From contig JAJYCL010000008.1 of assembly GCA_021778415.1 (NCBI GenBank), positions 1 through 64,000 on the forward strand: a stretch of 64,000 bases of DNA, in the 5' to 3' direction. The position numbers and the translations under genes were made by a program. A model generated the notes under the pieces. That model saw only the letters and a program-made list of their open reading frames with translations, did no database searches and was not told where the DNA came from. Within the stretch, counting starts at the first letter, position 1; each line of letters starts with the position of its first letter. Source of the DNA: a bacterium (GTDB lineage: Bacteria; Vulcanimicrobiota; Vulcanimicrobiia; Vulcanimicrobiales; Vulcanimicrobiaceae). Below are positions 1 to 64,000 of this stretch, piece after piece.

Positions 1-216
1 TCGGCTTCGGCGTCGGTGACGCAGTCGGCTTCGGCGTCGGTGACGCAGTCGGCTTCGGCGTCGGTGACGCAGTCGGCTTCGGCGTCGGTGACGCAGTCGG
101 CTTCGGCGTCGGTGACGCAGTCGGCTTCGGCGTCGGCGATGCAGTCGGCGCTGGAGTCGGCGATGCCGTTGGCGCTGGAGTCGGCGATGCCGTTGGCGCT
201 GGAGTCGGCGATGGTG
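1..216. repeat. 24-bp tandem repeat coding a Pro/Thr linker
   Basis: Nine contiguous 24-base units run from the left edge. Units 1-5 are identical, unit 6 differs at two bases, and units 7-9 form a diverged subtype. In the minus-strand reading frame each unit gives eight residues, PTPKPTAS in the first type and PTPAPTAS in the second. This is a coding minisatellite within the S53-like lipoprotein. It may continue to the left of the window. Confidence 0.95.
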
Positions 217-1396
217 CGACGCCGCTGGTCAAGCTGACATCGTCGATGAATTGCTGCGTGAACAGCGCGCCATAGCCATCGCCATGAACGCCGAAGTAGA
301 GATAGACGGTCTGGCCTGCGTAGGCCGAAACGTCATAGCTCTGATAGACCCATCCGGCGTGATTGTTCACCGTGGTATAGAAGTTATCGAGCGTATTGCC
401 GTATTGATCGAGCAAATCGGCTTCTTGCCATGCATAGCTCGTATCGCTTTCGTCTGACAGTTGATACGTCCAAAATGAAAGCTGGCCGCTCGCCGGAATC
501 GTCACCGATTGGCAGACTCCAGTGTCGCCATTTGGCTCACCGTTCGTCGATCCGCTCACTTCATCGTAAGCTCCGCTGTGCGGATGCGTCGTGGTGACAT
601 GGGCGTTGACATTTCCGCACTGCATCCATCCGTTATTAACGGCGCCGGATTCAAAGCCGGGATTGGTAATGCCATTTGAGGTCGCAAACGGACGAATCAT
701 ACGCTTGACGAGAGGTCCGTGCGGATGAATTGCAGATGCTTGCGGATGGCGATGTGCACTGCCACCGCGTCCGTTGAATTTCGTATGCATGATCACAAGA
801 TTATTGAGCGTGGCGCTATGCACAAGCGTCGCCAACGATGCTGGGATCGCACCTGGGCGTGAGTTCATATACCGTTGCCCATACACACCTTGCGATACGG
901 CATGCATATGCGTGCCAAAGAGCGCCTCGACACGTTGTGCCGGTGCTTGCGCATCGATAATGGTGCGATTGCTATACGTATGGGTAATCGTAAAGCCGGC
1001 AGCTTGTAACTGCTTAATAACCATATTTTGCTGATCAACCGTCGGCGCGAACATGGCGTTAAATTGATCGTTCGTCAAATAGTGGTGGTAATTTCCCGAA
1101 AGTGGATCGGACTGCGATGCAACAAGCTGATCGAGCTGCGCCTTGTTATTGTAATTGAGTGTAAGTGTAATATTGATTGGCGCACTCGCTTGTTCACGAC
1201 CGATGTCATGAACCGCAAAGCGTCCGCCCATTGTCGGCACGGAAACTTTAAGCGGTGCTGTCGTTGTGCCCGGCGCCTGGTTCGACGTCGGAGACATTGG
1301 AATAAACGAGGACGATCCCCCGTGACCACACGCCGAAAGCGCTACGGTCAAAGTGACCAGCAGCGCTGCGGCCCTTGAGGCCTTTTTGACGAACAT
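1..1396 (-). CDS. S53 (sedolisin/kumamolisin-like) protease lipoprotein, N-terminal part, cut by the window edge
   Basis: Translating the minus strand from 1396 gives an open frame that never stops before base 1, so the gene is partial at its 3' end. The start is ATG with GGAGG 4 bases upstream. Residues 1-25 form a lipoprotein signal with an LSAC lipobox. The next ~150 residues look like the pro-domain of S53 peptidases (pattern NYHHYLT, then FGTHMHAV and [13 protein letters not shown]). A beta-sandwich-like segment follows (NPGFESG to [10 protein letters not shown]), then a [16 protein letters not shown] linker. The S53 catalytic domain would lie beyond base 1 and is not seen, so protease activity is inferred. 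Expected location is outside the cytoplasmic membrane. The interposed carbohydrate-binding-like segment between pro-domain and linker is unusual for the family. Confidence 0.75.
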
Positions 1397-1575
1397 CTTT
1401 CCTCCACGGCCCGCGAGTGGGCCTGACATGCAAAGAGTGACGGAAGACTCTAAAAGAGCCGCGTCGGATGTAAAGCTAGCATTAAGCTGCCCCGCGATAA
1501 AAGTCCTAATCCGCACGTACATGCAGATCCCATCTAGTTAAAACCCTGAGCGTCCGCTTACGCCACCCATCAAGA
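1397..1575. other. Intergenic region upstream of the S53-like lipoprotein
   Basis: About 180 bases lie between the protease start and the first palindromic repeat. Apart from the GGAGG ribosome binding site just upstream of the protease start, no promoter hexamers or operator were convincingly identified. No coding frame in this stretch looks real. Confidence 0.5.
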
Positions 1576-2245
1576 CGACGTCATGCTGAGGAGCGATGCG
1601 TAGCATCGCGTCTCGAAGCACGAATTCTGTCATGCTGAGGAGCGATGCGAAGCATCGCGTCTCGAAGCATGATCCAAACGGAGCACGCGCCCTTCGAGAC
1701 GCGCACTGCGTGCGCTCCTCAGGGTGACAAGTACTGTCATGCTGAGGAGCGATGCGAAGCATCGCGTCTCGAAGCATGAATTCTGTCATGCTGAGGAGCG
1801 ATGCGAAGCATCGCGTCTCGAAGCATCATCGAAACGGAGCACGCGCCCTTCGAGACGCGCACTGCGTGCGCTCCTCAGGGTGACAGGGGCCCCTTCGAGA
1901 CGCACGCTTCGCGTGCTCCTCAGGGTGACAAGTACTGTCATGCTGAGGAGCGATGCGAAGCATCGCGTCTCGAAGCATCATCGAAACGGAGCACGCGAAG
2001 CGTGCAACCTTGGCCCGCAGCCCTTCGAGACGCGCACTACGTGCGCTCTTCAGGGTGACAAGTATTGTCATGCTGAGGAGCGATGCGAAGCATCGCGTCT
2101 CGAAGCATCATCGAAACGGAGCACGCGAAGCGTGCAACCTTGGCCCGCAGCCCTTCGAGACGCACGCTTCGCGTGCTCCTCAGGGTGACGGGCGGCCCTT
2201 CGAGACGATGTCATCCTGAGCGAGCGAAGCGAGTCGAAGGGCTCA
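1576..2245. repeat. Palindromic repeat array 1 (about 12 units, both orientations)
   Basis: The stretch consists of ~40-base units with outer arms CTGAGGAGC and GTCTCGAAG around a short inner hairpin. Units occur in direct and inverted orientation, separated by short spacers. The inner stem differs between units but stays self-complementary: GATGC/GCATC, GCACGC/GCGTGC and CGAGCGAAGCGAG-type. Near 1931-2190 a composite of about 130 bases is duplicated in tandem. Open reading frames through the array are repeat translations, not genes. It resembles the dispersed REP-like elements of many environmental bacteria. No transposase is adjacent. Confidence 0.9.
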
Positions 2246-2265
2246 GGGTGATGCGATGCAGGGTA

Positions 2266-3033
2266 TTATTCGACGAGTTTGCGGGAGATCCAAAGAACGA
2301 GTCGACGCGGTGCAAGCGTTGGGCTCCAGGCGACGATGCGATTCATAATCCCGGGAATGACCATTCGCTTGCCATGCATCATGCCGCGATATCCTGCGCT
2401 GGCTACCGAGGCCGCGTCGGCGAGCGGCAGGTTCATCAGCATTGATTTTTCCATCCGAGCTCGCTTGACGAATCCTGTCGCGGTGGCACCAGGGCAAAGG
2501 CAGGTAACGCTAACACCGGAGCCCCGCGTCTCTTCCCATAGCGCTTCACTAAACGATCGCACGTACGCCTTTGCCGCGTAATAGACGGCCATAAACGGCC
2601 CCGGAAGAAATGATGCGGTGGAAGCGACGTTGAGGATGCGGCCGCTTCCTCGCGCCAACATTCCCGGTAAATATGCCCGCGTGAGCTGCGTAAGACTAAC
2701 GACATCGACGGCAACTTCTTCATCAACGCGTTGTGCGTCCACGGTTGCAAACGCACCATTCGAGGCAAAACCCGCGTTATTGATGAGCACATCGCATTCG
2801 GGAACCGCTGCAACGATTCGAGCTGCCGCATCATGCGCGCCTAAATCTTGGCCGATGACATCGGCGGTAATTCCGAATTTTTCGCGCAATTCACCAGCAA
2901 GTGTTTCGAGCGCATCGACTGAGCGCGCGACAAGCGCCACATGATAGCCGTCCGCAGCAAGTAGACGCGCGAACTCAAGCCCTAAACCGCTCGATGCTCC
3001 GGTGACGACGGCGCGCTTTCCATGAGGCGTCAC
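2266..3033 (-). CDS. Short-chain dehydrogenase/reductase (SDR)
   Basis: This is a 255-residue classical SDR of normal length. The cofactor loop TGASSGLG is at residues 11-18, NNAG at 85-88, the catalytic Ser near 138, and YxxxK at 151-155, so the active site looks intact. It probably acts in the cytosol as an NAD(P)-dependent oxidoreductase; the substrate cannot be read from the sequence. The GTG start overlaps the stop of the upstream ROK kinase by four bases (GTGA), which indicates translational coupling. The stop lies about 20 bases from repeat array 1. Confidence 0.9.
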   Translation of the reverse strand: MTPHGKRAVVTGASSGLGLEFARLLAADGYHVALVARSVDALETLAGELREKFGITADVIGQDLGAHDAAARIVAAVPECDVLINNAGFASNGAFATVDAQRVDEEVAVDVVSLTQLTRAYLPGMLARGSGRILNVASTASFLPGPFMAVYYAAKAYVRSFSEALWEETRGSGVSVTCLCPGATATGFVKRARMEKSMLMNLPLADAASVASAGYRGMMHGKRMVIPGIMNRIVAWSPTLAPRRLVLWISRKLVE

Positions 3034-3977
3034 GCCTGAAGGCCTCCACGAAATGCCATCGTTGCAGCGCCGACTTGCCCGGCATCGTTTCCAAGCGTCG
3101 CGGCGACGATTTGCGTGGTGCCTTTGGGAACCATCGTCGTAAGTTCATCGACGCGCGGGCGCACGCTATCGAGTAGGAAATCACCAGCAGTGCTTACGCC
3201 TCCGCCAAGTGCAATCACTTGCGGATTTGTAAATGCCACAATGTTTGCAAGGCCAATCGCTAAATCGCTGCAAAAATTTTTCCATGCCGTCATCGCGTGT
3301 AGATCTCCGGCTTGCGCGGCTTTTCGGATTTTTTTCGACCCTAGCTTTTCACGTGGGACATCGAGCAGTGCGCTACGTGGAAACGATGGCGCGACGGCAA
3401 ACGCGTGCCGAATTAATCCTGTCCCCGATGCTTGCGCTTCGAGACACCCGATCTTCCCGCAGCCACAGACGAATCCATCAGTTGGGCGAATCTGATGGTG
3501 CCCGATTTCTCCGGCGCCATATCGATTGCCAAGAACCAAGCGACCGCCAGCAACAATTCCGCCTCCAACGCCTGTGCCGAGGGTTAAGAGCGCAAAATCT
3601 TTCGTGCCGCGCCCGATACCATGTTCGTATTCCCCGAGCGTCGCGCAACGCGCGTCATTTCCAACAAACACCGGTAGGTTAAACGCCGCACGCAAACGTT
3701 CGCCCAGTGGCGCATTCTCCCACCCGAAATTCGGCGAGTACAGCACGGATCCGGACCGAGCTTCGATATTACCCGGGGAGCCAACGCCGATGGCAACGAT
3801 CTTCTCTTTGGTTTCCTTCATCGCCCCATGAATGACGAGGGAAACCGAGGCGATAACGGCATCAAACGAGCGATCCGTAATATCGAGTTCATGCTGTGCA
3901 TGAATGATGCCCTCATCGGATACCAGGGCCGCCGTAACATGTGAGCCACCAAGATCGACGCCAATTGCAACTGCCAT
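3030..3977 (-). CDS. ROK-family sugar kinase (glucokinase-like)
   Basis: This 315-residue protein has the ROK layout: the phosphate loop DLGG at 8-11, the catalytic-base segment GNDA with Asp108, ExxGH at 157-160, and the zinc knot CxCxxxxC at 171-178. There is no N-terminal helix-turn-helix, so it is a kinase rather than a ROK repressor. It likely phosphorylates glucose or a related hexose with ATP in the cytosol; exact sugar specificity is not determined. It is the first gene of a two-gene unit with the SDR and is divergent from the YkgJ-like gene, with 64 bases between them. No clear Shine-Dalgarno was seen before its ATG. Confidence 0.9.
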   Translation of the reverse strand: MAVAIGVDLGGSHVTAALVSDEGIIHAQHELDITDRSFDAVIASVSLVIHGAMKETKEKIVAIGVGSPGNIEARSGSVLYSPNFGWENAPLGERLRAAFNLPVFVGNDARCATLGEYEHGIGRGTKDFALLTLGTGVGGGIVAGGRLVLGNRYGAGEIGHHQIRPTDGFVCGCGKIGCLEAQASGTGLIRHAFAVAPSFPRSALLDVPREKLGSKKIRKAAQAGDLHAMTAWKNFCSDLAIGLANIVAFTNPQVIALGGGVSTAGDFLLDSVRPRVDELTTMVPKGTTQIVAATLGNDAGQVGAATMAFRGGLQA

Positions 3978-4041
3978 AAGGGCCGGGAGTTCCCCGTACG
4001 CACAGGCCCTCCTAGCGCCCTCTCGAACTCAAGTGCCCGCA

Positions 4042-4719
4042 ATGGAGACTATTGACCTCATCGCTTTGCGAAAATTCAGCAAGGCCACCGGACAGCCGAC
4101 ACATCCCGAAATGCTTGATGCTCGACCGATCGAGCATGTCAACAAAATCGAGATCACCGAAGAGTTCATTACGATTGAATTCAACGAGGTCACAACGCGT
4201 TATTACAACGCGAACGAAATCACCAAACGTGAGTGGGAATATAAATACAACGACGATCCGGAACTCGTCGCTGCAATTGCGAAGGTCATCGATCTTTCGC
4301 GTAAGCATCTCACGGTGTTACCGGAGAATGTTTCTTGCCCGCCCGGATGCGCTGAGTGTTGCAGCGGCTACGAGCCGTTCGTCAGCACCGGAGATCTCAC
4401 GCGAATGGCCGAGCATCTCGGGATGACCGAGCGCGAAGTCATGAAAGAATACATCGTGGAGCGCCCAAGTGCCGACGGCTATCACGTCGGTTGGGTGCGT
4501 AAAGTTACCGACGATGTCAACGATAAGTGCGTGTTCCTCATGGGATCGCGTAGTGGTCGCTATTACTGCGGCATCTATAACGCGCGCCCCGGAGACTGTC
4601 GAGATTTCTCACCAATCGGCTGCCAAGATGTCGATGAGGATCTTCCTCGCACATCCATGTTCACTCCGGGAGCTGCATTCTCACCTAAGAAACGCCGGAA
4701 GACTCGTACCAAACTATAA
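4042..4719 (+). CDS. YkgJ-like cysteine-cluster protein
   Basis: The protein has 225 residues from the chosen ATG. Its centre carries a Cys-rich cluster, CPPGCAECC near residue 99, followed by CGIYNARPGDCRDF and a further Cys near the C-terminus. This is typical of the YkgJ/UPF0153 family, thought to bind zinc or an iron-sulphur centre; function is unknown. The N-terminal ~90 residues are acidic and unassigned. The frame is open further upstream, but those codons are antisense to the ROK gene, so the ATG at 4042 is preferred although it lacks a clear Shine-Dalgarno. The stop abuts the ribosome binding site of the next gene. Confidence 0.75.
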   Translation: METIDLIALRKFSKATGQPTHPEMLDARPIEHVNKIEITEEFITIEFNEVTTRYYNANEITKREWEYKYNDDPELVAAIAKVIDLSRKHLTVLPENVSCPPGCAECCSGYEPFVSTGDLTRMAEHLGMTEREVMKEYIVERPSADGYHVGWVRKVTDDVNDKCVFLMGSRSGRYYCGIYNARPGDCRDFSPIGCQDVDEDLPRTSMFTPGAAFSPKKRRKTRTKL

Positions 4720-4732
4720 GGAGAACCCCGCT

Positions 4733-7627
4733 ATGGTCGTACGCCTTAGCCTTCGCGCGCTCATCGCGCTTGCCGCCGTGCTTTGCGTTACGGGTTCGGC
4801 GATGGCCGCCACCGTGAATCCAGCGTCGGCGCTCCATTGGCGATTCGTCGGCCCCCTGCGCGCAGGGCGTACGGTCGCCATCAGCGGCGTTCCGACACAG
4901 CCGAATGTCTTTTATATCGGTGCCGTCAACGGCGGCGTCTGGCGGACCGACGACGCGGGCCGCACTTGGGATCCGCTGTTTGACGCACAACCAACGCAAT
5001 CCATCGGAGCAATCGCCGTTGCTCCAAGTGATCCATCGGTGGTGTATGTTGGGAGCGGCGAAGGGTTGCGACGCCCCGATTTAGCCATCGGAGACGGCAT
5101 GTGGAAATCTACCGACGCCGGCAAACATTGGTCGCACATCGGTCTAGATGACGCCCAACAAATCGGCGGCATCGCTGTCGATCCGCATAATCCCAATCGC
5201 GTTTTTGCTGCAGTTATGGGCCACCCATACGGCCCAAATGCGACGCGCGGCCTCTACCGCTCGACCGACGGCGGAATAACCTGGAAGCATGTGCTCGGGC
5301 CAACGGATTCCAATGTCGGTGCCGTCGGTGTCGTCATCGATCCCAATGATACCAACACCGTCTATGCCGATATTTGGGGATCGCGCAATGGTCCGTGGCA
5401 CTTCTTTGGTATCTATCAAACATGGAGCGCCGACGGACTCTACAAATCGACCGATGGCGGAACCACGTGGACGCAATTACACGGCGGCTTACCGAACAAT
5501 CTCGGCCATGTCGGCATCACCGTGTCGCCTGCCGATTCCAAACGCTTATACGCCTGGGTCAACACGAAAACGACCTGCGGCATCTACCGCAGCGACGATG
5601 CCGGTGCAACTTGGAAGCAAACAAATGCGGAGCAACGCGTCTGCGAACGTGGTGATGATTTTTCCGGTATCACCGCAGCCCCGAACGATCCCAACACCGT
5701 ATGGGTGGCAAACACGTCCACGTATCGCTCAACCGATGGCGGCGCAACCTTCGTTGCGATCAAAGGCGCGCCGGGCGGGGACGATTATCATACGATTTGG
5801 ATTAACCCGCTGCATCCCAACTACATGGGCCTTGCCGTCGACCAAGGCGCAACGATCTCCGTTAACGGCGGTCGCACGTGGAGTTCATGGTACAACCAAC
5901 CTACCGGGCAGATGTATCATGTGAGTGCCGATAATCGTTTTCCGTATTGGGTCTGCGGCGGGCAGCAAGATAGCGGAACGGCATGCGTGCAATCGCGCAG
6001 CGATATGGGCGCAATCACCATGCGCAACTGGCATCCGGTAGGTGGCGAAGAATACGGCGATGTCGTTGCCGATCCGCTGCACCCCGGCGTCTTTTTTGCC
6101 GGCAAAGTCACGCGGTATTCCGAACGAACCAATCAAGTGCGCGACGTTTCGCCATTTCGTCTCGGCGGCAAAAAATATCGCTATGACCGCACGGCCCCGT
6201 TGATTTTCAATCGCGTCGATCATCGAACATTGTACGTCGGCGCAAATGTTCTTTTTGCGACATCCAATGCCGGGCAATCGTGGCGCATAATCAGCCCCGA
6301 TCTTTCGCGTGCACATGCGGGCGTTCCGAAAACGCTTGACGGCTTTCTCGCTCCGGATGCAAAGCATCCCAAGGGCGTCATTTACGCGCTCGCTCCTTCG
6401 TATCGCAATGCCAATACGATCTGGGCGGGAACCGATGATGGCTTGGTCTGGCTTACGCACGACGGCGGCAAACATTGGAACAACGTTACTCCGCCCGGCC
6501 TCACAGCGTGGAGTAAAATATCGCAAATCGACGTTTCGCATTTCGACGATCACAGCGCATATCTCGCGGTCACGCGCTTTCGTCTTGACGACCTCACGCC
6601 GTATATCTACGTCACGCACGACGATGGAAAGCATTGGCGCCTGGCAACCGGCGGCTTGCCGAAAACGCCGGTCGACGCAGTGCGCGCGGATCCGGTTCGT
6701 CCGGGTTTACTCTATGCAGCAACGGAGATCGGTGGTGTCTGGTATTCACTCGACGACGGAGCGCATTGGGCAACGCTGAACAATAATCTGCCGCAGAGTT
6801 CGATGCGCGACATCATCGTGCATGGCGATGACCTTATCGTTGCGACGCACGGGCGCGGATTCTGGATTCTCGATGATGTCGCACCACTTCGCGAATGGAA
6901 ACCGGCCATCGCGTTGCGTGCATCCTACTTGTTTGCGCCTGCCGTTGCCTATCGTGTCCGTCGCGATCTTAATCAGGACACGCCACTACCACCGGAAGAG
7001 CCGATGGGGCAGAACCCACCCGACGGCGCGATGCTTGATTACTATCTCGGGACTTCGGCCCACACCGTCAGTATCGCAATTCTCGATGCGCGCGGAAACA
7101 TCGTGCGACGCATGAGCAATTTCGATGCGGCACCGGCTCCGCTTCGCGGTCTCGATAAACCGCATTGGTGGGAAGCGCCGACCGTTTGGCCGGGAACAAC
7201 ATCCGGCATGCACCGGTTCATCTGGGATCTGCGTGGAGCGATGCCGATCGTCAACGATCCCGATCTCCCGATCTCGGCGATCCCGCACGCGACGCCGCGA
7301 GTTCCCCGCGGAGTTCTCGTGCCGCCCGGCCGCTATACCGTCGAACTTACCGTCGACGGGCACACCTCGAGTCGACCGATACTCATCCTTCCCGACCCTC
7401 GCCTGCGCACCACGGCACATGCCTACCAAGAGCAATATCGGCTCGCAACGCAACTAAGCGCGGCGATGACACGTCTATCAAAACGAGCGCACGCAGCAGC
7501 CCTCGAAGGGCGAATCGAGGATGCCTATGCCGCGCTTACGGAATCCGATACCGGTCCGACGCAGCAACTCTTCGCTCGCATTTCCCGGTTACTCTCGCAA
7601 GCCCACGCAATTCTCGCCCATTCGTAA
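4733..7627 (+). CDS. Large secreted Asp-box (BNR/sortilin-like) beta-propeller protein
   Basis: The ATG at 4733 follows AAGGAG by 9 bases. Residues 1-23 are a signal peptide cut near AMA. The 964-residue product contains about eleven Asp-box motifs of the type S/TxDxGxTW (for example TDDAGRTW, STDGGITW, THDGGKHW, SLDDGAHW), spread over roughly residues 65-690. This fits one or two seven- to ten-bladed propellers as in VPS10/sortilin and GH74-like proteins. The C-terminal ~250 residues hold a probable beta-sandwich (VPPGRYTVELTVDG). Catalytic residues of glycoside hydrolases could not be identified, so activity is open. It follows the YkgJ-like gene by 13 bases. Confidence 0.85.
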   Translation: MVVRLSLRALIALAAVLCVTGSAMAATVNPASALHWRFVGPLRAGRTVAISGVPTQPNVFYIGAVNGGVWRTDDAGRTWDPLFDAQPTQSIGAIAVAPSDPSVVYVGSGEGLRRPDLAIGDGMWKSTDAGKHWSHIGLDDAQQIGGIAVDPHNPNRVFAAVMGHPYGPNATRGLYRSTDGGITWKHVLGPTDSNVGAVGVVIDPNDTNTVYADIWGSRNGPWHFFGIYQTWSADGLYKSTDGGTTWTQLHGGLPNNLGHVGITVSPADSKRLYAWVNTKTTCGIYRSDDAGATWKQTNAEQRVCERGDDFSGITAAPNDPNTVWVANTSTYRSTDGGATFVAIKGAPGGDDYHTIWINPLHPNYMGLAVDQGATISVNGGRTWSSWYNQPTGQMYHVSADNRFPYWVCGGQQDSGTACVQSRSDMGAITMRNWHPVGGEEYGDVVADPLHPGVFFAGKVTRYSERTNQVRDVSPFRLGGKKYRYDRTAPLIFNRVDHRTLYVGANVLFATSNAGQSWRIISPDLSRAHAGVPKTLDGFLAPDAKHPKGVIYALAPSYRNANTIWAGTDDGLVWLTHDGGKHWNNVTPPGLTAWSKISQIDVSHFDDHSAYLAVTRFRLDDLTPYIYVTHDDGKHWRLATGGLPKTPVDAVRADPVRPGLLYAATEIGGVWYSLDDGAHWATLNNNLPQSSMRDIIVHGDDLIVATHGRGFWILDDVAPLREWKPAIALRASYLFAPAVAYRVRRDLNQDTPLPPEEPMGQNPPDGAMLDYYLGTSAHTVSIAILDARGNIVRRMSNFDAAPAPLRGLDKPHWWEAPTVWPGTTSGMHRFIWDLRGAMPIVNDPDLPISAIPHATPRVPRGVLVPPGRYTVELTVDGHTSSRPILILPDPRLRTTAHAYQEQYRLATQLSAAMTRLSKRAHAAALEGRIEDAYAALTESDTGPTQQLFARISRLLSQAHAILAHS

Positions 7628-7645
7628 ACGATAAGGACATTTGCC

Positions 7646-8050
7646 ATGATGAAAAAACTCGCAATGCTCACCTGCGCCGTGCTCATCGGTGCCAGCGTCG
7701 CGGCAGCCGGAGCCGCCGCCCCAAAAACGCTCACCGTGAAAATGAACGCGCTCAATAAGAGTGGCGAAAACGGAACCGCCATTCTTACCGATACGCCGAA
7801 GGGCTTAAACGTCGTCGTGAAACTCGTCAACGGCGCAAAAGTTGCCCAACCGACGCATATTCACATCGGAACCTGCGGAAAAATCAATAAGGCACCGGAA
7901 TACGGCCTTTCATCACTGGTCATGGGGACCTCCGATACGACCGTCCCCGGCATTACGATCGCATCGCTCCTTAAAGGCCATTATGCGATTAACGTTCACA
8001 AGAGCTCGAGCGATCTCGGCACCTACGTCTCCTGCGGAAATATCAAATAG
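7646..8050 (+). CDS. Small secreted protein, possibly CHRD-like
   Basis: This 134-residue protein has a signal peptide (Lys-rich start, hydrophobic core, AxA near residue 22-25). AAGGA lies 8 bases before the ATG. The mature part is a probable small beta-sandwich with an HIHIGTCG segment and a second Cys near the C-terminus, which could form a disulphide. The spacing of hydrophobic strands and the HxHxG segment recall CHRD or Cu/Zn-SOD-like folds, but the similarity is weak and no function is claimed. It lies 18 bases after the Asp-box protein and is followed by a strong terminator, so it likely ends that transcript. Confidence 0.75.
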   Translation: MMKKLAMLTCAVLIGASVAAAGAAAPKTLTVKMNALNKSGENGTAILTDTPKGLNVVVKLVNGAKVAQPTHIHIGTCGKINKAPEYGLSSLVMGTSDTTVPGITIASLLKGHYAINVHKSSSDLGTYVSCGNIK

Positions 8051-8068
8051 CCCTACTCCCGGGAACGC

Positions 8069-8105
8069 AAAAAATAGGAATCGGCATCACCGGTTCCTAT
8101 TTTTT
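8069..8105 (+). terminator. Rho-independent terminator after the 7646-8050 gene
   Basis: A 16-bp stem (8069-8084 paired with 8090-8105, one G-U pair) encloses a 5-base loop and runs into a tract of Ts. The left arm is A-rich, so the hairpin may also work on the minus strand. It separates the Asp-box/small-protein transcript from the AhpD-like gene. Confidence 0.9.
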
Positions 8106-8164
8106 TTCTCGCTGCAAAGGTTCAATCGCAGGGCGCCCGTGTGGATTCGAGTAAGCTCATTGCT

Positions 8165-8737
8165 ATGGCTACACGCACACAGGCATCGCGATTCGGGGAG
8201 TCACCCCGCGATGCTTTGCCCACAGATATTGCGGAAATTTTCGTCAGCAATCACACAAAGCTCGGGTTTATTCCCAATGTATTCCAAGCGTATGGGAAAC
8301 GACCCGAACATTTTCGCGCGTTCATGCACTATCATGATGTACTCATGCGCGGCCCGAGTGATCTCACGCGCGCAGAGCGCGAAGCAATTGTCGTAGCGGT
8401 GTCATCGGAAAATCGCTGTCAATATTGCATGACGGCGCACGGAGCGGCGCTAAGGATTCTCGGCAAAAATGCAAAACTTGCCGAGCAAATTGCCAACAAT
8501 TGGCGTACGGCCGATCTTCCTGAGCGACTTCGTACGATCCTCACCTTTGCCTCGCGAGTGAATGAGCCCGGCTTTGCCGCAACGGACGAAGAGATTGCGC
8601 ACTTGCATGCCGCGGGATTTTCCGACGATGCCATTTGGGATATCGCTGCCATTGCCGGATTTTTTGGTTTTTCTAATCGTATGGCCGGACTCATGGATAT
8701 GCGCCCCAACGATGAATTCTACGCGATGGGACGTTAG
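8165..8737 (+). CDS. AhpD/carboxymuconolactone decarboxylase-like peroxidase-related protein
   Basis: This helical protein of 190 residues carries the motif CQYCMTAH near residue 87, the CxxC...H redox site of AhpD-like proteins. The family removes peroxides or acts as a thiol reductant partner; here the role is inferred. The N-terminal ATRTQASRF and the central FxxYGKRPEHF pattern fit peroxidase-related family members. The ATG at 8165 is chosen; a GTG at 8141 in the same frame is the alternative, and neither has a strong Shine-Dalgarno. It is convergent with the threonine dehydratase-like gene nine bases away. Confidence 0.85.
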   Translation: MATRTQASRFGESPRDALPTDIAEIFVSNHTKLGFIPNVFQAYGKRPEHFRAFMHYHDVLMRGPSDLTRAEREAIVVAVSSENRCQYCMTAHGAALRILGKNAKLAEQIANNWRTADLPERLRTILTFASRVNEPGFAATDEEIAHLHAAGFSDDAIWDIAAIAGFFGFSNRMAGLMDMRPNDEFYAMGR

Positions 8738-8746
8738 CGCAGCGAT

Positions 8747-9715
8747 CTAGGCAAGCAACGAACGAAATCGATCCGCCGAGATATTTCCACCACTGAAGAG
8801 TACCCCGACGCGTTTGCCGGCAACGGGAATCTTCCCAGTAAGAATACCGGCCAAACCGGCCGCGCCGGAAGGTTCGAGTACGATTTTGAGTGTTTCAAAC
8901 GCAAAGATCATCGTACTTCGAAGTTCATCGTCGCTGACGGTAACAATCTGCGCTTGAGCATCTCGCGCAATCGCAAACGTCCACTCGCCCGGCATTGTCG
9001 TTTGCAAACCATCGGCAATGGTCTGCGGCACACCGATGCGAATCCGCTCACCTGCGCGTAACGACTGAGCGAAATCATCGCCCGCCTCCGGCTCGACACC
9101 AATGATCTGACATTTTGGATTCGCGGCTTGCGCTGCAATGCAGGCTCCCGATAGTAATCCGCCGCCACCGACGCACGCAACCATCATGTCGAGGTGCCCG
9201 GTATCGTCGAAAAGTTCTCGCGTGGCCGTGCCCTGCCCGGCGATAATTGCGGGGTGATCAAACGGCGGAACAATCGTTGCCCCGCGTTCGTCGGCCAAGC
9301 GTTGAGCCACGAGCGCGCGATCTTCCTCATCACGAACGTACGTGACGACGTCGGCGCCGTAACCACGGGTCGCAGCGAGTTTACTGGCCGGCGCATCATC
9401 GGGCATCACGATGGTCGCAGCAACGCCAAGCAACGAAGCTGCTAGCGCTACGCCCTGTGCGTGATTGCCGGACGAGAATGCAACGACGCCGCGCTTGCGC
9501 TCCGAATCGCTGAGCTGCGCAAGAAAATTATAGGCGCCACGAAACTTAAAGCTCCCCGTCCGCTGAAAATTTTCCGCTTTGGCAAAAATATCGGCGTGCA
9601 CGGTAGCGTTGAGCATGCGTGACGTAATGATTGGGGTGCGCAACGCAACTCCACGAAGTCGCGTTGCGGCGGCATCAACATCCCCAATCGTTACTGCGTG
9701 TTGTGCGTCCACCAC
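8747..9715 (-). CDS. Threonine/serine dehydratase-like PLP enzyme (fold type II)
   Basis: This is a 322-residue fold-type II PLP enzyme. The Schiff-base lysine lies in SFKFRG (Lys57), the substrate loop is SSGNHAQG (81-88), and the phosphate-binding loop is GGGGLLSG (183-190). It likely deaminates L-threonine to 2-oxobutanoate, or L-serine. It ends after the catalytic domain with no ACT-type regulatory domain, so it resembles catabolic threonine ammonia-lyases or serine racemases rather than feedback-inhibited IlvA. The GTG start (9715 or 9712) lies inside the end of the upstream lipoprotein gene, a 25-base overlap. Confidence 0.9.
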   Translation of the reverse strand: MVDAQHAVTIGDVDAAATRLRGVALRTPIITSRMLNATVHADIFAKAENFQRTGSFKFRGAYNFLAQLSDSERKRGVVAFSSGNHAQGVALAASLLGVAATIVMPDDAPASKLAATRGYGADVVTYVRDEEDRALVAQRLADERGATIVPPFDHPAIIAGQGTATRELFDDTGHLDMMVACVGGGGLLSGACIAAQAANPKCQIIGVEPEAGDDFAQSLRAGERIRIGVPQTIADGLQTTMPGEWTFAIARDAQAQIVTVSDDELRSTMIFAFETLKIVLEPSGAAGLAGILTGKIPVAGKRVGVLFSGGNISADRFRSLLA

Positions 9716-10059
9716 GAAGCTACCTTACCATCCGATGAGAGACGAATGCGTTCGAAATAGGTCGCTTTATCGTACGTCGCGATGAAACAGGTAAATGCCG
9801 GTGGGCACTTCTTTGTTGTGGGTTTAAGTCCGTGAAACGCCCCCTGCGAATTCAGTTCATCCGACAGTTCCGCAACGGCGACACGAGTGATTTTTGTTTG
9901 CGCAAGCGGCGTAAAATCACCGATCACCGGTGTCATATTATTAGCGATAACGGCTTTGGTGATATTTTCGGCCTCACGCTGCTCTTTACTCGCAAATGAA
10001 CATCCGGCGAGAATCACGGCCACCGCGACTGCTGCAGAGATGACACGTACACTTTTCAT
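9691..10059 (-). CDS. Small lipoprotein of unknown function
   Basis: The 122-residue product begins with a lipoprotein signal and a lipobox LAGC around residue 17-20. The mature part contains a C-P-P-A-F-T-C segment that could form a disulphide and ends in a short beta-rich region. No family was recognised. Its ATG overlaps the prfC stop by one base, and its 3' end overlaps the dehydratase start, so it appears to belong to the same transcript as prfC. Confidence 0.7.
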   Translation of the reverse strand: MKSVRVISAAVAVAVILAGCSFASKEQREAENITKAVIANNMTPVIGDFTPLAQTKITRVAVAELSDELNSQGAFHGLKPTTKKCPPAFTCFIATYDKATYFERIRLSSDGKVASWWTHNTQ

Positions 10060-11648
10060 CAGACTTCTAACTCCTGTGAAGCAGTAAACTCAACAAATCG
10101 TAACCCTGGATTCCACTCTTGGGCCAACCGCATCGACCATTCGCTTTCGAAAAGCGCGAGCGGATTTCCATCCCAATCCTCGACAAGACGAGCGTTCGAT
10201 GGCATTTGCGCCGAGGCAACACCTTCACCCAGAACGCGCTTGGCAAGCGAGAAGGGAAGCGGAGTAAAAATCGTCTTGACATTATATTCCGCCTCTAAGC
10301 GGTATTTGGCAACTTCGAATTGCAACGCGCCGACGGCTGCGAGAATGGGTTCCGTCCGCACCGATCCGTACGGATAGAACACTTGAATGGCCCCCTCTTC
10401 GCGCAATTGTGCAATCCCCTTGGCGAACGATTTGTATCCTGCCGTGTCGATACTCCGGACAACCGCAAAATGTTCCGGTGCGAAGGACGGGATCGGTTCG
10501 AACGTCGGGGGCGTAGCACTATCGTAGAGTGCATCACCGATCGCAAAGACCCCGGGATTGGCCAGGCCGACGACATCGCCGGCAAAGGCAACGTCGAGCG
10601 ATTCGCGATCGTCGGCAAAAAGTTTCATCGCTCGCGAGAGACGAACGGACTCTCCGGTGCGTTTGTTACGAACCGTCATATCGCGTTCGAATGCCCCGGA
10701 GCAGACGCGCGCAAACGCGATGCGATCCCGATGGCGAGGATCCATATTCGCCTGGATCTTAAACACGAAGGCGCTAAAGGGCTCGCGCTGCGTTGGATCT
10801 TCCGGCGATGGATGACGGGGCGGCGGTGCCATCTCGACAAACGCATCTAAAAAGAGTTGCACGCCGAAATTCGTTACGGCACTACCAAAATACACGGGCG
10901 TTACTTCACCACGTAACATCGCATTGCGATCGAATGCCGCTCCGGCGCCGTCGAGCAATTCGATACCCTCAATAAACGTTTTGTAGGTGTACTCGTCGAC
11001 AAGATCGCGTAACCGTTCATCATAGGGATCCGTTACAGCCACCGTAGCGCGTTTAGCACCGTGGGCACTACGCTCGAACAAGTACACATCTTTGGTGAGA
11101 CGATCGTAGACGCCGCGAAATTGATCTCCACTTCCGAGCGGCCAGTTCATCGCATAGGCATGGATGCCCAAAACGGACTCGAGTTCATCAAGGAGTTCTA
11201 GCGGATCTTTCGCCGGACGATCCATCTTGTTGATAAACGTAAAGAGCGGAATTTTTCGAGCCGCGCAAATCGCGAAGAGTTTTTTTGTTTGCGGCTCGAC
11301 CCCCTTCGCTCCGTCGATTAACATTGCTGCAGCATCGGCCGCAAGCAACGTTCGATAGGTATCCTCGCCAAAATCTTGATGACCCGGCGTATCGAGCAAA
11401 TTGATGATGTGATCGTTATAGGGAAATTGTAAGACCGTCGACGTAATCGAAATCCCACGTTCGCGTTCGAGATCCATCCAATCGCTTGTCGCCGCCCGCT
11501 GCTTCTTGCGCGCTGAGACTTGTCCGGCGGTGTGAATAGCGCCACCGTAGAGAAGCAATTTCTCCGTGAGCGTCGTTTTACCGGCGTCGGGGTGCGAGAT
11601 AATGGCGAACGTTCGTCGCCGACGCACTTCTTCATCAATCGTCATCAT
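10059..11648 (-). CDS. prfC: Peptide chain release factor 3 (RF3)
   Basis: The 529-residue product equals the usual RF3 length. It carries G1 SHPDAGKTTLTEK, G3 DTPGHQDF and G4 NKMD, and has the RF3-specific C-terminal domains. RF3 is a GTPase that recycles RF1/RF2 from ribosomes after termination. The frame is open to 11714, but the family starts near MTIDEEV. The first Met of the ATGATG pair (11648) overlaps the upstream gene's stop by four bases (ATGA), supporting coupled translation. The next Met, at 11645, is equally possible. Confidence 0.95.
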   Translation of the reverse strand: MMTIDEEVRRRRTFAIISHPDAGKTTLTEKLLLYGGAIHTAGQVSARKKQRAATSDWMDLERERGISITSTVLQFPYNDHIINLLDTPGHQDFGEDTYRTLLAADAAAMLIDGAKGVEPQTKKLFAICAARKIPLFTFINKMDRPAKDPLELLDELESVLGIHAYAMNWPLGSGDQFRGVYDRLTKDVYLFERSAHGAKRATVAVTDPYDERLRDLVDEYTYKTFIEGIELLDGAGAAFDRNAMLRGEVTPVYFGSAVTNFGVQLFLDAFVEMAPPPRHPSPEDPTQREPFSAFVFKIQANMDPRHRDRIAFARVCSGAFERDMTVRNKRTGESVRLSRAMKLFADDRESLDVAFAGDVVGLANPGVFAIGDALYDSATPPTFEPIPSFAPEHFAVVRSIDTAGYKSFAKGIAQLREEGAIQVFYPYGSVRTEPILAAVGALQFEVAKYRLEAEYNVKTIFTPLPFSLAKRVLGEGVASAQMPSNARLVEDWDGNPLALFESEWSMRLAQEWNPGLRFVEFTASQELEV

Positions 11649-12133
11649 AATATAGGGGCTCGCGCATCGTACGAGCGAAGGAGCGGAACGCCCTGCGTCT
11701 GGACATACAACCAAAGTCGCTGCCCCTGGCGATAGAGACTTGCCGGCGCCGAAACGTGCATGCGATCTGGCCCACGCGCCAGATCAATGCCATCATTGTG
11801 GACGGAAATGACGCAATCGGCGACATGGAGCGTTTCTCCGACCGCAAGAGGCGCTACGTTCGGCAAATGGGCCTTGACGTACGCCACATCTCCTCGCACT
11901 TCCGAGTGTTGTAGCAAACATTCCGGTACGGCCGAGAGCGCCCACGAAGCGGTCGCAACGAACGGGCGATCAAGGCGAACTCCCACGTCATTTGGTTTCG
12001 ACATGCCCGGCGGTGTGGCGCGGCTTTGAACCGATGCTAACTTCACGGCGAACCAATCGCGGTGCCACCATGCCGTTCCGAGAACCGCTACGCAGAAAAC
12101 GAACACCGTCGCAAAAAGATAGTAGCGAATCAC
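11645..12133 (-). CDS. Membrane-anchored protein of unknown function
   Basis: The 162-residue protein begins with a hydrophobic segment (residues 4-23) that is probably an uncleaved anchor, followed by an extracytoplasmic domain of about 135 residues with two Cys residues. No family was recognised. It lies between the GH130 gene and prfC with four-base ATGA overlaps on both sides, so it is translated in an operon with them. This placement does not reveal its role. Confidence 0.7.
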   Translation of the reverse strand: MIRYYLFATVFVFCVAVLGTAWWHRDWFAVKLASVQSRATPPGMSKPNDVGVRLDRPFVATASWALSAVPECLLQHSEVRGDVAYVKAHLPNVAPLAVGETLHVADCVISVHNDGIDLARGPDRMHVSAPASLYRQGQRLWLYVQTQGVPLLRSYDARAPIL

Positions 12134-13182
12134 GTCAGGGTCAGACGTGCCGCACCAACGGCGTAATCCGCCATCCCGTAATAGACGTCGAAAATTCGCG
12201 AGCCAAGATCGGTGCGCACATCGATCCCGGTCGGAAAAACTACATTATCGACCGTGCCGGTACGCTCTTCGACCGTCGTCGGGCTCAACACCGGCTCCGG
12301 CGAGCGATATACAATTTCATGCGGACGTTGGATATGGTGAAGCACGATGCCGGCACTATAACGGAATTGCGGGCGATGCCCATCAAATCCAAGCAGATCG
12401 ACGCCATGGAACAATGATAGCCAACCTTCGTCGATGCGAACGGGCGGTGTCCCGCTTCCAACTTTGATCGATCCCCACTGCGAATCGGGCGAAAGCACGC
12501 GAATCGATTCGCGTGGCCGCAGAAGCGCTTTGATATCTTTCGAAACTTCTGAAACCGGCACATAGGCGATCCGAATCGATTCACGTTCGTTCATTGCTAA
12601 ACGTTCGATAAACGGAATGGCGGCACGACCATCGACCGCCGAAATATGCAACATCGGGCGATGATAGAACGCGAACGACTCAACGCCATTCGGCGAGATC
12701 ACCGGCTCGGGAAAAAATGCTGCGTCCTTATCGTCGCCGCGCGCCATACCCGGTTCGAGAAACTCAACGAGGCCAAGACGTTCATAGTGCTCACCGTCGC
12801 GCGACAACGCCAAAGCGATGCGTGGCCCTTCGGGACCATACGCAGTGTACGCCATGACGAACGTATCGATTGCGGGAAGAAACGTGACGCGCGGATCCTC
12901 GCAACCAAACCCCGGTGTGGGACGAAGTTCATACGCTGCTTCGGGCTCAAGGGCAAACCCGCGTCGCGTCGCCGACGGCGCAACGCCATTGGTGTGAACG
13001 TCGCACAAACCGACACGAGAAATGTTCCCCGACGCAACGCAACGTGGAAAAAGAATCGCCCGTCCATCACGCGTTCTCACGAATGCCGGATTGAGCACCC
13101 CTTCGGTTTCCGTCGGACCTACGGGCTGCAAAAGCGTACCGAATCGTTCGATGCGGGCGGACAGCGTCGGCATTATGGGCAT
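12130..13182 (-). CDS. GH130-family glycoside phosphorylase/hydrolase
   Basis: The 350-residue protein has the GH130 pattern of a five-bladed propeller: GCEDPR near residue 87, an RGDDKDAAFFPE segment and FYHRPM. Family members phosphorolyse or hydrolyse beta-linked mannosides, often with GlcNAc; the linkage here cannot be predicted. No signal peptide is seen, so it is likely cytosolic. Possible starts are 13182 or the next Met three codons on; both have weak Shine-Dalgarno sequences. It overlaps the next gene by four bases and is first in the unit with the membrane protein, prfC and a lipoprotein. Confidence 0.8.
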   Translation of the reverse strand: MPIMPTLSARIERFGTLLQPVGPTETEGVLNPAFVRTRDGRAILFPRCVASGNISRVGLCDVHTNGVAPSATRRGFALEPEAAYELRPTPGFGCEDPRVTFLPAIDTFVMAYTAYGPEGPRIALALSRDGEHYERLGLVEFLEPGMARGDDKDAAFFPEPVISPNGVESFAFYHRPMLHISAVDGRAAIPFIERLAMNERESIRIAYVPVSEVSKDIKALLRPRESIRVLSPDSQWGSIKVGSGTPPVRIDEGWLSLFHGVDLLGFDGHRPQFRYSAGIVLHHIQRPHEIVYRSPEPVLSPTTVEERTGTVDNVVFPTGIDVRTDLGSRIFDVYYGMADYAVGAARLTLT

Positions 13183-13225
13183 ACGCAGTGGGTATCGTCC
13201 ATCACGCGACGCGCTTTAGCCGACA

Positions 13226-13657
13226 CTACGGTAAGGTCGTATGCGTGACGGGCGAGCCATCGGGAGTGACCACGTTCACAGCGATCCCGCGTCGATAGAC
13301 CGTATTCGGCACAATCCACAAGGTGTACGTTCGATAATCCGCCGTGGGCTCGCCACCATTTGCCGGCGCGCGCTCGAAGGCCACCACTCGCACTTGCGAG
13401 GCAGTTGCGCGAATCGATTCGATGATCTGACGATAGCCGGTACGATCATGCGGGCCCATCAAAAGCACGACGCCGAATTCGCTGCGATAATTCACCGCTG
13501 CTCGGATTCCCAGATGACGCAAGGCCGCATCGGTACGAACGACGACGATCGCATTGCCACCGGGAGCCGTCGTATCGCCACGTGCCAAGGTCTGAACGCG
13601 GACTTCGCGACAGCCGGTCAAGGCGAGGAGCAAGGCGAGGAGCACTAGTCGTTTCAC
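13226..13657 (-). CDS. Small lipoprotein of unknown function
   Basis: Starting at GTG 13657 gives 143 residues with a short lipoprotein signal and the lipobox LTGC. The mature domain has alternating strands and helices (RTDAALRHLGIRAAVNYR, then a MGPHDRTGYRQII segment), which suggests a small alpha/beta fold. The open frame extends further upstream to 13906, but that part is antisense to the 13756 gene and lacks a signal, so it is not used. The family is unknown. It is divergent from the secreted protein gene at 13756. Confidence 0.6.
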   Translation of the reverse strand: MKRLVLLALLLALTGCREVRVQTLARGDTTAPGGNAIVVVRTDAALRHLGIRAAVNYRSEFGVVLLMGPHDRTGYRQIIESIRATASQVRVVAFERAPANGGEPTADYRTYTLWIVPNTVYRRGIAVNVVTPDGSPVTHTTLP

Positions 13658-13755
13658 GTCGAGGGATGCAGGTTGGCCACGAACGCCTCGGGCACCCGTT
13701 GCCTTCCTGCGATAAAAGTGGGAGACTAGACCCCATACGAGAAGGAGCGTCGCCC

Positions 13756-14520
13756 ATGTTTGCTTCACCCGTCGCGACAAATCTGCTCTTGGCTTTGGCT
13801 CTCGGCATCGCACCGGCGACGACAACGCCGCCGCCATCACCGGCCCCAGGCTCGCTCCCACCCCTGAAACTGATTGTGCGCATTCGCGCAACGAGCCGTT
13901 GCGCAAAAATTGCTACGCATTCAAACGGGGCCATCAACGCGGCGTTGCGAGCGGATCAGACGCTCACCGACACCGTCACCGCCTTGCGTACGGTCGATCT
14001 CGATTCCAATGGCTTAACTCGCACGCAGGGCTTGCACCGGCTGGAAGATCTTGGTAGTGCCATTGCGCGGGCCGTCGGCCGAGGCGACCACGAGATTTCG
14101 GCGCTCCGCGCGCTGGCCGCTAAAGAGTCCGATCCGGTGAAGAAAAAGCAGCTCCTCGATTTTATCAATTCCCTAGGCGGGGCAATTTATCGTCAAAAGA
14201 AAATCGGCCGGGACCTGGACGGATTCGTGGCCGGCATGTATGCCAGATCGATGTATCACGTCAGCGACGATGAAGAAAAAATGAACATCTATGTCTTGCA
14301 CCGCCGCACCTTCACGCCCATGCAAGGAAGCGGGACTCTGACGATCGATACGGCCCCCGATCGCCTCGGAGGCGACCCGGTCACCATGCCCTACGTGAAC
14401 CCCACGGACAATCAAGACGCGCATCTCGCCGCCCAGGATTTTTTCCAGCGCCAGGTCCACGTTTCCAACGACGAGGCCACCGCCGCTCACGCAATCCTGG
14501 CCGTGGCGAGCGGCTGTTAG
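13756..14520 (+). CDS. Secreted protein of unknown function
   Basis: GAAGGAG lies 8 bases before the ATG. The 254-residue product has an N-terminal signal peptide and a Pro/Thr-rich linker at about residues 20-40. A helical middle follows, ending in a Lys-rich helix near residues 125-150, then a C-terminal beta segment. The final residue is Cys. No family was recognised. It precedes ctaA by 60 bases, which contain a short CAACGA/TCGTTG inverted repeat without a T-run, so the two may be separate transcripts. Confidence 0.7.
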   Translation: MFASPVATNLLLALALGIAPATTTPPPSPAPGSLPPLKLIVRIRATSRCAKIATHSNGAINAALRADQTLTDTVTALRTVDLDSNGLTRTQGLHRLEDLGSAIARAVGRGDHEISALRALAAKESDPVKKKQLLDFINSLGGAIYRQKKIGRDLDGFVAGMYARSMYHVSDDEEKMNIYVLHRRTFTPMQGSGTLTIDTAPDRLGGDPVTMPYVNPTDNQDAHLAAQDFFQRQVHVSNDEATAAHAILAVASGC

Positions 14521-14580
14521 GCCCACAACGAGAGTTGTCGTTGGAGGCAAGGCTCACTCGAACCTAGACTCTTACCTGTC

Positions 14581-15471
14581 GTGGAAACCTTACGTCGCCT
14601 CGCCTGGCTGACCGTCGTGATCAGCCTTGGGACCGTTATTCTCGGAAGCTGGACGCGCATCAACGGAGCGGGCATGACCTGCCCGGATTGGCCGCTGTGC
14701 CGAGGCGAAGTCGTACCGTCGCTCGCCGATGGCACGATCTGGGAATGGACCCACCGCCTCTTTGCCTTTAGCCTCGGCCCGCTGGTCCTGGCATTGCTTG
14801 CCGCGGCCTGGTTCCAGCGACGACGCTCCCGCCTGATTCCCCCCACGGCTATCGCCGTTGCCGGGCTTCTCGGCGTGCAAGTCTTTCTCGGGGCCGCAAC
14901 GGTCCATCTCAACAACAGCCCCCTCTCCGTGGTCCTGCATTGGGGCACGGCGATGGCCTTCATCGCCTCGTTGGTCGCGCTGGCCATCTTTGCGAGGGAC
15001 GAACGTCAAGCGATCTCGCCAAGCGCCCTGACGCTCGGCCTGGCGATGACCGCCATTGCGGCCTTTGCCACCATGTGCGTCGGCGCGTACGTCTCCTCAA
15101 GCGGAGCCGGCCTCGCCTGTCTGTCGGTTCCGGAGTGTGCCGGCCACGTCGTCACCTATTCGCCCGGTCAAGTGATCCAAATGCTGCACAGAGGGCTGGC
15201 CGCAATCACATTGCTTGCCATCGCCATTATGTTCGGGTGGTCGTTCCTGACGCAGACATCGCGGCGAGTGCGTAGCGCAACGACGATAGCCGTCGTCTTG
15301 ATTATGGTGCAAATTCTGTTGGGATTACTCAACGTCGTTTGGCGCCTTCCAACGGATTTGCGCGAAGCGCATGCGCTTAACGCCGCGTTGCTCTTTCTCA
15401 GCCTCATCGTTGCAACGGTGTTCTCCGCGATCGAGCGCGATCGCACGCAATTGGCGACGGTGCGCACTTAG
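14581..15471 (+). CDS. ctaA: Haem A synthase (COX15/CtaA)
   Basis: This 296-residue, eight-helix membrane enzyme converts haem O to haem A for the aa3 oxidase. Four conserved haem-ligand His are in place (58, 120, 203, 264). Two extracytoplasmic Cys pairs (34/40 and 180/186) match the Bacillus-type subclass, in which the first pair is functionally important. The start is GTG. The stop overlaps the ctaB GTG by one base. The oxidase genes it serves lie about 5 kb away on the other strand (20808-24237). Confidence 0.95.
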   Translation: METLRRLAWLTVVISLGTVILGSWTRINGAGMTCPDWPLCRGEVVPSLADGTIWEWTHRLFAFSLGPLVLALLAAAWFQRRRSRLIPPTAIAVAGLLGVQVFLGAATVHLNNSPLSVVLHWGTAMAFIASLVALAIFARDERQAISPSALTLGLAMTAIAAFATMCVGAYVSSSGAGLACLSVPECAGHVVTYSPGQVIQMLHRGLAAITLLAIAIMFGWSFLTQTSRRVRSATTIAVVLIMVQILLGLLNVVWRLPTDLREAHALNAALLFLSLIVATVFSAIERDRTQLATVRT

Positions 15472-16346
15472 TGCTTCGTCGGGCCCTTACCGTTGCGGGC
15501 GATTATCTCGAACTTTGCAAACCACGCATCGCCATTCTTCTTCTTATCACCACTTTTGCCGCGATGATGATGGCGGCCCGTGGCCTGCCTTCGCTTCCAC
15601 TCATCATCTGGACGCTGCTCGGTGGCGCACTCGCGTCATTTTCCGCGGGAGCATTTAACTGCGTCTATGATGCCGACATCGATGCGTTAATGCGCCGCAC
15701 GTGCGAACGTCCAATACCGACGGGGAAAATATCGCGTTTCAATGCAACGATATTCGCCATCGTCCTTGGGCTCATCGCGTTTGCATTACTCTATTTTCTC
15801 GTTAACCCATTGGCCGCGTGGCTTTCCTTAGCCGGAAATCTCTATTATGTTTTCGTGTATACGATGTGGCTCAAGCGGAGAACTCCGCTCAACATCGTCA
15901 TCGGTGGTGCGGCCGGATCCGTTCCGCCGCTCGTCGGCTGGGCAGCAGTAACGGGCCACGTCGGCGCACCGGCAATCGGACTCTTCGTTCTCATCTTTTT
16001 ATGGACGCCGCCGCACTTCTGGGCACTTTCGCTCTTTAGCGAGAGCGATTATGAGAAAGCCGGCATTCCCATGCTCCCTAATGTCAGCGGCGAAGAACGT
16101 ACAAAACGAGAGATTATCAGTTACACGATTATTATGGTCTTAGCATCGTTGCTCTTGTATCCGATGCAAATCATGGGGATACCCTTCTTCATTGCTGCAT
16201 CGCTCTTAGGTGCGTGGTTCATCGTCGGCGCTTTGCGCACATGGCAAGATGCAACAACGGTATCGGCTCGAAAACTCTTTCGTTATTCGCTCGTCTACTT
16301 GGCCCTGATTTGCGTCGCGATGGTGATCGATCGGCTGGTTGCCTAG
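15471..16346 (+). CDS. ctaB: Protohaem IX farnesyltransferase (haem O synthase)
   Basis: This 291-residue UbiA-family membrane protein carries the prenyl-diphosphate Mg-binding motif N63-x3-D67-x3-D71 and the typical second loop after KRRTPLN. It attaches farnesyl to haem B to make haem O, the substrate of CtaA. The GTG start overlaps the ctaA stop by one base, so the pair forms a haem A unit for the caa3-type oxidase. Confidence 0.95.
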   Translation: MLRRALTVAGDYLELCKPRIAILLLITTFAAMMMAARGLPSLPLIIWTLLGGALASFSAGAFNCVYDADIDALMRRTCERPIPTGKISRFNATIFAIVLGLIAFALLYFLVNPLAAWLSLAGNLYYVFVYTMWLKRRTPLNIVIGGAAGSVPPLVGWAAVTGHVGAPAIGLFVLIFLWTPPHFWALSLFSESDYEKAGIPMLPNVSGEERTKREIISYTIIMVLASLLLYPMQIMGIPFFIAASLLGAWFIVGALRTWQDATTVSARKLFRYSLVYLALICVAMVIDRLVA

Positions 16347-16347
16347 C

Positions 16348-17703
16348 GTGTCGGTTCGAAAATCATCGCATCATACTGCACTTCTCCTAACGCTCGGCCT
16401 AGGCGTCTTTGCCGGAGCTCTCGATCTCGGCGTCCTTTCTCCGGCCTTGCCTGCACTTGCTCGCACTTTTTCCGTCGCGAAAGCGGATCTCGCATGGGTC
16501 TTTAGCCTCTATCTGCTCGTCAATATCATCGGTATTGCCGTTGCCTCGACCCTTGCCGATCGTTATGGACGCCGAAGCATCTATATCGCCTGCATCGGCC
16601 TCTTCGCGCTCGGCAGTCTCGTCACGATTTTTTCGCAGAGTTACGATATGTTTCTCTTCGGTCGAGCGCTACAGGCACTTGGTGCGGGCGGCATTTTCCC
16701 GGTTGCGGCGGCGACCATCGGCGATGTCGTTCCTCTCGAGCGACGCGGTGCGGCGCTCGGCTTGGTCGCGGCAACCTGGGGCCTCGCTGCGATCGTCGGC
16801 CCGCTTGTTGGCGGCTTGGTTACGCACTTTGTCTCCTGGCGATGGATTTTTGCCGCGAATATTCCACTCGCGTTACTCGTCGCTTCATTGGCTCGCACGA
16901 ATGTCCCGGGTATTGCACCGCGCGTTCGTGGTCCGCTCGATGTATCCGGATTGCTGCTGTTGTGTGCGGGCCTTTTGAGCCTCGTCATCGGCATTATCAA
17001 TCTTCGTATCTTTCCCCCAATTCTCGGTGTCGCGTTGCTTGTCGCGTTTGTGTTGAGACAACGATCGATCGCGCATCCACTTATTCCGCCGAAACTTTTC
17101 CAGACGCCGCAACTGGCAAAAACCTATGCGCTCGAGCTGCTCATCGGCATCCTTGAGGGCTCGCTCTTTTTCATTCCTACGGTGCTCGTCGATGCGCAAA
17201 ATATGACGACGATGGCCGCTGGCGCGATTGCGGCCTTAGGCGCCGTCGTCTTCGTTGCGGTTATTCCAGCGAGCGGCCGCGCCTTGGATCGCGTCGGCAG
17301 TCGAACCGTGCTTCTCGTGGGCACGCTTTTCACGGAAATCGGCCTTGCACTCTTTGCGCTGGGCTTCTCTTCGCTTCCATTGACGATTGTCGCCATGATC
17401 GTTGCCGGCCTCGGATTCGGTGCGCTCCTTGGAGCGCCGACGCGTTACATCATCACCAACGCCACAACCGAACGCACGCGAGCCAGCGCCATCGGGTTGC
17501 TCAGCCAGTTTCTGATCATCGGACAATTACTTGGCAGCGCGATGGCCGGAGGCATCGTGGCGGCAGCGGCAAGCGATATCGACGGCTATAAGGAAGCCTA
17601 TCTCGCCTTCTGTGCTGTCGCCTTACTGGCGCTTGCAGTCGCAAGCATGCTTCAGGGGCGAAATCAAGAGCGGGAAGCGGACCGCGAAGGCGAGGCGGCG
17701 TAA
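16348..17703 (+). CDS. MFS drug/solute exporter (DHA2-like)
   Basis: The polytopic protein has about 451 residues and 12-14 transmembrane helices. It carries the MFS loop 2-3 motif ADRYGRRS and a motif-C-like GLVAATWGLAAIVGPLVGG in helix 5, which is characteristic of antiporters that export drugs. The substrate is unknown. The GTG at 16348, one base after the ctaB stop, is preferred; a TTG at 16339 in the same frame overlaps ctaB by eight bases. The position suggests co-transcription with ctaAB. Confidence 0.85.
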   Translation: MSVRKSSHHTALLLTLGLGVFAGALDLGVLSPALPALARTFSVAKADLAWVFSLYLLVNIIGIAVASTLADRYGRRSIYIACIGLFALGSLVTIFSQSYDMFLFGRALQALGAGGIFPVAAATIGDVVPLERRGAALGLVAATWGLAAIVGPLVGGLVTHFVSWRWIFAANIPLALLVASLARTNVPGIAPRVRGPLDVSGLLLLCAGLLSLVIGIINLRIFPPILGVALLVAFVLRQRSIAHPLIPPKLFQTPQLAKTYALELLIGILEGSLFFIPTVLVDAQNMTTMAAGAIAALGAVVFVAVIPASGRALDRVGSRTVLLVGTLFTEIGLALFALGFSSLPLTIVAMIVAGLGFGALLGAPTRYIITNATTERTRASAIGLLSQFLIIGQLLGSAMAGGIVAAAASDIDGYKEAYLAFCAVALLALAVASMLQGRNQEREADREGEAA

Positions 17704-17726
17704 TTCTTTAGGTTCCGGAGGTCCGT

Positions 17727-19358
17727 ATGCCAACGCACGACGTCATCAACCAGAGCCCCGTCCTCGCCGAACTCAATGTGGCAACGTCCGATTCCTCGTT
17801 GCGTTGCGCACTCGAAGCCTTCGCACCGACTGCGAAGACGGAAGAACTCCATCGCCTCGGCGAACTTGCAGGCCGCCATACGACGCTAGCACTCGGGGAA
17901 CAAGCAAATCGCCACCTTCCCGAACTCCATACGCATGACCGACTCGGGAACCGTATCGACGAAGTGCAGTTTCATCCGGCGTGGCACGAGTTACTCGCTC
18001 ACGCTACGGAATTTGGTCTTCATGCGGCTCCGTGGGTTGAACATGAACGCCATGCGCATCTTTTGCGCGCGGCAAAATTTTATGTCTGGGCACAAGTAGA
18101 GGCAGGACACGGCTGCCCGATCTCTATGACGTATGCGTCCATTCCCGCGCTACGCTTAAACCAGTCACTTGCTCGGACTTGGGAACCGGCACTCGCTGCT
18201 CGCGCATACGATCCGTTACTTCGGCCCATAGCGAAAAAATGCAGTGCTTTGTGCGGCATGGCGATGACCGAAAAACAAGGCGGGACGGACGTTCGCGCAA
18301 ACACAACGCACGCAACACCGACGGGAAGTGACGATCTTTTTCGCCTCGTCGGACATAAGTGGTTTTGCTCGGCACCGATGTCGGATGCATTCCTCGTCCT
18401 TGCCCAAGCCCCGGGCGGACTCACGTGTTTCTTTCTGCCCCGTGTCCTCCCGGATGGATCGAACAACTCATTCATGCTCCAACGTCTCAAAGACAAAATG
18501 GGCAATCGCTCCAATGCATCGGCGGAAATCGAGCTCGACGGAACGCTCGCGTGGATGATTGGCGAGGAAGGTCGTGGAGTACGTACGATCGTCGAGATGG
18601 TCAACCATACGCGCTTAGATTGCATGCTCGGTTCATCGGGACTGCTACGCATGGCGTTGCTCCAAGCGGTTTGGCATTGCGAACATCGCATGGCCTTCGG
18701 CAAGACGCTCAACGACTGGCCGTTGATGCAAAATGTCCTCGCCGATCTCACCCTGGAAAGCGAAGCATCTACTCTGCTCGCGCTGCGCGTTGCCCATAGC
18801 GTCGATCGCGCTCCAAACGATCCGCGTGAAGCCGGCGTCAAACGCTTCGGAACCGCGCTTGGCAAATACTGGATTTGCAAACGCGCGCCCGCTGCCATTG
18901 GCGAAGCGTTGGAATGTTTGGGTGGCAATGGGTATGTCGAAGAATCAATGCTCCCGCGACTCTATCGCGAGGCCCCCGTCAACTCCATTTGGGAGGGCTC
19001 CGGGAACGTCAACGCGCTCGACATCCTGCGCATCGCGAACCGCGAACCGGAATGCATCGATGCATTCGAGCACGAGATTACATTGGCGCGCTCCGATGAA
19101 CGCCTTCGAGCGCACGCAGAACACCTCATCGGAACGCTACGGCGAGGTGTCGCTGAAAGCGATGCGCGCCGCATCTGCGAGAATGCCGCACTGCTCTGGC
19201 AAGCATGTTTACTTCTGGCGCACTGTCCGGAGATCGTGGCCGATACGTTCATAGCATCGCGTATTCAGGGAGATTCGGGTCGTGCCTTTGGGACCTTACA
19301 ATCACCCCACCTTTCAGCGCTTGCGCGACGAGCGACGGAACTCTTGAGCGAAACCTAA
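17727..19358 (+). CDS. AidB-like acyl-CoA dehydrogenase
   Basis: The 543-residue protein, longer than typical acyl-CoA dehydrogenases, matches the AidB subfamily. The flavin-site segment AMTEKQGGTDVRANTT is near residue 183, and IWEGSGNVNALDILR is near the C-terminus. AidB proteins bind FAD and DNA and are linked to the response to alkylation damage; some act as isovaleryl-CoA dehydrogenases. A clear GGAGGT precedes the ATG. The alkylation role is inferred from the family only. No ada or alkB neighbour is present. Confidence 0.9.
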   Translation: MPTHDVINQSPVLAELNVATSDSSLRCALEAFAPTAKTEELHRLGELAGRHTTLALGEQANRHLPELHTHDRLGNRIDEVQFHPAWHELLAHATEFGLHAAPWVEHERHAHLLRAAKFYVWAQVEAGHGCPISMTYASIPALRLNQSLARTWEPALAARAYDPLLRPIAKKCSALCGMAMTEKQGGTDVRANTTHATPTGSDDLFRLVGHKWFCSAPMSDAFLVLAQAPGGLTCFFLPRVLPDGSNNSFMLQRLKDKMGNRSNASAEIELDGTLAWMIGEEGRGVRTIVEMVNHTRLDCMLGSSGLLRMALLQAVWHCEHRMAFGKTLNDWPLMQNVLADLTLESEASTLLALRVAHSVDRAPNDPREAGVKRFGTALGKYWICKRAPAAIGEALECLGGNGYVEESMLPRLYREAPVNSIWEGSGNVNALDILRIANREPECIDAFEHEITLARSDERLRAHAEHLIGTLRRGVAESDARRICENAALLWQACLLLAHCPEIVADTFIASRIQGDSGRAFGTLQSPHLSALARRATELLSET

Positions 19359-19392
19359 AACTCGTTCGAAGAGTCACGCACTATACGATCCT

Positions 19393-19965
19393 ATGAAAGT
19401 CCGATTTCTCGATAATCGCACACGCATGCTCGCCTACCGTCCGTGGACGGAGAAAGAGCGCCAAGTCGTCATGCGCGGCGTTTGGGGTCGCTCGGCCATC
19501 GCCATCGAGCCGTTTTTGGGCTGCGTAGTCTTTGCGTTCTTTACCTGGGGCATTATCGTGCGCGCGAATGCTCAGCCCGACCATTCGTTGATCGTTATTG
19601 CGCCGCTCTTTGCCCTCGCATCGGTCGCCTTCGGCATCTATATGGTTGCCGTGATGTTCGCGCCGCTGCGCGCACTGGCACAAACCTATCGCCCGATCTT
19701 CATCGTCGACGGCTACGTGCGCTATCGAGAACCCGATGAGCACTGCGATGACGATGCCATCGGCTACGTCGCTGCACTCTTCGAAGACAAAACAGTCGCC
19801 TGCGAATGGGAGTGGCCGGGGACGGTACGATTGGAGAACCGTACCATCCCCGCTCGAATCGAGTTTTCCGTCTACGGTGGCATCCACAAAATCGATGGCA
19901 TCAACACGGGCGTCCTCCCCGAACATCTCCCAACACTCGCCATCGGAATAGCCCCCCGCCACTAA
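19393..19965 (+). CDS. Membrane protein of unknown function with two transmembrane helices
   Basis: The 190-residue protein has two hydrophobic segments (about residues 37-55 and 68-90) and a C-terminal soluble domain with an acidic EPDEHCDDDA stretch. The topology puts both termini on the same side. No family was recognised. It lies 34 bases after the AidB-like gene and ends exactly where the second repeat array starts. Confidence 0.65.
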   Translation: MKVRFLDNRTRMLAYRPWTEKERQVVMRGVWGRSAIAIEPFLGCVVFAFFTWGIIVRANAQPDHSLIVIAPLFALASVAFGIYMVAVMFAPLRALAQTYRPIFIVDGYVRYREPDEHCDDDAIGYVAALFEDKTVACEWEWPGTVRLENRTIPARIEFSVYGGIHKIDGINTGVLPEHLPTLAIGIAPRH

Positions 19966-20390
19966 TTCGTCACCCCGAGGAGCGCATAGCTGTCACCCTG
20001 AGGAGCACGCGAAGCGTGCGTCTCGAAGGCCCCCCCGTCACCCTGAGGAGCACGCGAAGCGTGCGTCTCGAAGGGCGCTCGCTCAGGATGACATCGTCTC
20101 GAAGGGCCGTGGGCAAATGTTGCACGCTACGCGTGCTCCGTCTTTATGATGCTTCGAGACGCGATGCTGCGCATCGCTCCTCAGCATGACAGTACTACGC
20201 ATCGCTCCTTATGCTTCGAGACGCGATGCTGCGCATCGCTCCTCAGCATGACAGTGCTACGCATCGCTCCTCAGCATGACAGTGCTTGTCACCCTGAGGA
20301 GCACGCGAAGCGTGCGTCTCGAAGGACGCTCGCTCTGCATGACAGTGCTACGCCTCGCTCAGGATGACTACGTCATCGAAGGGGGCGGAT
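19966..20390. repeat. Palindromic repeat array 2 (about 8-9 units)
   Basis: The same element family as at 1576-2245 appears again, in both orientations, between the convergent genes ending at 19965 and 20396. Inner stems GCACGC/GCGTGC and GATGC/GCATC both occur, with arms CTGAGGAGC and GTCTCGAAG. Several units are truncated. No gene is supported in this stretch. Its location between two gene 3' ends is compatible with a role in transcript termination or mRNA 3'-end protection. Confidence 0.9.
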
Positions 20391-20395
20391 TGTGG

Positions 20396-20587
20396 TTATT
20401 TTTCGGAGAGGGGGGCTCGCTGGGTTTGGGCGGCGGGCCACAGGTGGTTCCAGGGAGCGTTGACGATGCAGGCGCCGCCGATGGTAAACACGGCGATCAC
20501 GCCGATAATGGCAATCGTAAACACCGATTTCGGAATGCCGCCGGTTTCAGGGACTTGATCGAATGTCCATGGTTCGTAATCAGCCAC
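20396..20587 (-). CDS. Small single-helix protein at the end of the oxidase operon
   Basis: Using GTG 20587, two bases after the upstream stop, gives 63 residues with one transmembrane helix (about residues 19-42) and a short polar tail. The open frame extends upstream to 20668, but that overlaps the neighbouring gene and is not supported. It is the last gene of the caa3 operon, so it may be an accessory oxidase subunit. No sequence family was recognised. Confidence 0.65.
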   Translation of the reverse strand: MADYEPWTFDQVPETGGIPKSVFTIAIIGVIAVFTIGGACIVNAPWNHLWPAAQTQRAPLSEK

Positions 20588-20588
20588 G

Positions 20589-20798
20589 TTACGCCGCCTT
20601 CGGGAAGGTGCCGAGAAAACCGGCACCGGCAAAAATTGCGAGCAGCGCGCCAAAGCAGAGGAGCGCAAGCATCACTTTAAACACCGTGTTATCGAGCCCC
20701 GGTGTCTTCCAATCGTTCTTTAGTGCGATCGCAGAGACGACGGCGACGATCACGCCGCCGGCGATTGCGAGAATACGTTCGATCTGAGCAATATCCAT
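20589..20798 (-). CDS. Small two-helix membrane protein in the oxidase operon
   Basis: The 69-residue protein has two transmembrane helices (about residues 8-26 and 42-62) and begins with ATG after an AGGA-type ribosome binding site. It sits nine bases after ctaE. By position and topology it could serve as a subunit IV-like component of the cytochrome oxidase, but no conserved motif proves this. Confidence 0.65.
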   Translation of the reverse strand: MDIAQIERILAIAGGVIVAVVSAIALKNDWKTPGLDNTVFKVMLALLCFGALLAIFAGAGFLGTFPKAA

Positions 20799-20807
20799 AA
20801 TGCGTTC

Positions 20808-21428
20808 CTAAATAAGATAGAAGATCGAGAAAAGGACGACCCAAATCACGTCGACGAAATGCCAGTACAGTGTTCCGGCCGTCAATCCGAAGTACTTATC
20901 TTTGGAATAGACGCCATGCACCGATTGCAAGAGAAGCGTGATCAGGTAAAAGACACCGACGAGAACGTGGAAGCCGTGCATTCCGGTAAGCGTAAAAAAC
21001 GACGCTCCGAAAATGCCGCTACCGCCCCACGTCACATGCTCTTTGGTATACAAGGCGGTATATTCAACGACTTGCCCAGTTAAGAACATCGCACCGAGAA
21101 TGATCGTGGCGATCATAAAACCGGCGTAGCGGAAGAACTTTCCGTGCTTCCAATTTTCTAGCGCATAATGCATCGTTGCGCCGGATCCGAAAAGGATCGC
21201 CGAGTTGAGCGCAGCGAGCGCAACATCAGGGCGCGGAACGCCTTGCGGCGGCCAGCCCTGCCCGGAATTGCGAAGATACAGATACGCGAAGATAAAGGAC
21301 GAGAAAAGCACGACGTCGCTGAACAAGAAGAACAGAAACCCGATGAGGCGCATGTCGCGCGTCTCGGCGTAAAGCTGATCGACCGGTTCGTGATGCTGCG
21401 CGTCGAGCGCTGCGCTGGCTACAGCCAC
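20808..21428 (-). CDS. ctaE: Cytochrome c oxidase subunit III
   Basis: The 206-residue membrane protein matches subunit III, the five-helix form common in caa3 oxidases, with conserved FLFSDVVLFSSFI, the LTGMHGFHVLVG segment and a C-terminal YWHFVDVIWVVLF. It stabilises the catalytic core. The start is GTG, preceded by an AAGG sequence, 12 bases after the ctaD stop. Confidence 0.95.
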   Translation of the reverse strand: MAVASAALDAQHHEPVDQLYAETRDMRLIGFLFFLFSDVVLFSSFIFAYLYLRNSGQGWPPQGVPRPDVALAALNSAILFGSGATMHYALENWKHGKFFRYAGFMIATIILGAMFLTGQVVEYTALYTKEHVTWGGSGIFGASFFTLTGMHGFHVLVGVFYLITLLLQSVHGVYSKDKYFGLTAGTLYWHFVDVIWVVLFSIFYLI

Positions 21429-21440
21429 AATGCTGCCTTC

Positions 21441-23123
21441 CTAGTGGTGCGCCCCGGCGAGTTGCGCCGGTGGCTTGTCGTTGAGTTCGTCTTCGAGACC
21501 CTTGTACGGGAGCGGTTCCGAGAAATCGTACGGCAGTGCGTAGACCGTCGGAATGTTTTTGAAATTGTAGTAATGCGGCGGCGATGGAATCATCCATTCC
21601 AGCGTTCGCCCACCCCAAGGATTCGGGCCGGCCTTCTTCCCATTGCGCATGCTCACGAACATATTGATGAAGAAGAGCAGAATGGCGAACGTCATGATAA
21701 ACGAGGAGACCGATTCCACGCGATTCCACATTTGGAACTGCGGATCGTACTCGGCGACACGGCGCGGCATGCCGAGGAAGCCCAACCAATGCATCGGCAA
21801 AAACGTGCCGTTAAAACCGACGAAGAACAACCAGAAGTGCCACTTCCCGATCGTCTCGTTGAGCATGCGCCCCGAGAATTTCGGAAACCAATAATACATA
21901 CCGGCGAAAATACCCATGAGACTTCCGCCGACAAGCACGTAATGAAAATGGCCGACGATGAAATACGTGCCGTGTGCATGCAAATCGAAGGGCACGGCTG
22001 CTAAGAAGATTCCCGTTACGCCACCGAAGGTGAAGAGCGCAAGGAACCCTACTGCAAACAGCAACGCCGTCGTGTAGTGAATCTTTCCACCCCACAAGGT
22101 TGCCATCCACGAGAAGATCTTCACGCCTGTTGGTACCGCGATGGTGAACGTCAGAATCATGAACGGCAATTGCAGATACGGTGCAAGACCCGAGGTGAAC
22201 ATGTGATGCGCCCACACCATGAAGCCCGCAAGCGCAATCGCCACGGACGAGAATGCGATGAGCTTATAGCCGAAGACCGGCTTGCGCGCAAACGTCGGCA
22301 AGACTTCGGAGATGATGCCGAAGACCGGCAAAATCATAATGTACACAGCCGGATGCGAGTAGAACCAGAACATGTGCTGCCAAAGCACCGGGCTACCGCC
22401 GCGGGCCGGATCATAGAATGGGATACCAAATTGGCGTTCCATGAAGAGGGCGGCGAGCGCCGCGGCGAGTGCCGTCGTCGCGACCATCGAAAGCGGTGCC
22501 GTTGCGAGCTGTGCCCACACGAAAAGCGGCATACGCGTGAACGTCATTCCAGGAGCGCGCATCTTCAGGATCGTCACCATGAAGTTCATGCCGGTGAGCG
22601 TCGAGCTGACACCGACTAAGAAGATGGCCACACACCACATGGAGGTTCCGACGCCGCCCTGTAAGGACATCGGCGGATATTCCGTCCATCCGGCTACGGG
22701 TGCGCCGAGCAAGAACGACGAGAAAAGCAACAAGCCGGCAACCGGAAACATCCAGAAGCTCAACATATTGAGCCACGGGAAGGCGACATCGCGCGCGCCG
22801 AGTTGCAACGGGAAAATAAAGTTTCCAAAGCCGCCCGTGACAATCGGAATAATCACGAGCCAGACCATCGCCGATCCGTGCATCGTGTAAATTTCGTTGT
22901 AGGTGTCGGGGCTAATGAAACCACCATTCGCATTCATTAATTGAACGCGAATCAGCTCGGCGAGAAGTCCGGCGAGAACAAGGAAGACGAAGCCGGTGAT
23001 AAGGTACTGGATTCCAATGATCTTATGATCGATCGAAAAAACGTACCGACGAATAAATCCCTGCGGTTCGGGATGGATGTGATCGGCGATTCCGCCGCTT
23101 GTATGGACCGCTGCTACTGCCAT
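21441..23123 (-). CDS. ctaD: Cytochrome c oxidase subunit I, A2-like proton channel
   Basis: The 560-residue catalytic subunit has the haem a ligand His82, CuB ligands His257, His306 and His307 with cross-linked Tyr261, haem a3 His392, haem a His394 and K-channel Lys335. The D-channel segment reads YSHPAVY. Tyr255-Ser256 precede the CuB His, and Ala259 replaces the usual Glu, which is the A2-family signature known from caa3 oxidases. Subunit I reduces oxygen and pumps protons in the cytoplasmic membrane. GGGAGAA precedes the ATG. Confidence 0.95.
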   Translation of the reverse strand: MAVAAVHTSGGIADHIHPEPQGFIRRYVFSIDHKIIGIQYLITGFVFLVLAGLLAELIRVQLMNANGGFISPDTYNEIYTMHGSAMVWLVIIPIVTGGFGNFIFPLQLGARDVAFPWLNMLSFWMFPVAGLLLFSSFLLGAPVAGWTEYPPMSLQGGVGTSMWCVAIFLVGVSSTLTGMNFMVTILKMRAPGMTFTRMPLFVWAQLATAPLSMVATTALAAALAALFMERQFGIPFYDPARGGSPVLWQHMFWFYSHPAVYIMILPVFGIISEVLPTFARKPVFGYKLIAFSSVAIALAGFMVWAHHMFTSGLAPYLQLPFMILTFTIAVPTGVKIFSWMATLWGGKIHYTTALLFAVGFLALFTFGGVTGIFLAAVPFDLHAHGTYFIVGHFHYVLVGGSLMGIFAGMYYWFPKFSGRMLNETIGKWHFWLFFVGFNGTFLPMHWLGFLGMPRRVAEYDPQFQMWNRVESVSSFIMTFAILLFFINMFVSMRNGKKAGPNPWGGRTLEWMIPSPPHYYNFKNIPTVYALPYDFSEPLPYKGLEDELNDKPPAQLAGAHH

Positions 23124-23139
23124 TTCGTGTTCTCCCGGA

Positions 23140-24237
23140 TTACTTTAACGACGCGAGATATGCGACGAGGTTCGCGATATCGCCATCGGAAAGGCCATTG
23201 GCTGATTGATTCGGCATCATGCCGATCGGGCCGGTGTAGCCCTTTTGCAAAATGACGGCGATATTCGCGGCTGTCGCCGGATCGCCATCGACAAGATTCG
23301 GATGGTTCGGATCACTCAGGATGCCCTTGAGGCCCGGACCCACCACTTTATGATCGAACGCCGCGATTGCGTGACACGACGAACATTTCTGGGCAAAGAG
23401 CGCTTGGCCGGACGCCGCGACACCCTTGCTCAGATCGATTGCGGCGCCACTGCCGGCTTTCGGTAATGCATCGCTCACATTGGCATTTTTGATCTGCCAG
23501 CCTTTGAGCCACGTCGCAAACGTCGCGGGCGGATCAACGACAAAATACTGTTTGTTCATCTCGCCGTGTTGCGTTCCGCAGAATTCGGCGCAAATGATCT
23601 GATAGCGACCGACGGTATTTGGCGTAAAGCGAATGGTATTCACGAGCCCCGGGACCATATCGGCCTTCACACGGAACTGCGGAATCCAGAACGAGTGAAT
23701 CACATCGGTTGAGGTGACATCAATCGTTACTTGCTTGTTCACCGGAACGTGAATTTCGTTCGGAATCTCACCGTTAACACCGGGAGCGCGGAACGAATAG
23801 TACCACTGATGCCCGATGGCTTCGACGACGAGTCCATTACTCGGTTGTAACTGAATACCAAACCAAATTTTCACACTCAAGATCGATAAGATCACGACGA
23901 AAACGGCAGGGACGATCGTCCACCAGAATTCAAGCGTGTGATTATCATGGACTTGGACACCGATGGCGTTGGGCGCATCGGTTTTCTTGGCACGGAACGC
24001 AATGACGAAATAGAGCAAATATCCTAGGACATAAATCATTAACGCCGAGCCGGATGCGGCCATGAAGCGGAAGAGATCGTCAACGTCTTCGGCGGAATCC
24101 GAGGCTGCCGGCAACCATTTCGCAACCGGCGCATTCATCCAATAGGCGACTGCTGCCACCGAGAGTAATGCGAGCACGAGCGTGACGATCCAAAAATTGC
24201 GATCGACGCGAACGGGCGCTTCCTGTTTGACTGCCAA
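23140..24237 (-). CDS. ctaC: Cytochrome c oxidase subunit II with fused cytochrome c (caa3 type)
   Basis: The 365-residue protein has two N-terminal transmembrane helices, a CuA domain (HSFW, then CAEFCGTQHGEM) and a C-terminal cytochrome c domain with CSSCH and a likely axial Met in the GMMPNQS segment. This fusion defines a caa3 oxidase, in which electrons pass from the covalent haem c to CuA. The start is TTG with GGAG about 7 bases upstream. It is the first gene of the operon ctaC-ctaD-ctaE plus two small proteins. The 72-base gap to nanE could hold a promoter, but no clear hexamers were found. Confidence 0.95.
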   Translation of the reverse strand: MAVKQEAPVRVDRNFWIVTLVLALLSVAAVAYWMNAPVAKWLPAASDSAEDVDDLFRFMAASGSALMIYVLGYLLYFVIAFRAKKTDAPNAIGVQVHDNHTLEFWWTIVPAVFVVILSILSVKIWFGIQLQPSNGLVVEAIGHQWYYSFRAPGVNGEIPNEIHVPVNKQVTIDVTSTDVIHSFWIPQFRVKADMVPGLVNTIRFTPNTVGRYQIICAEFCGTQHGEMNKQYFVVDPPATFATWLKGWQIKNANVSDALPKAGSGAAIDLSKGVAASGQALFAQKCSSCHAIAAFDHKVVGPGLKGILSDPNHPNLVDGDPATAANIAVILQKGYTGPIGMMPNQSANGLSDGDIANLVAYLASLK

Positions 24238-24309
24238 AACTCTCTCCTCGATATCCGTGTGATGAACCGAAAACTACTATAGAAAGATGAGCCAAAGTCC
24301 GCATTGACT

Positions 24310-24987
24310 TTAGCGGCCGTTTTTATTCGCGAGGCTCGCGACAAACTCCCCGACACGAGTGCTAAGATTTGTGAGCGCTGTTCCGACAACCATCGCATCG
24401 GCTCCCGCCCCTTGTGCCGCCGCCAACGCAGCCGGGCTCCCGATGCCGCCTTCGCAAATGGTGAAAACACCAAGCGCCGCAATCTGAGCGCATAGCGCCA
24501 GCGCCGGAAGCGATGCCCCCGATGTTGCTGCCGTGTAGCCGCATAGCGTCGTCGCGACGATCTCGCAGCCAAAATCCCGCGCGCTTCGCGCATCCGCGAT
24601 ATCGGCACAATCGGCCATCGCTACGCCTCCGCCGCGATGAATCGCCTGGATCACTGCGGAGAGCGGCTCCGGTCGAGCACGGAGGGTCGCGTCAAAGGCC
24701 ACGATATCTGCTCCAGCCGCCAAAATCGCCTCGACATCGGCACGCGTCGGCGTGATATACGGTTCAAAACCGGGCTCCTGACGTTTGAGAAGCCCGATGA
24801 TCGGGGCGTCGACGACCGCGCGAACGGCCCGGATGTCGGCGATTGACTCGATTCGGACGCCGCCAGCCCCGGCCAAAATGGAGGCTTGGGCCATCGCCGC
24901 GACGATGGACGGCGTTCGCATCGGGGAGCCCACGGTCGGCTGAATCGAGACAATCAGCTGGCCGTGGAGCCGCTCAAGGAGCGTCAT
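24310..24987 (-). CDS. nanE: N-acetylmannosamine-6-phosphate 2-epimerase
   Basis: The 225-residue TIM-barrel protein begins with LLERLHGQLIVSIQP and carries AATTLCGYT-like and CEGGIGSP segments typical of NanE. It interconverts ManNAc-6-P and GlcNAc-6-P in amino-sugar catabolism. The ATG overlaps the stop of the upstream kinase gene by four bases. No nanA, nagA or nagB is seen in the window, so the rest of the pathway must be elsewhere. Confidence 0.9.
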   Translation of the reverse strand: MTLLERLHGQLIVSIQPTVGSPMRTPSIVAAMAQASILAGAGGVRIESIADIRAVRAVVDAPIIGLLKRQEPGFEPYITPTRADVEAILAAGADIVAFDATLRARPEPLSAVIQAIHRGGGVAMADCADIADARSARDFGCEIVATTLCGYTAATSGASLPALALCAQIAALGVFTICEGGIGSPAALAAAQGAGADAMVVGTALTNLSTRVGEFVASLANKNGR

Positions 24988-25910
24988 GCCACGCGCGGTG
25001 GGAGCGGAACCTCGGCATAGGTATAGGCCATCAACAATGCACCGACCGCCGGATCGTGGGCCGGGGCGACGAGCGAAAAACGGCCGTCAAGTTCATCGAC
25101 GAGCATTTGCACGCGCTGGGCGTACCATCGATTGCGCATCAGACCACCGACGAAGGCGATGTCCGACGTCGGCACCTCCAGGCGTTCAAGCGTGAGCAAG
25201 GCATCGTCGAGCAGATATTCGATCGCTTCGTCAACCAGCGCAACGGCATCCGTTTCATTGCGCGCGGCTAAGGCTAGAATCGGCTTTGCCAGCGCGGCAA
25301 TATCGCAACGAGCAATTTTCCCGGCGCTCACTTTCGCGACGATTTCACGTGCGCTTTTCGCCGCGAAGGCGCGCAAGGCAACCCGTGCGACGCTATCGGG
25401 AGCGACGCCGGCATCTTCACACGCCATCGTTTGCCGGATCGCTTCACGGCCGATCCAATACGCCCCGCCTTCATCGCCGAATTGCGACGACCAACCACCG
25501 ACGAGAACGGGCTCCCGTTCATCGACGACACCGAGCACAACGCTCCCCGTTCCGGCAATCACCACAATGCCCGACGCACCGCCGAATGCAGCAACGTGCG
25601 CGACCGGCGCATCGTGAACCGGCACAAAACGTTTCGTTGCAAGCTTCGGCGCGCGTCCGACAAACGCGCCGTCATAGCCGCTGATTCCGGCGACGATACA
25701 TTCCATGCGCGTCGTCGTCGGCAAACCCGCATCGGCAAGAGCGGCATGCATCGCCGCGTTGAGGGCTTCGTGGGCTTTACTCGACGTTTTGCTCTCGCCG
25801 ACTTCATCGCACGGTCCGGCATTGCCACGGCCGAGAATATCGCCCGTTTCATCCGCGATGACGGCCTGCGTGCCGGATTGCCCGCCATCGATCCCAGCAA
25901 AGAGTTTCAT
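24984..25910 (-). CDS. BadF/BadG-type sugar kinase, likely N-acetyl-hexosamine kinase
   Basis: The 308-residue ASKHA-fold protein has phosphate loop 1 DGGQSGTQ near residue 8 and GTGSVVLG near residue 120, as in eukaryotic-type N-acetylglucosamine kinases within the BadF/BadG/BcrA family. With nanE directly downstream it most likely phosphorylates ManNAc, GlcNAc or MurNAc. It overlaps both neighbours by four bases (ATGA). Benzoyl-CoA reductase activation, another BadF role, is unlikely because no Fe-S Cys pair is seen and the context is amino-sugar metabolism. Confidence 0.85.
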   Translation of the reverse strand: MKLFAGIDGGQSGTQAVIADETGDILGRGNAGPCDEVGESKTSSKAHEALNAAMHAALADAGLPTTTRMECIVAGISGYDGAFVGRAPKLATKRFVPVHDAPVAHVAAFGGASGIVVIAGTGSVVLGVVDEREPVLVGGWSSQFGDEGGAYWIGREAIRQTMACEDAGVAPDSVARVALRAFAAKSAREIVAKVSAGKIARCDIAALAKPILALAARNETDAVALVDEAIEYLLDDALLTLERLEVPTSDIAFVGGLMRNRWYAQRVQMLVDELDGRFSLVAPAHDPAVGALLMAYTYAEVPLPPRVA

Positions 25911-26209
25911 GATGCGGCAATCAGCGAGCGCGCGTAATCGTTCGCAGCAGCTTCGCGATCCGCGCGATCGGCAAGCCGCTCCACTTCATGGAGATGTTCG
26001 CGATGGTGATAGAGTTCATGACCGATGCAGAACGAGAGAAATTCGCCCATCTCGTGCGGCGTGAGCGTTTCAAGAACCCGCGCATTGATGCGTATGACCG
26101 GCCCTTTGGCATCGTATTCGCTGCGCAATTCATCCATACCCCATTCGCCCAGATCGGCGAACTCGATCCGAACTCCGTATGTGCGCGCGGTCGCAATCGC
26201 TTGATTCAT
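25907..26209 (-). CDS. Small HExxH zinc-peptidase-like protein (minigluzincin-like)
   Basis: Only 100 residues long, it carries HELYH at 64-68 followed 18 residues later by EAAAN (Glu86), the arrangement of two His and a downstream Glu used by ImmA/IrrE-type and minimal gluzincin proteases. No DNA-binding domain or signal peptide is present. GGAG precedes the ATG by 4-5 bases. It sits between an FAD oxidoreductase and the sugar kinase in a tight operon. Proteolytic activity and the substrate are inferred, not shown. Confidence 0.65.
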   Translation of the reverse strand: MNQAIATARTYGVRIEFADLGEWGMDELRSEYDAKGPVIRINARVLETLTPHEMGEFLSFCIGHELYHHREHLHEVERLADRADREAAANDYARSLIAAS

Positions 26210-26218
26210 AGGCTCCTA

Positions 26219-27568
26219 CTATCGGCGAAGATCGACGCCGTCGGCGATGAGCGACGCGCGCAACAACGCGCTATCGCAGTCCCCGGCAGTTCTACCCCCA
26301 TCTTTGCCGAGCGCTGCTGCGGTTCCGGCTGCCTGGCCCAAGGTCATCACCGTTGGCGTCAGACGGGTTGAGGCGAGGGCTTCGTGCGTGGTCGAAATGC
26401 ATCGACCGGCGACAAGCAATTCCGGATGCTCCATCGGGACCAGGCAGCGAAACGGAATTTCGTAGGTGGCACCGGGAGCCAGGCGTTGCGTCTGCGTGCC
26501 GGATCCGGACGGATTGTGAACGTCGATGGGATAGGCGCTTCGCGCAACGGCATCATCGAACGTTCGCGCATTGAGCACATCGTCGCGCGTGAGCGTGTAG
26601 CGCCCAACGATCCGGCGAGATTCGCGTATGCCCACTTGCGCGCCGGTTGCCGCAATTCGCGCGTGCGAAAATCCCGGAACGCGTTCGCGGAAAAACCGCA
26701 ACAATTCCATCACTTGCATTCGCGATTGTAGTTCGGCGCGCGTGAGATCATCGGGATCGAGCGGATCGATATCGATGACGCGCGTCATGTTCACCGTGAC
26801 TTCATCCGGATACGGAGAGACGAAAAACGAGACGACTTCCCGCGGAATGTGCACAATGCCATCGGCCTGCGCGCGTTGCCAGAGATCATAGAGGCCGGCG
26901 ACTGCACTGAGCGCATTCGCCGTTCGCTCCTGCGGTGCAAGCGATGAACGCATCTGATCGGGATGCTCGCGAACATATGCGGCGGTTTCGGCAAGATCGA
27001 CATGCGATAGACGAAACATCAGCGATGCCGGCTGCACGCGGCCATACTCGTCGCCTTGTTGCGTCGGCACGCCGGCCGAAGCCGCCACGGAGGCATCGGC
27101 GGTAGCATCGATGACCGTTGTCGCGCGGTACTCGCGAATGCCGCCGACCGTCGCAACGCGCACGCCGACAATGCGCTCATGCTCGATTATTGCATCGAGA
27201 AACCAGGCATGCAGAAGCATTCGCACATCGGCATCCGTGAGCATCGTCGCAAGCAGAGCCTTATGCATTTCCGGATCGAATGGCGTGATCGTCGCAACAT
27301 AATCCGAAGCATCGTGAATATGCCCGGGAGATGCACCCAGGGCGATAAGGCGCTCGACGAATTCTTGAGCGATACCCCCAACGATACGCTCCGACGATGA
27401 ATGAAACGTCATCCACGGGCCGACCATTGCCGCCGTCGCTGTTCCGCCGAGAAACCCATAGCGTTCGATGAGCATCGTTCGTGCACCATGTCGCGCTGCA
27501 GCGAGCGCGGCGACGCAACCCGCGTTTCCGCCACCGATCACCAACACATCATAGGGCGCCGTTGTCAT
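26219..27568 (-). CDS. FAD-dependent oxidoreductase (FAD_oxidored type)
   Basis: Starting at ATG 27568 gives about 449 residues. The dinucleotide-binding motif GGGNAG is near the N-terminus with LIERYGFLGGTAT after it, and the C-terminal FAD segment VAGRCIS...TVMTLGQAAGTAAAL is typical of PF12831 proteins. These occur in carbohydrate gene sets and often lack a known substrate. An in-frame GTG at 27607 would overlap the divergent gene and is less likely. It leads the operon with the mini peptidase, the kinase and nanE. Confidence 0.85.
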   Translation of the reverse strand: MTTAPYDVLVIGGGNAGCVAALAAARHGARTMLIERYGFLGGTATAAMVGPWMTFHSSSERIVGGIAQEFVERLIALGASPGHIHDASDYVATITPFDPEMHKALLATMLTDADVRMLLHAWFLDAIIEHERIVGVRVATVGGIREYRATTVIDATADASVAASAGVPTQQGDEYGRVQPASLMFRLSHVDLAETAAYVREHPDQMRSSLAPQERTANALSAVAGLYDLWQRAQADGIVHIPREVVSFFVSPYPDEVTVNMTRVIDIDPLDPDDLTRAELQSRMQVMELLRFFRERVPGFSHARIAATGAQVGIRESRRIVGRYTLTRDDVLNARTFDDAVARSAYPIDVHNPSGSGTQTQRLAPGATYEIPFRCLVPMEHPELLVAGRCISTTHEALASTRLTPTVMTLGQAAGTAAALGKDGGRTAGDCDSALLRASLIADGVDLRR

Positions 27569-27588
27569 CACGTCTAAACGCTGGTTGT

Positions 27589-28017
27589 ATGCAGTGTGAT
27601 TCGCCACCTACGTCCGATGATCGAACATGGGCAATTGCCGCTCACGCGACCGGGCTACTGCTGTTCACCAACTTTCCGTTTGCCAACGTGCTGGGAGCGC
27701 TCATCGTCTACCTCAAGGTAAAGGGCGATGCAGAAAAACCTTTCGCTCGGGATAGTGCCGCCGCCGCACTCAACTTTCAGATTACCTGGACGATCGTGTT
27801 TTTTGCGTATTTGGTTGCCGCCGTGTGGTTCTGGTATTACGAAAATACCGAACCCTTGAGACAAATCGCTTTCTCGATGGGACCCGGCCTCATCATACTC
27901 GGCGGAATAACCATCGCACTCCTCAGCGTGAACATCGTTCTCACCATCACCGGCTGTGTCCGCGCCAGCAATGCCCAGGCCATGAAGTACCCGCTCGCTT
28001 GGAGAATCGTCCGCTAA
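27589..28017 (+). CDS. DUF4870-like membrane protein
   Basis: From ATG 27589 the product has 142 residues. An N-terminal TWAIAAHATGLLL segment, the pattern PFARDSAAAALNFQ (family consensus: hA...ALNFQ) and three transmembrane helices match the DUF4870 family. The function is unknown; members are small inner-membrane proteins. Only 20 bases separate its start from the divergent FAD oxidoreductase start. The upstream open frame is antisense to that gene and is not used. Confidence 0.8.
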   Translation: MQCDSPPTSDDRTWAIAAHATGLLLFTNFPFANVLGALIVYLKVKGDAEKPFARDSAAAALNFQITWTIVFFAYLVAAVWFWYYENTEPLRQIAFSMGPGLIILGGITIALLSVNIVLTITGCVRASNAQAMKYPLAWRIVR

Positions 28018-28053
28018 CCTAGCGCCGGCCCGCGCCGCTCATGAATGATTGCA

Positions 28054-28112
28054 GGGACAATTGCTTGCAGTGTCCCAACAAAACGAGCGCGCAGGCTCTG
28101 AGTCCGGGCGCT
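28054..28112 (+). promoter_or_regulatory. Two possible hairpins in the leader of the amino-acid permease
   Basis: Between the DUF4870-like gene and the permease, GGGACA (28054-28059) pairs with TGTCCC (28071-28076) around an 11-base loop. AGCGC (28086-28090) can pair with GCGCT (28108-28112). They could form a structured 5' leader or a terminator for the upstream gene, but neither is followed by a T-run, and no known riboswitch was recognised. Confidence 0.3.
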
Positions 28113-28133
28113 TATCGCCATGCTGGGGGTTGA

Positions 28134-29663
28134 ATGTTACTAAAACGAATAAAGCCACTTGAACGCATTCTTGCCGAGTCTCACGACGAAAGCAAGACAA
28201 ATACTCTTAAGAAGACGCTTGGTGCCGGGTCCCTTATGGCGATGGGCATCGGTGCAATTATCGGGACGGGTATTTTCGTTCTCACGGGCGTTGCCGCAGC
28301 AACCCGTTCGGGCCCGGCGCTGACTCTTTCGTTTGTTGTTGCAGGTATCGTCAGTGCTCTTGCAGCGCTCTGTTATGCAGAAGTCGCGAGTCGAATTCCC
28401 ATTGCCGGCAGCGCATATACATTCACCTACGCCACCCTCGGTGAGTTCATTGCGTGGATCATCGGGTGGGATCTTGTTTTAGAGTATGCTCTTGGAGCGT
28501 CGACGGTAAGTATTGGCTGGTCAGGGTACTTTACGACTTTCGTTAAGAATGTATTCGGGTGGATTATCCCTGAGCAATGGCAACACAATTACTGGGATGT
28601 CGGCCCGACCGGTCTACCTATTCACGGAATCATGAATCTCCCAGCATTTTGCATTATTCTTCTTATCGGTGTTCTGCTATACCGTGGTACACGAGAGTCT
28701 GCACTTGTTAACAACATCATTGTTGTCATTAAAGTCTCCGTCGTTCTTTTCTTTATTGCACTCGGATCCGGGCACGTTAACCCATCTAATTGGGTTCCCT
28801 ATTTCCCATTCGGCATAAACGGCATGCTAGGCGGAGCCGCATTTATTTTCTTCGCCTATATTGGATTTGATGCAGTTTCCACGGCGGCAGAAGAAACGAA
28901 GAATCCGAAGCGAGATCTCCCAATCGGTATTTTAGGGAGCCTTGCGGTTTGCACGATCCTCTATATTATCGTGGTAGCTATTCTCACTGGAATGGTTCCA
29001 TACAATCAGTTGAACGTTCCATCTCCAGTTGCTTTTGCGATGGATCATGTTGGCTTAGGCTGGGCTAGCACGATCATCTCCATCGGAGCGTTGGCCGGCC
29101 TGACAACTGTGCTTCTAGTAATGATGTTCGGGCAGACCCGTATTTTCTTCGCGATGTCGCGCGACGGTTTACTCCCCGCAACGTTCTCGAAAGTACATCC
29201 AAAATACCGTACTCCAGGAACCTCCACGATTATCTTCACAATCATGATTGCGTTTATCGCAGCCTTCACGCCAATTAATGTTGTCGGCTCGCTCGCCAAC
29301 ATGGGTACTTTGGCTGCGTTCATCCTGGTCTCGGTCGCGCTTCCAATTCTCCGCAAGCGCTATCCGGGAACCGACGGATTCACGGTACCTTTCGGTCCGT
29401 ACGTTATTCCTGTCTTATCCGCGGTTTCTGCATTTCTCCTTATGCTTTATCTCTCAGTGGGAAGCCCCATGGCGTATATTCCGTTGCCCTTCGGGTTCTC
29501 GACGAGCGCGGCAGGCGCTCCCTCAACCTGGTCGCAGCTGAATTTTGCACTTCCACTGCCATGGATGGGCTTTCTTGTTTGGCTCCTCATTGGCTGGGCC
29601 ATTTACTTCTTGTATAGCCGCTCGCATAGTAACGTCGGGCGCGAAGAAGCACTTAACAAATAA
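28134..29663 (+). CDS. APC-superfamily amino-acid permease (CAT-like)
   Basis: The 509-residue protein has about 12 or more transmembrane helices and the family signature GAIIGTGIFVLTGVAA in helix 1, plus FFAYIGFDAVSTAAEE in helix 6. These match cationic amino-acid transporter (CAT/YfnA-type) members that import amino acids with protons. By eye the gene is more AT-rich than its neighbours, which could reflect transfer. It is convergent with the HyuA gene, three bases apart, and interrupts the amino-sugar and peptide operons. Confidence 0.9.
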   Translation: MLLKRIKPLERILAESHDESKTNTLKKTLGAGSLMAMGIGAIIGTGIFVLTGVAAATRSGPALTLSFVVAGIVSALAALCYAEVASRIPIAGSAYTFTYATLGEFIAWIIGWDLVLEYALGASTVSIGWSGYFTTFVKNVFGWIIPEQWQHNYWDVGPTGLPIHGIMNLPAFCIILLIGVLLYRGTRESALVNNIIVVIKVSVVLFFIALGSGHVNPSNWVPYFPFGINGMLGGAAFIFFAYIGFDAVSTAAEETKNPKRDLPIGILGSLAVCTILYIIVVAILTGMVPYNQLNVPSPVAFAMDHVGLGWASTIISIGALAGLTTVLLVMMFGQTRIFFAMSRDGLLPATFSKVHPKYRTPGTSTIIFTIMIAFIAAFTPINVVGSLANMGTLAAFILVSVALPILRKRYPGTDGFTVPFGPYVIPVLSAVSAFLLMLYLSVGSPMAYIPLPFGFSTSAAGAPSTWSQLNFALPLPWMGFLVWLLIGWAIYFLYSRSHSNVGREEALNK

Positions 29664-29666
29664 CGA

Positions 29667-31760
29667 TCACGCGTTCTTAGGGACGGCGAGGAGAACAATC
29701 GGGGCTGCGGGATCGCGGCCCCGAATTTCTTCTTCGGCCAGCGCAATGGCATCGTCGGCACGAGCAAAGCCGGAAAAATCGGTGATGCGATTTCCCGCGA
29801 GAACGAAAAGATCGGGCGTTGCCCGGCCGACATCACCAAATCGTGTCGCCGCCTCCATCACACTTGCCAGCGTCCGGGCAATCTGATGCGCAGTACAGAA
29901 CGCTACCTGAGCATCGCGCAAGCCCAAGCGTATGACACCGCGCATATCCTGCACGCGCAATTCTCGGCCCGCGACGAGCACATCCAGATTTCCGGTTGAC
30001 GCAACGACCCTCACCTGCGTCGCTCCGATCACTCGCTGCGCAATGGCCATGCGTTCTTCCGGGGTACAACTCGTCGCTAGCGCATCGCTCGCGTTGCCGA
30101 TTGCTCCGGTGGCAGTCGCGCGTACGCGATTGCGTTGCGTATCGATCTCCATGTGCACTTCGATTGTGGCTGCATCGGCGCCGGAAGCAACCACGTGCTC
30201 CGCGGCCTCAGCGCGCAGCGCACGCAATTCATCAGCGCTCGGATTCACAAGCGTTCGTTCAACGGATTCGCGCACTAGCGCTAAGGCGACGCCGACCGGA
30301 GAAATCACCTCGGCATCGCGAGCAATGCGAAAGGTCAGCTCACGCCGGCCGGCAGCGGCCGGGACGAGCGATGAAGCACCACCGCCGCCGCCGATAATCT
30401 CGACATGGGCGACATCCAGCGCATAATCGGCAATGAGTTCGTCGACGCAAGCAAGCAGCGTCGCGGTCGCAATGGCTAAAAGTTTTTCTGCCTGCTGCTG
30501 CGGCGTTCCGCCATAGCGATGCGCCAGAACCGAAAACGCGGCCATCGCGGACGCTACGTTTCCGCGAGCAAAATCGCCCTCGGGAACATAACCGAGCAGA
30601 TTTGCGGCACACGTTGGAGTCACCGCTACGAGCCCACCGTCTCGCGTGCGAAGAACTGCATAATCACTCGGATCTCGAGGAGTCGGCGCGATAAACTCAA
30701 GCTGGGCGCCGTTCATTTCCTCCGGTGTGCAAAAGACTGCATACCGTGCGCCGGCGATATGTGCCGAGCGCGGTCCCACTGCATGAATCCCGTGTGCGTT
30801 ACAGCGCACCATTGAACCGCCGGCAATTGCCAGCGTGCGCACATCGAGCGTGCGCAACATCGTGCGTGCGCCGCCGATGCGCGCAGCACGCAATTGCGGA
30901 CGCCCGGATCGTATGACGCTACAATCGCTGCTCGTCCCGCCGACTTCGATAAAAATACCGTCGGTGACATTCTCGTGCAGTAGCGCGCCCGATATCCCCG
31001 CAGCCGGCCCGGAGAGTAAGGTGAGGATGGGGCGTCGCTCAATCTCGCCGACCTCCATCACGCCGCCATCGCTGCGCATAACCATTAATGGTGCAGTAAT
31101 TCCCGCACGCGAAACAGCTTGCGCCGTCGTGCGCGACGTGCGCAACATCGTCGGAAGTATCGCCGCATTGAGCGCCGCCGTTCGCGTACGCGCTCGCAGC
31201 CCATATTGGGAACTTACCTCGTGCCCCGACGTCGCCGCGACGTTTCTTTCGCGTGCGTAGTCGACCGCCATCGTTTCGGCAGTTGGCGCATCGACAGAAA
31301 ACGCATTGCTCACGGCGATGGCATCGACACCGGAAGCAACCAACGCATCGATGCACGCGTGAATCTGCGGTCCATTTCGAGCCGAGGCAAACACTTGCTT
31401 CGGAGTAAAAGCCGCGCCGGGTGCAAGCTGCATCGGCCGAAGCGACATGTGCAGACGTGAAAGCGCCGCGATCCCACTCGTTAATCCGAGAACCCCAACA
31501 GTCGCCAGATCGCCCTCAAGGATGGCATTCGTCGCCTGCGTCGTCGAATGGGCGATGAACGCGATTTGCGACGCAGCAATTCCCGGTTGCTCGAGCAGTG
31601 CGTGGAGTCCGGCCACAATACCATCGGCAACGCCGTTCGCGCTTGCATGCGTCGTCGGCACTTTCACCCGCGCAATGACACGGCGTTGGATTGGATCGAC
31701 GGCAACGACATCGGTGAATGTTCCACCGACATCGATGCCGACGCGCAATGTCGCGCTCAC
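29667..31760 (-). CDS. Hydantoinase A/oxoprolinase-family protein (HyuA)
   Basis: The 697-residue protein has the N-terminal ATPase segment GIDVGGTFTDVV and the central EVGGTSSDC typical of HyuA/5-oxoprolinase subunits, at the expected length. Family members open hydantoins or 5-oxoproline with ATP. No HyuB partner is present, so specificity is unclear. The GTG start overlaps the M20 peptidase stop by four bases, and it ends the GH20/permease/M20 operon. Processing of cyclised N-terminal glutamate from peptides would suit the context, but that is inference. Confidence 0.85.
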   Translation of the reverse strand: MSATLRVGIDVGGTFTDVVAVDPIQRRVIARVKVPTTHASANGVADGIVAGLHALLEQPGIAASQIAFIAHSTTQATNAILEGDLATVGVLGLTSGIAALSRLHMSLRPMQLAPGAAFTPKQVFASARNGPQIHACIDALVASGVDAIAVSNAFSVDAPTAETMAVDYARERNVAATSGHEVSSQYGLRARTRTAALNAAILPTMLRTSRTTAQAVSRAGITAPLMVMRSDGGVMEVGEIERRPILTLLSGPAAGISGALLHENVTDGIFIEVGGTSSDCSVIRSGRPQLRAARIGGARTMLRTLDVRTLAIAGGSMVRCNAHGIHAVGPRSAHIAGARYAVFCTPEEMNGAQLEFIAPTPRDPSDYAVLRTRDGGLVAVTPTCAANLLGYVPEGDFARGNVASAMAAFSVLAHRYGGTPQQQAEKLLAIATATLLACVDELIADYALDVAHVEIIGGGGGASSLVPAAAGRRELTFRIARDAEVISPVGVALALVRESVERTLVNPSADELRALRAEAAEHVVASGADAATIEVHMEIDTQRNRVRATATGAIGNASDALATSCTPEERMAIAQRVIGATQVRVVASTGNLDVLVAGRELRVQDMRGVIRLGLRDAQVAFCTAHQIARTLASVMEAATRFGDVGRATPDLFVLAGNRITDFSGFARADDAIALAEEEIRGRDPAAPIVLLAVPKNA

Positions 31761-33136
31761 ATCAGCGCGAGTTCATCATAGAGACACGCCATCGTTTTGA
31801 TCCCACCGAAGAATTGTTTGAGATCGAACTTTTCATTCGGAGCGTGAATTTGATCGTCGGGCAAGCCGACGCCAACCATCACCTGCGGGAGTTTCAGGAT
31901 GCGATCGAAGGAAACGACGGGGCCGATCGATCCGCCTGTCCCAATGAAAACCGGGTCTTTGCCGAAGCCGGCTTTCATCGCGCGCGCCGCTGCGGCGACC
32001 GCCTTGTGCGTGCGCGAGAGCGAGACGGCACCGACATCGCCCTCGTCTTTGATACTGACGCGCACGCCCGTCGGCGCATGCGCGAGCAAATAATCGCGCA
32101 CCACACGTCGCACGTGCACGGGATCTTGATCGCCGACTAATCGTGCGGAAAGCTTGGCGTGAGCGGCGCTCGGGATAATCGTCTTTTGCCCCGGCCCTTG
32201 ATAGCCGCCCCAAATGCCATTGCACTCCAAGGTCGGCCGATGCCACATGCGTTCGAGCGGAAGACGTTGTTTCTCCCCTGCGAGCTTCTCCACGCCCAAG
32301 AACCGCGCTTCGCGTGCTTCATCGAACGCCAAGGCTTGCAATTCCGCGCGCGCCTCGGGGCTCAACTCATGGACGCCGTCATAGAACCCCGGAACAGCCA
32401 CTCGACCGTCTGCGTCTTTTAACCCGGCGATCATCTCCGCCAACGCTTCGATTGGATTTTTGATGATGCCGCCAAAATACCCCGAATGGGCGTCGGCGGT
32501 TGGGCCGGCAACGGTGATCTCCCAGTGAACTAGCCCGCGAACGGAAACCGTTAACGACGGTGTGTTCTCATCGTAGACGGCCGTATCGCTAATCACGCCG
32601 ACATCGGCGACGAATTTTTCACGATATTTTGCAAGCGCTGCTTCAAAATTCGGCGAGCCGATCTCTTCTTCACCTTCGATAACAACTTTGACATTCAGCG
32701 GTAATGCGCCGCGCGTTTTTAAATGCGCTTCGAGCGCCGCAAGATGCATCAAGACTTGGCCTTTATCGTCGACGGATCCGCGCCCGAAAATCTTTCCATC
32801 GCGAACCGACCCTTCAAATGGCGGAGAATGCCAAAGGTCGATGGGATCCGCCGGCTGCACATCGTAGTGCCCATAGATAAGCATCGTCGGCTTGCCCGGC
32901 GCACCCAACCACTCACCGTACGCGAGCGGGTTTCCATCCGTCTCCAGGAGTTCGGCGCTCAAACCGATGGCATGCATGCGCGCAACCAATCGCTCGCAAC
33001 ACTCGCGCACATCTTCTCGTCGTTCGGGATCGGCGGAAACCGACGGGCAGGCAATCCACGTTTTCAGTTCCTCAAGATACGCCCCCTCATGGGCATCACA
33101 ATACGCCGTCAATGTGGGGTCGATAGTCGTCGTCAT
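31757..33136 (-). CDS. M20-family dipeptidase/deacylase
   Basis: The 459-residue metallopeptidase has the zinc-site segments GHYDVQP, GSVDDKGQ and EGEEEIGSPN, a central Asp in ISDTAVYD and a C-terminal His region, with a lid domain between. The cytosolic M20 CNDP-like dipeptidases cleave short peptides. It starts four bases after the permease-PDZ stop and overlaps the HyuA start by four bases. In this operon it may degrade peptides brought in by the permease. Confidence 0.9.
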   Translation of the reverse strand: MTTTIDPTLTAYCDAHEGAYLEELKTWIACPSVSADPERREDVRECCERLVARMHAIGLSAELLETDGNPLAYGEWLGAPGKPTMLIYGHYDVQPADPIDLWHSPPFEGSVRDGKIFGRGSVDDKGQVLMHLAALEAHLKTRGALPLNVKVVIEGEEEIGSPNFEAALAKYREKFVADVGVISDTAVYDENTPSLTVSVRGLVHWEITVAGPTADAHSGYFGGIIKNPIEALAEMIAGLKDADGRVAVPGFYDGVHELSPEARAELQALAFDEAREARFLGVEKLAGEKQRLPLERMWHRPTLECNGIWGGYQGPGQKTIIPSAAHAKLSARLVGDQDPVHVRRVVRDYLLAHAPTGVRVSIKDEGDVGAVSLSRTHKAVAAAARAMKAGFGKDPVFIGTGGSIGPVVSFDRILKLPQVMVGVGLPDDQIHAPNEKFDLKQFFGGIKTMACLYDELALM

Positions 33137-33139
33137 AGG

Positions 33140-35134
33140 TTACGTATTCTCCGTTGCTGCAATGAAAGGTTGGCCGAGTTGGATGATCATTTTCTTTCCG
33201 TCGCGATGAATTCCATAGGTGTGGGGGAGTCCGTCGAAGGCGCGCGCCTGGGTTTGAAACGTGCCGTATTCCCACCAATATTTTCCGTCTAAGGTATCGA
33301 TGATATCGCCTGTACGCAAACCGGAATCCCATGCTGGGCCTCCGGCGCGAACGAACGCCCGCATATTGCCATCGACGCTTTTAAAAAGCGAGTAGCAATA
33401 CGTGGGTGGATCCGTCGGCCCGAACGCAAATCCCAATGTCCACAAATGCGATGCATCCACGGAGTGAGCCTTAGCCCATAGCAATAAGCGAGCAAGCCCT
33501 TCATCGGCGAGATGCTGCACGGTGGCATCGTTTGCAGGCGCCGCCTGATCATGCCACTCGCCAATGGGCCAACCACCGCAATCGCTGAGCTTCACACCGA
33601 TATCGACATTGTCGCCGCGATAATCATGCCAGCGTGAAGCGGTAACACGAAGTACTGCCGCGACCGGAGACGACGAACAATCACGCTGTTGCCCCGTTAT
33701 CGCAAGAGGTTGCGCTCGAAGCGCACCCTGGGCATCGAGTAGAGCGAGAATGCGATTGGCGGCAAGATGTGCATCGGGAGTTCCGTCATCCTCAACGCCA
33801 ACACGATCGTGCGCATTCGGAGGTGCGAACATTCCAGGCCACGCATCGGCACGCGCTATGGGCATCGCAGCAAGAAATGGCGCACCCGTGACCGCCGGCA
33901 GCGCGACGATCACGCCGCAAGCCAGCACCGCAACGGCAACTTGCCAGCCGAGCGTGAGCTTGCCGATCTCAGCCGTTGAAACACCGGTGAAATTTGCCAC
34001 CCACACGTTTGCGGTGTTGGTCGGATCGCACACGTTCTGCACCTGAACGATGGCCATAATGGCGGCAACAAGCACAACGGGCGGCAACATGTTCGCGCCC
34101 AGAAGAGCGGTGAAGACGGCGATCCCCACGCCGAACGGATTCAACGGGCCGCGATAGAGCGTTAAGACGCTGCCAAAACCGAACACGATAATGAAACCGA
34201 GCGGATTCGTGACCGGAAGGGCATGCACCAATGGCTGCAATGCAGCGGCAAACTGCGGTTGCTTTGTTGCCGTGAGCAGCATGCCGATTCCGATGAAGAG
34301 CACGATGGCCGGCGCGGCATTTTCGACACCGCGAATTGCGGCGGCCGAGAGCACGTTGATGGCCCGGCGGGGTGCGGCCGTCAACGCTGCGTAGATTGCA
34401 CTGATGGCAAAGGCCGGAGTGGCATCGATGTGCGCGATAAAATACAGCGCAATCGGCAGGACGGGTGCGAGTAGGGCATACCAAGGCACCCGAGGGGACG
34501 ATTTCTCGGCTGCGATGGCAAACGTGGCATAATCTCGCTCGGAACGAAACGCGACGATCGTATAGATCACAAGAACAGCCGCATCGATCGCTGCTAAAAT
34601 CAGCGCGTAATGTACGAGCGATCCTTGATCGACGCCAAAAAATTTCGTGTAAAATTTCCAATTCGCGATATTAAAAATAAATCCGAGGGCAAACGACAGT
34701 AAAAACACTGTCGCCGCAATGCGTCTCGGTACACCCGTCGTCATCATAATCGGCAGCACGATCGAGCCGACCATAATGATCGCTCCAAGCCCTGAAAGCG
34801 AGACGAAGAGTACGGCAATGAGCGCCGCGAGCGCGAGGGTGACAACAATCGGATTCTCGCCGGCAAATTCTGCCGCAAGATGAACGAGCGCGCGTGCGAT
34901 GCCGGTATCGATCGTCACTGCACCGAGAATAGCTCCGAAGATAACCGCGACATAGACCGGAGCAAGTGCAACGGAGCCATCGGTAACAATGCTTCCCAAC
35001 ACCGTCCATGGGCAACCGGCGATCAGCGCCATCGACAGGGCCATGATCGGAAGGGCGAGGAGCGCCGGGACCTTGCGCGAGGCCATTAACGCGGCAAATG
35101 CCGCGAAAACGACAAACAAAGCGATGGAAATCAC
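33140..35134 (-). CDS. Ion-transporter-superfamily permease with a C-terminal PDZ-like domain
   Basis: Residues 1-430 form about 11-12 transmembrane helices resembling the anion-transporter (CitMHS/GntP-like) fold, with a GLGAIIMVGSIVLPIMM segment and helical hairpin-like pieces. Residues ~470-660 are soluble and end in a PDZ-like domain (VRAGGPAWDSGLRTGDIIDTLDG). The fusion is unusual. The start is GTG, overlapping the GH20 stop by four bases, and the next gene follows after three bases. It probably imports a product of the GH20 enzyme or a peptide; the substrate is unknown. The PDZ part may hold a partner at the membrane. Confidence 0.75.
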   Translation of the reverse strand: MISIALFVVFAAFAALMASRKVPALLALPIMALSMALIAGCPWTVLGSIVTDGSVALAPVYVAVIFGAILGAVTIDTGIARALVHLAAEFAGENPIVVTLALAALIAVLFVSLSGLGAIIMVGSIVLPIMMTTGVPRRIAATVFLLSFALGFIFNIANWKFYTKFFGVDQGSLVHYALILAAIDAAVLVIYTIVAFRSERDYATFAIAAEKSSPRVPWYALLAPVLPIALYFIAHIDATPAFAISAIYAALTAAPRRAINVLSAAAIRGVENAAPAIVLFIGIGMLLTATKQPQFAAALQPLVHALPVTNPLGFIIVFGFGSVLTLYRGPLNPFGVGIAVFTALLGANMLPPVVLVAAIMAIVQVQNVCDPTNTANVWVANFTGVSTAEIGKLTLGWQVAVAVLACGVIVALPAVTGAPFLAAMPIARADAWPGMFAPPNAHDRVGVEDDGTPDAHLAANRILALLDAQGALRAQPLAITGQQRDCSSSPVAAVLRVTASRWHDYRGDNVDIGVKLSDCGGWPIGEWHDQAAPANDATVQHLADEGLARLLLWAKAHSVDASHLWTLGFAFGPTDPPTYCYSLFKSVDGNMRAFVRAGGPAWDSGLRTGDIIDTLDGKYWWEYGTFQTQARAFDGLPHTYGIHRDGKKMIIQLGQPFIAATENT

Positions 35135-37140
35135 GGCGCTGGCGATGAGCTCGGTAAAGCGAAAATTGCATCCAGCGATGGAAAGCGATGATCTCGTAGA
35201 AAATCTTCGTATTCCATATGCGTCAATGCATCGGCACGCCGAATCGCTTGGGCGGCGACCATGTGATAACGCTCGAGATTCGAAGCGAGATGGCTGCGGC
35301 GGCTTTCGTACAGCCAGGCACGTTTGTACATCGGCGCGATAGCCTCATAGCGATCCCGAAGTTCCCAAAGCCAATATCGTGACCACAGGAGATCGCGAAT
35401 TGTGCGACTCTGCGGTTTGCCGACTTGTTCTTTTGCATCGGCATACATCGCTCGCACTTCATCGGCAATCTGAAATTTCCGCGCCAAGGTATCGTAGCGA
35501 AGGGCAGCCAGACGCATGACGAATGCGGCGTTGCGATGAAGCGGCGGCTTGTTCGTCAGAAGGTGCTGCTCGATGGACTCAGCGGAAAGACGAATCCCGT
35601 GCAAATCGACGGCATTCATTCGCGCGGCAATCTGAGGATCGAAAGCATCGGCCCAAAAAAGATAATCCGTCCAATCGTACTTCGCAGCTTCGAGTTTCGT
35701 GAGAATATTTCCAAGCGAGAGGACATCGGCCGAATAGCGCGGGTCGTCGATGCCGAAAAATGCGTGCGGAAAATCAGCCGCATAGCGTTCCGGCGTTACA
35801 TCGCGGGACTCCCAGGATGCACTCGCAGCATACACCACGGGATACCAGGTCGCTTCATAGAGGGTCTCGCCATCATCGTGCCAGACGGTTTGAAAGAGCC
35901 CCAACACATGCGATGCCTTGCCTTCGTTGATAAAGGTCCGCTCGTTGTGCATTGCCAGAGCAATATCGGGAAAAATTTCACTCCAGTTATTAGCTCCGGG
36001 CGAAACCATCTGCTCAAACCCGCCGGCGGCAATGAGATGAATGTAGGGCAAAAACGTCGCATCGCGTCCGTAATGCCAATTGATAATGACCGTCGATTTT
36101 GGAATCATCGAGAGAATCGACGGATCGGCTTCAATGGCATCATCCCAAACCATTGGGCGTGCACCCGACGGCGCAATAATTTTCGCCATCGCATCGATAT
36201 GATCCGCATACACGCGCGAACGTCCAAGACGTGCGACCAACTCCTTGGAGGCTCCAGTGCCAAGGGTGATCGGCTCATCCGAGCCGATATGGAAAAACGG
36301 CGGATGAGGAACGGCGGCCAGTTCTTGCTCGATCAATCGTTGCACATAAGCGTTGCCGGCGGGAACGGCCGGCGAAAGCAGATACCCATGGGGTTCTTCC
36401 GCGAGTCCGGCGTAACGTTCGAGCGATAGCGTATTGTGCATATGCCCGAACGTCTGCTGTTCGGGGATCAATGCAACATGGTACCGCTTTGCATACAAAG
36501 CCAAGTCATGCAATTGTTGCGGCGTAATGCCGTCGTAGGGTGCAGGCAGCGGATCCGTCGGCGAAACAAACACATGCTCCATATACGGAGAGTAGCCGTT
36601 CATTTTGAACGACGCGATCGTGCGAATGCGCTCTTTAAAATACCGCATTGTCGGAAGCGGGCCGCGCGACACGTCATCGGAAAGAATGCGCCAACGCAGC
36701 GAGGGAGCATCATGGATACTCACGCACGGTAGCACCCACGTTCCTCTCGCGTGGGTGGCGAGTTGCGCCAAGGTCGTTAGCGCGTAGAACGTCCCCAAAG
36801 AATCTCCGCTTGTGATCGTGATTCCAGAATCATCGATACGCAAGGCATAGGCTTGATCCGCCATTTTGGCGTGTCGAATATGCACACGGCTAGTAGCACC
36901 AAGCTGCGGTTGCGGCAGGCCGAGCGCGACCCAGCGCCGTCGCAAGAGATCGAATCCCGCCGCATCGATCTGCTTCGGAAAGATCAACGACTGCTGCAGA
37001 CCGACGGCGTGACGACATCCGATAGATGCGATCATCGCGGGGCGGGGGAGCAGATGCACCTGCGGTCTTGCAGCGGCGCCCAGCGTCGCACACAACGCAA
37101 AGAGGGCGAACCAGGATACTCTGCTCATTGACATCCGCAT
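35131..37140 (-). CDS. GH20 beta-N-acetylhexosaminidase
   Basis: The 669-residue protein has an N-terminal signal peptide, an N-terminal alpha/beta domain (~30-130) and a GH20 TIM barrel. The catalytic Asp-Glu pair is in HIGSDEP (288-289). It probably removes terminal GlcNAc or GalNAc from glycans or chito- or muro-oligosaccharides outside the cytoplasm. AAGGTGAG lies about 7 bases before the ATG. It is the first gene of the four-gene operon with permease-PDZ, M20 peptidase and HyuA, and is divergent from the FecR-domain gene. Confidence 0.9.
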   Translation of the reverse strand: MRMSMSRVSWFALFALCATLGAAARPQVHLLPRPAMIASIGCRHAVGLQQSLIFPKQIDAAGFDLLRRRWVALGLPQPQLGATSRVHIRHAKMADQAYALRIDDSGITITSGDSLGTFYALTTLAQLATHARGTWVLPCVSIHDAPSLRWRILSDDVSRGPLPTMRYFKERIRTIASFKMNGYSPYMEHVFVSPTDPLPAPYDGITPQQLHDLALYAKRYHVALIPEQQTFGHMHNTLSLERYAGLAEEPHGYLLSPAVPAGNAYVQRLIEQELAAVPHPPFFHIGSDEPITLGTGASKELVARLGRSRVYADHIDAMAKIIAPSGARPMVWDDAIEADPSILSMIPKSTVIINWHYGRDATFLPYIHLIAAGGFEQMVSPGANNWSEIFPDIALAMHNERTFINEGKASHVLGLFQTVWHDDGETLYEATWYPVVYAASASWESRDVTPERYAADFPHAFFGIDDPRYSADVLSLGNILTKLEAAKYDWTDYLFWADAFDPQIAARMNAVDLHGIRLSAESIEQHLLTNKPPLHRNAAFVMRLAALRYDTLARKFQIADEVRAMYADAKEQVGKPQSRTIRDLLWSRYWLWELRDRYEAIAPMYKRAWLYESRRSHLASNLERYHMVAAQAIRRADALTHMEYEDFLRDHRFPSLDAIFALPSSSPAP

Positions 37141-37232
37141 TAGCTACTCACCTTTTCTTGCCTGCAGAGGAGGGTGCAGATGAACGGCTAAGCCATAAAG
37201 GGCCTATTTGATCGATGGAGGGTATTCGCAAA

Positions 37233-37970
37233 ATGGCTTTACTCATTCGTTCCAGCGCCTTATTTTGCGCGGCAATGTTCGTTCTCACAGCGACGGTTTC
37301 GGCCGATGCAGATAAGAGTCTGCAAAACATGAAGGGAACGGTTGCCTACCAACATGGGACCGGCGCATCGCAACCGATAGCACAGTCGGCAAGCATCGCT
37401 TTGCACGATAGCGACTACGCAATAACCGGAGCGAAGTCCGAAGCCGGTGTTTCGCTTCCCGACTCATCAAAAGTTCTCGTCGGATCGGATACAAAAGTGC
37501 AACTCGCATTTTTTAATCGCATCCACGGAACGAATGCGAAATTCATCATCTATAATGGCAAAACTCGCTTTACCATCGAACACCCGAATGGGGCGAAGGC
37601 GAATTATGTCTTCCAAACGCCTACCGCGAACGTATCAGTTCGAGGCACGCAAGGCGACATCGGCGTCGATAGTAATGGCAGCGTGCGCGTCAACGTCTAT
37701 AATTTAAGTAATCCGAAGTTGCCTGTCGTTGTTAGTACCACCGATGGAAAATCGTTCACGTTGGGAATCGGGCAAACACTGTTCGCTCACTTTGTCAATG
37801 GAAAACTGCAAGAGACGGTCGGGCAGCTCAGCCAAGATCTCATCAACCAATTTTCGGGAGAATTCGGCGTCCCGGAAAATATGGATCAGCTCAAATCGAT
37901 AATCCTCAATAAAGTGACGCAACACATTCCCGTGCCACCGATTCCAGTCAGTGTTCCCGGCATCCCTTAA
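37233..37970 (+). CDS. FecR-domain secreted protein
   Basis: The ATG at 37233 follows GGAGGG by 10 bases and gives 245 residues with a signal peptide. The mature part contains the FecR-like pattern DSSKVLVGSDTKVQL and PTANVSVRGTQGDIGVD, a beta-rich domain common in periplasmic or surface proteins. An in-frame ATG at 37215 exists but lacks the spacing. It stands 13 bases before the GGDEF-EAL gene, so the two are probably co-transcribed. No sigma-factor gene accompanies it, unlike classical fecIR. Confidence 0.8.
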   Translation: MALLIRSSALFCAAMFVLTATVSADADKSLQNMKGTVAYQHGTGASQPIAQSASIALHDSDYAITGAKSEAGVSLPDSSKVLVGSDTKVQLAFFNRIHGTNAKFIIYNGKTRFTIEHPNGAKANYVFQTPTANVSVRGTQGDIGVDSNGSVRVNVYNLSNPKLPVVVSTTDGKSFTLGIGQTLFAHFVNGKLQETVGQLSQDLINQFSGEFGVPENMDQLKSIILNKVTQHIPVPPIPVSVPGIP

Positions 37971-37983
37971 AATATTGTAATCC

Positions 37984-40242
37984 TTGCTGCACTATCGGCG
38001 GCCTTGGTATCTTCTTTTTCTGATTGCATTTGGTGCGGCAATTGCGACGCTATTTGTGCATATCGAAGCGACATCGCATATTCGGCAAAACCAGCGACAA
38101 TTCGACTCATCGCAGCTTTTACGCCTTACCCGCATAGAACTCCATATCGATGATTATTTCGGCGACGCCGTCCAGTTGGCCGATTCCGGAGCGAAAATTC
38201 TCGCCTATAAAAACGTCAACCCAAAACTCGCCGAAGCGGTCATCCTCGGCTTGTTCAGATCTCATGAGAATCCCAATGTGTATGGCGTCGGATCATTCTA
38301 TGCCCCGTTCGCTCTCGATCCGCAGATTCACGACTATTTCATTTATGCACATGCCGACAAGCGAAAACCATCGGGCGTCGGAATGGTCATTTTTCAACAT
38401 GCGGCGTACGATCCGGCATCGGATTATACAACTGCCGAATTCTATCGCATTGCACTTCAATCGCCGGGGAATGCTGCGTTTTATGGGCCGCACAAACAAG
38501 AAGGCCATAATTTTATCACAACGGAAAAGGCGATCGTATCGGGGCATCGCGTTATCGGTGTCATAATCGTCGATACGCTAACGAGCGCCTTCACCTCGAT
38601 TATGTCAAGTTCGCTTATTCGAGGCGATGTTGCCTACATTCAAAATCGCACAACCAAAGAAATTCTTGTAACAACATCTCGCCTTCCAAAAAATATCTCA
38701 CAACGAATCGAACGCACGCTTCCGCTTCGCTATACCCACGCCTCAATTCACCTCATTAGCGACGCATCCGGTGTCTATGCTGAAAAACAAACGATACTCG
38801 TACGTTCTCTGGCGATAATCGGTGCGATTTGGGTTCTCGCGGTACTGCTCGCCTGGGGCCTTATCGGCCACTGGTTTTCTCGCGAAGCAACCATGAGGCT
38901 TGAGCAACGACGCTTGCAACTCGAAAATGATATCGCTGTGGCTAATAAGGTGGAAATCGAACTCAGGAAAGAGGCTCATACCGATACATTAACGCGCCTG
39001 CCCAATCGCGCGGCTTTCTGGGAGTTTGCTTCAGCAATTCTTGCCCGGAGTAGCTCGACAATCGACCATGCGGTCTACTTCATCGATCTCGATCGCTTCA
39101 ATCTTGTCAATGACACGCGCGGGCACCTGATCGGCGATGAATTGCTCAAAGAGATTGCAATGCGTTTGCGAGCAGATCTTAGCCCTGGCATTTCGGTATC
39201 ACGGCTCGGTGGCGATGAGTTCGTCCTTATAGCGCAAATTGGCAACGATGGCCCGCATGACATTGCGAAAAACATATTGCGCATTATCAGCGAGCCGTTT
39301 CTCTTGGCTGAGAACGCACTCTATATAACCGCATCGATCGGCGTGGTCCTCGTCGATCCAAGCTACGAGCAACCCGAAGAGCTCCTCCGAGATGCCGATA
39401 TTGCGATGTACCGGGCAAAGCATGATGGGCGAGCTCGTTATGCCATTTTCGATAGCGAAATGCGTCGCAAGGTGGAAAGCGATAGCCTCTTAGAGCGTGA
39501 TCTTCGCAACGCAATCACGCACCGTGAGTTTATTCCCTATTACCAGCCGATAATAGAAATTCAAACAGGGAAAATCGTTTCGTTCGAGGCCTTGGCGCGC
39601 TGGAAGAGGCCGAATAACGAGATAACGGGTGCCGCCGAATTTATCAGCTATGCTGAAGCTCACGGGCTTATCGCACAGATCGATTCGGCAATATTTGAAT
39701 CGGTTTGCGCCGATGCCGGTGCGATTTTTGCGAAATTCCCCCAAGCGACGATTGCGGTCAACATTTCGGCAACGGATTTAGAACGCATCGACCTTGCAGC
39801 AGATATCACACAGGCACTTCGCACCCATCACATTCCACCATCGAGCATAAAATTAGAGATTACGGAAACTGCAGCAATGAGCAATACCGAGCGGTCTTTT
39901 CGAACGCTCGAAGAACTCAGCAGCAACGGGATAGAGATCATTCTCGATGATTTCGGTTCCGGTCGATCTTCTTTAGCCTACTTACACAAACTTCCGATTA
40001 CCGGCGTGAAAATCGATCAGTCATTCAATAAGGCATTAGCCTCGGACCCGCAAGCCGTTGCGATTGTTCGCACAATCGTTTCTCTTGCGCAAACGCTCGG
40101 TTTTTCAACAGTCGCCGAAGGCATCGAATCGGAAGAACAGTTAGAAATTTTGCGAAGCCTCGGCGTTTCTTGCGCACAAGGGTTTCATTTCTCCGCGGCA
40201 ATTGAGCTTGCCGCGCTTCTCGAATTCGGAACGAGTCTCTAG
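37984..40242 (+). CDS. GGDEF-EAL cyclic-di-GMP protein with periplasmic sensor domain
   Basis: The 752-residue protein has a transmembrane helix at 10-26, a periplasmic sensor domain (about 30-270), a second transmembrane helix (275-295), a GGDEF domain with intact GGDEF at 409-413 and an EAL domain with EAL at 535-537 and DDFGSG at 655-660. Both catalytic cores look intact, so it could make or break c-di-GMP. TTG is the only good start, without a clear Shine-Dalgarno. The FecR-domain protein precedes it. It is convergent with the gene ending at 40244. Confidence 0.9.
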   Translation: MLHYRRPWYLLFLIAFGAAIATLFVHIEATSHIRQNQRQFDSSQLLRLTRIELHIDDYFGDAVQLADSGAKILAYKNVNPKLAEAVILGLFRSHENPNVYGVGSFYAPFALDPQIHDYFIYAHADKRKPSGVGMVIFQHAAYDPASDYTTAEFYRIALQSPGNAAFYGPHKQEGHNFITTEKAIVSGHRVIGVIIVDTLTSAFTSIMSSSLIRGDVAYIQNRTTKEILVTTSRLPKNISQRIERTLPLRYTHASIHLISDASGVYAEKQTILVRSLAIIGAIWVLAVLLAWGLIGHWFSREATMRLEQRRLQLENDIAVANKVEIELRKEAHTDTLTRLPNRAAFWEFASAILARSSSTIDHAVYFIDLDRFNLVNDTRGHLIGDELLKEIAMRLRADLSPGISVSRLGGDEFVLIAQIGNDGPHDIAKNILRIISEPFLLAENALYITASIGVVLVDPSYEQPEELLRDADIAMYRAKHDGRARYAIFDSEMRRKVESDSLLERDLRNAITHREFIPYYQPIIEIQTGKIVSFEALARWKRPNNEITGAAEFISYAEAHGLIAQIDSAIFESVCADAGAIFAKFPQATIAVNISATDLERIDLAADITQALRTHHIPPSSIKLEITETAAMSNTERSFRTLEELSSNGIEIILDDFGSGRSSLAYLHKLPITGVKIDQSFNKALASDPQAVAIVRTIVSLAQTLGFSTVAEGIESEEQLEILRSLGVSCAQGFHFSAAIELAALLEFGTSL

Positions 40243-40243
40243 C

Positions 40244-40627
40244 TTACAGCGACGCCATCAGCGTATCGCGAGCATCGAAGCCGGTTTCGATCCGGGTGAT
40301 CCACGTATCGAAATCACTCGCACTCACGGCCTTTCCTCGATCCGCAAGCGCACATAAGGCAAAATCGGAAGCAAGTAGGCGCGCCAAAGCCTCATCGGTC
40401 ACTTTTGCATACTCGAAGTGCCCAAAGGCAGCTTGGTTAATAAATCCGGCGCGCATCAATAGGGCACCAACGCGGTCACTCATACCGCGGTCGAGCCTCG
40501 CCGATGCATCGGCAACTGCCTCGCCCACATAGGAACGAATCATCTCGTCGGAGAGACGGCGCCCCATCTCATTGGCGTAACCGGGAAAACCCGGTATCCG
40601 AGCGCGTAGAGCGTCGCTAACATCCAC
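40244..40627 (-). CDS. Protein of unknown function, 127 residues
   Basis: A helical, soluble-looking protein starting at GTG 40627, with no signal peptide, membrane helix or known motif. The N-terminal region has GYANEMGRRLSDEMIRSYV and is followed by several amphipathic helices. It is convergent with the GGDEF-EAL gene (one base gap) and divergent from the GAF gene 40 bases away. No function can be given. Confidence 0.55.
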   Translation of the reverse strand: MDVSDALRARIPGFPGYANEMGRRLSDEMIRSYVGEAVADASARLDRGMSDRVGALLMRAGFINQAAFGHFEYAKVTDEALARLLASDFALCALADRGKAVSASDFDTWITRIETGFDARDTLMASL

Positions 40628-40667
40628 AGGCTGTTGCTACGACAGCACGAGAGCCGAAGCCTCGGGC

Positions 40668-41192
40668 ATGGTTCTTTTAAGGAATACCGAAGCGGCCATG
40701 ATGGAATTGTCGGAGGAGAAACAGAGGCTCGATGCGCTTAGGCGCACGAACCTTCTTCATACCCCACCCGAGGCGCCATTCGAGGCAGCCGCGCAATTGG
40801 CATCGAGCCTCTGTGGCGTACCAATTGCTCTTGTAAGCCTCGTTGACGACTCCCAACAGTGGTTTAAGGCAAACCTCGGATTTGAAGGCATATCCTGCAC
40901 TGACCGCGATGTCGCCTTTTGCACCCACGCCATCGCGCGAGACGAGTTTCTCGAAGTTCGGGATACCCATGAAGATCCACGTTTTGCAAACAATCCCTTA
41001 GTGGTTGGGGATCCATTTATTCGCTTCTATGCCGGTATGCCGCTTCGTTTCGATCGGTATCCCATTGGCACGCTGTGCGTCATCGATCGCGTCCCACGGC
41101 GACTCTCCAAGGACCAACGCATTCATCTTCGATTAATTGCCGTGATGCTCGAGGGCATCATTGAAGCGGGCGCTGCGTCACGGACACCATGA
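40668..41192 (+). CDS. Stand-alone GAF-domain protein
   Basis: The 174-residue protein is essentially one GAF domain, with the signatures FEAAAQLASSLCGVPIALVSLVD, AFCTHAI, RFYAGMPLRF and GTLCVIDRVPRRL. The family binds small ligands or mediates dimerisation. Its stop overlaps the start of the next gene by four bases (ATGA), so it is coupled to the cyclase-like protein. An alternative start is ATG 40698. It probably senses a cytosolic signal for the cyclase-like partner, which is inference. Confidence 0.85.
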   Translation: MVLLRNTEAAMMELSEEKQRLDALRRTNLLHTPPEAPFEAAAQLASSLCGVPIALVSLVDDSQQWFKANLGFEGISCTDRDVAFCTHAIARDEFLEVRDTHEDPRFANNPLVVGDPFIRFYAGMPLRFDRYPIGTLCVIDRVPRRLSKDQRIHLRLIAVMLEGIIEAGAASRTP

Positions 41193-42253
41193 TTGGCTGG
41201 CTGCTCGTCATCGCGCTCGTCGCCGGACTTGCCGTGACGGCAGCGATGCTTGCACGCCACTATCTACAACAGCGCGATGAAGTTGCCCGCGTCCGGGCGC
41301 TCTTCTCGCGCTATGTCCCGCAGCAGATCGTCGATGAGCTTCTCGAACGTCGCGACCCCCGTCTTTTTGAAGCTCGCGAATATTATGCGACGATTATTTC
41401 CGCTCGCATTCGCAACTTCGGCCTGCTCGCCGAAGGCCTTACTGCCGAGCAAACGCTTCGCTACCTGAACGAATTTTACGCCGTCGCGGTTCAAGCGATC
41501 CATCGACACCGTGGCATGATCGAATCGTTGCGCGGCGATACCGTAACGGGTGTGTTTGGCGTCCTCGTTGATGAAACGTTTCAAGAAGAACGCGCCTTAC
41601 GCGCGGCTCTTGATATTGCGCTAATCGCTCGTTCGATGAAATCGCGATGGCAAGCGCAGAGCCGCAAGCCACTTGATGTTTGCGTCGGCGTAAACTCGGG
41701 GAAGATCGTGGCCGGCGATGCCGGCTCGCCAGCTCGAAGAGAATTCGCCATCGTAGGAAATCCCGCTCAAGTAGCCGACCGCTTAGCCGGGCTGGCCGAA
41801 GAGATCAATGCGGCAGTCGTTGCATCGGATATAACGTTCGATGCGACAAGCGAGATGTTCATTGGTGTTCCCGTATCGTCGCTCCCACTACGCGGACTTA
41901 AAAAACTTCAACGCGCGGTTATTGTTCGCGGGCTGGCAAAAAAGACGAACGAAGATCTCCTGACTATTCCCTCCGAACGGGCCATCGCAAAAACCGTTAT
42001 TATCGCAACTCCTCCGCCGCTCGAGCCGGAACCGGCTCCCTATGCGCCCGTCGAAATTTCGCCTGAAATGCAGATCGTCACCGCTTCGCCCGACGATGAA
42101 ATTCTTGAGGGCGTTCTTGTTGACGGGTTCGGCCTCGATACGGAATCGGGATTTTCGATGATCGATGATGAAACAGCCGCGTTCCCGGAATTACCGGCAG
42201 CCGCCGGAACCTACGAAGACGATCAAGGCCCTCCCGTTCACCTTAATCCGTAA
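41189..42253 (+). CDS. Class III nucleotidyl cyclase homologue with altered catalytic residues
   Basis: Residues 1-25 form one transmembrane helix, and about 60-240 a class III cyclase-like domain, followed by a low-complexity acidic and Pro-rich tail. Compared with the usual FADIRGFT motif the sequence reads SARIRNFG, so the first metal-binding Asp is Arg73. The second Asp is kept in GDTVTGVFG (117). The usual GD...N...R triad reads GN...Q...R (191, 194, 198). It is probably an inactive or altered cyclase. ATGA overlap couples it to the GAF protein. Confidence 0.8.
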   Translation: MIGWLLVIALVAGLAVTAAMLARHYLQQRDEVARVRALFSRYVPQQIVDELLERRDPRLFEAREYYATIISARIRNFGLLAEGLTAEQTLRYLNEFYAVAVQAIHRHRGMIESLRGDTVTGVFGVLVDETFQEERALRAALDIALIARSMKSRWQAQSRKPLDVCVGVNSGKIVAGDAGSPARREFAIVGNPAQVADRLAGLAEEINAAVVASDITFDATSEMFIGVPVSSLPLRGLKKLQRAVIVRGLAKKTNEDLLTIPSERAIAKTVIIATPPPLEPEPAPYAPVEISPEMQIVTASPDDEILEGVLVDGFGLDTESGFSMIDDETAAFPELPAAAGTYEDDQGPPVHLNP

Positions 42254-42258
42254 AGTGA

Positions 42259-43119
42259 TTACACAAAAAGAAGATCGTATATTTCATTCGCGTGCTCACC
42301 GCAATCGACGATTGTGGCATTGGCCCAATTCCTTGCGTCGTCTGTTATCGACACGGCGCATCGCCCCGTTCCCGAGCCTGGATCGGCTGGATTGAGGACA
42401 ATAGATTCGAGATCATTACTACTACGTCCGATACTGGTGCCGACGGCGCACAAACCGGTTGGCGAAAACGCCACACCACGCACGTAGCCATCGAATCGAG
42501 CAATGGGTTCTTCGATTGTGCGAAGCACGGCATGCGAGGATTCCGCATAATAGAGGCGACCCTCAAACGGCACAACCGAATGTGGGTGATAGAGTCCGCC
42601 GGCAAGATATATTCCGCCCGTAATATCATAGATATACCCGTCGATCGCACTACTCCACCGATCTGAGCGTTTCTTCCCAAAGCCGGAGCACAGCAGGTGG
42701 TCTCCAGACCACACCACGGCGTTAAGGTGATGAGAATCAACCATCTCGGCACTTGCATGCCAAAGCTCGGTCGTTGCCATGGTGGCAAAGTCGATGGCAA
42801 GAATTTGGTCCGTCCCAGTTGAGACTGCGATAATTCCACCGTCGATGAGGGCAATGGAATGAATATCGCTGACTGAGGGCAGTGCAATAACCGAGCGCAC
42901 GGAATACGCATCGCGCTCAAGCAGAAAAAGCACGGCTCCTTCCGGTACGGTGCAGGCACAATAGAGCGTCTTCGCGTCAACGGCAAGACCGCACGCGGAA
43001 ATAATATCGCTGCGTCCAAGATCGGGATACGTGATGGCACCCGTCGTGCAATCAAGGATGCCGAGAACACGGCCTTGTGTATATTCGGCATTGCAGAACG
43101 TGATAGCGAGAGTATTCAG
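42259..43119 (-). CDS. DUF4915-like protein, probable CTG start
   Basis: The frame is continuous and protein-like from 43119 and gives 286 residues, with repeated beta-strand patterns (DIHSIALIDGG, DSHHLNAVVW, LAGGLYHPHSV, VRGVAFSPTG) like TIGR03032/DUF4915 propeller proteins of glycan loci. No ATG, GTG or TTG exists in the N-terminal part before 42933, but a CTG at 43119 overlaps the upstream TGA (CTGA) and lies 7 bases after AAGGA. A GTG at 42933 would remove 62 well-formed residues. The function is unknown. Confidence 0.7.
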   Translation of the reverse strand: MNTLAITFCNAEYTQGRVLGILDCTTGAITYPDLGRSDIISACGLAVDAKTLYCACTVPEGAVLFLLERDAYSVRSVIALPSVSDIHSIALIDGGIIAVSTGTDQILAIDFATMATTELWHASAEMVDSHHLNAVVWSGDHLLCSGFGKKRSDRWSSAIDGYIYDITGGIYLAGGLYHPHSVVPFEGRLYYAESSHAVLRTIEEPIARFDGYVRGVAFSPTGLCAVGTSIGRSSNDLESIVLNPADPGSGTGRCAVSITDDARNWANATIVDCGEHANEIYDLLFV

Positions 43120-44954
43120 AGCGCTGTCCTTTCACCCGAAAGCACCAGGTCGCGCGCAGCTGCCGCAAGCGCAATGAGTAGCCACCAGGTTATACCTACT
43201 TTTGGATAGATCCATAACGTATCGACAATCTGATGAAATGCCATGACAGAAGCGACGACGAGGCCTGCCAATGGTAGCGGTTCTTTGCATCGATAGAAAA
43301 ATATGCCAACGGCAATGCTCATAAGCACGAAAAGCGTGATCTCACCGAGTGCGCCTTGTTCCGCCAACACTTGAAAATACGCGCTATTTGCATGTGTTCG
43401 AACGCCCGGGGCAAAGCGAGAAATTTCCAATTCGAAATTTCCCGGCCCGACTCCCAGCAACGGATGCTCGCGCCACAACGTATAGGCACCGCTCCATAAC
43501 TCGGAGCGCGTACCTAAGCCACCGTTATAGGCATCCGTGTTCTGGCCGAAAAATCTGGCAGCTGCCGGCGCATGACCACTCATGACGGCGCAAGCAATGC
43601 CAAAGATAAGAACAAAAGAACATACCAATCCCGCTGCAATTATTCGCACATGCCGGCCAAATTTCGTGAGCAAAAAGATCAAGACAAAGGCCAAAAGTAA
43701 CGCCGCAATACCACCGCGCGAGAAAGTTAAAAACGTCGCGATCGTTCCGATTATCAGGGCGATGCGCTCAAACGTCGTCGATGAACGCAACGCAATGAAT
43801 GCAGCGAGACTCGGAACGACAATGCCAAGATACGCACTGAGTTGATTCGGGCCTTCAAGCGGCCCGGATAGACGCGTAATTGAATGACCAAGAAAAAGGA
43901 GACTCTGCGGAGCTCCAACGATCTCTTGCAGTAATGCTAACGATGCCACAAGAATCGTGATCGAGGCCAACGCGAATCGCACAAGCCTTTCGTCAGGATC
44001 GACGCGGTAGGCACTATATCCGAGTACAAAAACCGCCAAGAACTCGATATCTTTCAACGTTTCACGAACGGCCTGATGAGCGTAGTTCGCAACGAAACTC
44101 GAAAGGATCATCGATATGATGAGGGCGCATTGCGCTCCGGCGAGTAGCCAGAAGGTTCGGCTGAGTCGAGGAGCGCGTTTGCGCGCTTCAAAGGCAAGAC
44201 CGATTGCCACACCGATAAGAACCGCTTTTGGCAGCGTCACCGTTGTTCCGTCGATCGAAAAATACAACGCAAACGGGGCGGCGCCGAGAAGCGCAATGGC
44301 GCCGTACGCCGGCCGCTTTCTCGTGAGAAAAAGTGCCAAAAGGCCGCCGACGAGCGAGAAAAAGAGACTCACTTTTGCACCCGTCGGCGAATTTGTCAGG
44401 ACGGACGTTCCCTCATACCGTTCACCTGTGACGGTATTGAGGTATCCGACGCTACGCAACAGGACGCTTAAGTGCCTGGTATCTCCTCCGATGCCGATGC
44501 GCGCAGGAACAAACGTATGGGCCATGCGCAAGCTCACACGCATGCTCCGATCGTGCGCGCCGGGGGGAATCGCGATGGCAAATCGGTGTGTACCGGCGAG
44601 AAAACAGCAACGCACTTGGGGCGGCAAATCATTCAGGCGGACGGAAAACGATTGCGGCAACCCGCGCACCGCATAGGTTGGAATATAAAATTGAATGAGT
44701 AGGGTATCCGCTCCCGGAGGCGGTGTGACCCGGAAAGACGCCGATTCGCCAAGCCAGCAACAGGAGCCGCTGTCGGATCCGGGGGCCACGCCCCCAATAA
44801 TACTGCTTTGCGTGATGCCCGGGGGATAGATTGCCGACTCTGCTGCCGCAAGCGAGTGAGCGAAACAGAGCGCCGCAAGGCCAATACTTGCGAAAAGCAC
44901 GAGGACGACTCGCCGGCAACGCCATAAACGAACCATACGCTCTTCTTTGAGCAT
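43116..44954 (-). CDS. O-antigen ligase/polymerase-like (Wzy/WaaL) protein with extracytoplasmic N-terminal domain
   Basis: The 612-residue protein begins with a signal-like helix, then an extracytoplasmic domain (about 40-175) with CC doublets, then 12 or so transmembrane helices. The large loop carries GLGTRSELWSGAYTLW and GVGPGNFE, the Wzy_C pattern of O-antigen ligases and polymerases. It likely joins or polymerises glycan units on the periplasmic face. Met7 (44936) is an alternative start. The N-terminal domain is shared with the lipoprotein at 61630-62169. The downstream DUF4915-like gene overlaps its stop. Confidence 0.85.
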   Translation of the reverse strand: MLKEERMVRLWRCRRVVLVLFASIGLAALCFAHSLAAAESAIYPPGITQSSIIGGVAPGSDSGSCCWLGESASFRVTPPPGADTLLIQFYIPTYAVRGLPQSFSVRLNDLPPQVRCCFLAGTHRFAIAIPPGAHDRSMRVSLRMAHTFVPARIGIGGDTRHLSVLLRSVGYLNTVTGERYEGTSVLTNSPTGAKVSLFFSLVGGLLALFLTRKRPAYGAIALLGAAPFALYFSIDGTTVTLPKAVLIGVAIGLAFEARKRAPRLSRTFWLLAGAQCALIISMILSSFVANYAHQAVRETLKDIEFLAVFVLGYSAYRVDPDERLVRFALASITILVASLALLQEIVGAPQSLLFLGHSITRLSGPLEGPNQLSAYLGIVVPSLAAFIALRSSTTFERIALIIGTIATFLTFSRGGIAALLLAFVLIFLLTKFGRHVRIIAAGLVCSFVLIFGIACAVMSGHAPAAARFFGQNTDAYNGGLGTRSELWSGAYTLWREHPLLGVGPGNFELEISRFAPGVRTHANSAYFQVLAEQGALGEITLFVLMSIAVGIFFYRCKEPLPLAGLVVASVMAFHQIVDTLWIYPKVGITWWLLIALAAAARDLVLSGERTAL

Positions 44955-45031
44955 CGATGGCTCTGCACCCGTTATTGGGCGGAGCGAATGCCGTTCACTA
45001 CGAATACCACCGTACCAACGGCTATGACTCT

Positions 45032-46195
45032 ATGAATGATAAACAATCACTTCCACTTCGCTTGGGTGCAGTAGCCGAACCAAAAGTTGCGGTCATCGTT
45101 TTAAATTGGAACGGCTGGCTTGATACCGTTGAATGCTTAGAGAGCTTATTGCGAAGCGACTACGAGAATTTTCAGATCATTGTCTGCGATAATGATTCCG
45201 TCGATGGTTCATTTCAGCGCCTTTTAGAGTGGGCCGACGGATCGCTGACGATTAACACCACCGCAGAAGACGCACCCGATTTTTGGTCGTACCAGCCCGT
45301 TCCAAAGCCCATTAACTCCGTCGTTTATACTCTTTCGACGGATACGACTGAACCGGAATGTCGCCCCGATACGAAATTGATTTTCATTCAAACCGGATCG
45401 AATCTTGGCTATGCAGGCGGCAATAACGTCGGCATTCGATACGCCCAAGCACATAGCCGTGCGAGCTACCTCTGGATCCTCAACAATGATACCGTCGTCG
45501 ACTCACAGGCGATGCGTTGGATGGTCGAGTGTGCTTCGCGAGATCATCGCATCGGAAATGTCGGTGCAACCCTTCTCCAGTATGGCAAGCCGGATACGAT
45601 TCAGGCCCTCGCAGGAGGCGCACTTCTTCCCATGATTGGACTTGATACGCAATTCGGTCGTGGAGAGAAACTCGCTGCAACTTCCGACGTTCTCGAGCCA
45701 TTAGAGCATGTCGTTGGCGCGAGCATGTTCGTTCGCATCGAGGCAGTGCGCGATGTCGGCCTCCTTGACGAATCGTATTTCCTGTACCGAGAGGAGACAT
45801 CATGGTGCATTAAATTTCGAAAAATGAATTGGAAGCTTTCATATAGCCCGAAATCTATTATTTGGCATAAAGAAGGTCGATCAACCGGATTTAAAAGCGA
45901 CTTACACGATTATTATTCGGTTCGAAATATGCTCTTTCTTATCAAGGAATACTATCCACGAAGCCTGCCCACGACGCTCCTCTACTGGGCGTGCATTGCC
46001 GTTCTTCCCAAACTCGTTCGTATGCAATTTCATCGCGTCTCAAGCGTGGGTCGCGCGTTCCGTGATTTTTTTCGTGGCATCCGTGGAAAATCCGATGCCT
46101 TTACTCACAGCTGGCCGCTACTGGAAGCCGCATTACGCGCAGAAGACGAAGCCGTCCGTCGCCGTGCTAGATATCACTCTCGACGGCTCTCGTAA
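45032..46195 (+). CDS. GT2-family glycosyltransferase
   Basis: A GT-A glycosyltransferase of 387 residues from ATG 45032, with VAVIVLNWNGW at the start, CDNDSVDGS, LNNDT (metal site) and an REETSWCIKF catalytic-helix region, resembling rhamnosyltransferase-like GT2 enzymes. It transfers a sugar to a growing glycan in the cytosol. An ATG at 44957 in the same frame lies three bases from the divergent Wzy start, so 45032 leaves room for promoters; neither has a good Shine-Dalgarno. Its 3' end overlaps the convergent gene by 29 bases. Confidence 0.85.
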   Translation: MNDKQSLPLRLGAVAEPKVAVIVLNWNGWLDTVECLESLLRSDYENFQIIVCDNDSVDGSFQRLLEWADGSLTINTTAEDAPDFWSYQPVPKPINSVVYTLSTDTTEPECRPDTKLIFIQTGSNLGYAGGNNVGIRYAQAHSRASYLWILNNDTVVDSQAMRWMVECASRDHRIGNVGATLLQYGKPDTIQALAGGALLPMIGLDTQFGRGEKLAATSDVLEPLEHVVGASMFVRIEAVRDVGLLDESYFLYREETSWCIKFRKMNWKLSYSPKSIIWHKEGRSTGFKSDLHDYYSVRNMLFLIKEYYPRSLPTTLLYWACIAVLPKLVRMQFHRVSSVGRAFRDFFRGIRGKSDAFTHSWPLLEAALRAEDEAVRRRARYHSRRLS

Positions 46196-48188
46196 CGAGA
46201 TCGCGAACGCGTTCCGGCGCGAATCGTGAAGCACTTGCGATACCACGCGCAGCCTGCCGATTCCACGCCGATTCGTCGCGATAGAGCCGTAATGTTTCGG
46301 CAACAAACGCCGCGGGATTGTCGGCGACGATAATGTCGTCTCCATGGACAAATTCCGTGCCCTCAACACCAATGCTCGTCGTCACCGCCGGAAGTCCGAG
46401 GCTGAGACTCTGCACGATTTTTCCTTTCACACCGGCACCGAAGCGAAGCGGCGCGAGAAAAACGCGTGCCGCATCAAAAAGCGGGGTGAGATCGCTCACA
46501 TACCCCGTAATGCGGACATGCGGAGATCGCAGTTGCATCACGGATTGCGGCGGCTCGTATCCTGCGATGATCACGTGAAAATCAGGATCGTCGCGCAAGA
46601 GTATCGGCAGGATGGTTTCGCAAAGGTAGACTGCGGCATCGACATTGGGCTGATGAGTGAAGTTCCCGACAAAAAGCGCTCCCTGTCGTTCGGAAAAGGC
46701 AGGCGGAGAACTTTGCCGAGTCGATTCAATAACGGGAACGATGATTGACTCGATGCCAAAACTTGCTAATACATCGCGCTCAGCACCGCTACAGACAATC
46801 GTACGGTCCGCATCGCGAGCACAGGCGAGCTCGCGCTCTCTGGTCTTTTCCCACGCAAGCTCTCGACCGGAAATTTCTGCTTCGCCGCGTTCGCGCAGAA
46901 AATGTAAATCAACCGTATCGTACAGCCGCACACTTATAGCTGGACCGGCAAGTGCATGAGCATATCGCTCGTAGAGCTCCGGACGCGAGATCCAGGCGAT
47001 ATCAATCGAAAACGGAATTTCCGCAAACGTCGCCAGCCCGCCGCTAGGATGTTCCAGCACATCGATCCCATCGGCCCGCAGCTGGCTGGCAGATGGTTCA
47101 TACGCGATTCCGTCGTCGGGCAAAAAGAGAACGTCGTAGCGGAGCGTTCGCAGTATCCGTGCAATTGCGGCGATGCGGCGCGATCCCGCATCGCGATCTA
47201 AAAACGGAACATGCGAATCCACCATGAGAAGACGTTTTTTGCCCTGATGTCGTCGGAGCGCAAGCCCTTCTTGGAGTTCCCGAGGCGCGGCATCCAACGA
47301 GAGCTCGGCCATTTTCTGCACACATTTCTCGCGGTCCGATTCGGATTTGAGAGAAGTTACGCTTCCGTCAAATGCTATCGCAGTAGGTACGGAGAGAATT
47401 CGATGTCCCGCTCGGCGGAGCGTTGAAGCCAGCATCAGCGAGGCATAGGTTGGCGTGGTAAACGCCGGGTCAAATCCGCCAACGCGTGTGAAATCCTCAG
47501 TGCGAACGAGCATGAAGGCGGGATTTACATAATCGGTTTCGCGAGTGTAGAGAAACTCGTGGCAAAAGCGGCTCCGGCCAAGACCAACGTCTCCGGCACG
47601 GCCGTCACTCCACACAATGCCGCCAGCATGCGCTATTTTGCGATCCCTCGTTTGTAACTGCCCACCAACGATGGCAACCATCGGGTCGGATGCATACGCT
47701 GCCAGCAACGCATCGAGCCACCCGATTAGCGGAACAATTGCCGACCCCACAAAAACGATCGCCGTTCCATTGGCCTCGCTGGCTCCGGCGTTACCCCGTT
47801 CGGCATAAGAGCCCGCTTGCTCCACAATCGTGATTCCTGAGCACTGCCCGATGAAATCACGGACGGTCGGCTCATTCGGATCGACAACGACGATGATTTC
47901 GCATGCCTCGATACCGGGCTCACGTGCAATAGCGTGGAGCGTGTTCACCGTTCCGGTTTTGTTGGCAGCGACAAGGACGATGGAGATTTCCGGGTGGGAT
48001 AGCGCGAAAAAACCGACGGGCAGCGAAGGAACGTCGCGAGTGATCTGATTTCGCCAACGCTGCTCCTCCTGTAACGCGCGTTGCCACGCCAAAAGCTCGC
48101 GCCGTGCTTTGAGAAAACCACGGGCAACAACAGCAGAAAGCCCGTGAGTCCGAAGCATCTCGAGCATCTTGCTCAACATCGTGCGCAT
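46167..48188 (-). CDS. Two-domain glycosyltransferase: degenerate GT2 plus GT4/GT1-like
   Basis: From ATG 48188 the product has 673 residues: a helical N-terminus, a GT2-like domain (about 65-300) and a GT-B domain (about 320-670) with DSHVPFLDRDAGSRR and a PLRFGAGVKGKI-like nucleotide-sugar loop. In the GT2 half the usual DDAS, NND and ED residues are replaced (VVDPN, FVGSAI, TYASL), so only the C-terminal domain is likely active. Starts at 48212 or upstream to 48281 are possible. It is convergent with the GT2 gene, and its partner protein is the intact fusion at 51876. Confidence 0.8.
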   Translation of the reverse strand: MRTMLSKMLEMLRTHGLSAVVARGFLKARRELLAWQRALQEEQRWRNQITRDVPSLPVGFFALSHPEISIVLVAANKTGTVNTLHAIAREPGIEACEIIVVVDPNEPTVRDFIGQCSGITIVEQAGSYAERGNAGASEANGTAIVFVGSAIVPLIGWLDALLAAYASDPMVAIVGGQLQTRDRKIAHAGGIVWSDGRAGDVGLGRSRFCHEFLYTRETDYVNPAFMLVRTEDFTRVGGFDPAFTTPTYASLMLASTLRRAGHRILSVPTAIAFDGSVTSLKSESDREKCVQKMAELSLDAAPRELQEGLALRRHQGKKRLLMVDSHVPFLDRDAGSRRIAAIARILRTLRYDVLFLPDDGIAYEPSASQLRADGIDVLEHPSGGLATFAEIPFSIDIAWISRPELYERYAHALAGPAISVRLYDTVDLHFLRERGEAEISGRELAWEKTRERELACARDADRTIVCSGAERDVLASFGIESIIVPVIESTRQSSPPAFSERQGALFVGNFTHQPNVDAAVYLCETILPILLRDDPDFHVIIAGYEPPQSVMQLRSPHVRITGYVSDLTPLFDAARVFLAPLRFGAGVKGKIVQSLSLGLPAVTTSIGVEGTEFVHGDDIIVADNPAAFVAETLRLYRDESAWNRQAARGIASASRFAPERVRDLVTRAVESDI

Positions 48189-48236
48189 AGGTACCTGGAG
48201 GCTTCGGCGCATAACAGAAGAACCCTGAACGGCGGT

Positions 48237-49040
48237 TTGGCTCAAGCATCTCTTCCCCGCCATCACGAGGCTCTCGTCCAACGACTCTATCGGTTTCGTT
48301 GGCTTATTTACGAATTGGTGCTTCGAGATCTGAAGCTCCGCTATCGTGGTTCGGCACTCGGCTTTATGTGGACGCTCCTCAACCCGTTACTTTTTATGGG
48401 CGTCTACACGCTCGTCTTCGGTGTTTATCTCAAAGTAGGCATTGCCGATTTCCCACTCTATCTGCTCAGCGGATTGCTTCCCTGGAACTGGTTCGCCAAT
48501 GCGTTGCAAACGGGAACGAGCGCGATTGTCGACGGTCGAATGTACGTGGGGAAGACCGTTTTCCCGACAGAGGCCCTACTCGTAGTCCCCGTAGCCTCAA
48601 ATCTGATAAATTTTCTCCTTTCGCTACCGGTGTTTGTGGTGCTGTCCATCGCCCTTCACGGGCATCTTGGCATCGCACTTCTTGCATTACCGCTCGTCAT
48701 TGTTTTGCAGAGCGTCGTCGTCTTTTCTGTTGTTACACTGTTTGCAACATTTAATGTACTCTATCGCGATATGCAGCAGCTTGTATCCTATTTTGTGATG
48801 CTGAGTTTTTATCTCACACCAATTTTTTATGCCACAAAATCGATTCCGGAGGCAATTCGGCCATTTGCGGAAATCAACCCAATGGTATCGCTGGTAAGGT
48901 GTTATCAACACATCCTTTTTGCGAATACGTTTCCTGCATGGGGCGATCTCGCGTATCTTGCTGTCACCGGCCTTGTCCTCTACGGCATCGCACAAATGGC
49001 CTATAATCATTACCACGATTCGTTTGGCGAATATTTATGA
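48237..49040 (+). CDS. Polysaccharide ABC transporter permease (Wzm-like)
   Basis: From TTG 48237 there are 267 residues with six transmembrane helices and the ABC-2 permease segment LIYELVLRDLKLRYRGSALG, followed by the TLLNPLLFMG motif of O-antigen exporters. It forms the membrane channel with the Wzt-like ATPase. The frame is open upstream to 48081, but that part overlaps the divergent gene and is not coding. The start is uncertain because no strong Shine-Dalgarno was found. The ATGA overlap with the next gene supports co-translation. Confidence 0.85.
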   Translation: MAQASLPRHHEALVQRLYRFRWLIYELVLRDLKLRYRGSALGFMWTLLNPLLFMGVYTLVFGVYLKVGIADFPLYLLSGLLPWNWFANALQTGTSAIVDGRMYVGKTVFPTEALLVVPVASNLINFLLSLPVFVVLSIALHGHLGIALLALPLVIVLQSVVVFSVVTLFATFNVLYRDMQQLVSYFVMLSFYLTPIFYATKSIPEAIRPFAEINPMVSLVRCYQHILFANTFPAWGDLAYLAVTGLVLYGIAQMAYNHYHDSFGEYL

Positions 49041-49807
49041 GCAATGCTATTAGCGTAACGAATGTTAGCAAAGCATTCCGCTATATCGCTCATGCTCGCT
49101 CTTTGACCCTCAAGGATGCAATTGTTCGACGTCTTTTTCTCCCGGACGACCAAAAGAAACAGAGCGTCCAAGCTCTCAGCGATATCACCTTTACCGTCGA
49201 ACACGGAAAAATGCTTGGCATCATCGGGCGAAACGGATCGGGTAAAACGACGCTTCTCCGGCTACTCGCCGGCGTTTTCCAGCCCGATTCCGGAAGTATC
49301 ATGCTTGATGGCGCGCTGGCGCCTTTGCTTGCCCTTGGTGCCGGATTTCATCCGGATCTGACGGGGCGAGAAAATGCGCGCATGGAGCTTCTGGTATTAG
49401 GGTTTCCGCGCAGCGCAACCGAGGGGAAGATGGATGCGATCATTGCCTTCTCGGGAATCGGCGATTTTATCGATGCCCCGGTGCGAACCTATTCTTCGGG
49501 AATGCTCATGCGTTTGGCATTTTCGGTGGCCGTTTGCGTCGATCCGGATATTCTTCTGCTCGATGAAGTCCTCGCTGTTGGAGATGATCTCTTCGCCCAG
49601 AAGTGCCTGATGTGCATTGAGGATTTTAAAGACCGCGGGAAAACGATTGTGTTAGTTTCACATAACACAGGAATCATCGAACGCTGGTGCGATCGTGTCC
49701 TCTGGCTTGATAAAGGCCAGACCAAAATGTTCGGCGAGCCTGCAGAGGTTGTGCAAGCCTACGCCCAAAGTGACCTTAGCGTCGGATTCGCTGAAAGAAG
49801 CGCTTAA
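49037..49807 (+). CDS. Polysaccharide ABC transporter ATPase (Wzt-like, short form)
   Basis: The 256-residue ATPase has Walker A GRNGSGKTT, the signature YSSGM, Walker B LLLDEVLAVGD and a His switch in SHNTG, so it looks active. It powers export of lipid-linked polysaccharide with the Wzm-like permease. It lacks the C-terminal carbohydrate-binding domain of terminally modified O-antigen systems, so export probably does not need a modified end for recognition. The 3' end overlaps the convergent methyltransferase by 32 bases. Confidence 0.9.
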   Translation: MSNAISVTNVSKAFRYIAHARSLTLKDAIVRRLFLPDDQKKQSVQALSDITFTVEHGKMLGIIGRNGSGKTTLLRLLAGVFQPDSGSIMLDGALAPLLALGAGFHPDLTGRENARMELLVLGFPRSATEGKMDAIIAFSGIGDFIDAPVRTYSSGMLMRLAFSVAVCVDPDILLLDEVLAVGDDLFAQKCLMCIEDFKDRGKTIVLVSHNTGIIERWCDRVLWLDKGQTKMFGEPAEVVQAYAQSDLSVGFAERSA

Positions 49808-51827
49808 GCCACCAGAATTTCCCTGACTGCACAAGATCGATCAGAGTCGCGATTTGCACCGACTCCGACCGAGCCCGCGAGGCCATCGCCTCCATTTGTT
49901 CAAGAAGCCGATTTTCGAGATCCGCGACGCTTCCATTGAGCGTTGCGAGGCGATCACGATCACGCGCGTGATCGGTGCGCTCGTTCGTGAGCTGCTGGGA
50001 TAGCTCTGCTATTGCTCGCTCTTTTGTGGTAATTGCAGCTTCGCTCTGTGCGATCTGCGTCTCAAGTGCAAAAATCCTCGTCCGATTTTGTGCGATTTCA
50101 GATTCGTGGGCGGTCAGCGACGTTGAGAGCGCGAGCGAAACTTCTTTGGCCTCTTCTAGTGCGGCCTGTAGCAGCGTCGCCTTCGAGCGATGTGCGACAA
50201 GTGCGGTCTCAGCAGCATTCCATTCTCCGTAGAGATTTTCGATGGTTCGCTGATACTCGTCGCCTTCGGCGCGGAGCGTTTCGATTTCCGCCTGCAAGGC
50301 ACTCGCATCGCTCGCCTGGGAACGCAAGACATCCTTCTCCGATTGAGCAGTCAGGAGGAGGGCGCGAACGCGATCCAGATCCTGTTCTGCGCTTGCAAGA
50401 GCGCGAGAAAATTCGGCTATTTGCGTATCGCGGGCAAGCACTTCGGATTGTAACGTGCGGCGCGATTCTTGCAATGATGCCGTCTCGCTATCCTGAAAAG
50501 CAAGCAGTTCCTTACTTTCCGCGAGGGCTTGAGAAAATTCAGCGATTTGCGTATCGCGGGCAAGCACTTCGGATTGTAGCGTGCGGCGCGATTCCTGCAA
50601 CGATGCCATCTCGCTATCTTGAACAGCAAGCAGTTCCTTACTTTTGGCGAGTTCGCTCTGCAAAGCGTCAAGCAACGTCGCATCAATTTTCGTCGTAGGT
50701 ACGGCGGCTTGTAGTTCCAGATATTTTTGCTCGAATTCCGCTGCCCGAGCGGTCTGCATGACGAGTCGCTCTTGTGCTCGAACGAGTTCTATTTCAAATC
50801 GGTGAGCGGCCTTTACGGCAGCATTGGCGCTCGACTGAAGGTTTTCGGTATCGTGAATCCGATGTCGTAAAAATTCGATTTCACGCGCTTCCGCTTCCAG
50901 CGTTCTATAGGCTTCTTGTGAGCGCAGCATTTCCGCATTGGCCGTTGCCAAGAATTCACGCGTTTTGGCAAGTTCTTCGTTGGTTACGGCGAGCTGAGCG
51001 GATAAAGCTTTAACGGTCTCTTCTTCGCGCTTAGCCCGCGTACGGATAGTGGCAAGCTCGGTATTGACTTCAAGGAAGCGTTTCGACAATGTGCGGAAAC
51101 GAATTTCGTTACTTAGTGGATAGGCGCGCAAAATGAATTGCAGCGTTTCACACTCCGGATCGCGACGTATTGCGGCGATGGCCTCGGCGGTAAAATCTTG
51201 TTCGCGAACGCTTGGAACGAGATCACTTTCACCAAAAAGCGGCACGTTCGTGCGCCCGATATCTTCGAGCCGATAACCGGCCGCAAGAAAGAGCTCCTCT
51301 GCTGATTTTCTGGTGAAAAATCGCATGTGCGTATCATCGAGAATCCCGAACTCTTGATAATCGAAGCTTCCATTTAGCAGAGCAAGCCGCACCGCACCGT
51401 GCGCGATGTTTGGCAACGAGATTACTGCATAACCGCCTTCGCGGATTAGTGCGCGTGCATCGTCCAGCAAGCGAAGAGGATTACGCAGATGCTCCAAGAT
51501 ATCGGCAAAGACAATAACATCGAACGTGTCATTTCCAACGAGATCGGTGACTGACGCTTCATCAAGATCGGCCACGATAACGCGCGAACAATATTTTCTG
51601 GCATCCTCAGCAGCCTTGGGATTGATATCGATGCCGACCGTATCGCATTGCCGGCTTTGCAGCACTTGGCCGAGGTAGCCGCCGGCGCAGCCAATATCGA
51701 GAACGCGTTTGCGTTCGCCGATCGCGCTAAGTAAGATACCTAGGCTCGTATCGGACTCGGGAGCATTGCTCACAAAATCGTGTTGTTGTGGGTAATCTTT
51801 CCAGCGGTCGATCGAATCGATACTCAT
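49776..51827 (-). CDS. SAM methyltransferase with long C-terminal coiled coil
   Basis: ATG 51827 with GGAGG upstream gives 683 residues. The class I methyltransferase domain (about 20-200) has VLDIGCAGG (SAM loop), DIN at the next strand and ADILEHLRNPL. Residues about 230-650 form a long coiled coil, rich in Glu, Leu and Ala, including a duplicated 42-residue unit. The C-terminus is a short basic aromatic tail (KFWWLKRFFQRIRR) that may touch membrane. It likely methylates a glycan terminus, with the coiled coil acting as ruler or scaffold, as in WbdD-type proteins; that role is inference. Confidence 0.85.
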   Translation of the reverse strand: MSIDSIDRWKDYPQQHDFVSNAPESDTSLGILLSAIGERKRVLDIGCAGGYLGQVLQSRQCDTVGIDINPKAAEDARKYCSRVIVADLDEASVTDLVGNDTFDVIVFADILEHLRNPLRLLDDARALIREGGYAVISLPNIAHGAVRLALLNGSFDYQEFGILDDTHMRFFTRKSAEELFLAAGYRLEDIGRTNVPLFGESDLVPSVREQDFTAEAIAAIRRDPECETLQFILRAYPLSNEIRFRTLSKRFLEVNTELATIRTRAKREEETVKALSAQLAVTNEELAKTREFLATANAEMLRSQEAYRTLEAEAREIEFLRHRIHDTENLQSSANAAVKAAHRFEIELVRAQERLVMQTARAAEFEQKYLELQAAVPTTKIDATLLDALQSELAKSKELLAVQDSEMASLQESRRTLQSEVLARDTQIAEFSQALAESKELLAFQDSETASLQESRRTLQSEVLARDTQIAEFSRALASAEQDLDRVRALLLTAQSEKDVLRSQASDASALQAEIETLRAEGDEYQRTIENLYGEWNAAETALVAHRSKATLLQAALEEAKEVSLALSTSLTAHESEIAQNRTRIFALETQIAQSEAAITTKERAIAELSQQLTNERTDHARDRDRLATLNGSVADLENRLLEQMEAMASRARSESVQIATLIDLVQSGKFWWLKRFFQRIRR
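50405..50656. repeat. 126-bp direct repeat in the coiled-coil coding region
   Basis: Two adjacent, nearly identical copies with a period of 126 bases encode a 42-residue coiled-coil unit (ESKELLA...QSEVLARDTQIAEFS). The copies differ by about a dozen bases. The period is an exact number of codons, so the frame is kept. It is a recent internal duplication that lengthened the rod. Confidence 0.9.
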
Positions 51828-51875
51828 GGGGCCTCCGGGGGAGCTGCAACCTGGGAAAGCGCTCGATAAAGAAGG

Positions 51876-54155
51876 ATGCTTCGGCTCTCTTTCAAAGCAT
51901 GTTCCATCTTCCCCCTGCATGTAAAGTGGGCAATTTTCTTGGATTCTGGCCGTATCGATGCCGCGACGAAGCAATTACAGGACGAACAACGTCGTCTGGC
52001 GCGGCTGCGTAGCGATTATGAGACCATTACCCGTAGCCGCTTCCACGCGCTTCGGATGTTTTGGTTTTCCCTCAAGGGCGTATTCGGCTTAGGCAAGGAT
52101 GATCGATTCGCGGTTTGGTCGCCCGGAGTGACCCCCAGTTTCGGATCGAGGAATGGCCCATCGCATGCGCCCACCCGCACCCCTCAGGAACGGCATCTCT
52201 TCCATTCGTGGGCCGATCACGCCACGTTATCGGCCGATCCACCGACGGTCTCGGTGGTTATTCCCGTCTATAACCATTGCGATGTCACGGTTCGTTGCTT
52301 GCAGTCGCTCAGCGATATGTGGCCCGCCACCTTAGCGATCCAGGTGATCGTTGTCGACGATGCCTCGACCGATCAGACTCCCTCGATTTTCACCGAACTT
52401 ACCGGCGTCGATTATGTGCGAAATGCTCAGAACCAGGGATTCGTACGCTCGTGCAATCGAGGTGCTGCCCTGGCTCGCGGCAAGTATATCTGCTTTCTCA
52501 ACAACGATACAGAAGTTCGCGAGGCGTGGCTCGACCATCTCGTTACCCTCGCCGAATCCGATCCGCTGATCGGCGCGGTCGGCTCAAAACTTATTTACCC
52601 TGACGGAACCTTGCAAGAGGCTGGCGGAATCATCTTCCGCGATGCATCGGGCTGGAACTACGGCCGCACGGCAGATCCGAACGATCCGCGGTACAACTAT
52701 CCGCGCGATGTCGATTATTGTTCGGGCGCCGCATTGATGGTGCGGCGCGATCTCTTTTTGGAGATCGGTGGATTTTGCGAACTGTTTGCCCCGGCATACT
52801 ATGAGGATGTCGATCTTTGCTTTTCCATTCGATCTCTCGGATATCGCGTTGTCTACCAACCACTCTCGGAAGTGGTTCATTACGAGGGTCTCAGCTCGGG
52901 AACCGATATCGCAAGCGGCTCGAAACGTTTCCAGGAAATTAATCGCCCGAAATTCCACGAAAAGTGGTTTCGCGTCCTCGAAGGTCATTACGCACCGCAT
53001 CCTTCATCCGTTCCCGGTGCGGCTCGCCGCCTCAAAAACGGGCCAACGATCCTGATCGTCGATTCCTACGTTCCACTCTACGATCGCGATGCGGGCTCCC
53101 TGCGTTTAATGCAAATCATCCGCCTCTTATGCGAGGCCAATTTCCAAGTTATTTTTCTGCCGGATAACTATGCTCCAATGCAGCCGTATACCGCGGAACT
53201 CCATCAGCTTGGCGTCGAAGTTTTGCACCACGTCGAACAAGGACGTTCACAAATCCAGTCGCTCGAAGAAATCTTGCCATTTCTCGATTTCGCGTGGATT
53301 TGCCGGCCCGAGCTCTTCCATAAATACGAATCGATGATTCGCCGCAATGGAGCAACAAAAGTTCTTTACGATACGATCGATCTCCATTTTGTGCGCAAAC
53401 GTCGCGAATACGAACTCTTCGGAGGCAATGCCGAAGATTGGCAGGCGAGCGAACGCGAAGAACTCTCCGCTGCGCGGAAAGCCGATGCAACGATCGTCGT
53501 CACTGAGGACGAACGTCGAGTTCTGAACCAACTCGGCATCGATCCCGTCCACGTGATTCCAACGCTTCACGATGCGGTGGTTATTAGTAACCGACGCTCA
53601 TGTGGCGAACGCAGCGGCCTCCTTTTCATCGGTGGGTACAACCATACGCCGAATGTCGATGCGGCGAAATGGCTCTGCTCGGAAATTATGCCGTTGGTCT
53701 GGCAAGAGGAGCCAACGATGAGCCTCACGCTCCTTGGAAGCAATCCGCCCGAAAGCATCCTAGCATTACAATCAAACCTCGTTCGAGTCCCGGGCTACGT
53801 GCCCGACGTTGGAAGCTACTTTGAAACTGCGAAATTGTTTGTCGCACCCATTCGCTTTGGAGCCGGAATTAAGGGCAAAGTCGGTCATGCGCTCTCTTAC
53901 GGACTGCCTGTCGTCCTCACCAGCATCGCGGCCGAAGGCTTTGGATTTACCGACAACCTCGATTGCCTCGTGGCCGATGACGCGCCGAGTTTTGCGGCTG
54001 CGATCATCCAAGCCTATCGCGATGAAGCGCTTTGGAATACACTTTCCGCCGGCTCAATGCGCATTCTCGCTCCATTTACTGCAGACGCCATCCAACCGCG
54101 ATTGATCGGCATGCTTTCGCAGATCGCCGAGATGTCGGCACCCGCCCGCGTCTAA
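51876..54155 (+). CDS. Two-domain glycosyltransferase: intact GT2 plus GT4-like
   Basis: The 759-residue protein has an N-terminal coiled-coil and amphipathic stretch, a GT2 domain (about 120-385) with VVDDASTDQTP, CFLNNDTEV and YYEDVDLCF catalytic-type motifs, and a GT-B domain (about 390-750) with SYVPLYDRDAGSLR and RFGAGIKGKV. Both domains appear intact. It should add two sugars or one sugar by either domain in glycan assembly. The start is uncertain; ATG 51876 is used and a TTG at 51939 is possible. It diverges from the coiled-coil methyltransferase. Confidence 0.85.
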   Translation: MLRLSFKACSIFPLHVKWAIFLDSGRIDAATKQLQDEQRRLARLRSDYETITRSRFHALRMFWFSLKGVFGLGKDDRFAVWSPGVTPSFGSRNGPSHAPTRTPQERHLFHSWADHATLSADPPTVSVVIPVYNHCDVTVRCLQSLSDMWPATLAIQVIVVDDASTDQTPSIFTELTGVDYVRNAQNQGFVRSCNRGAALARGKYICFLNNDTEVREAWLDHLVTLAESDPLIGAVGSKLIYPDGTLQEAGGIIFRDASGWNYGRTADPNDPRYNYPRDVDYCSGAALMVRRDLFLEIGGFCELFAPAYYEDVDLCFSIRSLGYRVVYQPLSEVVHYEGLSSGTDIASGSKRFQEINRPKFHEKWFRVLEGHYAPHPSSVPGAARRLKNGPTILIVDSYVPLYDRDAGSLRLMQIIRLLCEANFQVIFLPDNYAPMQPYTAELHQLGVEVLHHVEQGRSQIQSLEEILPFLDFAWICRPELFHKYESMIRRNGATKVLYDTIDLHFVRKRREYELFGGNAEDWQASEREELSAARKADATIVVTEDERRVLNQLGIDPVHVIPTLHDAVVISNRRSCGERSGLLFIGGYNHTPNVDAAKWLCSEIMPLVWQEEPTMSLTLLGSNPPESILALQSNLVRVPGYVPDVGSYFETAKLFVAPIRFGAGIKGKVGHALSYGLPVVLTSIAAEGFGFTDNLDCLVADDAPSFAAAIIQAYRDEALWNTLSAGSMRILAPFTADAIQPRLIGMLSQIAEMSAPARV

Positions 54156-54913
54156 CCGATTTTCCGCGCGGTCATAGGGCGACTCCAAGGATATTTAAAG
54201 TGGATGCCGCTCTCGATAACATCGTAATCCATCATTTTTATATCGCAAAATCCAGCTTCACGTAAATGCCTACGAATTGCATCGAGCCCAAGGACTCGCA
54301 TTTCTAAAACGGCTGCGCCTCCGCCGTGAAAAACGAGATCATTAAATCGCTGCCTACGACCATCCACGGTTATGTTGATTAAAGAGCGCGTACCATCCGG
54401 ATGCGTTTCTATTTCCCAGGTATGAAGCTCTGGAAAATATTCCACGGTTTCCTTGAACGAATGCGGAACGCTAAATACCAGAAGACCTCCTTTATTTAAA
54501 AGAGCGCCTAAGCCATTAAATGCCTTTTGAACCGGCGGGACGACATGTTCAAGAACTTCGCTACAAATAACTAGGTCCGCCGAGCCAACCCAATTGGGCC
54601 TAGGCTCTAAAATATCGAGCATTGGTTTGCCCGCAAACGTGGAATCGAATTGCGTATTTATGTAGGAAATCTTTGGCCGTAAATGGTGCGTAAACTCCGG
54701 CCAATCGCTAATTCCATATGCCAAAATATCTAATCGTTCGGGCCAATGAGCCACCGGATCACAACGACCGAATAACTCACACCCAACTAAATAGGCCAGA
54801 GCTCGTATTCTTACGTTCGAACCACATTCGGAACAAACGCCCACCTCACGATCCAAATCTTCGAATGCGTATCCTCGAACCAAAGCTCCGCAAATGTTAC
54901 ACGTGAACGTCAC
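54152..54913 (-). CDS. SAM-dependent methyltransferase with N-terminal zinc ribbon
   Basis: From GTG 54913 the protein has 253 residues. The N-terminus has CNICG and CSECGS, a four-Cys zinc-ribbon, and the rest a class I methyltransferase core with a VICSEVLEHV segment. The open frame continues upstream to 55021 but overlaps the WcbI-like gene. The GTG has AAGGGG about 11 bases upstream. It overlaps the upstream gene by 17 bases and is at the end of the acyl-module operon. It likely methylates a glycan or lipid-linked intermediate. Confidence 0.75.
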   Translation of the reverse strand: MTFTCNICGALVRGYAFEDLDREVGVCSECGSNVRIRALAYLVGCELFGRCDPVAHWPERLDILAYGISDWPEFTHHLRPKISYINTQFDSTFAGKPMLDILEPRPNWVGSADLVICSEVLEHVVPPVQKAFNGLGALLNKGGLLVFSVPHSFKETVEYFPELHTWEIETHPDGTRSLINITVDGRRQRFNDLVFHGGGAAVLEMRVLGLDAIRRHLREAGFCDIKMMDYDVIESGIHFKYPWSRPMTARKIG

Positions 54914-55784
54914 TTGGTGACTTACCCCTTGCAAGGATCGTTCGCTCGATGAGTTCTTGGAAGTAGGCTTCGTAGCTATAATCCGTCCCATCAAAGAGAT
55001 AAAATCGCTCGTTCGGATCATACCAGGATAGCGTAAAATATTCGGCGACCATCGGATGAATGGGGACGCTTACAACCCCTAGTGGGCCGCGAGAGGAAAG
55101 AACAAAATTCTTATCCACCGTCTCACCAATATCGACATCCATCATTCCTGGTATCTGCACGGAAGCAACAGCGATGATGCGTCGTACCAACTCTTTTAGC
55201 ATGGATTGTGACGGGTGGTTAATCGTCCACAACGGTCGCTCAATCGCGTACACGTTGAACAAATGCTCCCCTATCGCTACGTCGCATTTCGCATCGCGCG
55301 CAAAAATACGAGCCTTTTCAATTTTCAAAAGGCGGTCGAGATCGATCTTATATTTATCCCACTGTGTCAGATAATAGTCGAGGATTTCAGCCGCCGATTT
55401 CCCCGTTTCAATTTGAGAAAGTACGATTCGATCGCTATAAGGAAAGCGCCCGAATGGGAACGACGGCTCAACCGGATTGTAGGGATTCGTTGCATTGAAT
55501 GGCCAAAGCGCGTTGAAATCCACCGATGGGAAGCGCACAGTCACGCACGACTGCGGCAAAGCATCTCGCTGCGGGAAAAGCACCGGATCGTGCTGTTCGC
55601 AGAGCAAATCGCATACCGCAACATCGTCGCGCGAAATCGTCATGCCCTCGAATCGAACGTTCTCGTAACTTGGAACGTAGTGAACGACGTAATTCTCCGC
55701 AATGGCTTGGTTGAGCCCAAAAATTACCGCTATGGCTTCGGCCTGGCAATTTCCATAGATGATAATTGTGCGCTTCTTACTCAC
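54897..55784 (-). CDS. WcbI-like polysaccharide-modification protein (intact GNCQ)
   Basis: The 295-residue protein begins with IIIYGNCQAEA, where GNCQ (residues 11-14) is the family's CoA/acetyl-coenzyme A-associated motif, and contains an FPSVDFNALWPFNATNPYN segment. WcbI-family proteins are putative acyl or acetyl transferases acting on capsular polysaccharide. It overlaps the second WcbI-like gene by four bases. Together with ACP and AMP ligase it suggests transfer of an activated acyl group, which is inference. Confidence 0.8.
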   Translation of the reverse strand: MSKKRTIIIYGNCQAEAIAVIFGLNQAIAENYVVHYVPSYENVRFEGMTISRDDVAVCDLLCEQHDPVLFPQRDALPQSCVTVRFPSVDFNALWPFNATNPYNPVEPSFPFGRFPYSDRIVLSQIETGKSAAEILDYYLTQWDKYKIDLDRLLKIEKARIFARDAKCDVAIGEHLFNVYAIERPLWTINHPSQSMLKELVRRIIAVASVQIPGMMDVDIGETVDKNFVLSSRGPLGVVSVPIHPMVAEYFTLSWYDPNERFYLFDGTDYSYEAYFQELIERTILARGKSPSDVHV

Positions 55785-56608
55785 GTGGCCACCATGGAAG
55801 TGAGGCTATCCCGAACCATCTGCTCGAAATATTCACGATACGTCAGCATTTCTCCCATATAGGAAAATTTCGCATCGTTCTTATACCAACGCAAATCAAA
55901 CGTTCGCGCAACGTGAGGGTGAATCGGGACGGTAGCCTGCCCAAAAAAATCTTGCTCGCCGAACCGATGCATCAGTTCCACTAGCACTTTTCGCGAAATA
56001 GGTGGCTTCTCTCCGTACATGCGTTTGAGAATACCAAAGACAAGTTCGCTAAAAACCTCGTTTGTCGGCGCAGTCGAATTCCAAAAAAGTCGGGTGCGAG
56101 ACACATGCTCACGAATGTAGGGAGCCATCGAAAATTGCGTTCGTGCATCGAGCATCGATAAACGCTCACAATCCTCTTGCTCGACGGCTCGCAGATCCGG
56201 CCACGCGTCGTTCCATTCAACGGAGCAGTAATAATCGACAATTTTTTCGGGAGGAACACCGCGCTCCAGGCAACTGACGATAAAGCTATCGCCTTTCGGA
56301 AATCGACCATGTGGATACTGCGGAGGATCCGCTCTATTAAATGGATTGATACACGTAAACGGCCATAAATGCCGTATCTCAAGCGACGGAAACCCGATTC
56401 CTCTGCAATCGATCGGAAGCCGATCGAGGATGGGCTGCGCATCAAACGGTTCTTGATGGAGGAACAGCGTGCAGTCGCCGATTTTCGGGGTCGTCGCCAT
56501 CGATGCGAGGTGGACGATCCGATACTTTCCGCTGATTCCGACGATCCGAGCCAATACCGCAGCAACGCCCTCAGCTAAAGCGTCACCATATATGATGATA
56601 TCCTTCAC
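55781..56608 (-). CDS. WcbI-like protein lacking GNCQ
   Basis: The 275-residue protein aligns throughout with its downstream neighbour (shared FPSLEIRHLWPF, INPFN, GRFPKGDSFIV, VDYYC), but the N-terminal motif reads GDAL (8-11) instead of GNCQ. It is a diverged paralogue, possibly with another substrate or a structural role. It overlaps the ACP gene and the WcbI-like gene by four bases each, so it is translated with them. Confidence 0.75.
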   Translation of the reverse strand: MKDIIIYGDALAEGVAAVLARIVGISGKYRIVHLASMATTPKIGDCTLFLHQEPFDAQPILDRLPIDCRGIGFPSLEIRHLWPFTCINPFNRADPPQYPHGRFPKGDSFIVSCLERGVPPEKIVDYYCSVEWNDAWPDLRAVEQEDCERLSMLDARTQFSMAPYIREHVSRTRLFWNSTAPTNEVFSELVFGILKRMYGEKPPISRKVLVELMHRFGEQDFFGQATVPIHPHVARTFDLRWYKNDAKFSYMGEMLTYREYFEQMVRDSLTSMVAT

Positions 56609-56871
56609 AAGGAGCCCGACTGCTTAGCCGAGGTAACCGACTCAACCAGGTCCGCTAGTTCTCCGACATTCGCAAGTTCGGAGACCGCCTCAAACGGCAA
56701 TTCAATTCCGAATGCATCCTCGATATTCATGATCAAAATGGCATGCGAAAGAGAATCCCAGCCATCCACCGTAGCACTTGTCGTTTCGCGCGTAACCAAG
56801 GTTTCGGGGATAAGGTGAAACGTTGCGGCAACGGTTGAGCGAATGCGTAAGAAGATTTCCGTTTCGTTCAT
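56605..56871 (-). CDS. Acyl carrier protein
   Basis: The 88-residue acidic helical protein has WDSLSH with the phosphopantetheine Ser40 in the DSL motif. It is stand-alone, encoded between the AMP ligase and the WcbI-like gene with four-base overlaps. It should carry an acyl group loaded by the ligase. It is not in a fatty-acid or polyketide gene set, as no ketosynthase is nearby. Confidence 0.9.
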   Translation of the reverse strand: MNETEIFLRIRSTVAATFHLIPETLVTRETTSATVDGWDSLSHAILIMNIEDAFGIELPFEAVSELANVGELADLVESVTSAKQSGSL

Positions 56872-58511
56872 GGTCCGCTGAACTTTCTCGGCTCAAACTG
56901 TCCTCGTAGGTACAGTTCCTTATTCTTGGCCCGGCTAAGCTTTCCGCTCGTGGTTTTCACGAGCATCCCGCGTTCAACGGGGATAAAAGCGTGGAGCGCG
57001 AGGCCCGTCCGCTCGAGGACGATGCGTTTAACCTGGTGGCCGACATCCGCGGCTTCATCCCGACATTCTGCCAAAATGACCATCACCGTCGCGTCACTTC
57101 GTTCTTCATCGATACCGATGGCGACGGATCGCCCCGGTATGATCTCTGGAATATCCGCCATAAGGGCTTCCATTTCATGGGCATAATAATTTCGGCCGTT
57201 GATGATAAGCATATCATCGAGTCGCCCGGTAACATAAAGCTGCCCCTCGCTGAGGTACCCCATATCTCCCGTGGCGTACCATCCATCAACGAGTCGCTCA
57301 CGAGATTTTTCCGGTAGGCGATAATAGCCGCCAAATAAGAACGGGCTGGCTATGTAGATCTCCCCAACCTCGCCGTCGGGCAGTTGAACGTGCGTGTTCG
57401 AATCGAATATGCGGAGGTCCACACCGGGAACTGCGAATCCGCACGAGAGATGGCGCTGCTCGATGGTTCCGCTCGCCGTTTCGGCCACTCGGACCGTAGA
57501 TGGGATGCCAATCGGCGTTTGGGTGACGGCAAAGACGTTTTCCGCCATCGCGTAGCTAACGGCAAGCTTCTCTGCCGAAACCCCACTATCGCGAAAGCGG
57601 TCGACGAATCGATCGAAGGTTGTGATCTTGCACGGTTCCGAACAATTGATATAGGCCCGCATCGAAGCAAGATCCCAGGTAGCGCTGCCTCGGACTGCAT
57701 TGACCATGTGGGAGAAGGCAAAGTTCGGAAGCCAGCAAAAAGTAGTTCGAAATTTCTCGATCGCATCGAAAAGAATGCGAGGGCGTAAAACCCATTCGAA
57801 TGGATCGAGTGCGACGAGATGCGTCCCCGATAATAACGATCCCATAAAGCAAGCGATAAATCCCATATCGTGATAAAGCGGCAGCCAAGAGACGATCGAA
57901 TCGGCATCTGTAAAGCCGATCGTCTGCGCATATGCAGCATGATGATCGAGCAGCATGCGATGCGTAAGCATCACGCCCTTTTTTAACCCGGTTGTGCCGG
58001 AACTGTGTTGTAAACATGCGATATCGTCGAGGCGAGCATCGAAGCCGGCAAAATCGGTATCATCGCCCGCAAATCGATCCAAGATTGAATCTTCTGCAAT
58101 GCATATCGCTATCGAAGAGGCAGCGGCAGATTCCCGGGCCGAGCCCGCGTTTTCCGGGTACGTAACGATGAGCCGAGGCTCGATGCGCGCGAAGAGCGCT
58201 GCGTGATCGGCCCAGTACAGCTCGGAACGTTGCTTCGGCGATGGGAAAGGCATAAACGATGGGATCGCCCCGGCGAGTATTGCTCCAAGGTAGCTATAGA
58301 ACTGGTGCGGCGAGTGCCGCAAGATGACGAGAACAATGTCTCCTGGGCGAATGCCAACGGAACGGTAGTAATGGGCATACGCGCAACTCCGCCTATAGAG
58401 CTCGGAGTACGATATGGAACGAGCATTTCCCGACGCTATGGAAGTGCAAAAACGTTCGTCGGCTTTGCAATCCGACAACTCCTGAAGAACCTGAGCGATA
58501 TTTCGCGCCAC
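56868..58511 (-). CDS. AMP-dependent acyl-ACP/acyl-CoA ligase (fatty acyl-AMP ligase-like)
   Basis: The 547-residue adenylating enzyme has the A3 loop SSGTTGLKKG (170-179), YATGDMG, RLDDMLIINGRNYY and the C-terminal catalytic Lys in SGKLSR. The domain order resembles fatty acyl-AMP ligases, which load acyl-AMP on ACP. It overlaps the ACP start by four bases, so the ACP is the natural acceptor. The acid is unknown. It lies next to a GT2 gene and is the start of the acyl module. Confidence 0.9.
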   Translation of the reverse strand: MARNIAQVLQELSDCKADERFCTSIASGNARSISYSELYRRSCAYAHYYRSVGIRPGDIVLVILRHSPHQFYSYLGAILAGAIPSFMPFPSPKQRSELYWADHAALFARIEPRLIVTYPENAGSARESAAASSIAICIAEDSILDRFAGDDTDFAGFDARLDDIACLQHSSGTTGLKKGVMLTHRMLLDHHAAYAQTIGFTDADSIVSWLPLYHDMGFIACFMGSLLSGTHLVALDPFEWVLRPRILFDAIEKFRTTFCWLPNFAFSHMVNAVRGSATWDLASMRAYINCSEPCKITTFDRFVDRFRDSGVSAEKLAVSYAMAENVFAVTQTPIGIPSTVRVAETASGTIEQRHLSCGFAVPGVDLRIFDSNTHVQLPDGEVGEIYIASPFLFGGYYRLPEKSRERLVDGWYATGDMGYLSEGQLYVTGRLDDMLIINGRNYYAHEMEALMADIPEIIPGRSVAIGIDEERSDATVMVILAECRDEAADVGHQVKRIVLERTGLALHAFIPVERGMLVKTTSGKLSRAKNKELYLRGQFEPRKFSGP

Positions 58512-58514
58512 CGG

Positions 58515-59558
58515 TTATTTTCGTTCCCCGCTTTTTTCGAGTAGCCGTAGCTCCTGGCTAGCTTTTGGCGAAATTTGGACGTCGTACATGAGTGCATTTA
58601 AGAGCAACTGAAAGCCCATCATAAACGGCAGAACGGCAAGCATGACCGTGCCGATCGGTTTCGGAAGGTGAGTATAGAATCCGTTAATCCACTGCGCAAG
58701 GCCGAAAATAAACCCGAATAAAACGAGGAGTAGGCCGACGAAGAAATAGAGCGTCCCGATATTAACGTCAAACACTAAATACTGGATGGCGAAGCGTCGT
58801 AGCGTCAATCGAGCGAGTTTTGTTGGAAATTCAAAGGCGACTCGGGTGATCGAAAGCGAACTCGGTACGTCCGTATATATCGTTGGCATCTCAAGTTCGA
58901 GAATTGGCAAGCGCTTAAGGCCCAGCTCACTCAATACGGAGATTTCAAAGAAGTACGAATCTGCAAATGATTGCCACGGAATAAGCGCAAGTACACGGGC
59001 CCTAAACGCGATATATCCGTTGGTAGGATCGAGTAAATTCCAGTAACCCGACGCTGCCTTTGCGAACAGCGAGAGAACGGCATTCCCGAAAAAACGCGTT
59101 TTCGGCATAAGACTCGTCACTCTCGCATCGAAGAATCGACTCCCCTTGATAAATGCAAGGCTTGCGTCGCGCTCAAAAGCAGCTCTCATCACAGGGATGA
59201 AAGCCGGGTTCATTTGGCCGTCGGCATCTATTTTTACGATAATCTCGGGCGTCAGCGCTAGGGCCGACGCTATTCCCGACTTCATTGCAGCGCCGACGCC
59301 ACGGTTGGCAGCGTGCGTAATGAGCACAACTCTCGAATCGTTCGAATACGCATCAGCGACGAGCTTCCCGCTCCCCTGCGGGCAGGCATCATCGACAACG
59401 ATAACTGCATCACACACCAAAAGCGCGGAACGAATGACTTCCAGAATTGAGCTTGCGGCGCGGAACGTCGGAATGATGGCACAGACAGTAACTGAGCGAC
59501 TCGTCACGAGTTGCTCTTTGGCCAAGGGCGATACGAGAGATGAGGTATCCAAGGCCAC
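58515..59558 (-). CDS. GT2 polyprenyl-phosphate glycosyltransferase-like protein
   Basis: The 347-residue protein has a GT2 domain with DDACPQGS and KIDADGQMNP (metal Asp) and two C-terminal transmembrane helices (about 275-330), like dolichyl- or undecaprenyl-phosphate sugar transferases. It probably makes a polyprenyl-phosphate sugar for use outside the membrane. The start is a GTG with weak Shine-Dalgarno. It lies four bases upstream of the AMP ligase and is probably the first gene of the acyl-module operon. Confidence 0.85.
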   Translation of the reverse strand: MALDTSSLVSPLAKEQLVTSRSVTVCAIIPTFRAASSILEVIRSALLVCDAVIVVDDACPQGSGKLVADAYSNDSRVVLITHAANRGVGAAMKSGIASALALTPEIIVKIDADGQMNPAFIPVMRAAFERDASLAFIKGSRFFDARVTSLMPKTRFFGNAVLSLFAKAASGYWNLLDPTNGYIAFRARVLALIPWQSFADSYFFEISVLSELGLKRLPILELEMPTIYTDVPSSLSITRVAFEFPTKLARLTLRRFAIQYLVFDVNIGTLYFFVGLLLVLFGFIFGLAQWINGFYTHLPKPIGTVMLAVLPFMMGFQLLLNALMYDVQISPKASQELRLLEKSGERK

Positions 59559-59692
59559 GAGATGTTAGACGTTACGAATGGACTTCCCGGTAGGGCCCTT
59601 ACCATGCTTTCAATCTCCAAAAGGACTTAGCACAAAAAGGCGGCAAGGGAGCAGTTGGTTTGCGCATGCACCACTAAATTCTGAGGGCACCT

Positions 59693-61633
59693 TTGTACGC
59701 CGCAACACAAGTTCTCGTTGGTCTCCTGGTAGCGCATATCGCGTGGCTGTTCTTCTTTCTCACGGGTCTGCTCGTCGAGCCGGCTGGAACCGCGCGCCCC
59801 GATAATGCAGGGCGAGCGTTGCTCCGCATCGTCATCGCTACCGCCGTTGGCTTTGCCATCTGTGGATTCGAGGGCTTCGCCCTTGGACTCGTTGGTTTGC
59901 TCACCGTACCGGGAATCCTCATAATGGTCTGCGTGAATTTGGGGGCATTCCACGTCATTCGCCGAGAGAACCCGTTAAGCAAAGCCTTCTGGATGGAGCG
60001 GCACCGAGATTTCCGTGCCGCACTGAGTATTCCATCCATCGTTTTATATGATGTGATGCTAATACTCTCCACACATGCGGCGATGCCGGATGTCAGCTCG
60101 GATGGCGTTCGCATCCACCTAGCCTACGCGTACGAATGGTTCCGGGAAGGACATATTTACGCCGACTATCGCTTTCGATTTCCATATTATGCATTTAATT
60201 ACGAGATTCTCTATGCCTGGATGTTTGTGGCACGGGTTGGCCGATACATTCCGTTTCTAAATTGGCTTGCGGGCACCGTTGCCTGCCTGGGCATCTATGG
60301 AATCATCGCGAGCATAAACGAACAGACTCGACGGGTTGCCAATAAATTGTGGTTCGTCGCGGAGAACATCGTCTACATTGCACTTCCATTAAGCGTTGTC
60401 GCTAGTGCCGTGTTTCTACGCTGGACTGATACGGCCATGGAAGACACCGCCACGGGCATGTTTTTCCTCGCCGTTATCGCTGCCGTTGTGCTTTCCGTGT
60501 TGTCTGCAAATCGGCGACATCTCCCAGCAGCAGTATTTTGCCTGGCATTTTTAGCCGGCATGAAACCTTCATTTGCTGTTTTCGTACCAGTTGCGTGCGC
60601 CTTTCTGTTTCTTGTACTCAGAAAGAACATGCCTGCTGGAAAACTACTTGCGATGATACTGCTCCTTTGCGCACTCTCTTCTACGTGGTACATAAAAAAC
60701 TGGATTCAGGACGGCGACCCCGTCCCTCCCGTGTTCAATCTCATGTTCCGAGGCCACGATCCGAACTTCACGAAAGCGCAGTGGCAAGCTATTGAGAACG
60801 ACTTGCATACCAAGCGTACCTTTTCATCGCTTGCCGCCTACCCATGGCGAGTCTTCACGAATCCGCTTTCGCTTGACTTTCGGGAGTATGGGGTAACGGC
60901 GGTAATATTTTCGCTATACGCCATTCTTGGAACGTGGATCTATTTTTTGGTTAAGACACGACGGAGCCAAAAGGAAAGGGCAATAACATGCCTTCTCATG
61001 TGGGCACTGTTGGGCGTCGCCTATATTTTTGCTTCGTCGACGCTTGTTCGATATTCGCTTCTCTTCTATCCGACCATGGCGGCCGCCGGCGGCAGCGTTC
61101 TTCTCTATTTTGCTCAAGAGATACCCTACGGAATATTTATCGCTCCGATTCTTGCAATTACCGCAATTTTTCCGTCACCAAATTCAAGTGATTTCTATTC
61201 GAACTTCCAATTCATGGGTTACACGGCACTTTCCGACTATATGCCAAGTGACGATGCATTTCTTGATCGAAATCTTGCCGCATACGCAGAAGCCCGCGGA
61301 ATTCTTGATTCACGAGCGCTAAAGCAGCCACAATATAATACCGTCTTACTAGTTCAGGCGGAGCTAAACTATTACGTAGAGCTGCACGGCGCCCATGCAT
61401 TCGGAGACTGGTTTGGACCCGGGAGTTACCAGATTTTAGCTGCCGCAATCGATTCCGGCAACGCAATGGGCTATATGAATGCGAATAAAATTGGAGCGAT
61501 TGTCATCGATACTCAAAGTGGCGCACTCGCTCCCGATGAAGTACAGTTTTTGAGGCGGCAAATTCTTAAGGGAGGCTTTCGTGAGGCCTCAACATCAGAC
61601 GCCCATTTCGAAGCCTTTGAACGTAAAATCTAA
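59693..61633 (+). CDS. Polytopic membrane protein, probably GT-C-type glycosyltransferase
   Basis: The 646-residue protein has about 12 hydrophobic helices and a C-terminal extracytoplasmic domain of ~130 residues. GAGGG lies 6 bases before the TTG start. The long loop after helix 2 has DGVRIHLAYAYEWF, compatible with the Asp-containing first loop of GT-C enzymes (ArnT/PMT-like) that use polyprenyl-phosphate sugars. The link with the GT2 gene across the divergent promoter supports this, but no family was confirmed. Confidence 0.65.
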   Translation: MYAATQVLVGLLVAHIAWLFFFLTGLLVEPAGTARPDNAGRALLRIVIATAVGFAICGFEGFALGLVGLLTVPGILIMVCVNLGAFHVIRRENPLSKAFWMERHRDFRAALSIPSIVLYDVMLILSTHAAMPDVSSDGVRIHLAYAYEWFREGHIYADYRFRFPYYAFNYEILYAWMFVARVGRYIPFLNWLAGTVACLGIYGIIASINEQTRRVANKLWFVAENIVYIALPLSVVASAVFLRWTDTAMEDTATGMFFLAVIAAVVLSVLSANRRHLPAAVFCLAFLAGMKPSFAVFVPVACAFLFLVLRKNMPAGKLLAMILLLCALSSTWYIKNWIQDGDPVPPVFNLMFRGHDPNFTKAQWQAIENDLHTKRTFSSLAAYPWRVFTNPLSLDFREYGVTAVIFSLYAILGTWIYFLVKTRRSQKERAITCLLMWALLGVAYIFASSTLVRYSLLFYPTMAAAGGSVLLYFAQEIPYGIFIAPILAITAIFPSPNSSDFYSNFQFMGYTALSDYMPSDDAFLDRNLAAYAEARGILDSRALKQPQYNTVLLVQAELNYYVELHGAHAFGDWFGPGSYQILAAAIDSGNAMGYMNANKIGAIVIDTQSGALAPDEVQFLRRQILKGGFREASTSDAHFEAFERKI

Positions 61634-62169
61634 TAGAAAAAGACGCGCTGAAGAATAATTCCGAGCGATCGCCGGTCTTTCATATTTTTAGGATCTATCG
61701 CGAACGGCGTAAACGCCGGCTCTGTTTGCAGCCGAAACCGAAAAATTCCCGATTTTGCTCTGACCAAGGGCGGAAGCGACATTCTCACGCTTCTCATTCC
61801 ACTAGAGAAGCAGCAGAATTTCTGCGCTGGTTGGTTTAGAGGTGTGACAATCAGAGAAATAGGATGTCTTGCAAACCAATTTACAACAGAGTCGTCGCCT
61901 CCAGGCACATAGAAAACCAGCACGAAATTCTTGTCTCCGGCTCGATGATACGTGGAAATATCCACCTGCGGCTTTGTTAGGCAGCACACCAGATCTGTGG
62001 AGCGCGCAACATACAAGCCCCGGTATTCGGTACCGCCCTTGACCTCATTTGGAACGATGACTCCGCCTGGGACGACTCGGGTCGGCCCAGGCTTTGCCCC
62101 GGAACTGCAGGCCCCAAGCAGTATGATCAACGCACTTATCAACGTGCAACGGAGAAGGCGATAATCCAC
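61630..62169 (-). CDS. Lipoprotein with a twin Cys-Cys domain
   Basis: The 179-residue product, from GTG 62169, has a lipoprotein signal with lipobox LGAC and a single domain (about 40-179) with two CC pairs (DLVCC and FCCF), an LVFYVP strand and a C-terminal segment rich in basic and hydrophobic residues. The same pattern occurs in the N-terminal domain of the Wzy-like protein at 43116-44954. Function is unknown; the context suggests glycan assembly at the cell surface. The 3' end overlaps the convergent gene by four bases. Confidence 0.75.
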   Translation of the reverse strand: MDYRLLRCTLISALIILLGACSSGAKPGPTRVVPGGVIVPNEVKGGTEYRGLYVARSTDLVCCLTKPQVDISTYHRAGDKNFVLVFYVPGGDDSVVNWFARHPISLIVTPLNQPAQKFCCFSSGMRSVRMSLPPLVRAKSGIFRFRLQTEPAFTPFAIDPKNMKDRRSLGIILQRVFFY

Positions 62170-62258
62170 GCTTCACTCTTTACCGACCGCCGCATTCACT
62201 CCCGCAGATTCTTGCCTTTTGGCGGGCGACTTCAGCTTATAGCAAGAATACCAATCGA

Positions 62259-62651
62259 ATGCCTCAGACACGCGTAGAGGATTATGAACCCAGATTTTTT
62301 GGGCGCTATCTCCTCGGACATATGCCGAGCGAACGCGCCGTAAATATGTATCTTCGAGCCTCACGTTCGTTCGACACTCTCGACGATGCTTCTCGGCGAC
62401 TGATGAGCTTGGCATATCGCTATCCATGGTTGCTTGGAGCGATTGACAACGGGCTTGCTCTAAAAGGCAAGTCATCATCATTACGATTTCGCATTTGGGC
62501 TATGTCCGCAATTCTGGAGACGTGCCCAGAATATTTTTCCTATTTTTCACCAGTTACAGGAATACGAGCCGCTCTTAAACTTATTTTTGCAATCCTACGA
62601 GCACCATTTCGAGCGCTTATCGGGATTATCGTCGTGTCAGTTAACGAATGA
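62259..62651 (+). CDS. Protein of unknown function coupled to the GMC oxidoreductase
   Basis: The 130-residue protein has basic and aromatic helices and a C-terminal hydrophobic stretch (about 103-128) that may be a membrane anchor. Its stop overlaps the ATG of the GMC gene by four bases, which indicates coupling. Some GMC-type dehydrogenases have a small partner subunit, but no signature of such a subunit was found here. Family unknown. Confidence 0.6.
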   Translation: MPQTRVEDYEPRFFGRYLLGHMPSERAVNMYLRASRSFDTLDDASRRLMSLAYRYPWLLGAIDNGLALKGKSSSLRFRIWAMSAILETCPEYFSYFSPVTGIRAALKLIFAILRAPFRALIGIIVVSVNE

Positions 62652-64000
62652 AACGATTCGACTGCATTGTCGTAGGATCAGGTGCTACGGGCTCGATTGC
62701 CGCTCAGGCGCTGCTCGCTCAAGGGTTCAGCGTTCTTATGCTCGACGCCGGTCAACGTGATCTTGACTTTCAATCCTTAATACCTGAACGTTCGTTCATG
62801 GATTTGCGCCAAAGTGATCCTGAACAGTACAAGTACTTTCTCGGCCCGAATCTCGAAACTCTCGGGCCTCAGCCCGGCGAAGGTTACGCACACCTTACAC
62901 CTCCGAGGCGTGCACTGTTTAAAGAGGTCCAGCGTTTTCTCCGGAATCGTTCTGAAACGTTTTCGGCAGTTGAGAGTCTCGCATTTGGAGGTCTCGGAAG
63001 TGGTTGGGGTCTCGGATGCAACGTGTTCTCCGATTCGGAGCTGCAGCAAGCATCGCTTCCCATTTCGGAAATGCGAGATGCCTATCAAGCTATCGCTGAT
63101 CTTATCGGAATTTCGGGCAGTGCGGACGATGCATCGGCATATACCCATGGCGGCCTGTCAGGGGTTCAACCGTCCGTTCCGCTCAATCCAACGGCAGCCG
63201 CAATTCTTCAAAGCTATAAACGCCAACGTTCGCGATTTCAAAAGCAAGGGTTCCAGCTAGGGCGACCGGCTCTCGCTCTTCTTACCGAAGCGAAGGATGG
63301 CCGTTCGCCGACGACACTGCGGGACATGGATTTCTACTCGGATGCCGAGCGGGCTGCTTGGCGCCCATGGATTCTTGTCGATCAGTTGAAGCGATCTCCA
63401 GGATTTTCCTACATAGGAAATTCACTTGTCACCCGGTTCACCGAGCGAGACGGAGTGATCCAAGTACATGCTCTGAATATGCAGACTCTTGAGAATGACT
63501 CGTATACTTGCGCCAGGCTCATTCTGGCGGTTGGCGCCATAGGATCGGCAAGAATTGTACTTCGATCGCAAGATGATCTAACGACGCAATTACCCCTTCT
63601 TTGCAATCCGTACACCTATATGCCGTGTATCGTACCCGCTCGAATCGGGAAGCCCGTGCCAGATCGCGATATGGGACTTGCCCAGCTCGTCCTTTTTCAT
63701 GATCGTGATAACAGCCACACCGATATCGCCCAGGCATCGCTCTATACCTATCGATCACTGCTACTCTTTCGCCTCATGAGCGAAATGCCACTCGGCATAC
63801 GAGATGCACGCATCATACTTCAGGCCCTCACACCTGCGCTTGTCATCGCGGGAATCCACCATCCCCAACAACAGTCGACCCTGACGTACCTTGTTCGAGA
63901 GCTCGACGCCACAGCGCCTACAGGCGACAGAATTGCAATTTCATCAGCGGAGTCAGAGAAAGACTACAATAATCGAGAGCACCGAGAACGTTGTTTTATA
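62648..64000 (+). CDS. GMC-family oxidoreductase, N-terminal part, cut by the window edge
   Basis: The frame is open for 451 codons from ATG 62648 to the right edge without a stop. Near the N-terminus, VVGSGATGSIAAQ is the FAD-binding GxGxxG site, followed by LMLDAG. A GGLGSGWG segment around residue 117 and LAVGAIGSARIVL around 300 match glucose-methanol-choline oxidoreductases. It probably oxidises a sugar or alcohol group. The C-terminal catalytic His region lies outside the window. It is the last gene of the visible glycan locus. Confidence 0.85.
   Translation, partial: MKRFDCIVVGSGATGSIAAQALLAQGFSVLMLDAGQRDLDFQSLIPERSFMDLRQSDPEQYKYFLGPNLETLGPQPGEGYAHLTPPRRALFKEVQRFLRNRSETFSAVESLAFGGLGSGWGLGCNVFSDSELQQASLPISEMRDAYQAIADLIGISGSADDASAYTHGGLSGVQPSVPLNPTAAAILQSYKRQRSRFQKQGFQLGRPALALLTEAKDGRSPTTLRDMDFYSDAERAAWRPWILVDQLKRSPGFSYIGNSLVTRFTERDGVIQVHALNMQTLENDSYTCARLILAVGAIGSARIVLRSQDDLTTQLPLLCNPYTYMPCIVPARIGKPVPDRDMGLAQLVLFHDRDNSHTDIAQASLYTYRSLLLFRLMSEMPLGIRDARIILQALTPALVIAGIHHPQQQSTLTYLVRELDATAPTGDRIAISSAESEKDYNNREHRERCFI

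Follow-up and report, generated by a model that had tools for sequence, protein, structure and literature searches.

What is a fatty acyl-AMP ligase (FAAL)-like enzyme with its own acyl carrier protein (ACP) doing beside two WcbI-family proteins in a surface-glycan locus? Since 2013, the capsule protein WcbI of Burkholderia pseudomallei has been known from a solved structure and bound CoA, but has no detectable acetyltransferase activity, and a missing partner has been postulated (PMC4104973). The operon considered here (54152–59558, minus strand) lies in a 64,000-nucleotide stretch of DNA, the window, from a little-known soil bacterium of the phylum Vulcanimicrobiota. It encodes a GT2 glycosyltransferase, the ligase, a stand-alone ACP, two WcbI-family proteins (WcbIa and WcbIb) and a methyltransferase.

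Operon layout and glycan setting

The sequence-only reading had placed a ligase, an ACP and two WcbI-like genes in a surface-glycan export setting. This gene set and order are confirmed: all four genes lie on the minus strand at the positions listed in Table 1 with the profile matches given there, and glycan and ABC-export genes lie nearby. The accompanying interpretation as a whole is partly supported. Four-nucleotide overlaps (ATGA/GTGA), claimed to join the operon, are found at the ligase/ACP, ACP/WcbIa and WcbIa/WcbIb junctions but not at the methyltransferase, and a gap of 3 nt separates the end of the GT2 gene from the ligase start.

Table 1 Features of the operon and of its surroundings in the window
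Feature	Position	Strand	Evidence
GT2 glycosyltransferase, operon head gene, C-terminal membrane segments; possible polyprenyl-phosphate sugar synthase	58515..59558	-	PF00535, 60 bits
FAAL-like acyl-AMP ligase of 547 aa; candidate loader of the ACP	56868..58511	-	PF00501, 201 bits
Stand-alone ACP of 88 aa; GWDSLSH contains Ser40	56605..56871	-	PF00550, 27.1 bits (cut-off 20.8)
WcbIa, WcbI-family, without Cys14/His201 equivalents; proposed catalytically dead partner	55781..56608	-	PF18588, 47.2 bits (cut-off 29.2)
WcbIb, WcbI-family with Cys13 and His190; proposed acyltransferase	54897..55784	-	PF18588, 101.1 bits (cut-off 29.2)
Accessory methyltransferase with a CxxC...CxxC segment at the N-terminus; probable start GTG 54913	54152..54913	-	PF13489
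Context: ABC-2 polysaccharide export permease, Wzm-like	48081..49040	+	PF01061
Context: ABC export ATPase, Wzt-like, without extra C-terminal domain	49037..49807	+	PF00005
Context: two-domain glycosyltransferase (GT2+GT4)	51876..54155	+	Homologues in 11/14 module loci
Context: protein of 646 aa with multiple membrane segments; GT-C-like candidate from hydropathy alone	59693..61633	+	Hydropathy; no match in Pfam search

Both outer genes required revision. The head gene, previously called a polyprenyl-phosphate sugar transferase, does encode a GT2 protein, with hydrophobic segments at residues 260–325 and close homologues (E about 1e-160) in seven other module loci. The more specific name is a lead, since the protein reached no curated model cut-off for a polyprenyl-phosphate sugar synthase of the PpgS/GtrB type, its best curated matches being PpgS (44 bits, cut-off 370) and AglJ (41 bits, cut-off 325). 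For the methyltransferase, the listed ATG at 55021 would create a 125-nt overlap with WcbIb, whereas an alternative GTG at 54913 overlaps by 17 nt and lies just ahead of the point where homology to its relative begins; the GTG is the likelier start. The gene is present downstream on the same strand, as had been described, but a homologue adjoins the module in just one compared locus (G061), and it was dropped as a core member.

Glycosyltransferases and an ABC export ATPase are found repeatedly in module loci, and in one genome (G024) the Wzt-like ATPase homologue carries a fused WcbI (fusion L035). Longer Wzt homologues were considered as Wzt proteins with an extra C-terminal domain; Pfam found no Wzt C-terminal domain in them and places the extra length at the N-terminus, where it probably reflects upstream start choice. 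The recurrence of glycan and export genes, together with the lack of ketosynthase and condensation domains in the operon and the adjacent genes scanned, makes it very unlikely that a small secondary-metabolite or lipopeptide cluster merely happens to adjoin a glycan locus, even though FAAL–ACP pairs begin many lipopeptide and polyketide pathways (PMC11837247).

A conserved link between proposed loader, carrier protein and WcbI

The ligase is an adenylate-forming enzyme nearest to FAALs: its best NCBIfam match, at 273 bits against a cut-off of 600, is the fatty acyl-AMP ligase PRK09192, and its closest solved relatives are mostly FAAL/acyl-ligase domains. It scores below the cut-off of every curated FAAL model. 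The motif SWLPLYHDMGF is present, and the segment after YAMAE, between core motifs, exceeds that of E. coli FadD in length but falls short of that of the Legionella FAAL 3kxw. What had been described as an adenylating ligase is thus FAAL-like; published FAALs load holo-ACP and reject CoA (PMC8460268). The adjacent ACP has a PP-binding fold with the phosphopantetheine serine (PF00550 above cut-off), and its GWDSL motif is invariant in 13 homologues. Three carrier-protein genes exist in the source genome in all, two of them directly upstream of WcbI genes.

The sequence-only reading had suggested searching for further ligase–ACP–WcbI neighbourhoods and had named their absence elsewhere as a refutation; the result speaks for it, since they were found in other genomes of both Vulcanimicrobiota and Pseudomonadota. 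In 15 genomes of the same family, counting the window, the three genes lie no more than 5 kb apart, and neighbourhoods with FAAL-like ligases also occur in three sampled Pseudomonadota. Among 148 relatives, 14 carry both ligase and WcbI, four WcbI only, three the ligase only and 127 neither (Fisher p = 1.3e-13, relatedness uncorrected). Because the neighbourhood is conserved in this way, chance is excluded as the cause of the gene set. The genome scan for WcbI used a six-sequence alignment and reached only 16 loci. A 100/100 branch separates ACP-linked from canonical WcbIs, and an ACP is located within about 5 kb at 24 of 30 ACP-clade loci compared with 2 of 16 canonical ones (hand classified).

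Parts of the set also occur separately. ACP-clade WcbIs without a close ACP are found in G001, G024:C1 and as the second copy of G018; ligase and ACP occur without WcbI in G036, G037 and G128; and ACP and WcbI are adjacent without a ligase in another locus of the source genome (C23) and in G032:C28. In Alphaproteobacteria, the order FkbH–ACP–WcbI is seen in Niveispirillum, and an Acetobacteraceae genome harbors FkbH and ACP with WcbI upstream. Next to the Acetobacteraceae WcbI pair (L111) lies a ligase that was considered as one of the same kind but is an ordinary acyl-CoA synthetase; FkbH is the candidate loader at that locus. Searching plasmids with a long Pseudomonadota WcbI variant (L104) gave no match.

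Predicted live and dead WcbI proteins

AF2 models of both proteins adopt the WcbI fold, with TM scores of 0.70 to the solved WcbI (4BQN) for WcbIb (pLDDT 89.6, E 2.3e-13) as well as for WcbIa (pLDDT 86.6, E 9.5e-11), and neither contains a hydrophobic membrane segment. WcbIb Cys13 and His190 align with Cys14 and His201 of 4BQN; these two residues and Arg167 are all kept in WcbIb and all missing from WcbIa, in which YGDAL replaces YGNCQ and NSTAPT replaces TxNHPT. The Cys14/His201 equivalents are likewise replaced in all six aligned upstream (WcbIa) copies and in two Acetobacteraceae copies. The two WcbI proteins had been taken for two acylating enzymes; since neither of the residues at which WcbI holds the thioester is present in WcbIa, they are not two transferases.

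Dead/live pairs are present at eight loci, and this pairing evolved at least twice (AU p = 1e-6); in one relative the two are fused. The dead partner is evidently optional, as just one WcbI is present at nine of the 15 conserved loci. Retention of Cys-less copies would suit a binding role, and WcbI has yielded no measured transferase activity (PMC4104973), which leaves some room for WcbI as a thioesterase or a binding or regulatory protein acting on acyl-ACP. We regard this as improbable: the WcbIb-type Cys and His never vary in an alignment spanning phyla, in keeping with a catalytic role, a hydrolase would reverse the work of the ligase, and the tie to glycan loci would be hard to explain.

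The profile alignment of WcbIb stops near 4BQN residue 286 and its AF2 model is disordered after residue 289. By alignment, 4BQN would continue for 24 residues past about this point, including Arg294, a 3'-phosphate contact. This phosphate is present in CoA and absent from ACP. The apparent early end of WcbIb would argue against its taking acyl-CoA like a presumed canonical WcbI while FAAL and ACP serve another step, for instance by making an acyl chain consumed elsewhere. Such an arrangement would fit the CoA bound in the WcbI crystal (PMC4104973), the conserved residues at both the phosphate and the thioester ends of the WcbIb cleft, and the three genomes with ligase and ACP but no WcbI. We nevertheless consider it unlikely: because ACP–WcbI adjacency survives the absence of the ligase or its replacement by FkbH, the tight link is between ACP and WcbI, and not between the ligase and another enzyme.

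Proposed mechanism and relation to known systems

We propose that the module probably performs carrier-protein-dependent glycan acylation, in which the FAAL charges the ACP, the live WcbI passes the acyl group on before export and the dead WcbI acts as partner. Family membership strongly suggests that the ligase adenylates a carboxylic acid (a fatty acid is probable) and loads the phosphopantetheine of the adjacent ACP. The acyl-phosphopantetheine arm could then sit in the WcbIb cleft that matches the CoA site of the solved WcbI, with Cys13 and His190 at the thioester, and WcbIb would hand the acyl moiety on to a glycan or a lipid-linked sugar still within the cytoplasm, ahead of Wzm/Wzt-type export. 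WcbIa may present the acceptor, dock the ACP or stabilise WcbIb. Donor, acceptor and WcbIa–WcbIb pairing are what we infer, and the acceptor is a guess from context. Besides the conserved neighbourhood, the clade split and the residue differences, what speaks for this proposal is the CoA-binding, inactive B. pseudomallei WcbI with its proposed missing partner, the Wzt–WcbI and WcbIa–WcbIb fusions, and FkbH as another candidate loader; against it speak CoA, not ACP, as the crystal ligand, the single-WcbI loci, the ACP-clade WcbIs without a close ACP and a ligase below FAAL cut-offs. We know of no PF18588-family enzyme with proven transferase activity and found none in the literature searched. 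More tentatively, one entire clade of WcbI proteins, the ACP-linked one, might consist of glycan acyltransferases that depend on ACP and have interchangeable loaders, with FAAL supplying carboxylic acids and FkbH glycerate-type groups; they would often work in live/dead pairs of at least two origins, and physical coupling to the ABC exporter could tie acylation to export.

WcbIb shares with B. pseudomallei WcbI (4BQN/4BQO, PMC4104973) the PF18588 family, the fold (TM 0.70), the Cys14/His201 pair and a glycan locus. It differs in belonging to another clade linked to ACP and FAAL, in its PIHP motif, shorter C-terminus and dead paralogue partner, whereas the Burkholderia protein was studied as an acetyl-CoA enzyme without activity. 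A FAAL beside its cognate ACP is also typical of the stand-alone pairs of lipopeptide and polyketide pathways, but there the acyl-ACP feeds a PKS/NRPS, and the text of a FAAL–ACP review makes no mention of polysaccharide (PMC11837247). FkbH–ACP (glyceryl-ACP) loading resembles the module in gene position: FkbH precedes ACP and WcbI in Niveispirillum, and in the Acetobacteraceae genome WcbI lies upstream. It is absent from the operon described here. Its chemistry differs, the acyl group being derived from phosphoglycerate.

With the Dlt D-alanylation of teichoic acids the module has in common the logic of adenylating ligase, small carrier protein, transferase and surface polymer. Dlt uses an amino acid donor and a membrane O-acyltransferase, whereas the operon here has a FAAL-like ligase and soluble WcbI proteins, and no membrane-bound O-acyltransferase domain was found among its proteins. 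The same ligase–carrier–transferase logic on a surface glycan underlies AlmEFG, the glycine modification of Vibrio lipid A, which differs in its transferase family and amino-acid donor. Dlt and Alm have been mentioned together (PMC3783018). With ACP, loader and dead paralogue recurring beside WcbI, there are now specific candidates for donor and partner that are open to purification and assay; if the proposal is true, carrier-protein glycan acylation as in Dlt and Alm would gain a new family of transferases and come to include FAAL enzymes.

Operon layout and recurrence among relatives

The operon runs from a GT2 glycosyltransferase gene to a methyltransferase gene, and in a Pfam profile search each of its products scored above the respective cut-off. 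The sequence-only reading had described the operon as joined by four-base overlaps, which holds for the ligase/ACP, ACP/WcbIa and WcbIa/WcbIb junctions; the methyltransferase probably starts at a GTG that overlaps WcbIb by 17 nt, and the ligase starts 3 nt after the GT2 end. Among the neighboring genes are those for an ABC-2 permease, its ABC-type ATPase, a 646-aa protein with multiple membrane segments and several glycosyltransferases. The glycan locus further contains a methyltransferase whose long C-terminal part is coiled-coil-like. An FAD-dependent oxidoreductase gene continues past the window end, with homologs in 6 of 14 compared loci.

Coordinates of the operon and of related features in compared loci
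Feature	Location	Strand
GT2 glycosyltransferase	window 58515-59558	-
Acyl-AMP ligase	window 56868-58511	-
ACP	window 56605-56871	-
WcbIa (upstream copy)	window 55781-56608	-
WcbIb (downstream copy)	window 54897-55784	-
Methyltransferase (probable GTG start)	window 54152-54913	-
Whole operon, in the above order	window 59558 to 54152	-
Methyltransferase with coiled-coil-like C-terminal part	window 49776-51974	-
FAD-dependent oxidoreductase	window 62648-64000	+
Second ACP-WcbI pair, same genome	G000:C23:45924-47044 = L140:9425-10545	
ACP of second pair	L140:9425-9673	
WcbI of second pair	L140:9670-10545	
Lone ACP-clade WcbI (G024:C1)	L066:9559-10548	
Wzt-type ABC ATPase with WcbI domain fused at its C-terminus (G024)	L035:7209-8867	
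HAD-IIIC/FkbH - ACP - WcbI	L151:6816-9858	

The named close relatives are Candidatus Eremiobacterota/WPS-2, i.e. Vulcanimicrobiota. Among 148 relatives, picked by family matches and with counts in part hand-assigned, the WcbI family PF18588 was found in 18 same-family genomes; beyond these, the phylum gave a single weak match. Ligase-ACP-WcbI neighborhoods, which the sequence-only reading had proposed to look for, do recur: reading the flanks placed the three genes within 5 kb in 15 same-family genomes including the window, and three Pseudomonadota loci (L104, L105, L107) likewise combine a FAAL-like ligase, ACP and WcbI. Gene order varies, being WcbI-ligase-ACP in G075, and ligase-ACP converges on WcbI in G024. 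When the ligase alone was searched for, 14 of the 18 genomes with WcbI yielded strong homologs, as did just three others (Fisher p = 1.3e-13, relatedness ignored). The four WcbI genomes lacking a match include G061, whose ligase is cut by a contig end, and G084 and G087, whose WcbIs are unmatched by the ACP-type profile. Ligase-ACP homologs without WcbI occur at L141 (G036), L142 (G037) and L143 (G128), the G036 pair being surrounded by dTDP-sugar genes and a TPR protein.

ACP-WcbI association and its proposed loaders

The genome of the window carries only three PP-binding genes: one looks like the fatty-acid ACP, one is the operon ACP, and one overlaps the genome's third WcbI by four bases. 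This second pair has no ligase at its locus and adjoins a flagellin gene and a TPR protein, making flagellin glycan decoration possible. Two further ligase-less WcbIs (G032:C28 and G032:C33) each adjoin an ACP. Since these ligase-less WcbIs still have a neighboring ACP, the ACP-WcbI link is the constant, more than ligase-WcbI. With hand-assigned classes, ACP is absent nearby in 14 of 16 canonical WcbI loci (Actinomycetota and other groups) vs 6 of 30 ACP-clade loci, and two trees, from which B. pseudomallei WcbI was left out, part both types by a 100/100 branch. That protein scores 98 bits with the canonical profile vs 52 with the Vulcanimicrobiota profile, which places it nearer the canonical side as far as profile scores indicate.

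PF18588 was detected in 15 of 398 Pseudomonadota genomes; L108 and L110 harbor ACP and WcbI, and L111 a WcbI pair with FkbH and ACP. The downstream ligase of L111 was rejected as a FAAL-like loader, being an ordinary acyl-CoA synthetase. HAD-IIIC/FkbH, ACP and WcbI are also consecutive on plasmid NZ_CP025615.1 of Niveispirillum cyanobacteriorum, a record with its own independent annotation, and transposases lie on both sides of the operon. ACPs can also be loaded by FkbH, so it seems that the loader is exchanged while the ACP-WcbI pair stays.

Active-site residues of paired WcbI proteins

In the solved B. pseudomallei WcbI (4BQN), Cys14 and His201 hold the CoA thiol and acetyl carbonyl (PMC4104973). 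They align to WcbIb Cys13 and His190, sites at which Cys and His are invariant in a multi-phylum alignment, and 4BQN Arg167 likewise has a conserved Arg as its counterpart. In WcbIa all three residues are missing, with YGDAL, NSTAPT and Leu in their place. Cys/His loss characterizes every upstream pair copy (G006, G032, G057, G058, G061 and two Acetobacteraceae loci of G148), and every downstream copy retains Cys and a His. The dead copies arose at least twice: a single origin is rejected (p-AU 1e-6). Both WcbIa and WcbIb yield confident models with the WcbI fold, and WcbIa is therefore no decayed gene; the dead copy is nevertheless dispensable for the module, as 9 of 15 loci lack it. Separately, the lone WcbI of L066, with neither ACP nor ligase nearby, carries YGRSQ in place of YGNCQ and retains His.

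Proposed mechanism and acyl donor

All best matches of the ligase are acyl-ligase/FAAL types; it contains SWLPLYHDMGF and a C-terminal TTSGK lysine motif, and the stretch between core motifs is longer than in E. coli FadD. Its score lies under every curated FAAL cut-off, hence the term "FAAL-like". FAALs are reported to reject CoA and to load holo-ACP (PMC8460268). Based on genomic evidence throughout, we propose that the ligase would load ACP, that WcbIb, acting in the cytoplasm, would use the loaded ACP to acylate a glycan or lipid-linked sugar, and that export would follow. The cytoplasmic placing derives from hydropathy, which revealed no hydrophobic membrane segment in WcbIa or WcbIb. Fusions suggest WcbIa-WcbIb contact and coupling of acylation to export: dead and live WcbI share a single 599-aa frame in G061, and an ABC ATPase and WcbI a 553-aa frame in G024, with both Pfam domains present.

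In 4BQN, Arg294 touches the 3'-phosphate, which is present in CoA and absent from ACP (PMC4104973). WcbIb is shorter: its profile alignment ends near 4BQN residue 286 and its model is disordered past 289, so that, judged from the alignment, its C-terminus would fit an ACP donor. Vivoli et al. saw CoA bound to WcbI, detected acetyltransferase activity with none of their three assays, and suggested that an unknown partner is involved (PMC4104973). An acyl-ACP donor and a dead paralog may or may not account for this result with B. pseudomallei WcbI, which is nearer the canonical clade; for the ACP-type clade, they are concrete candidates.
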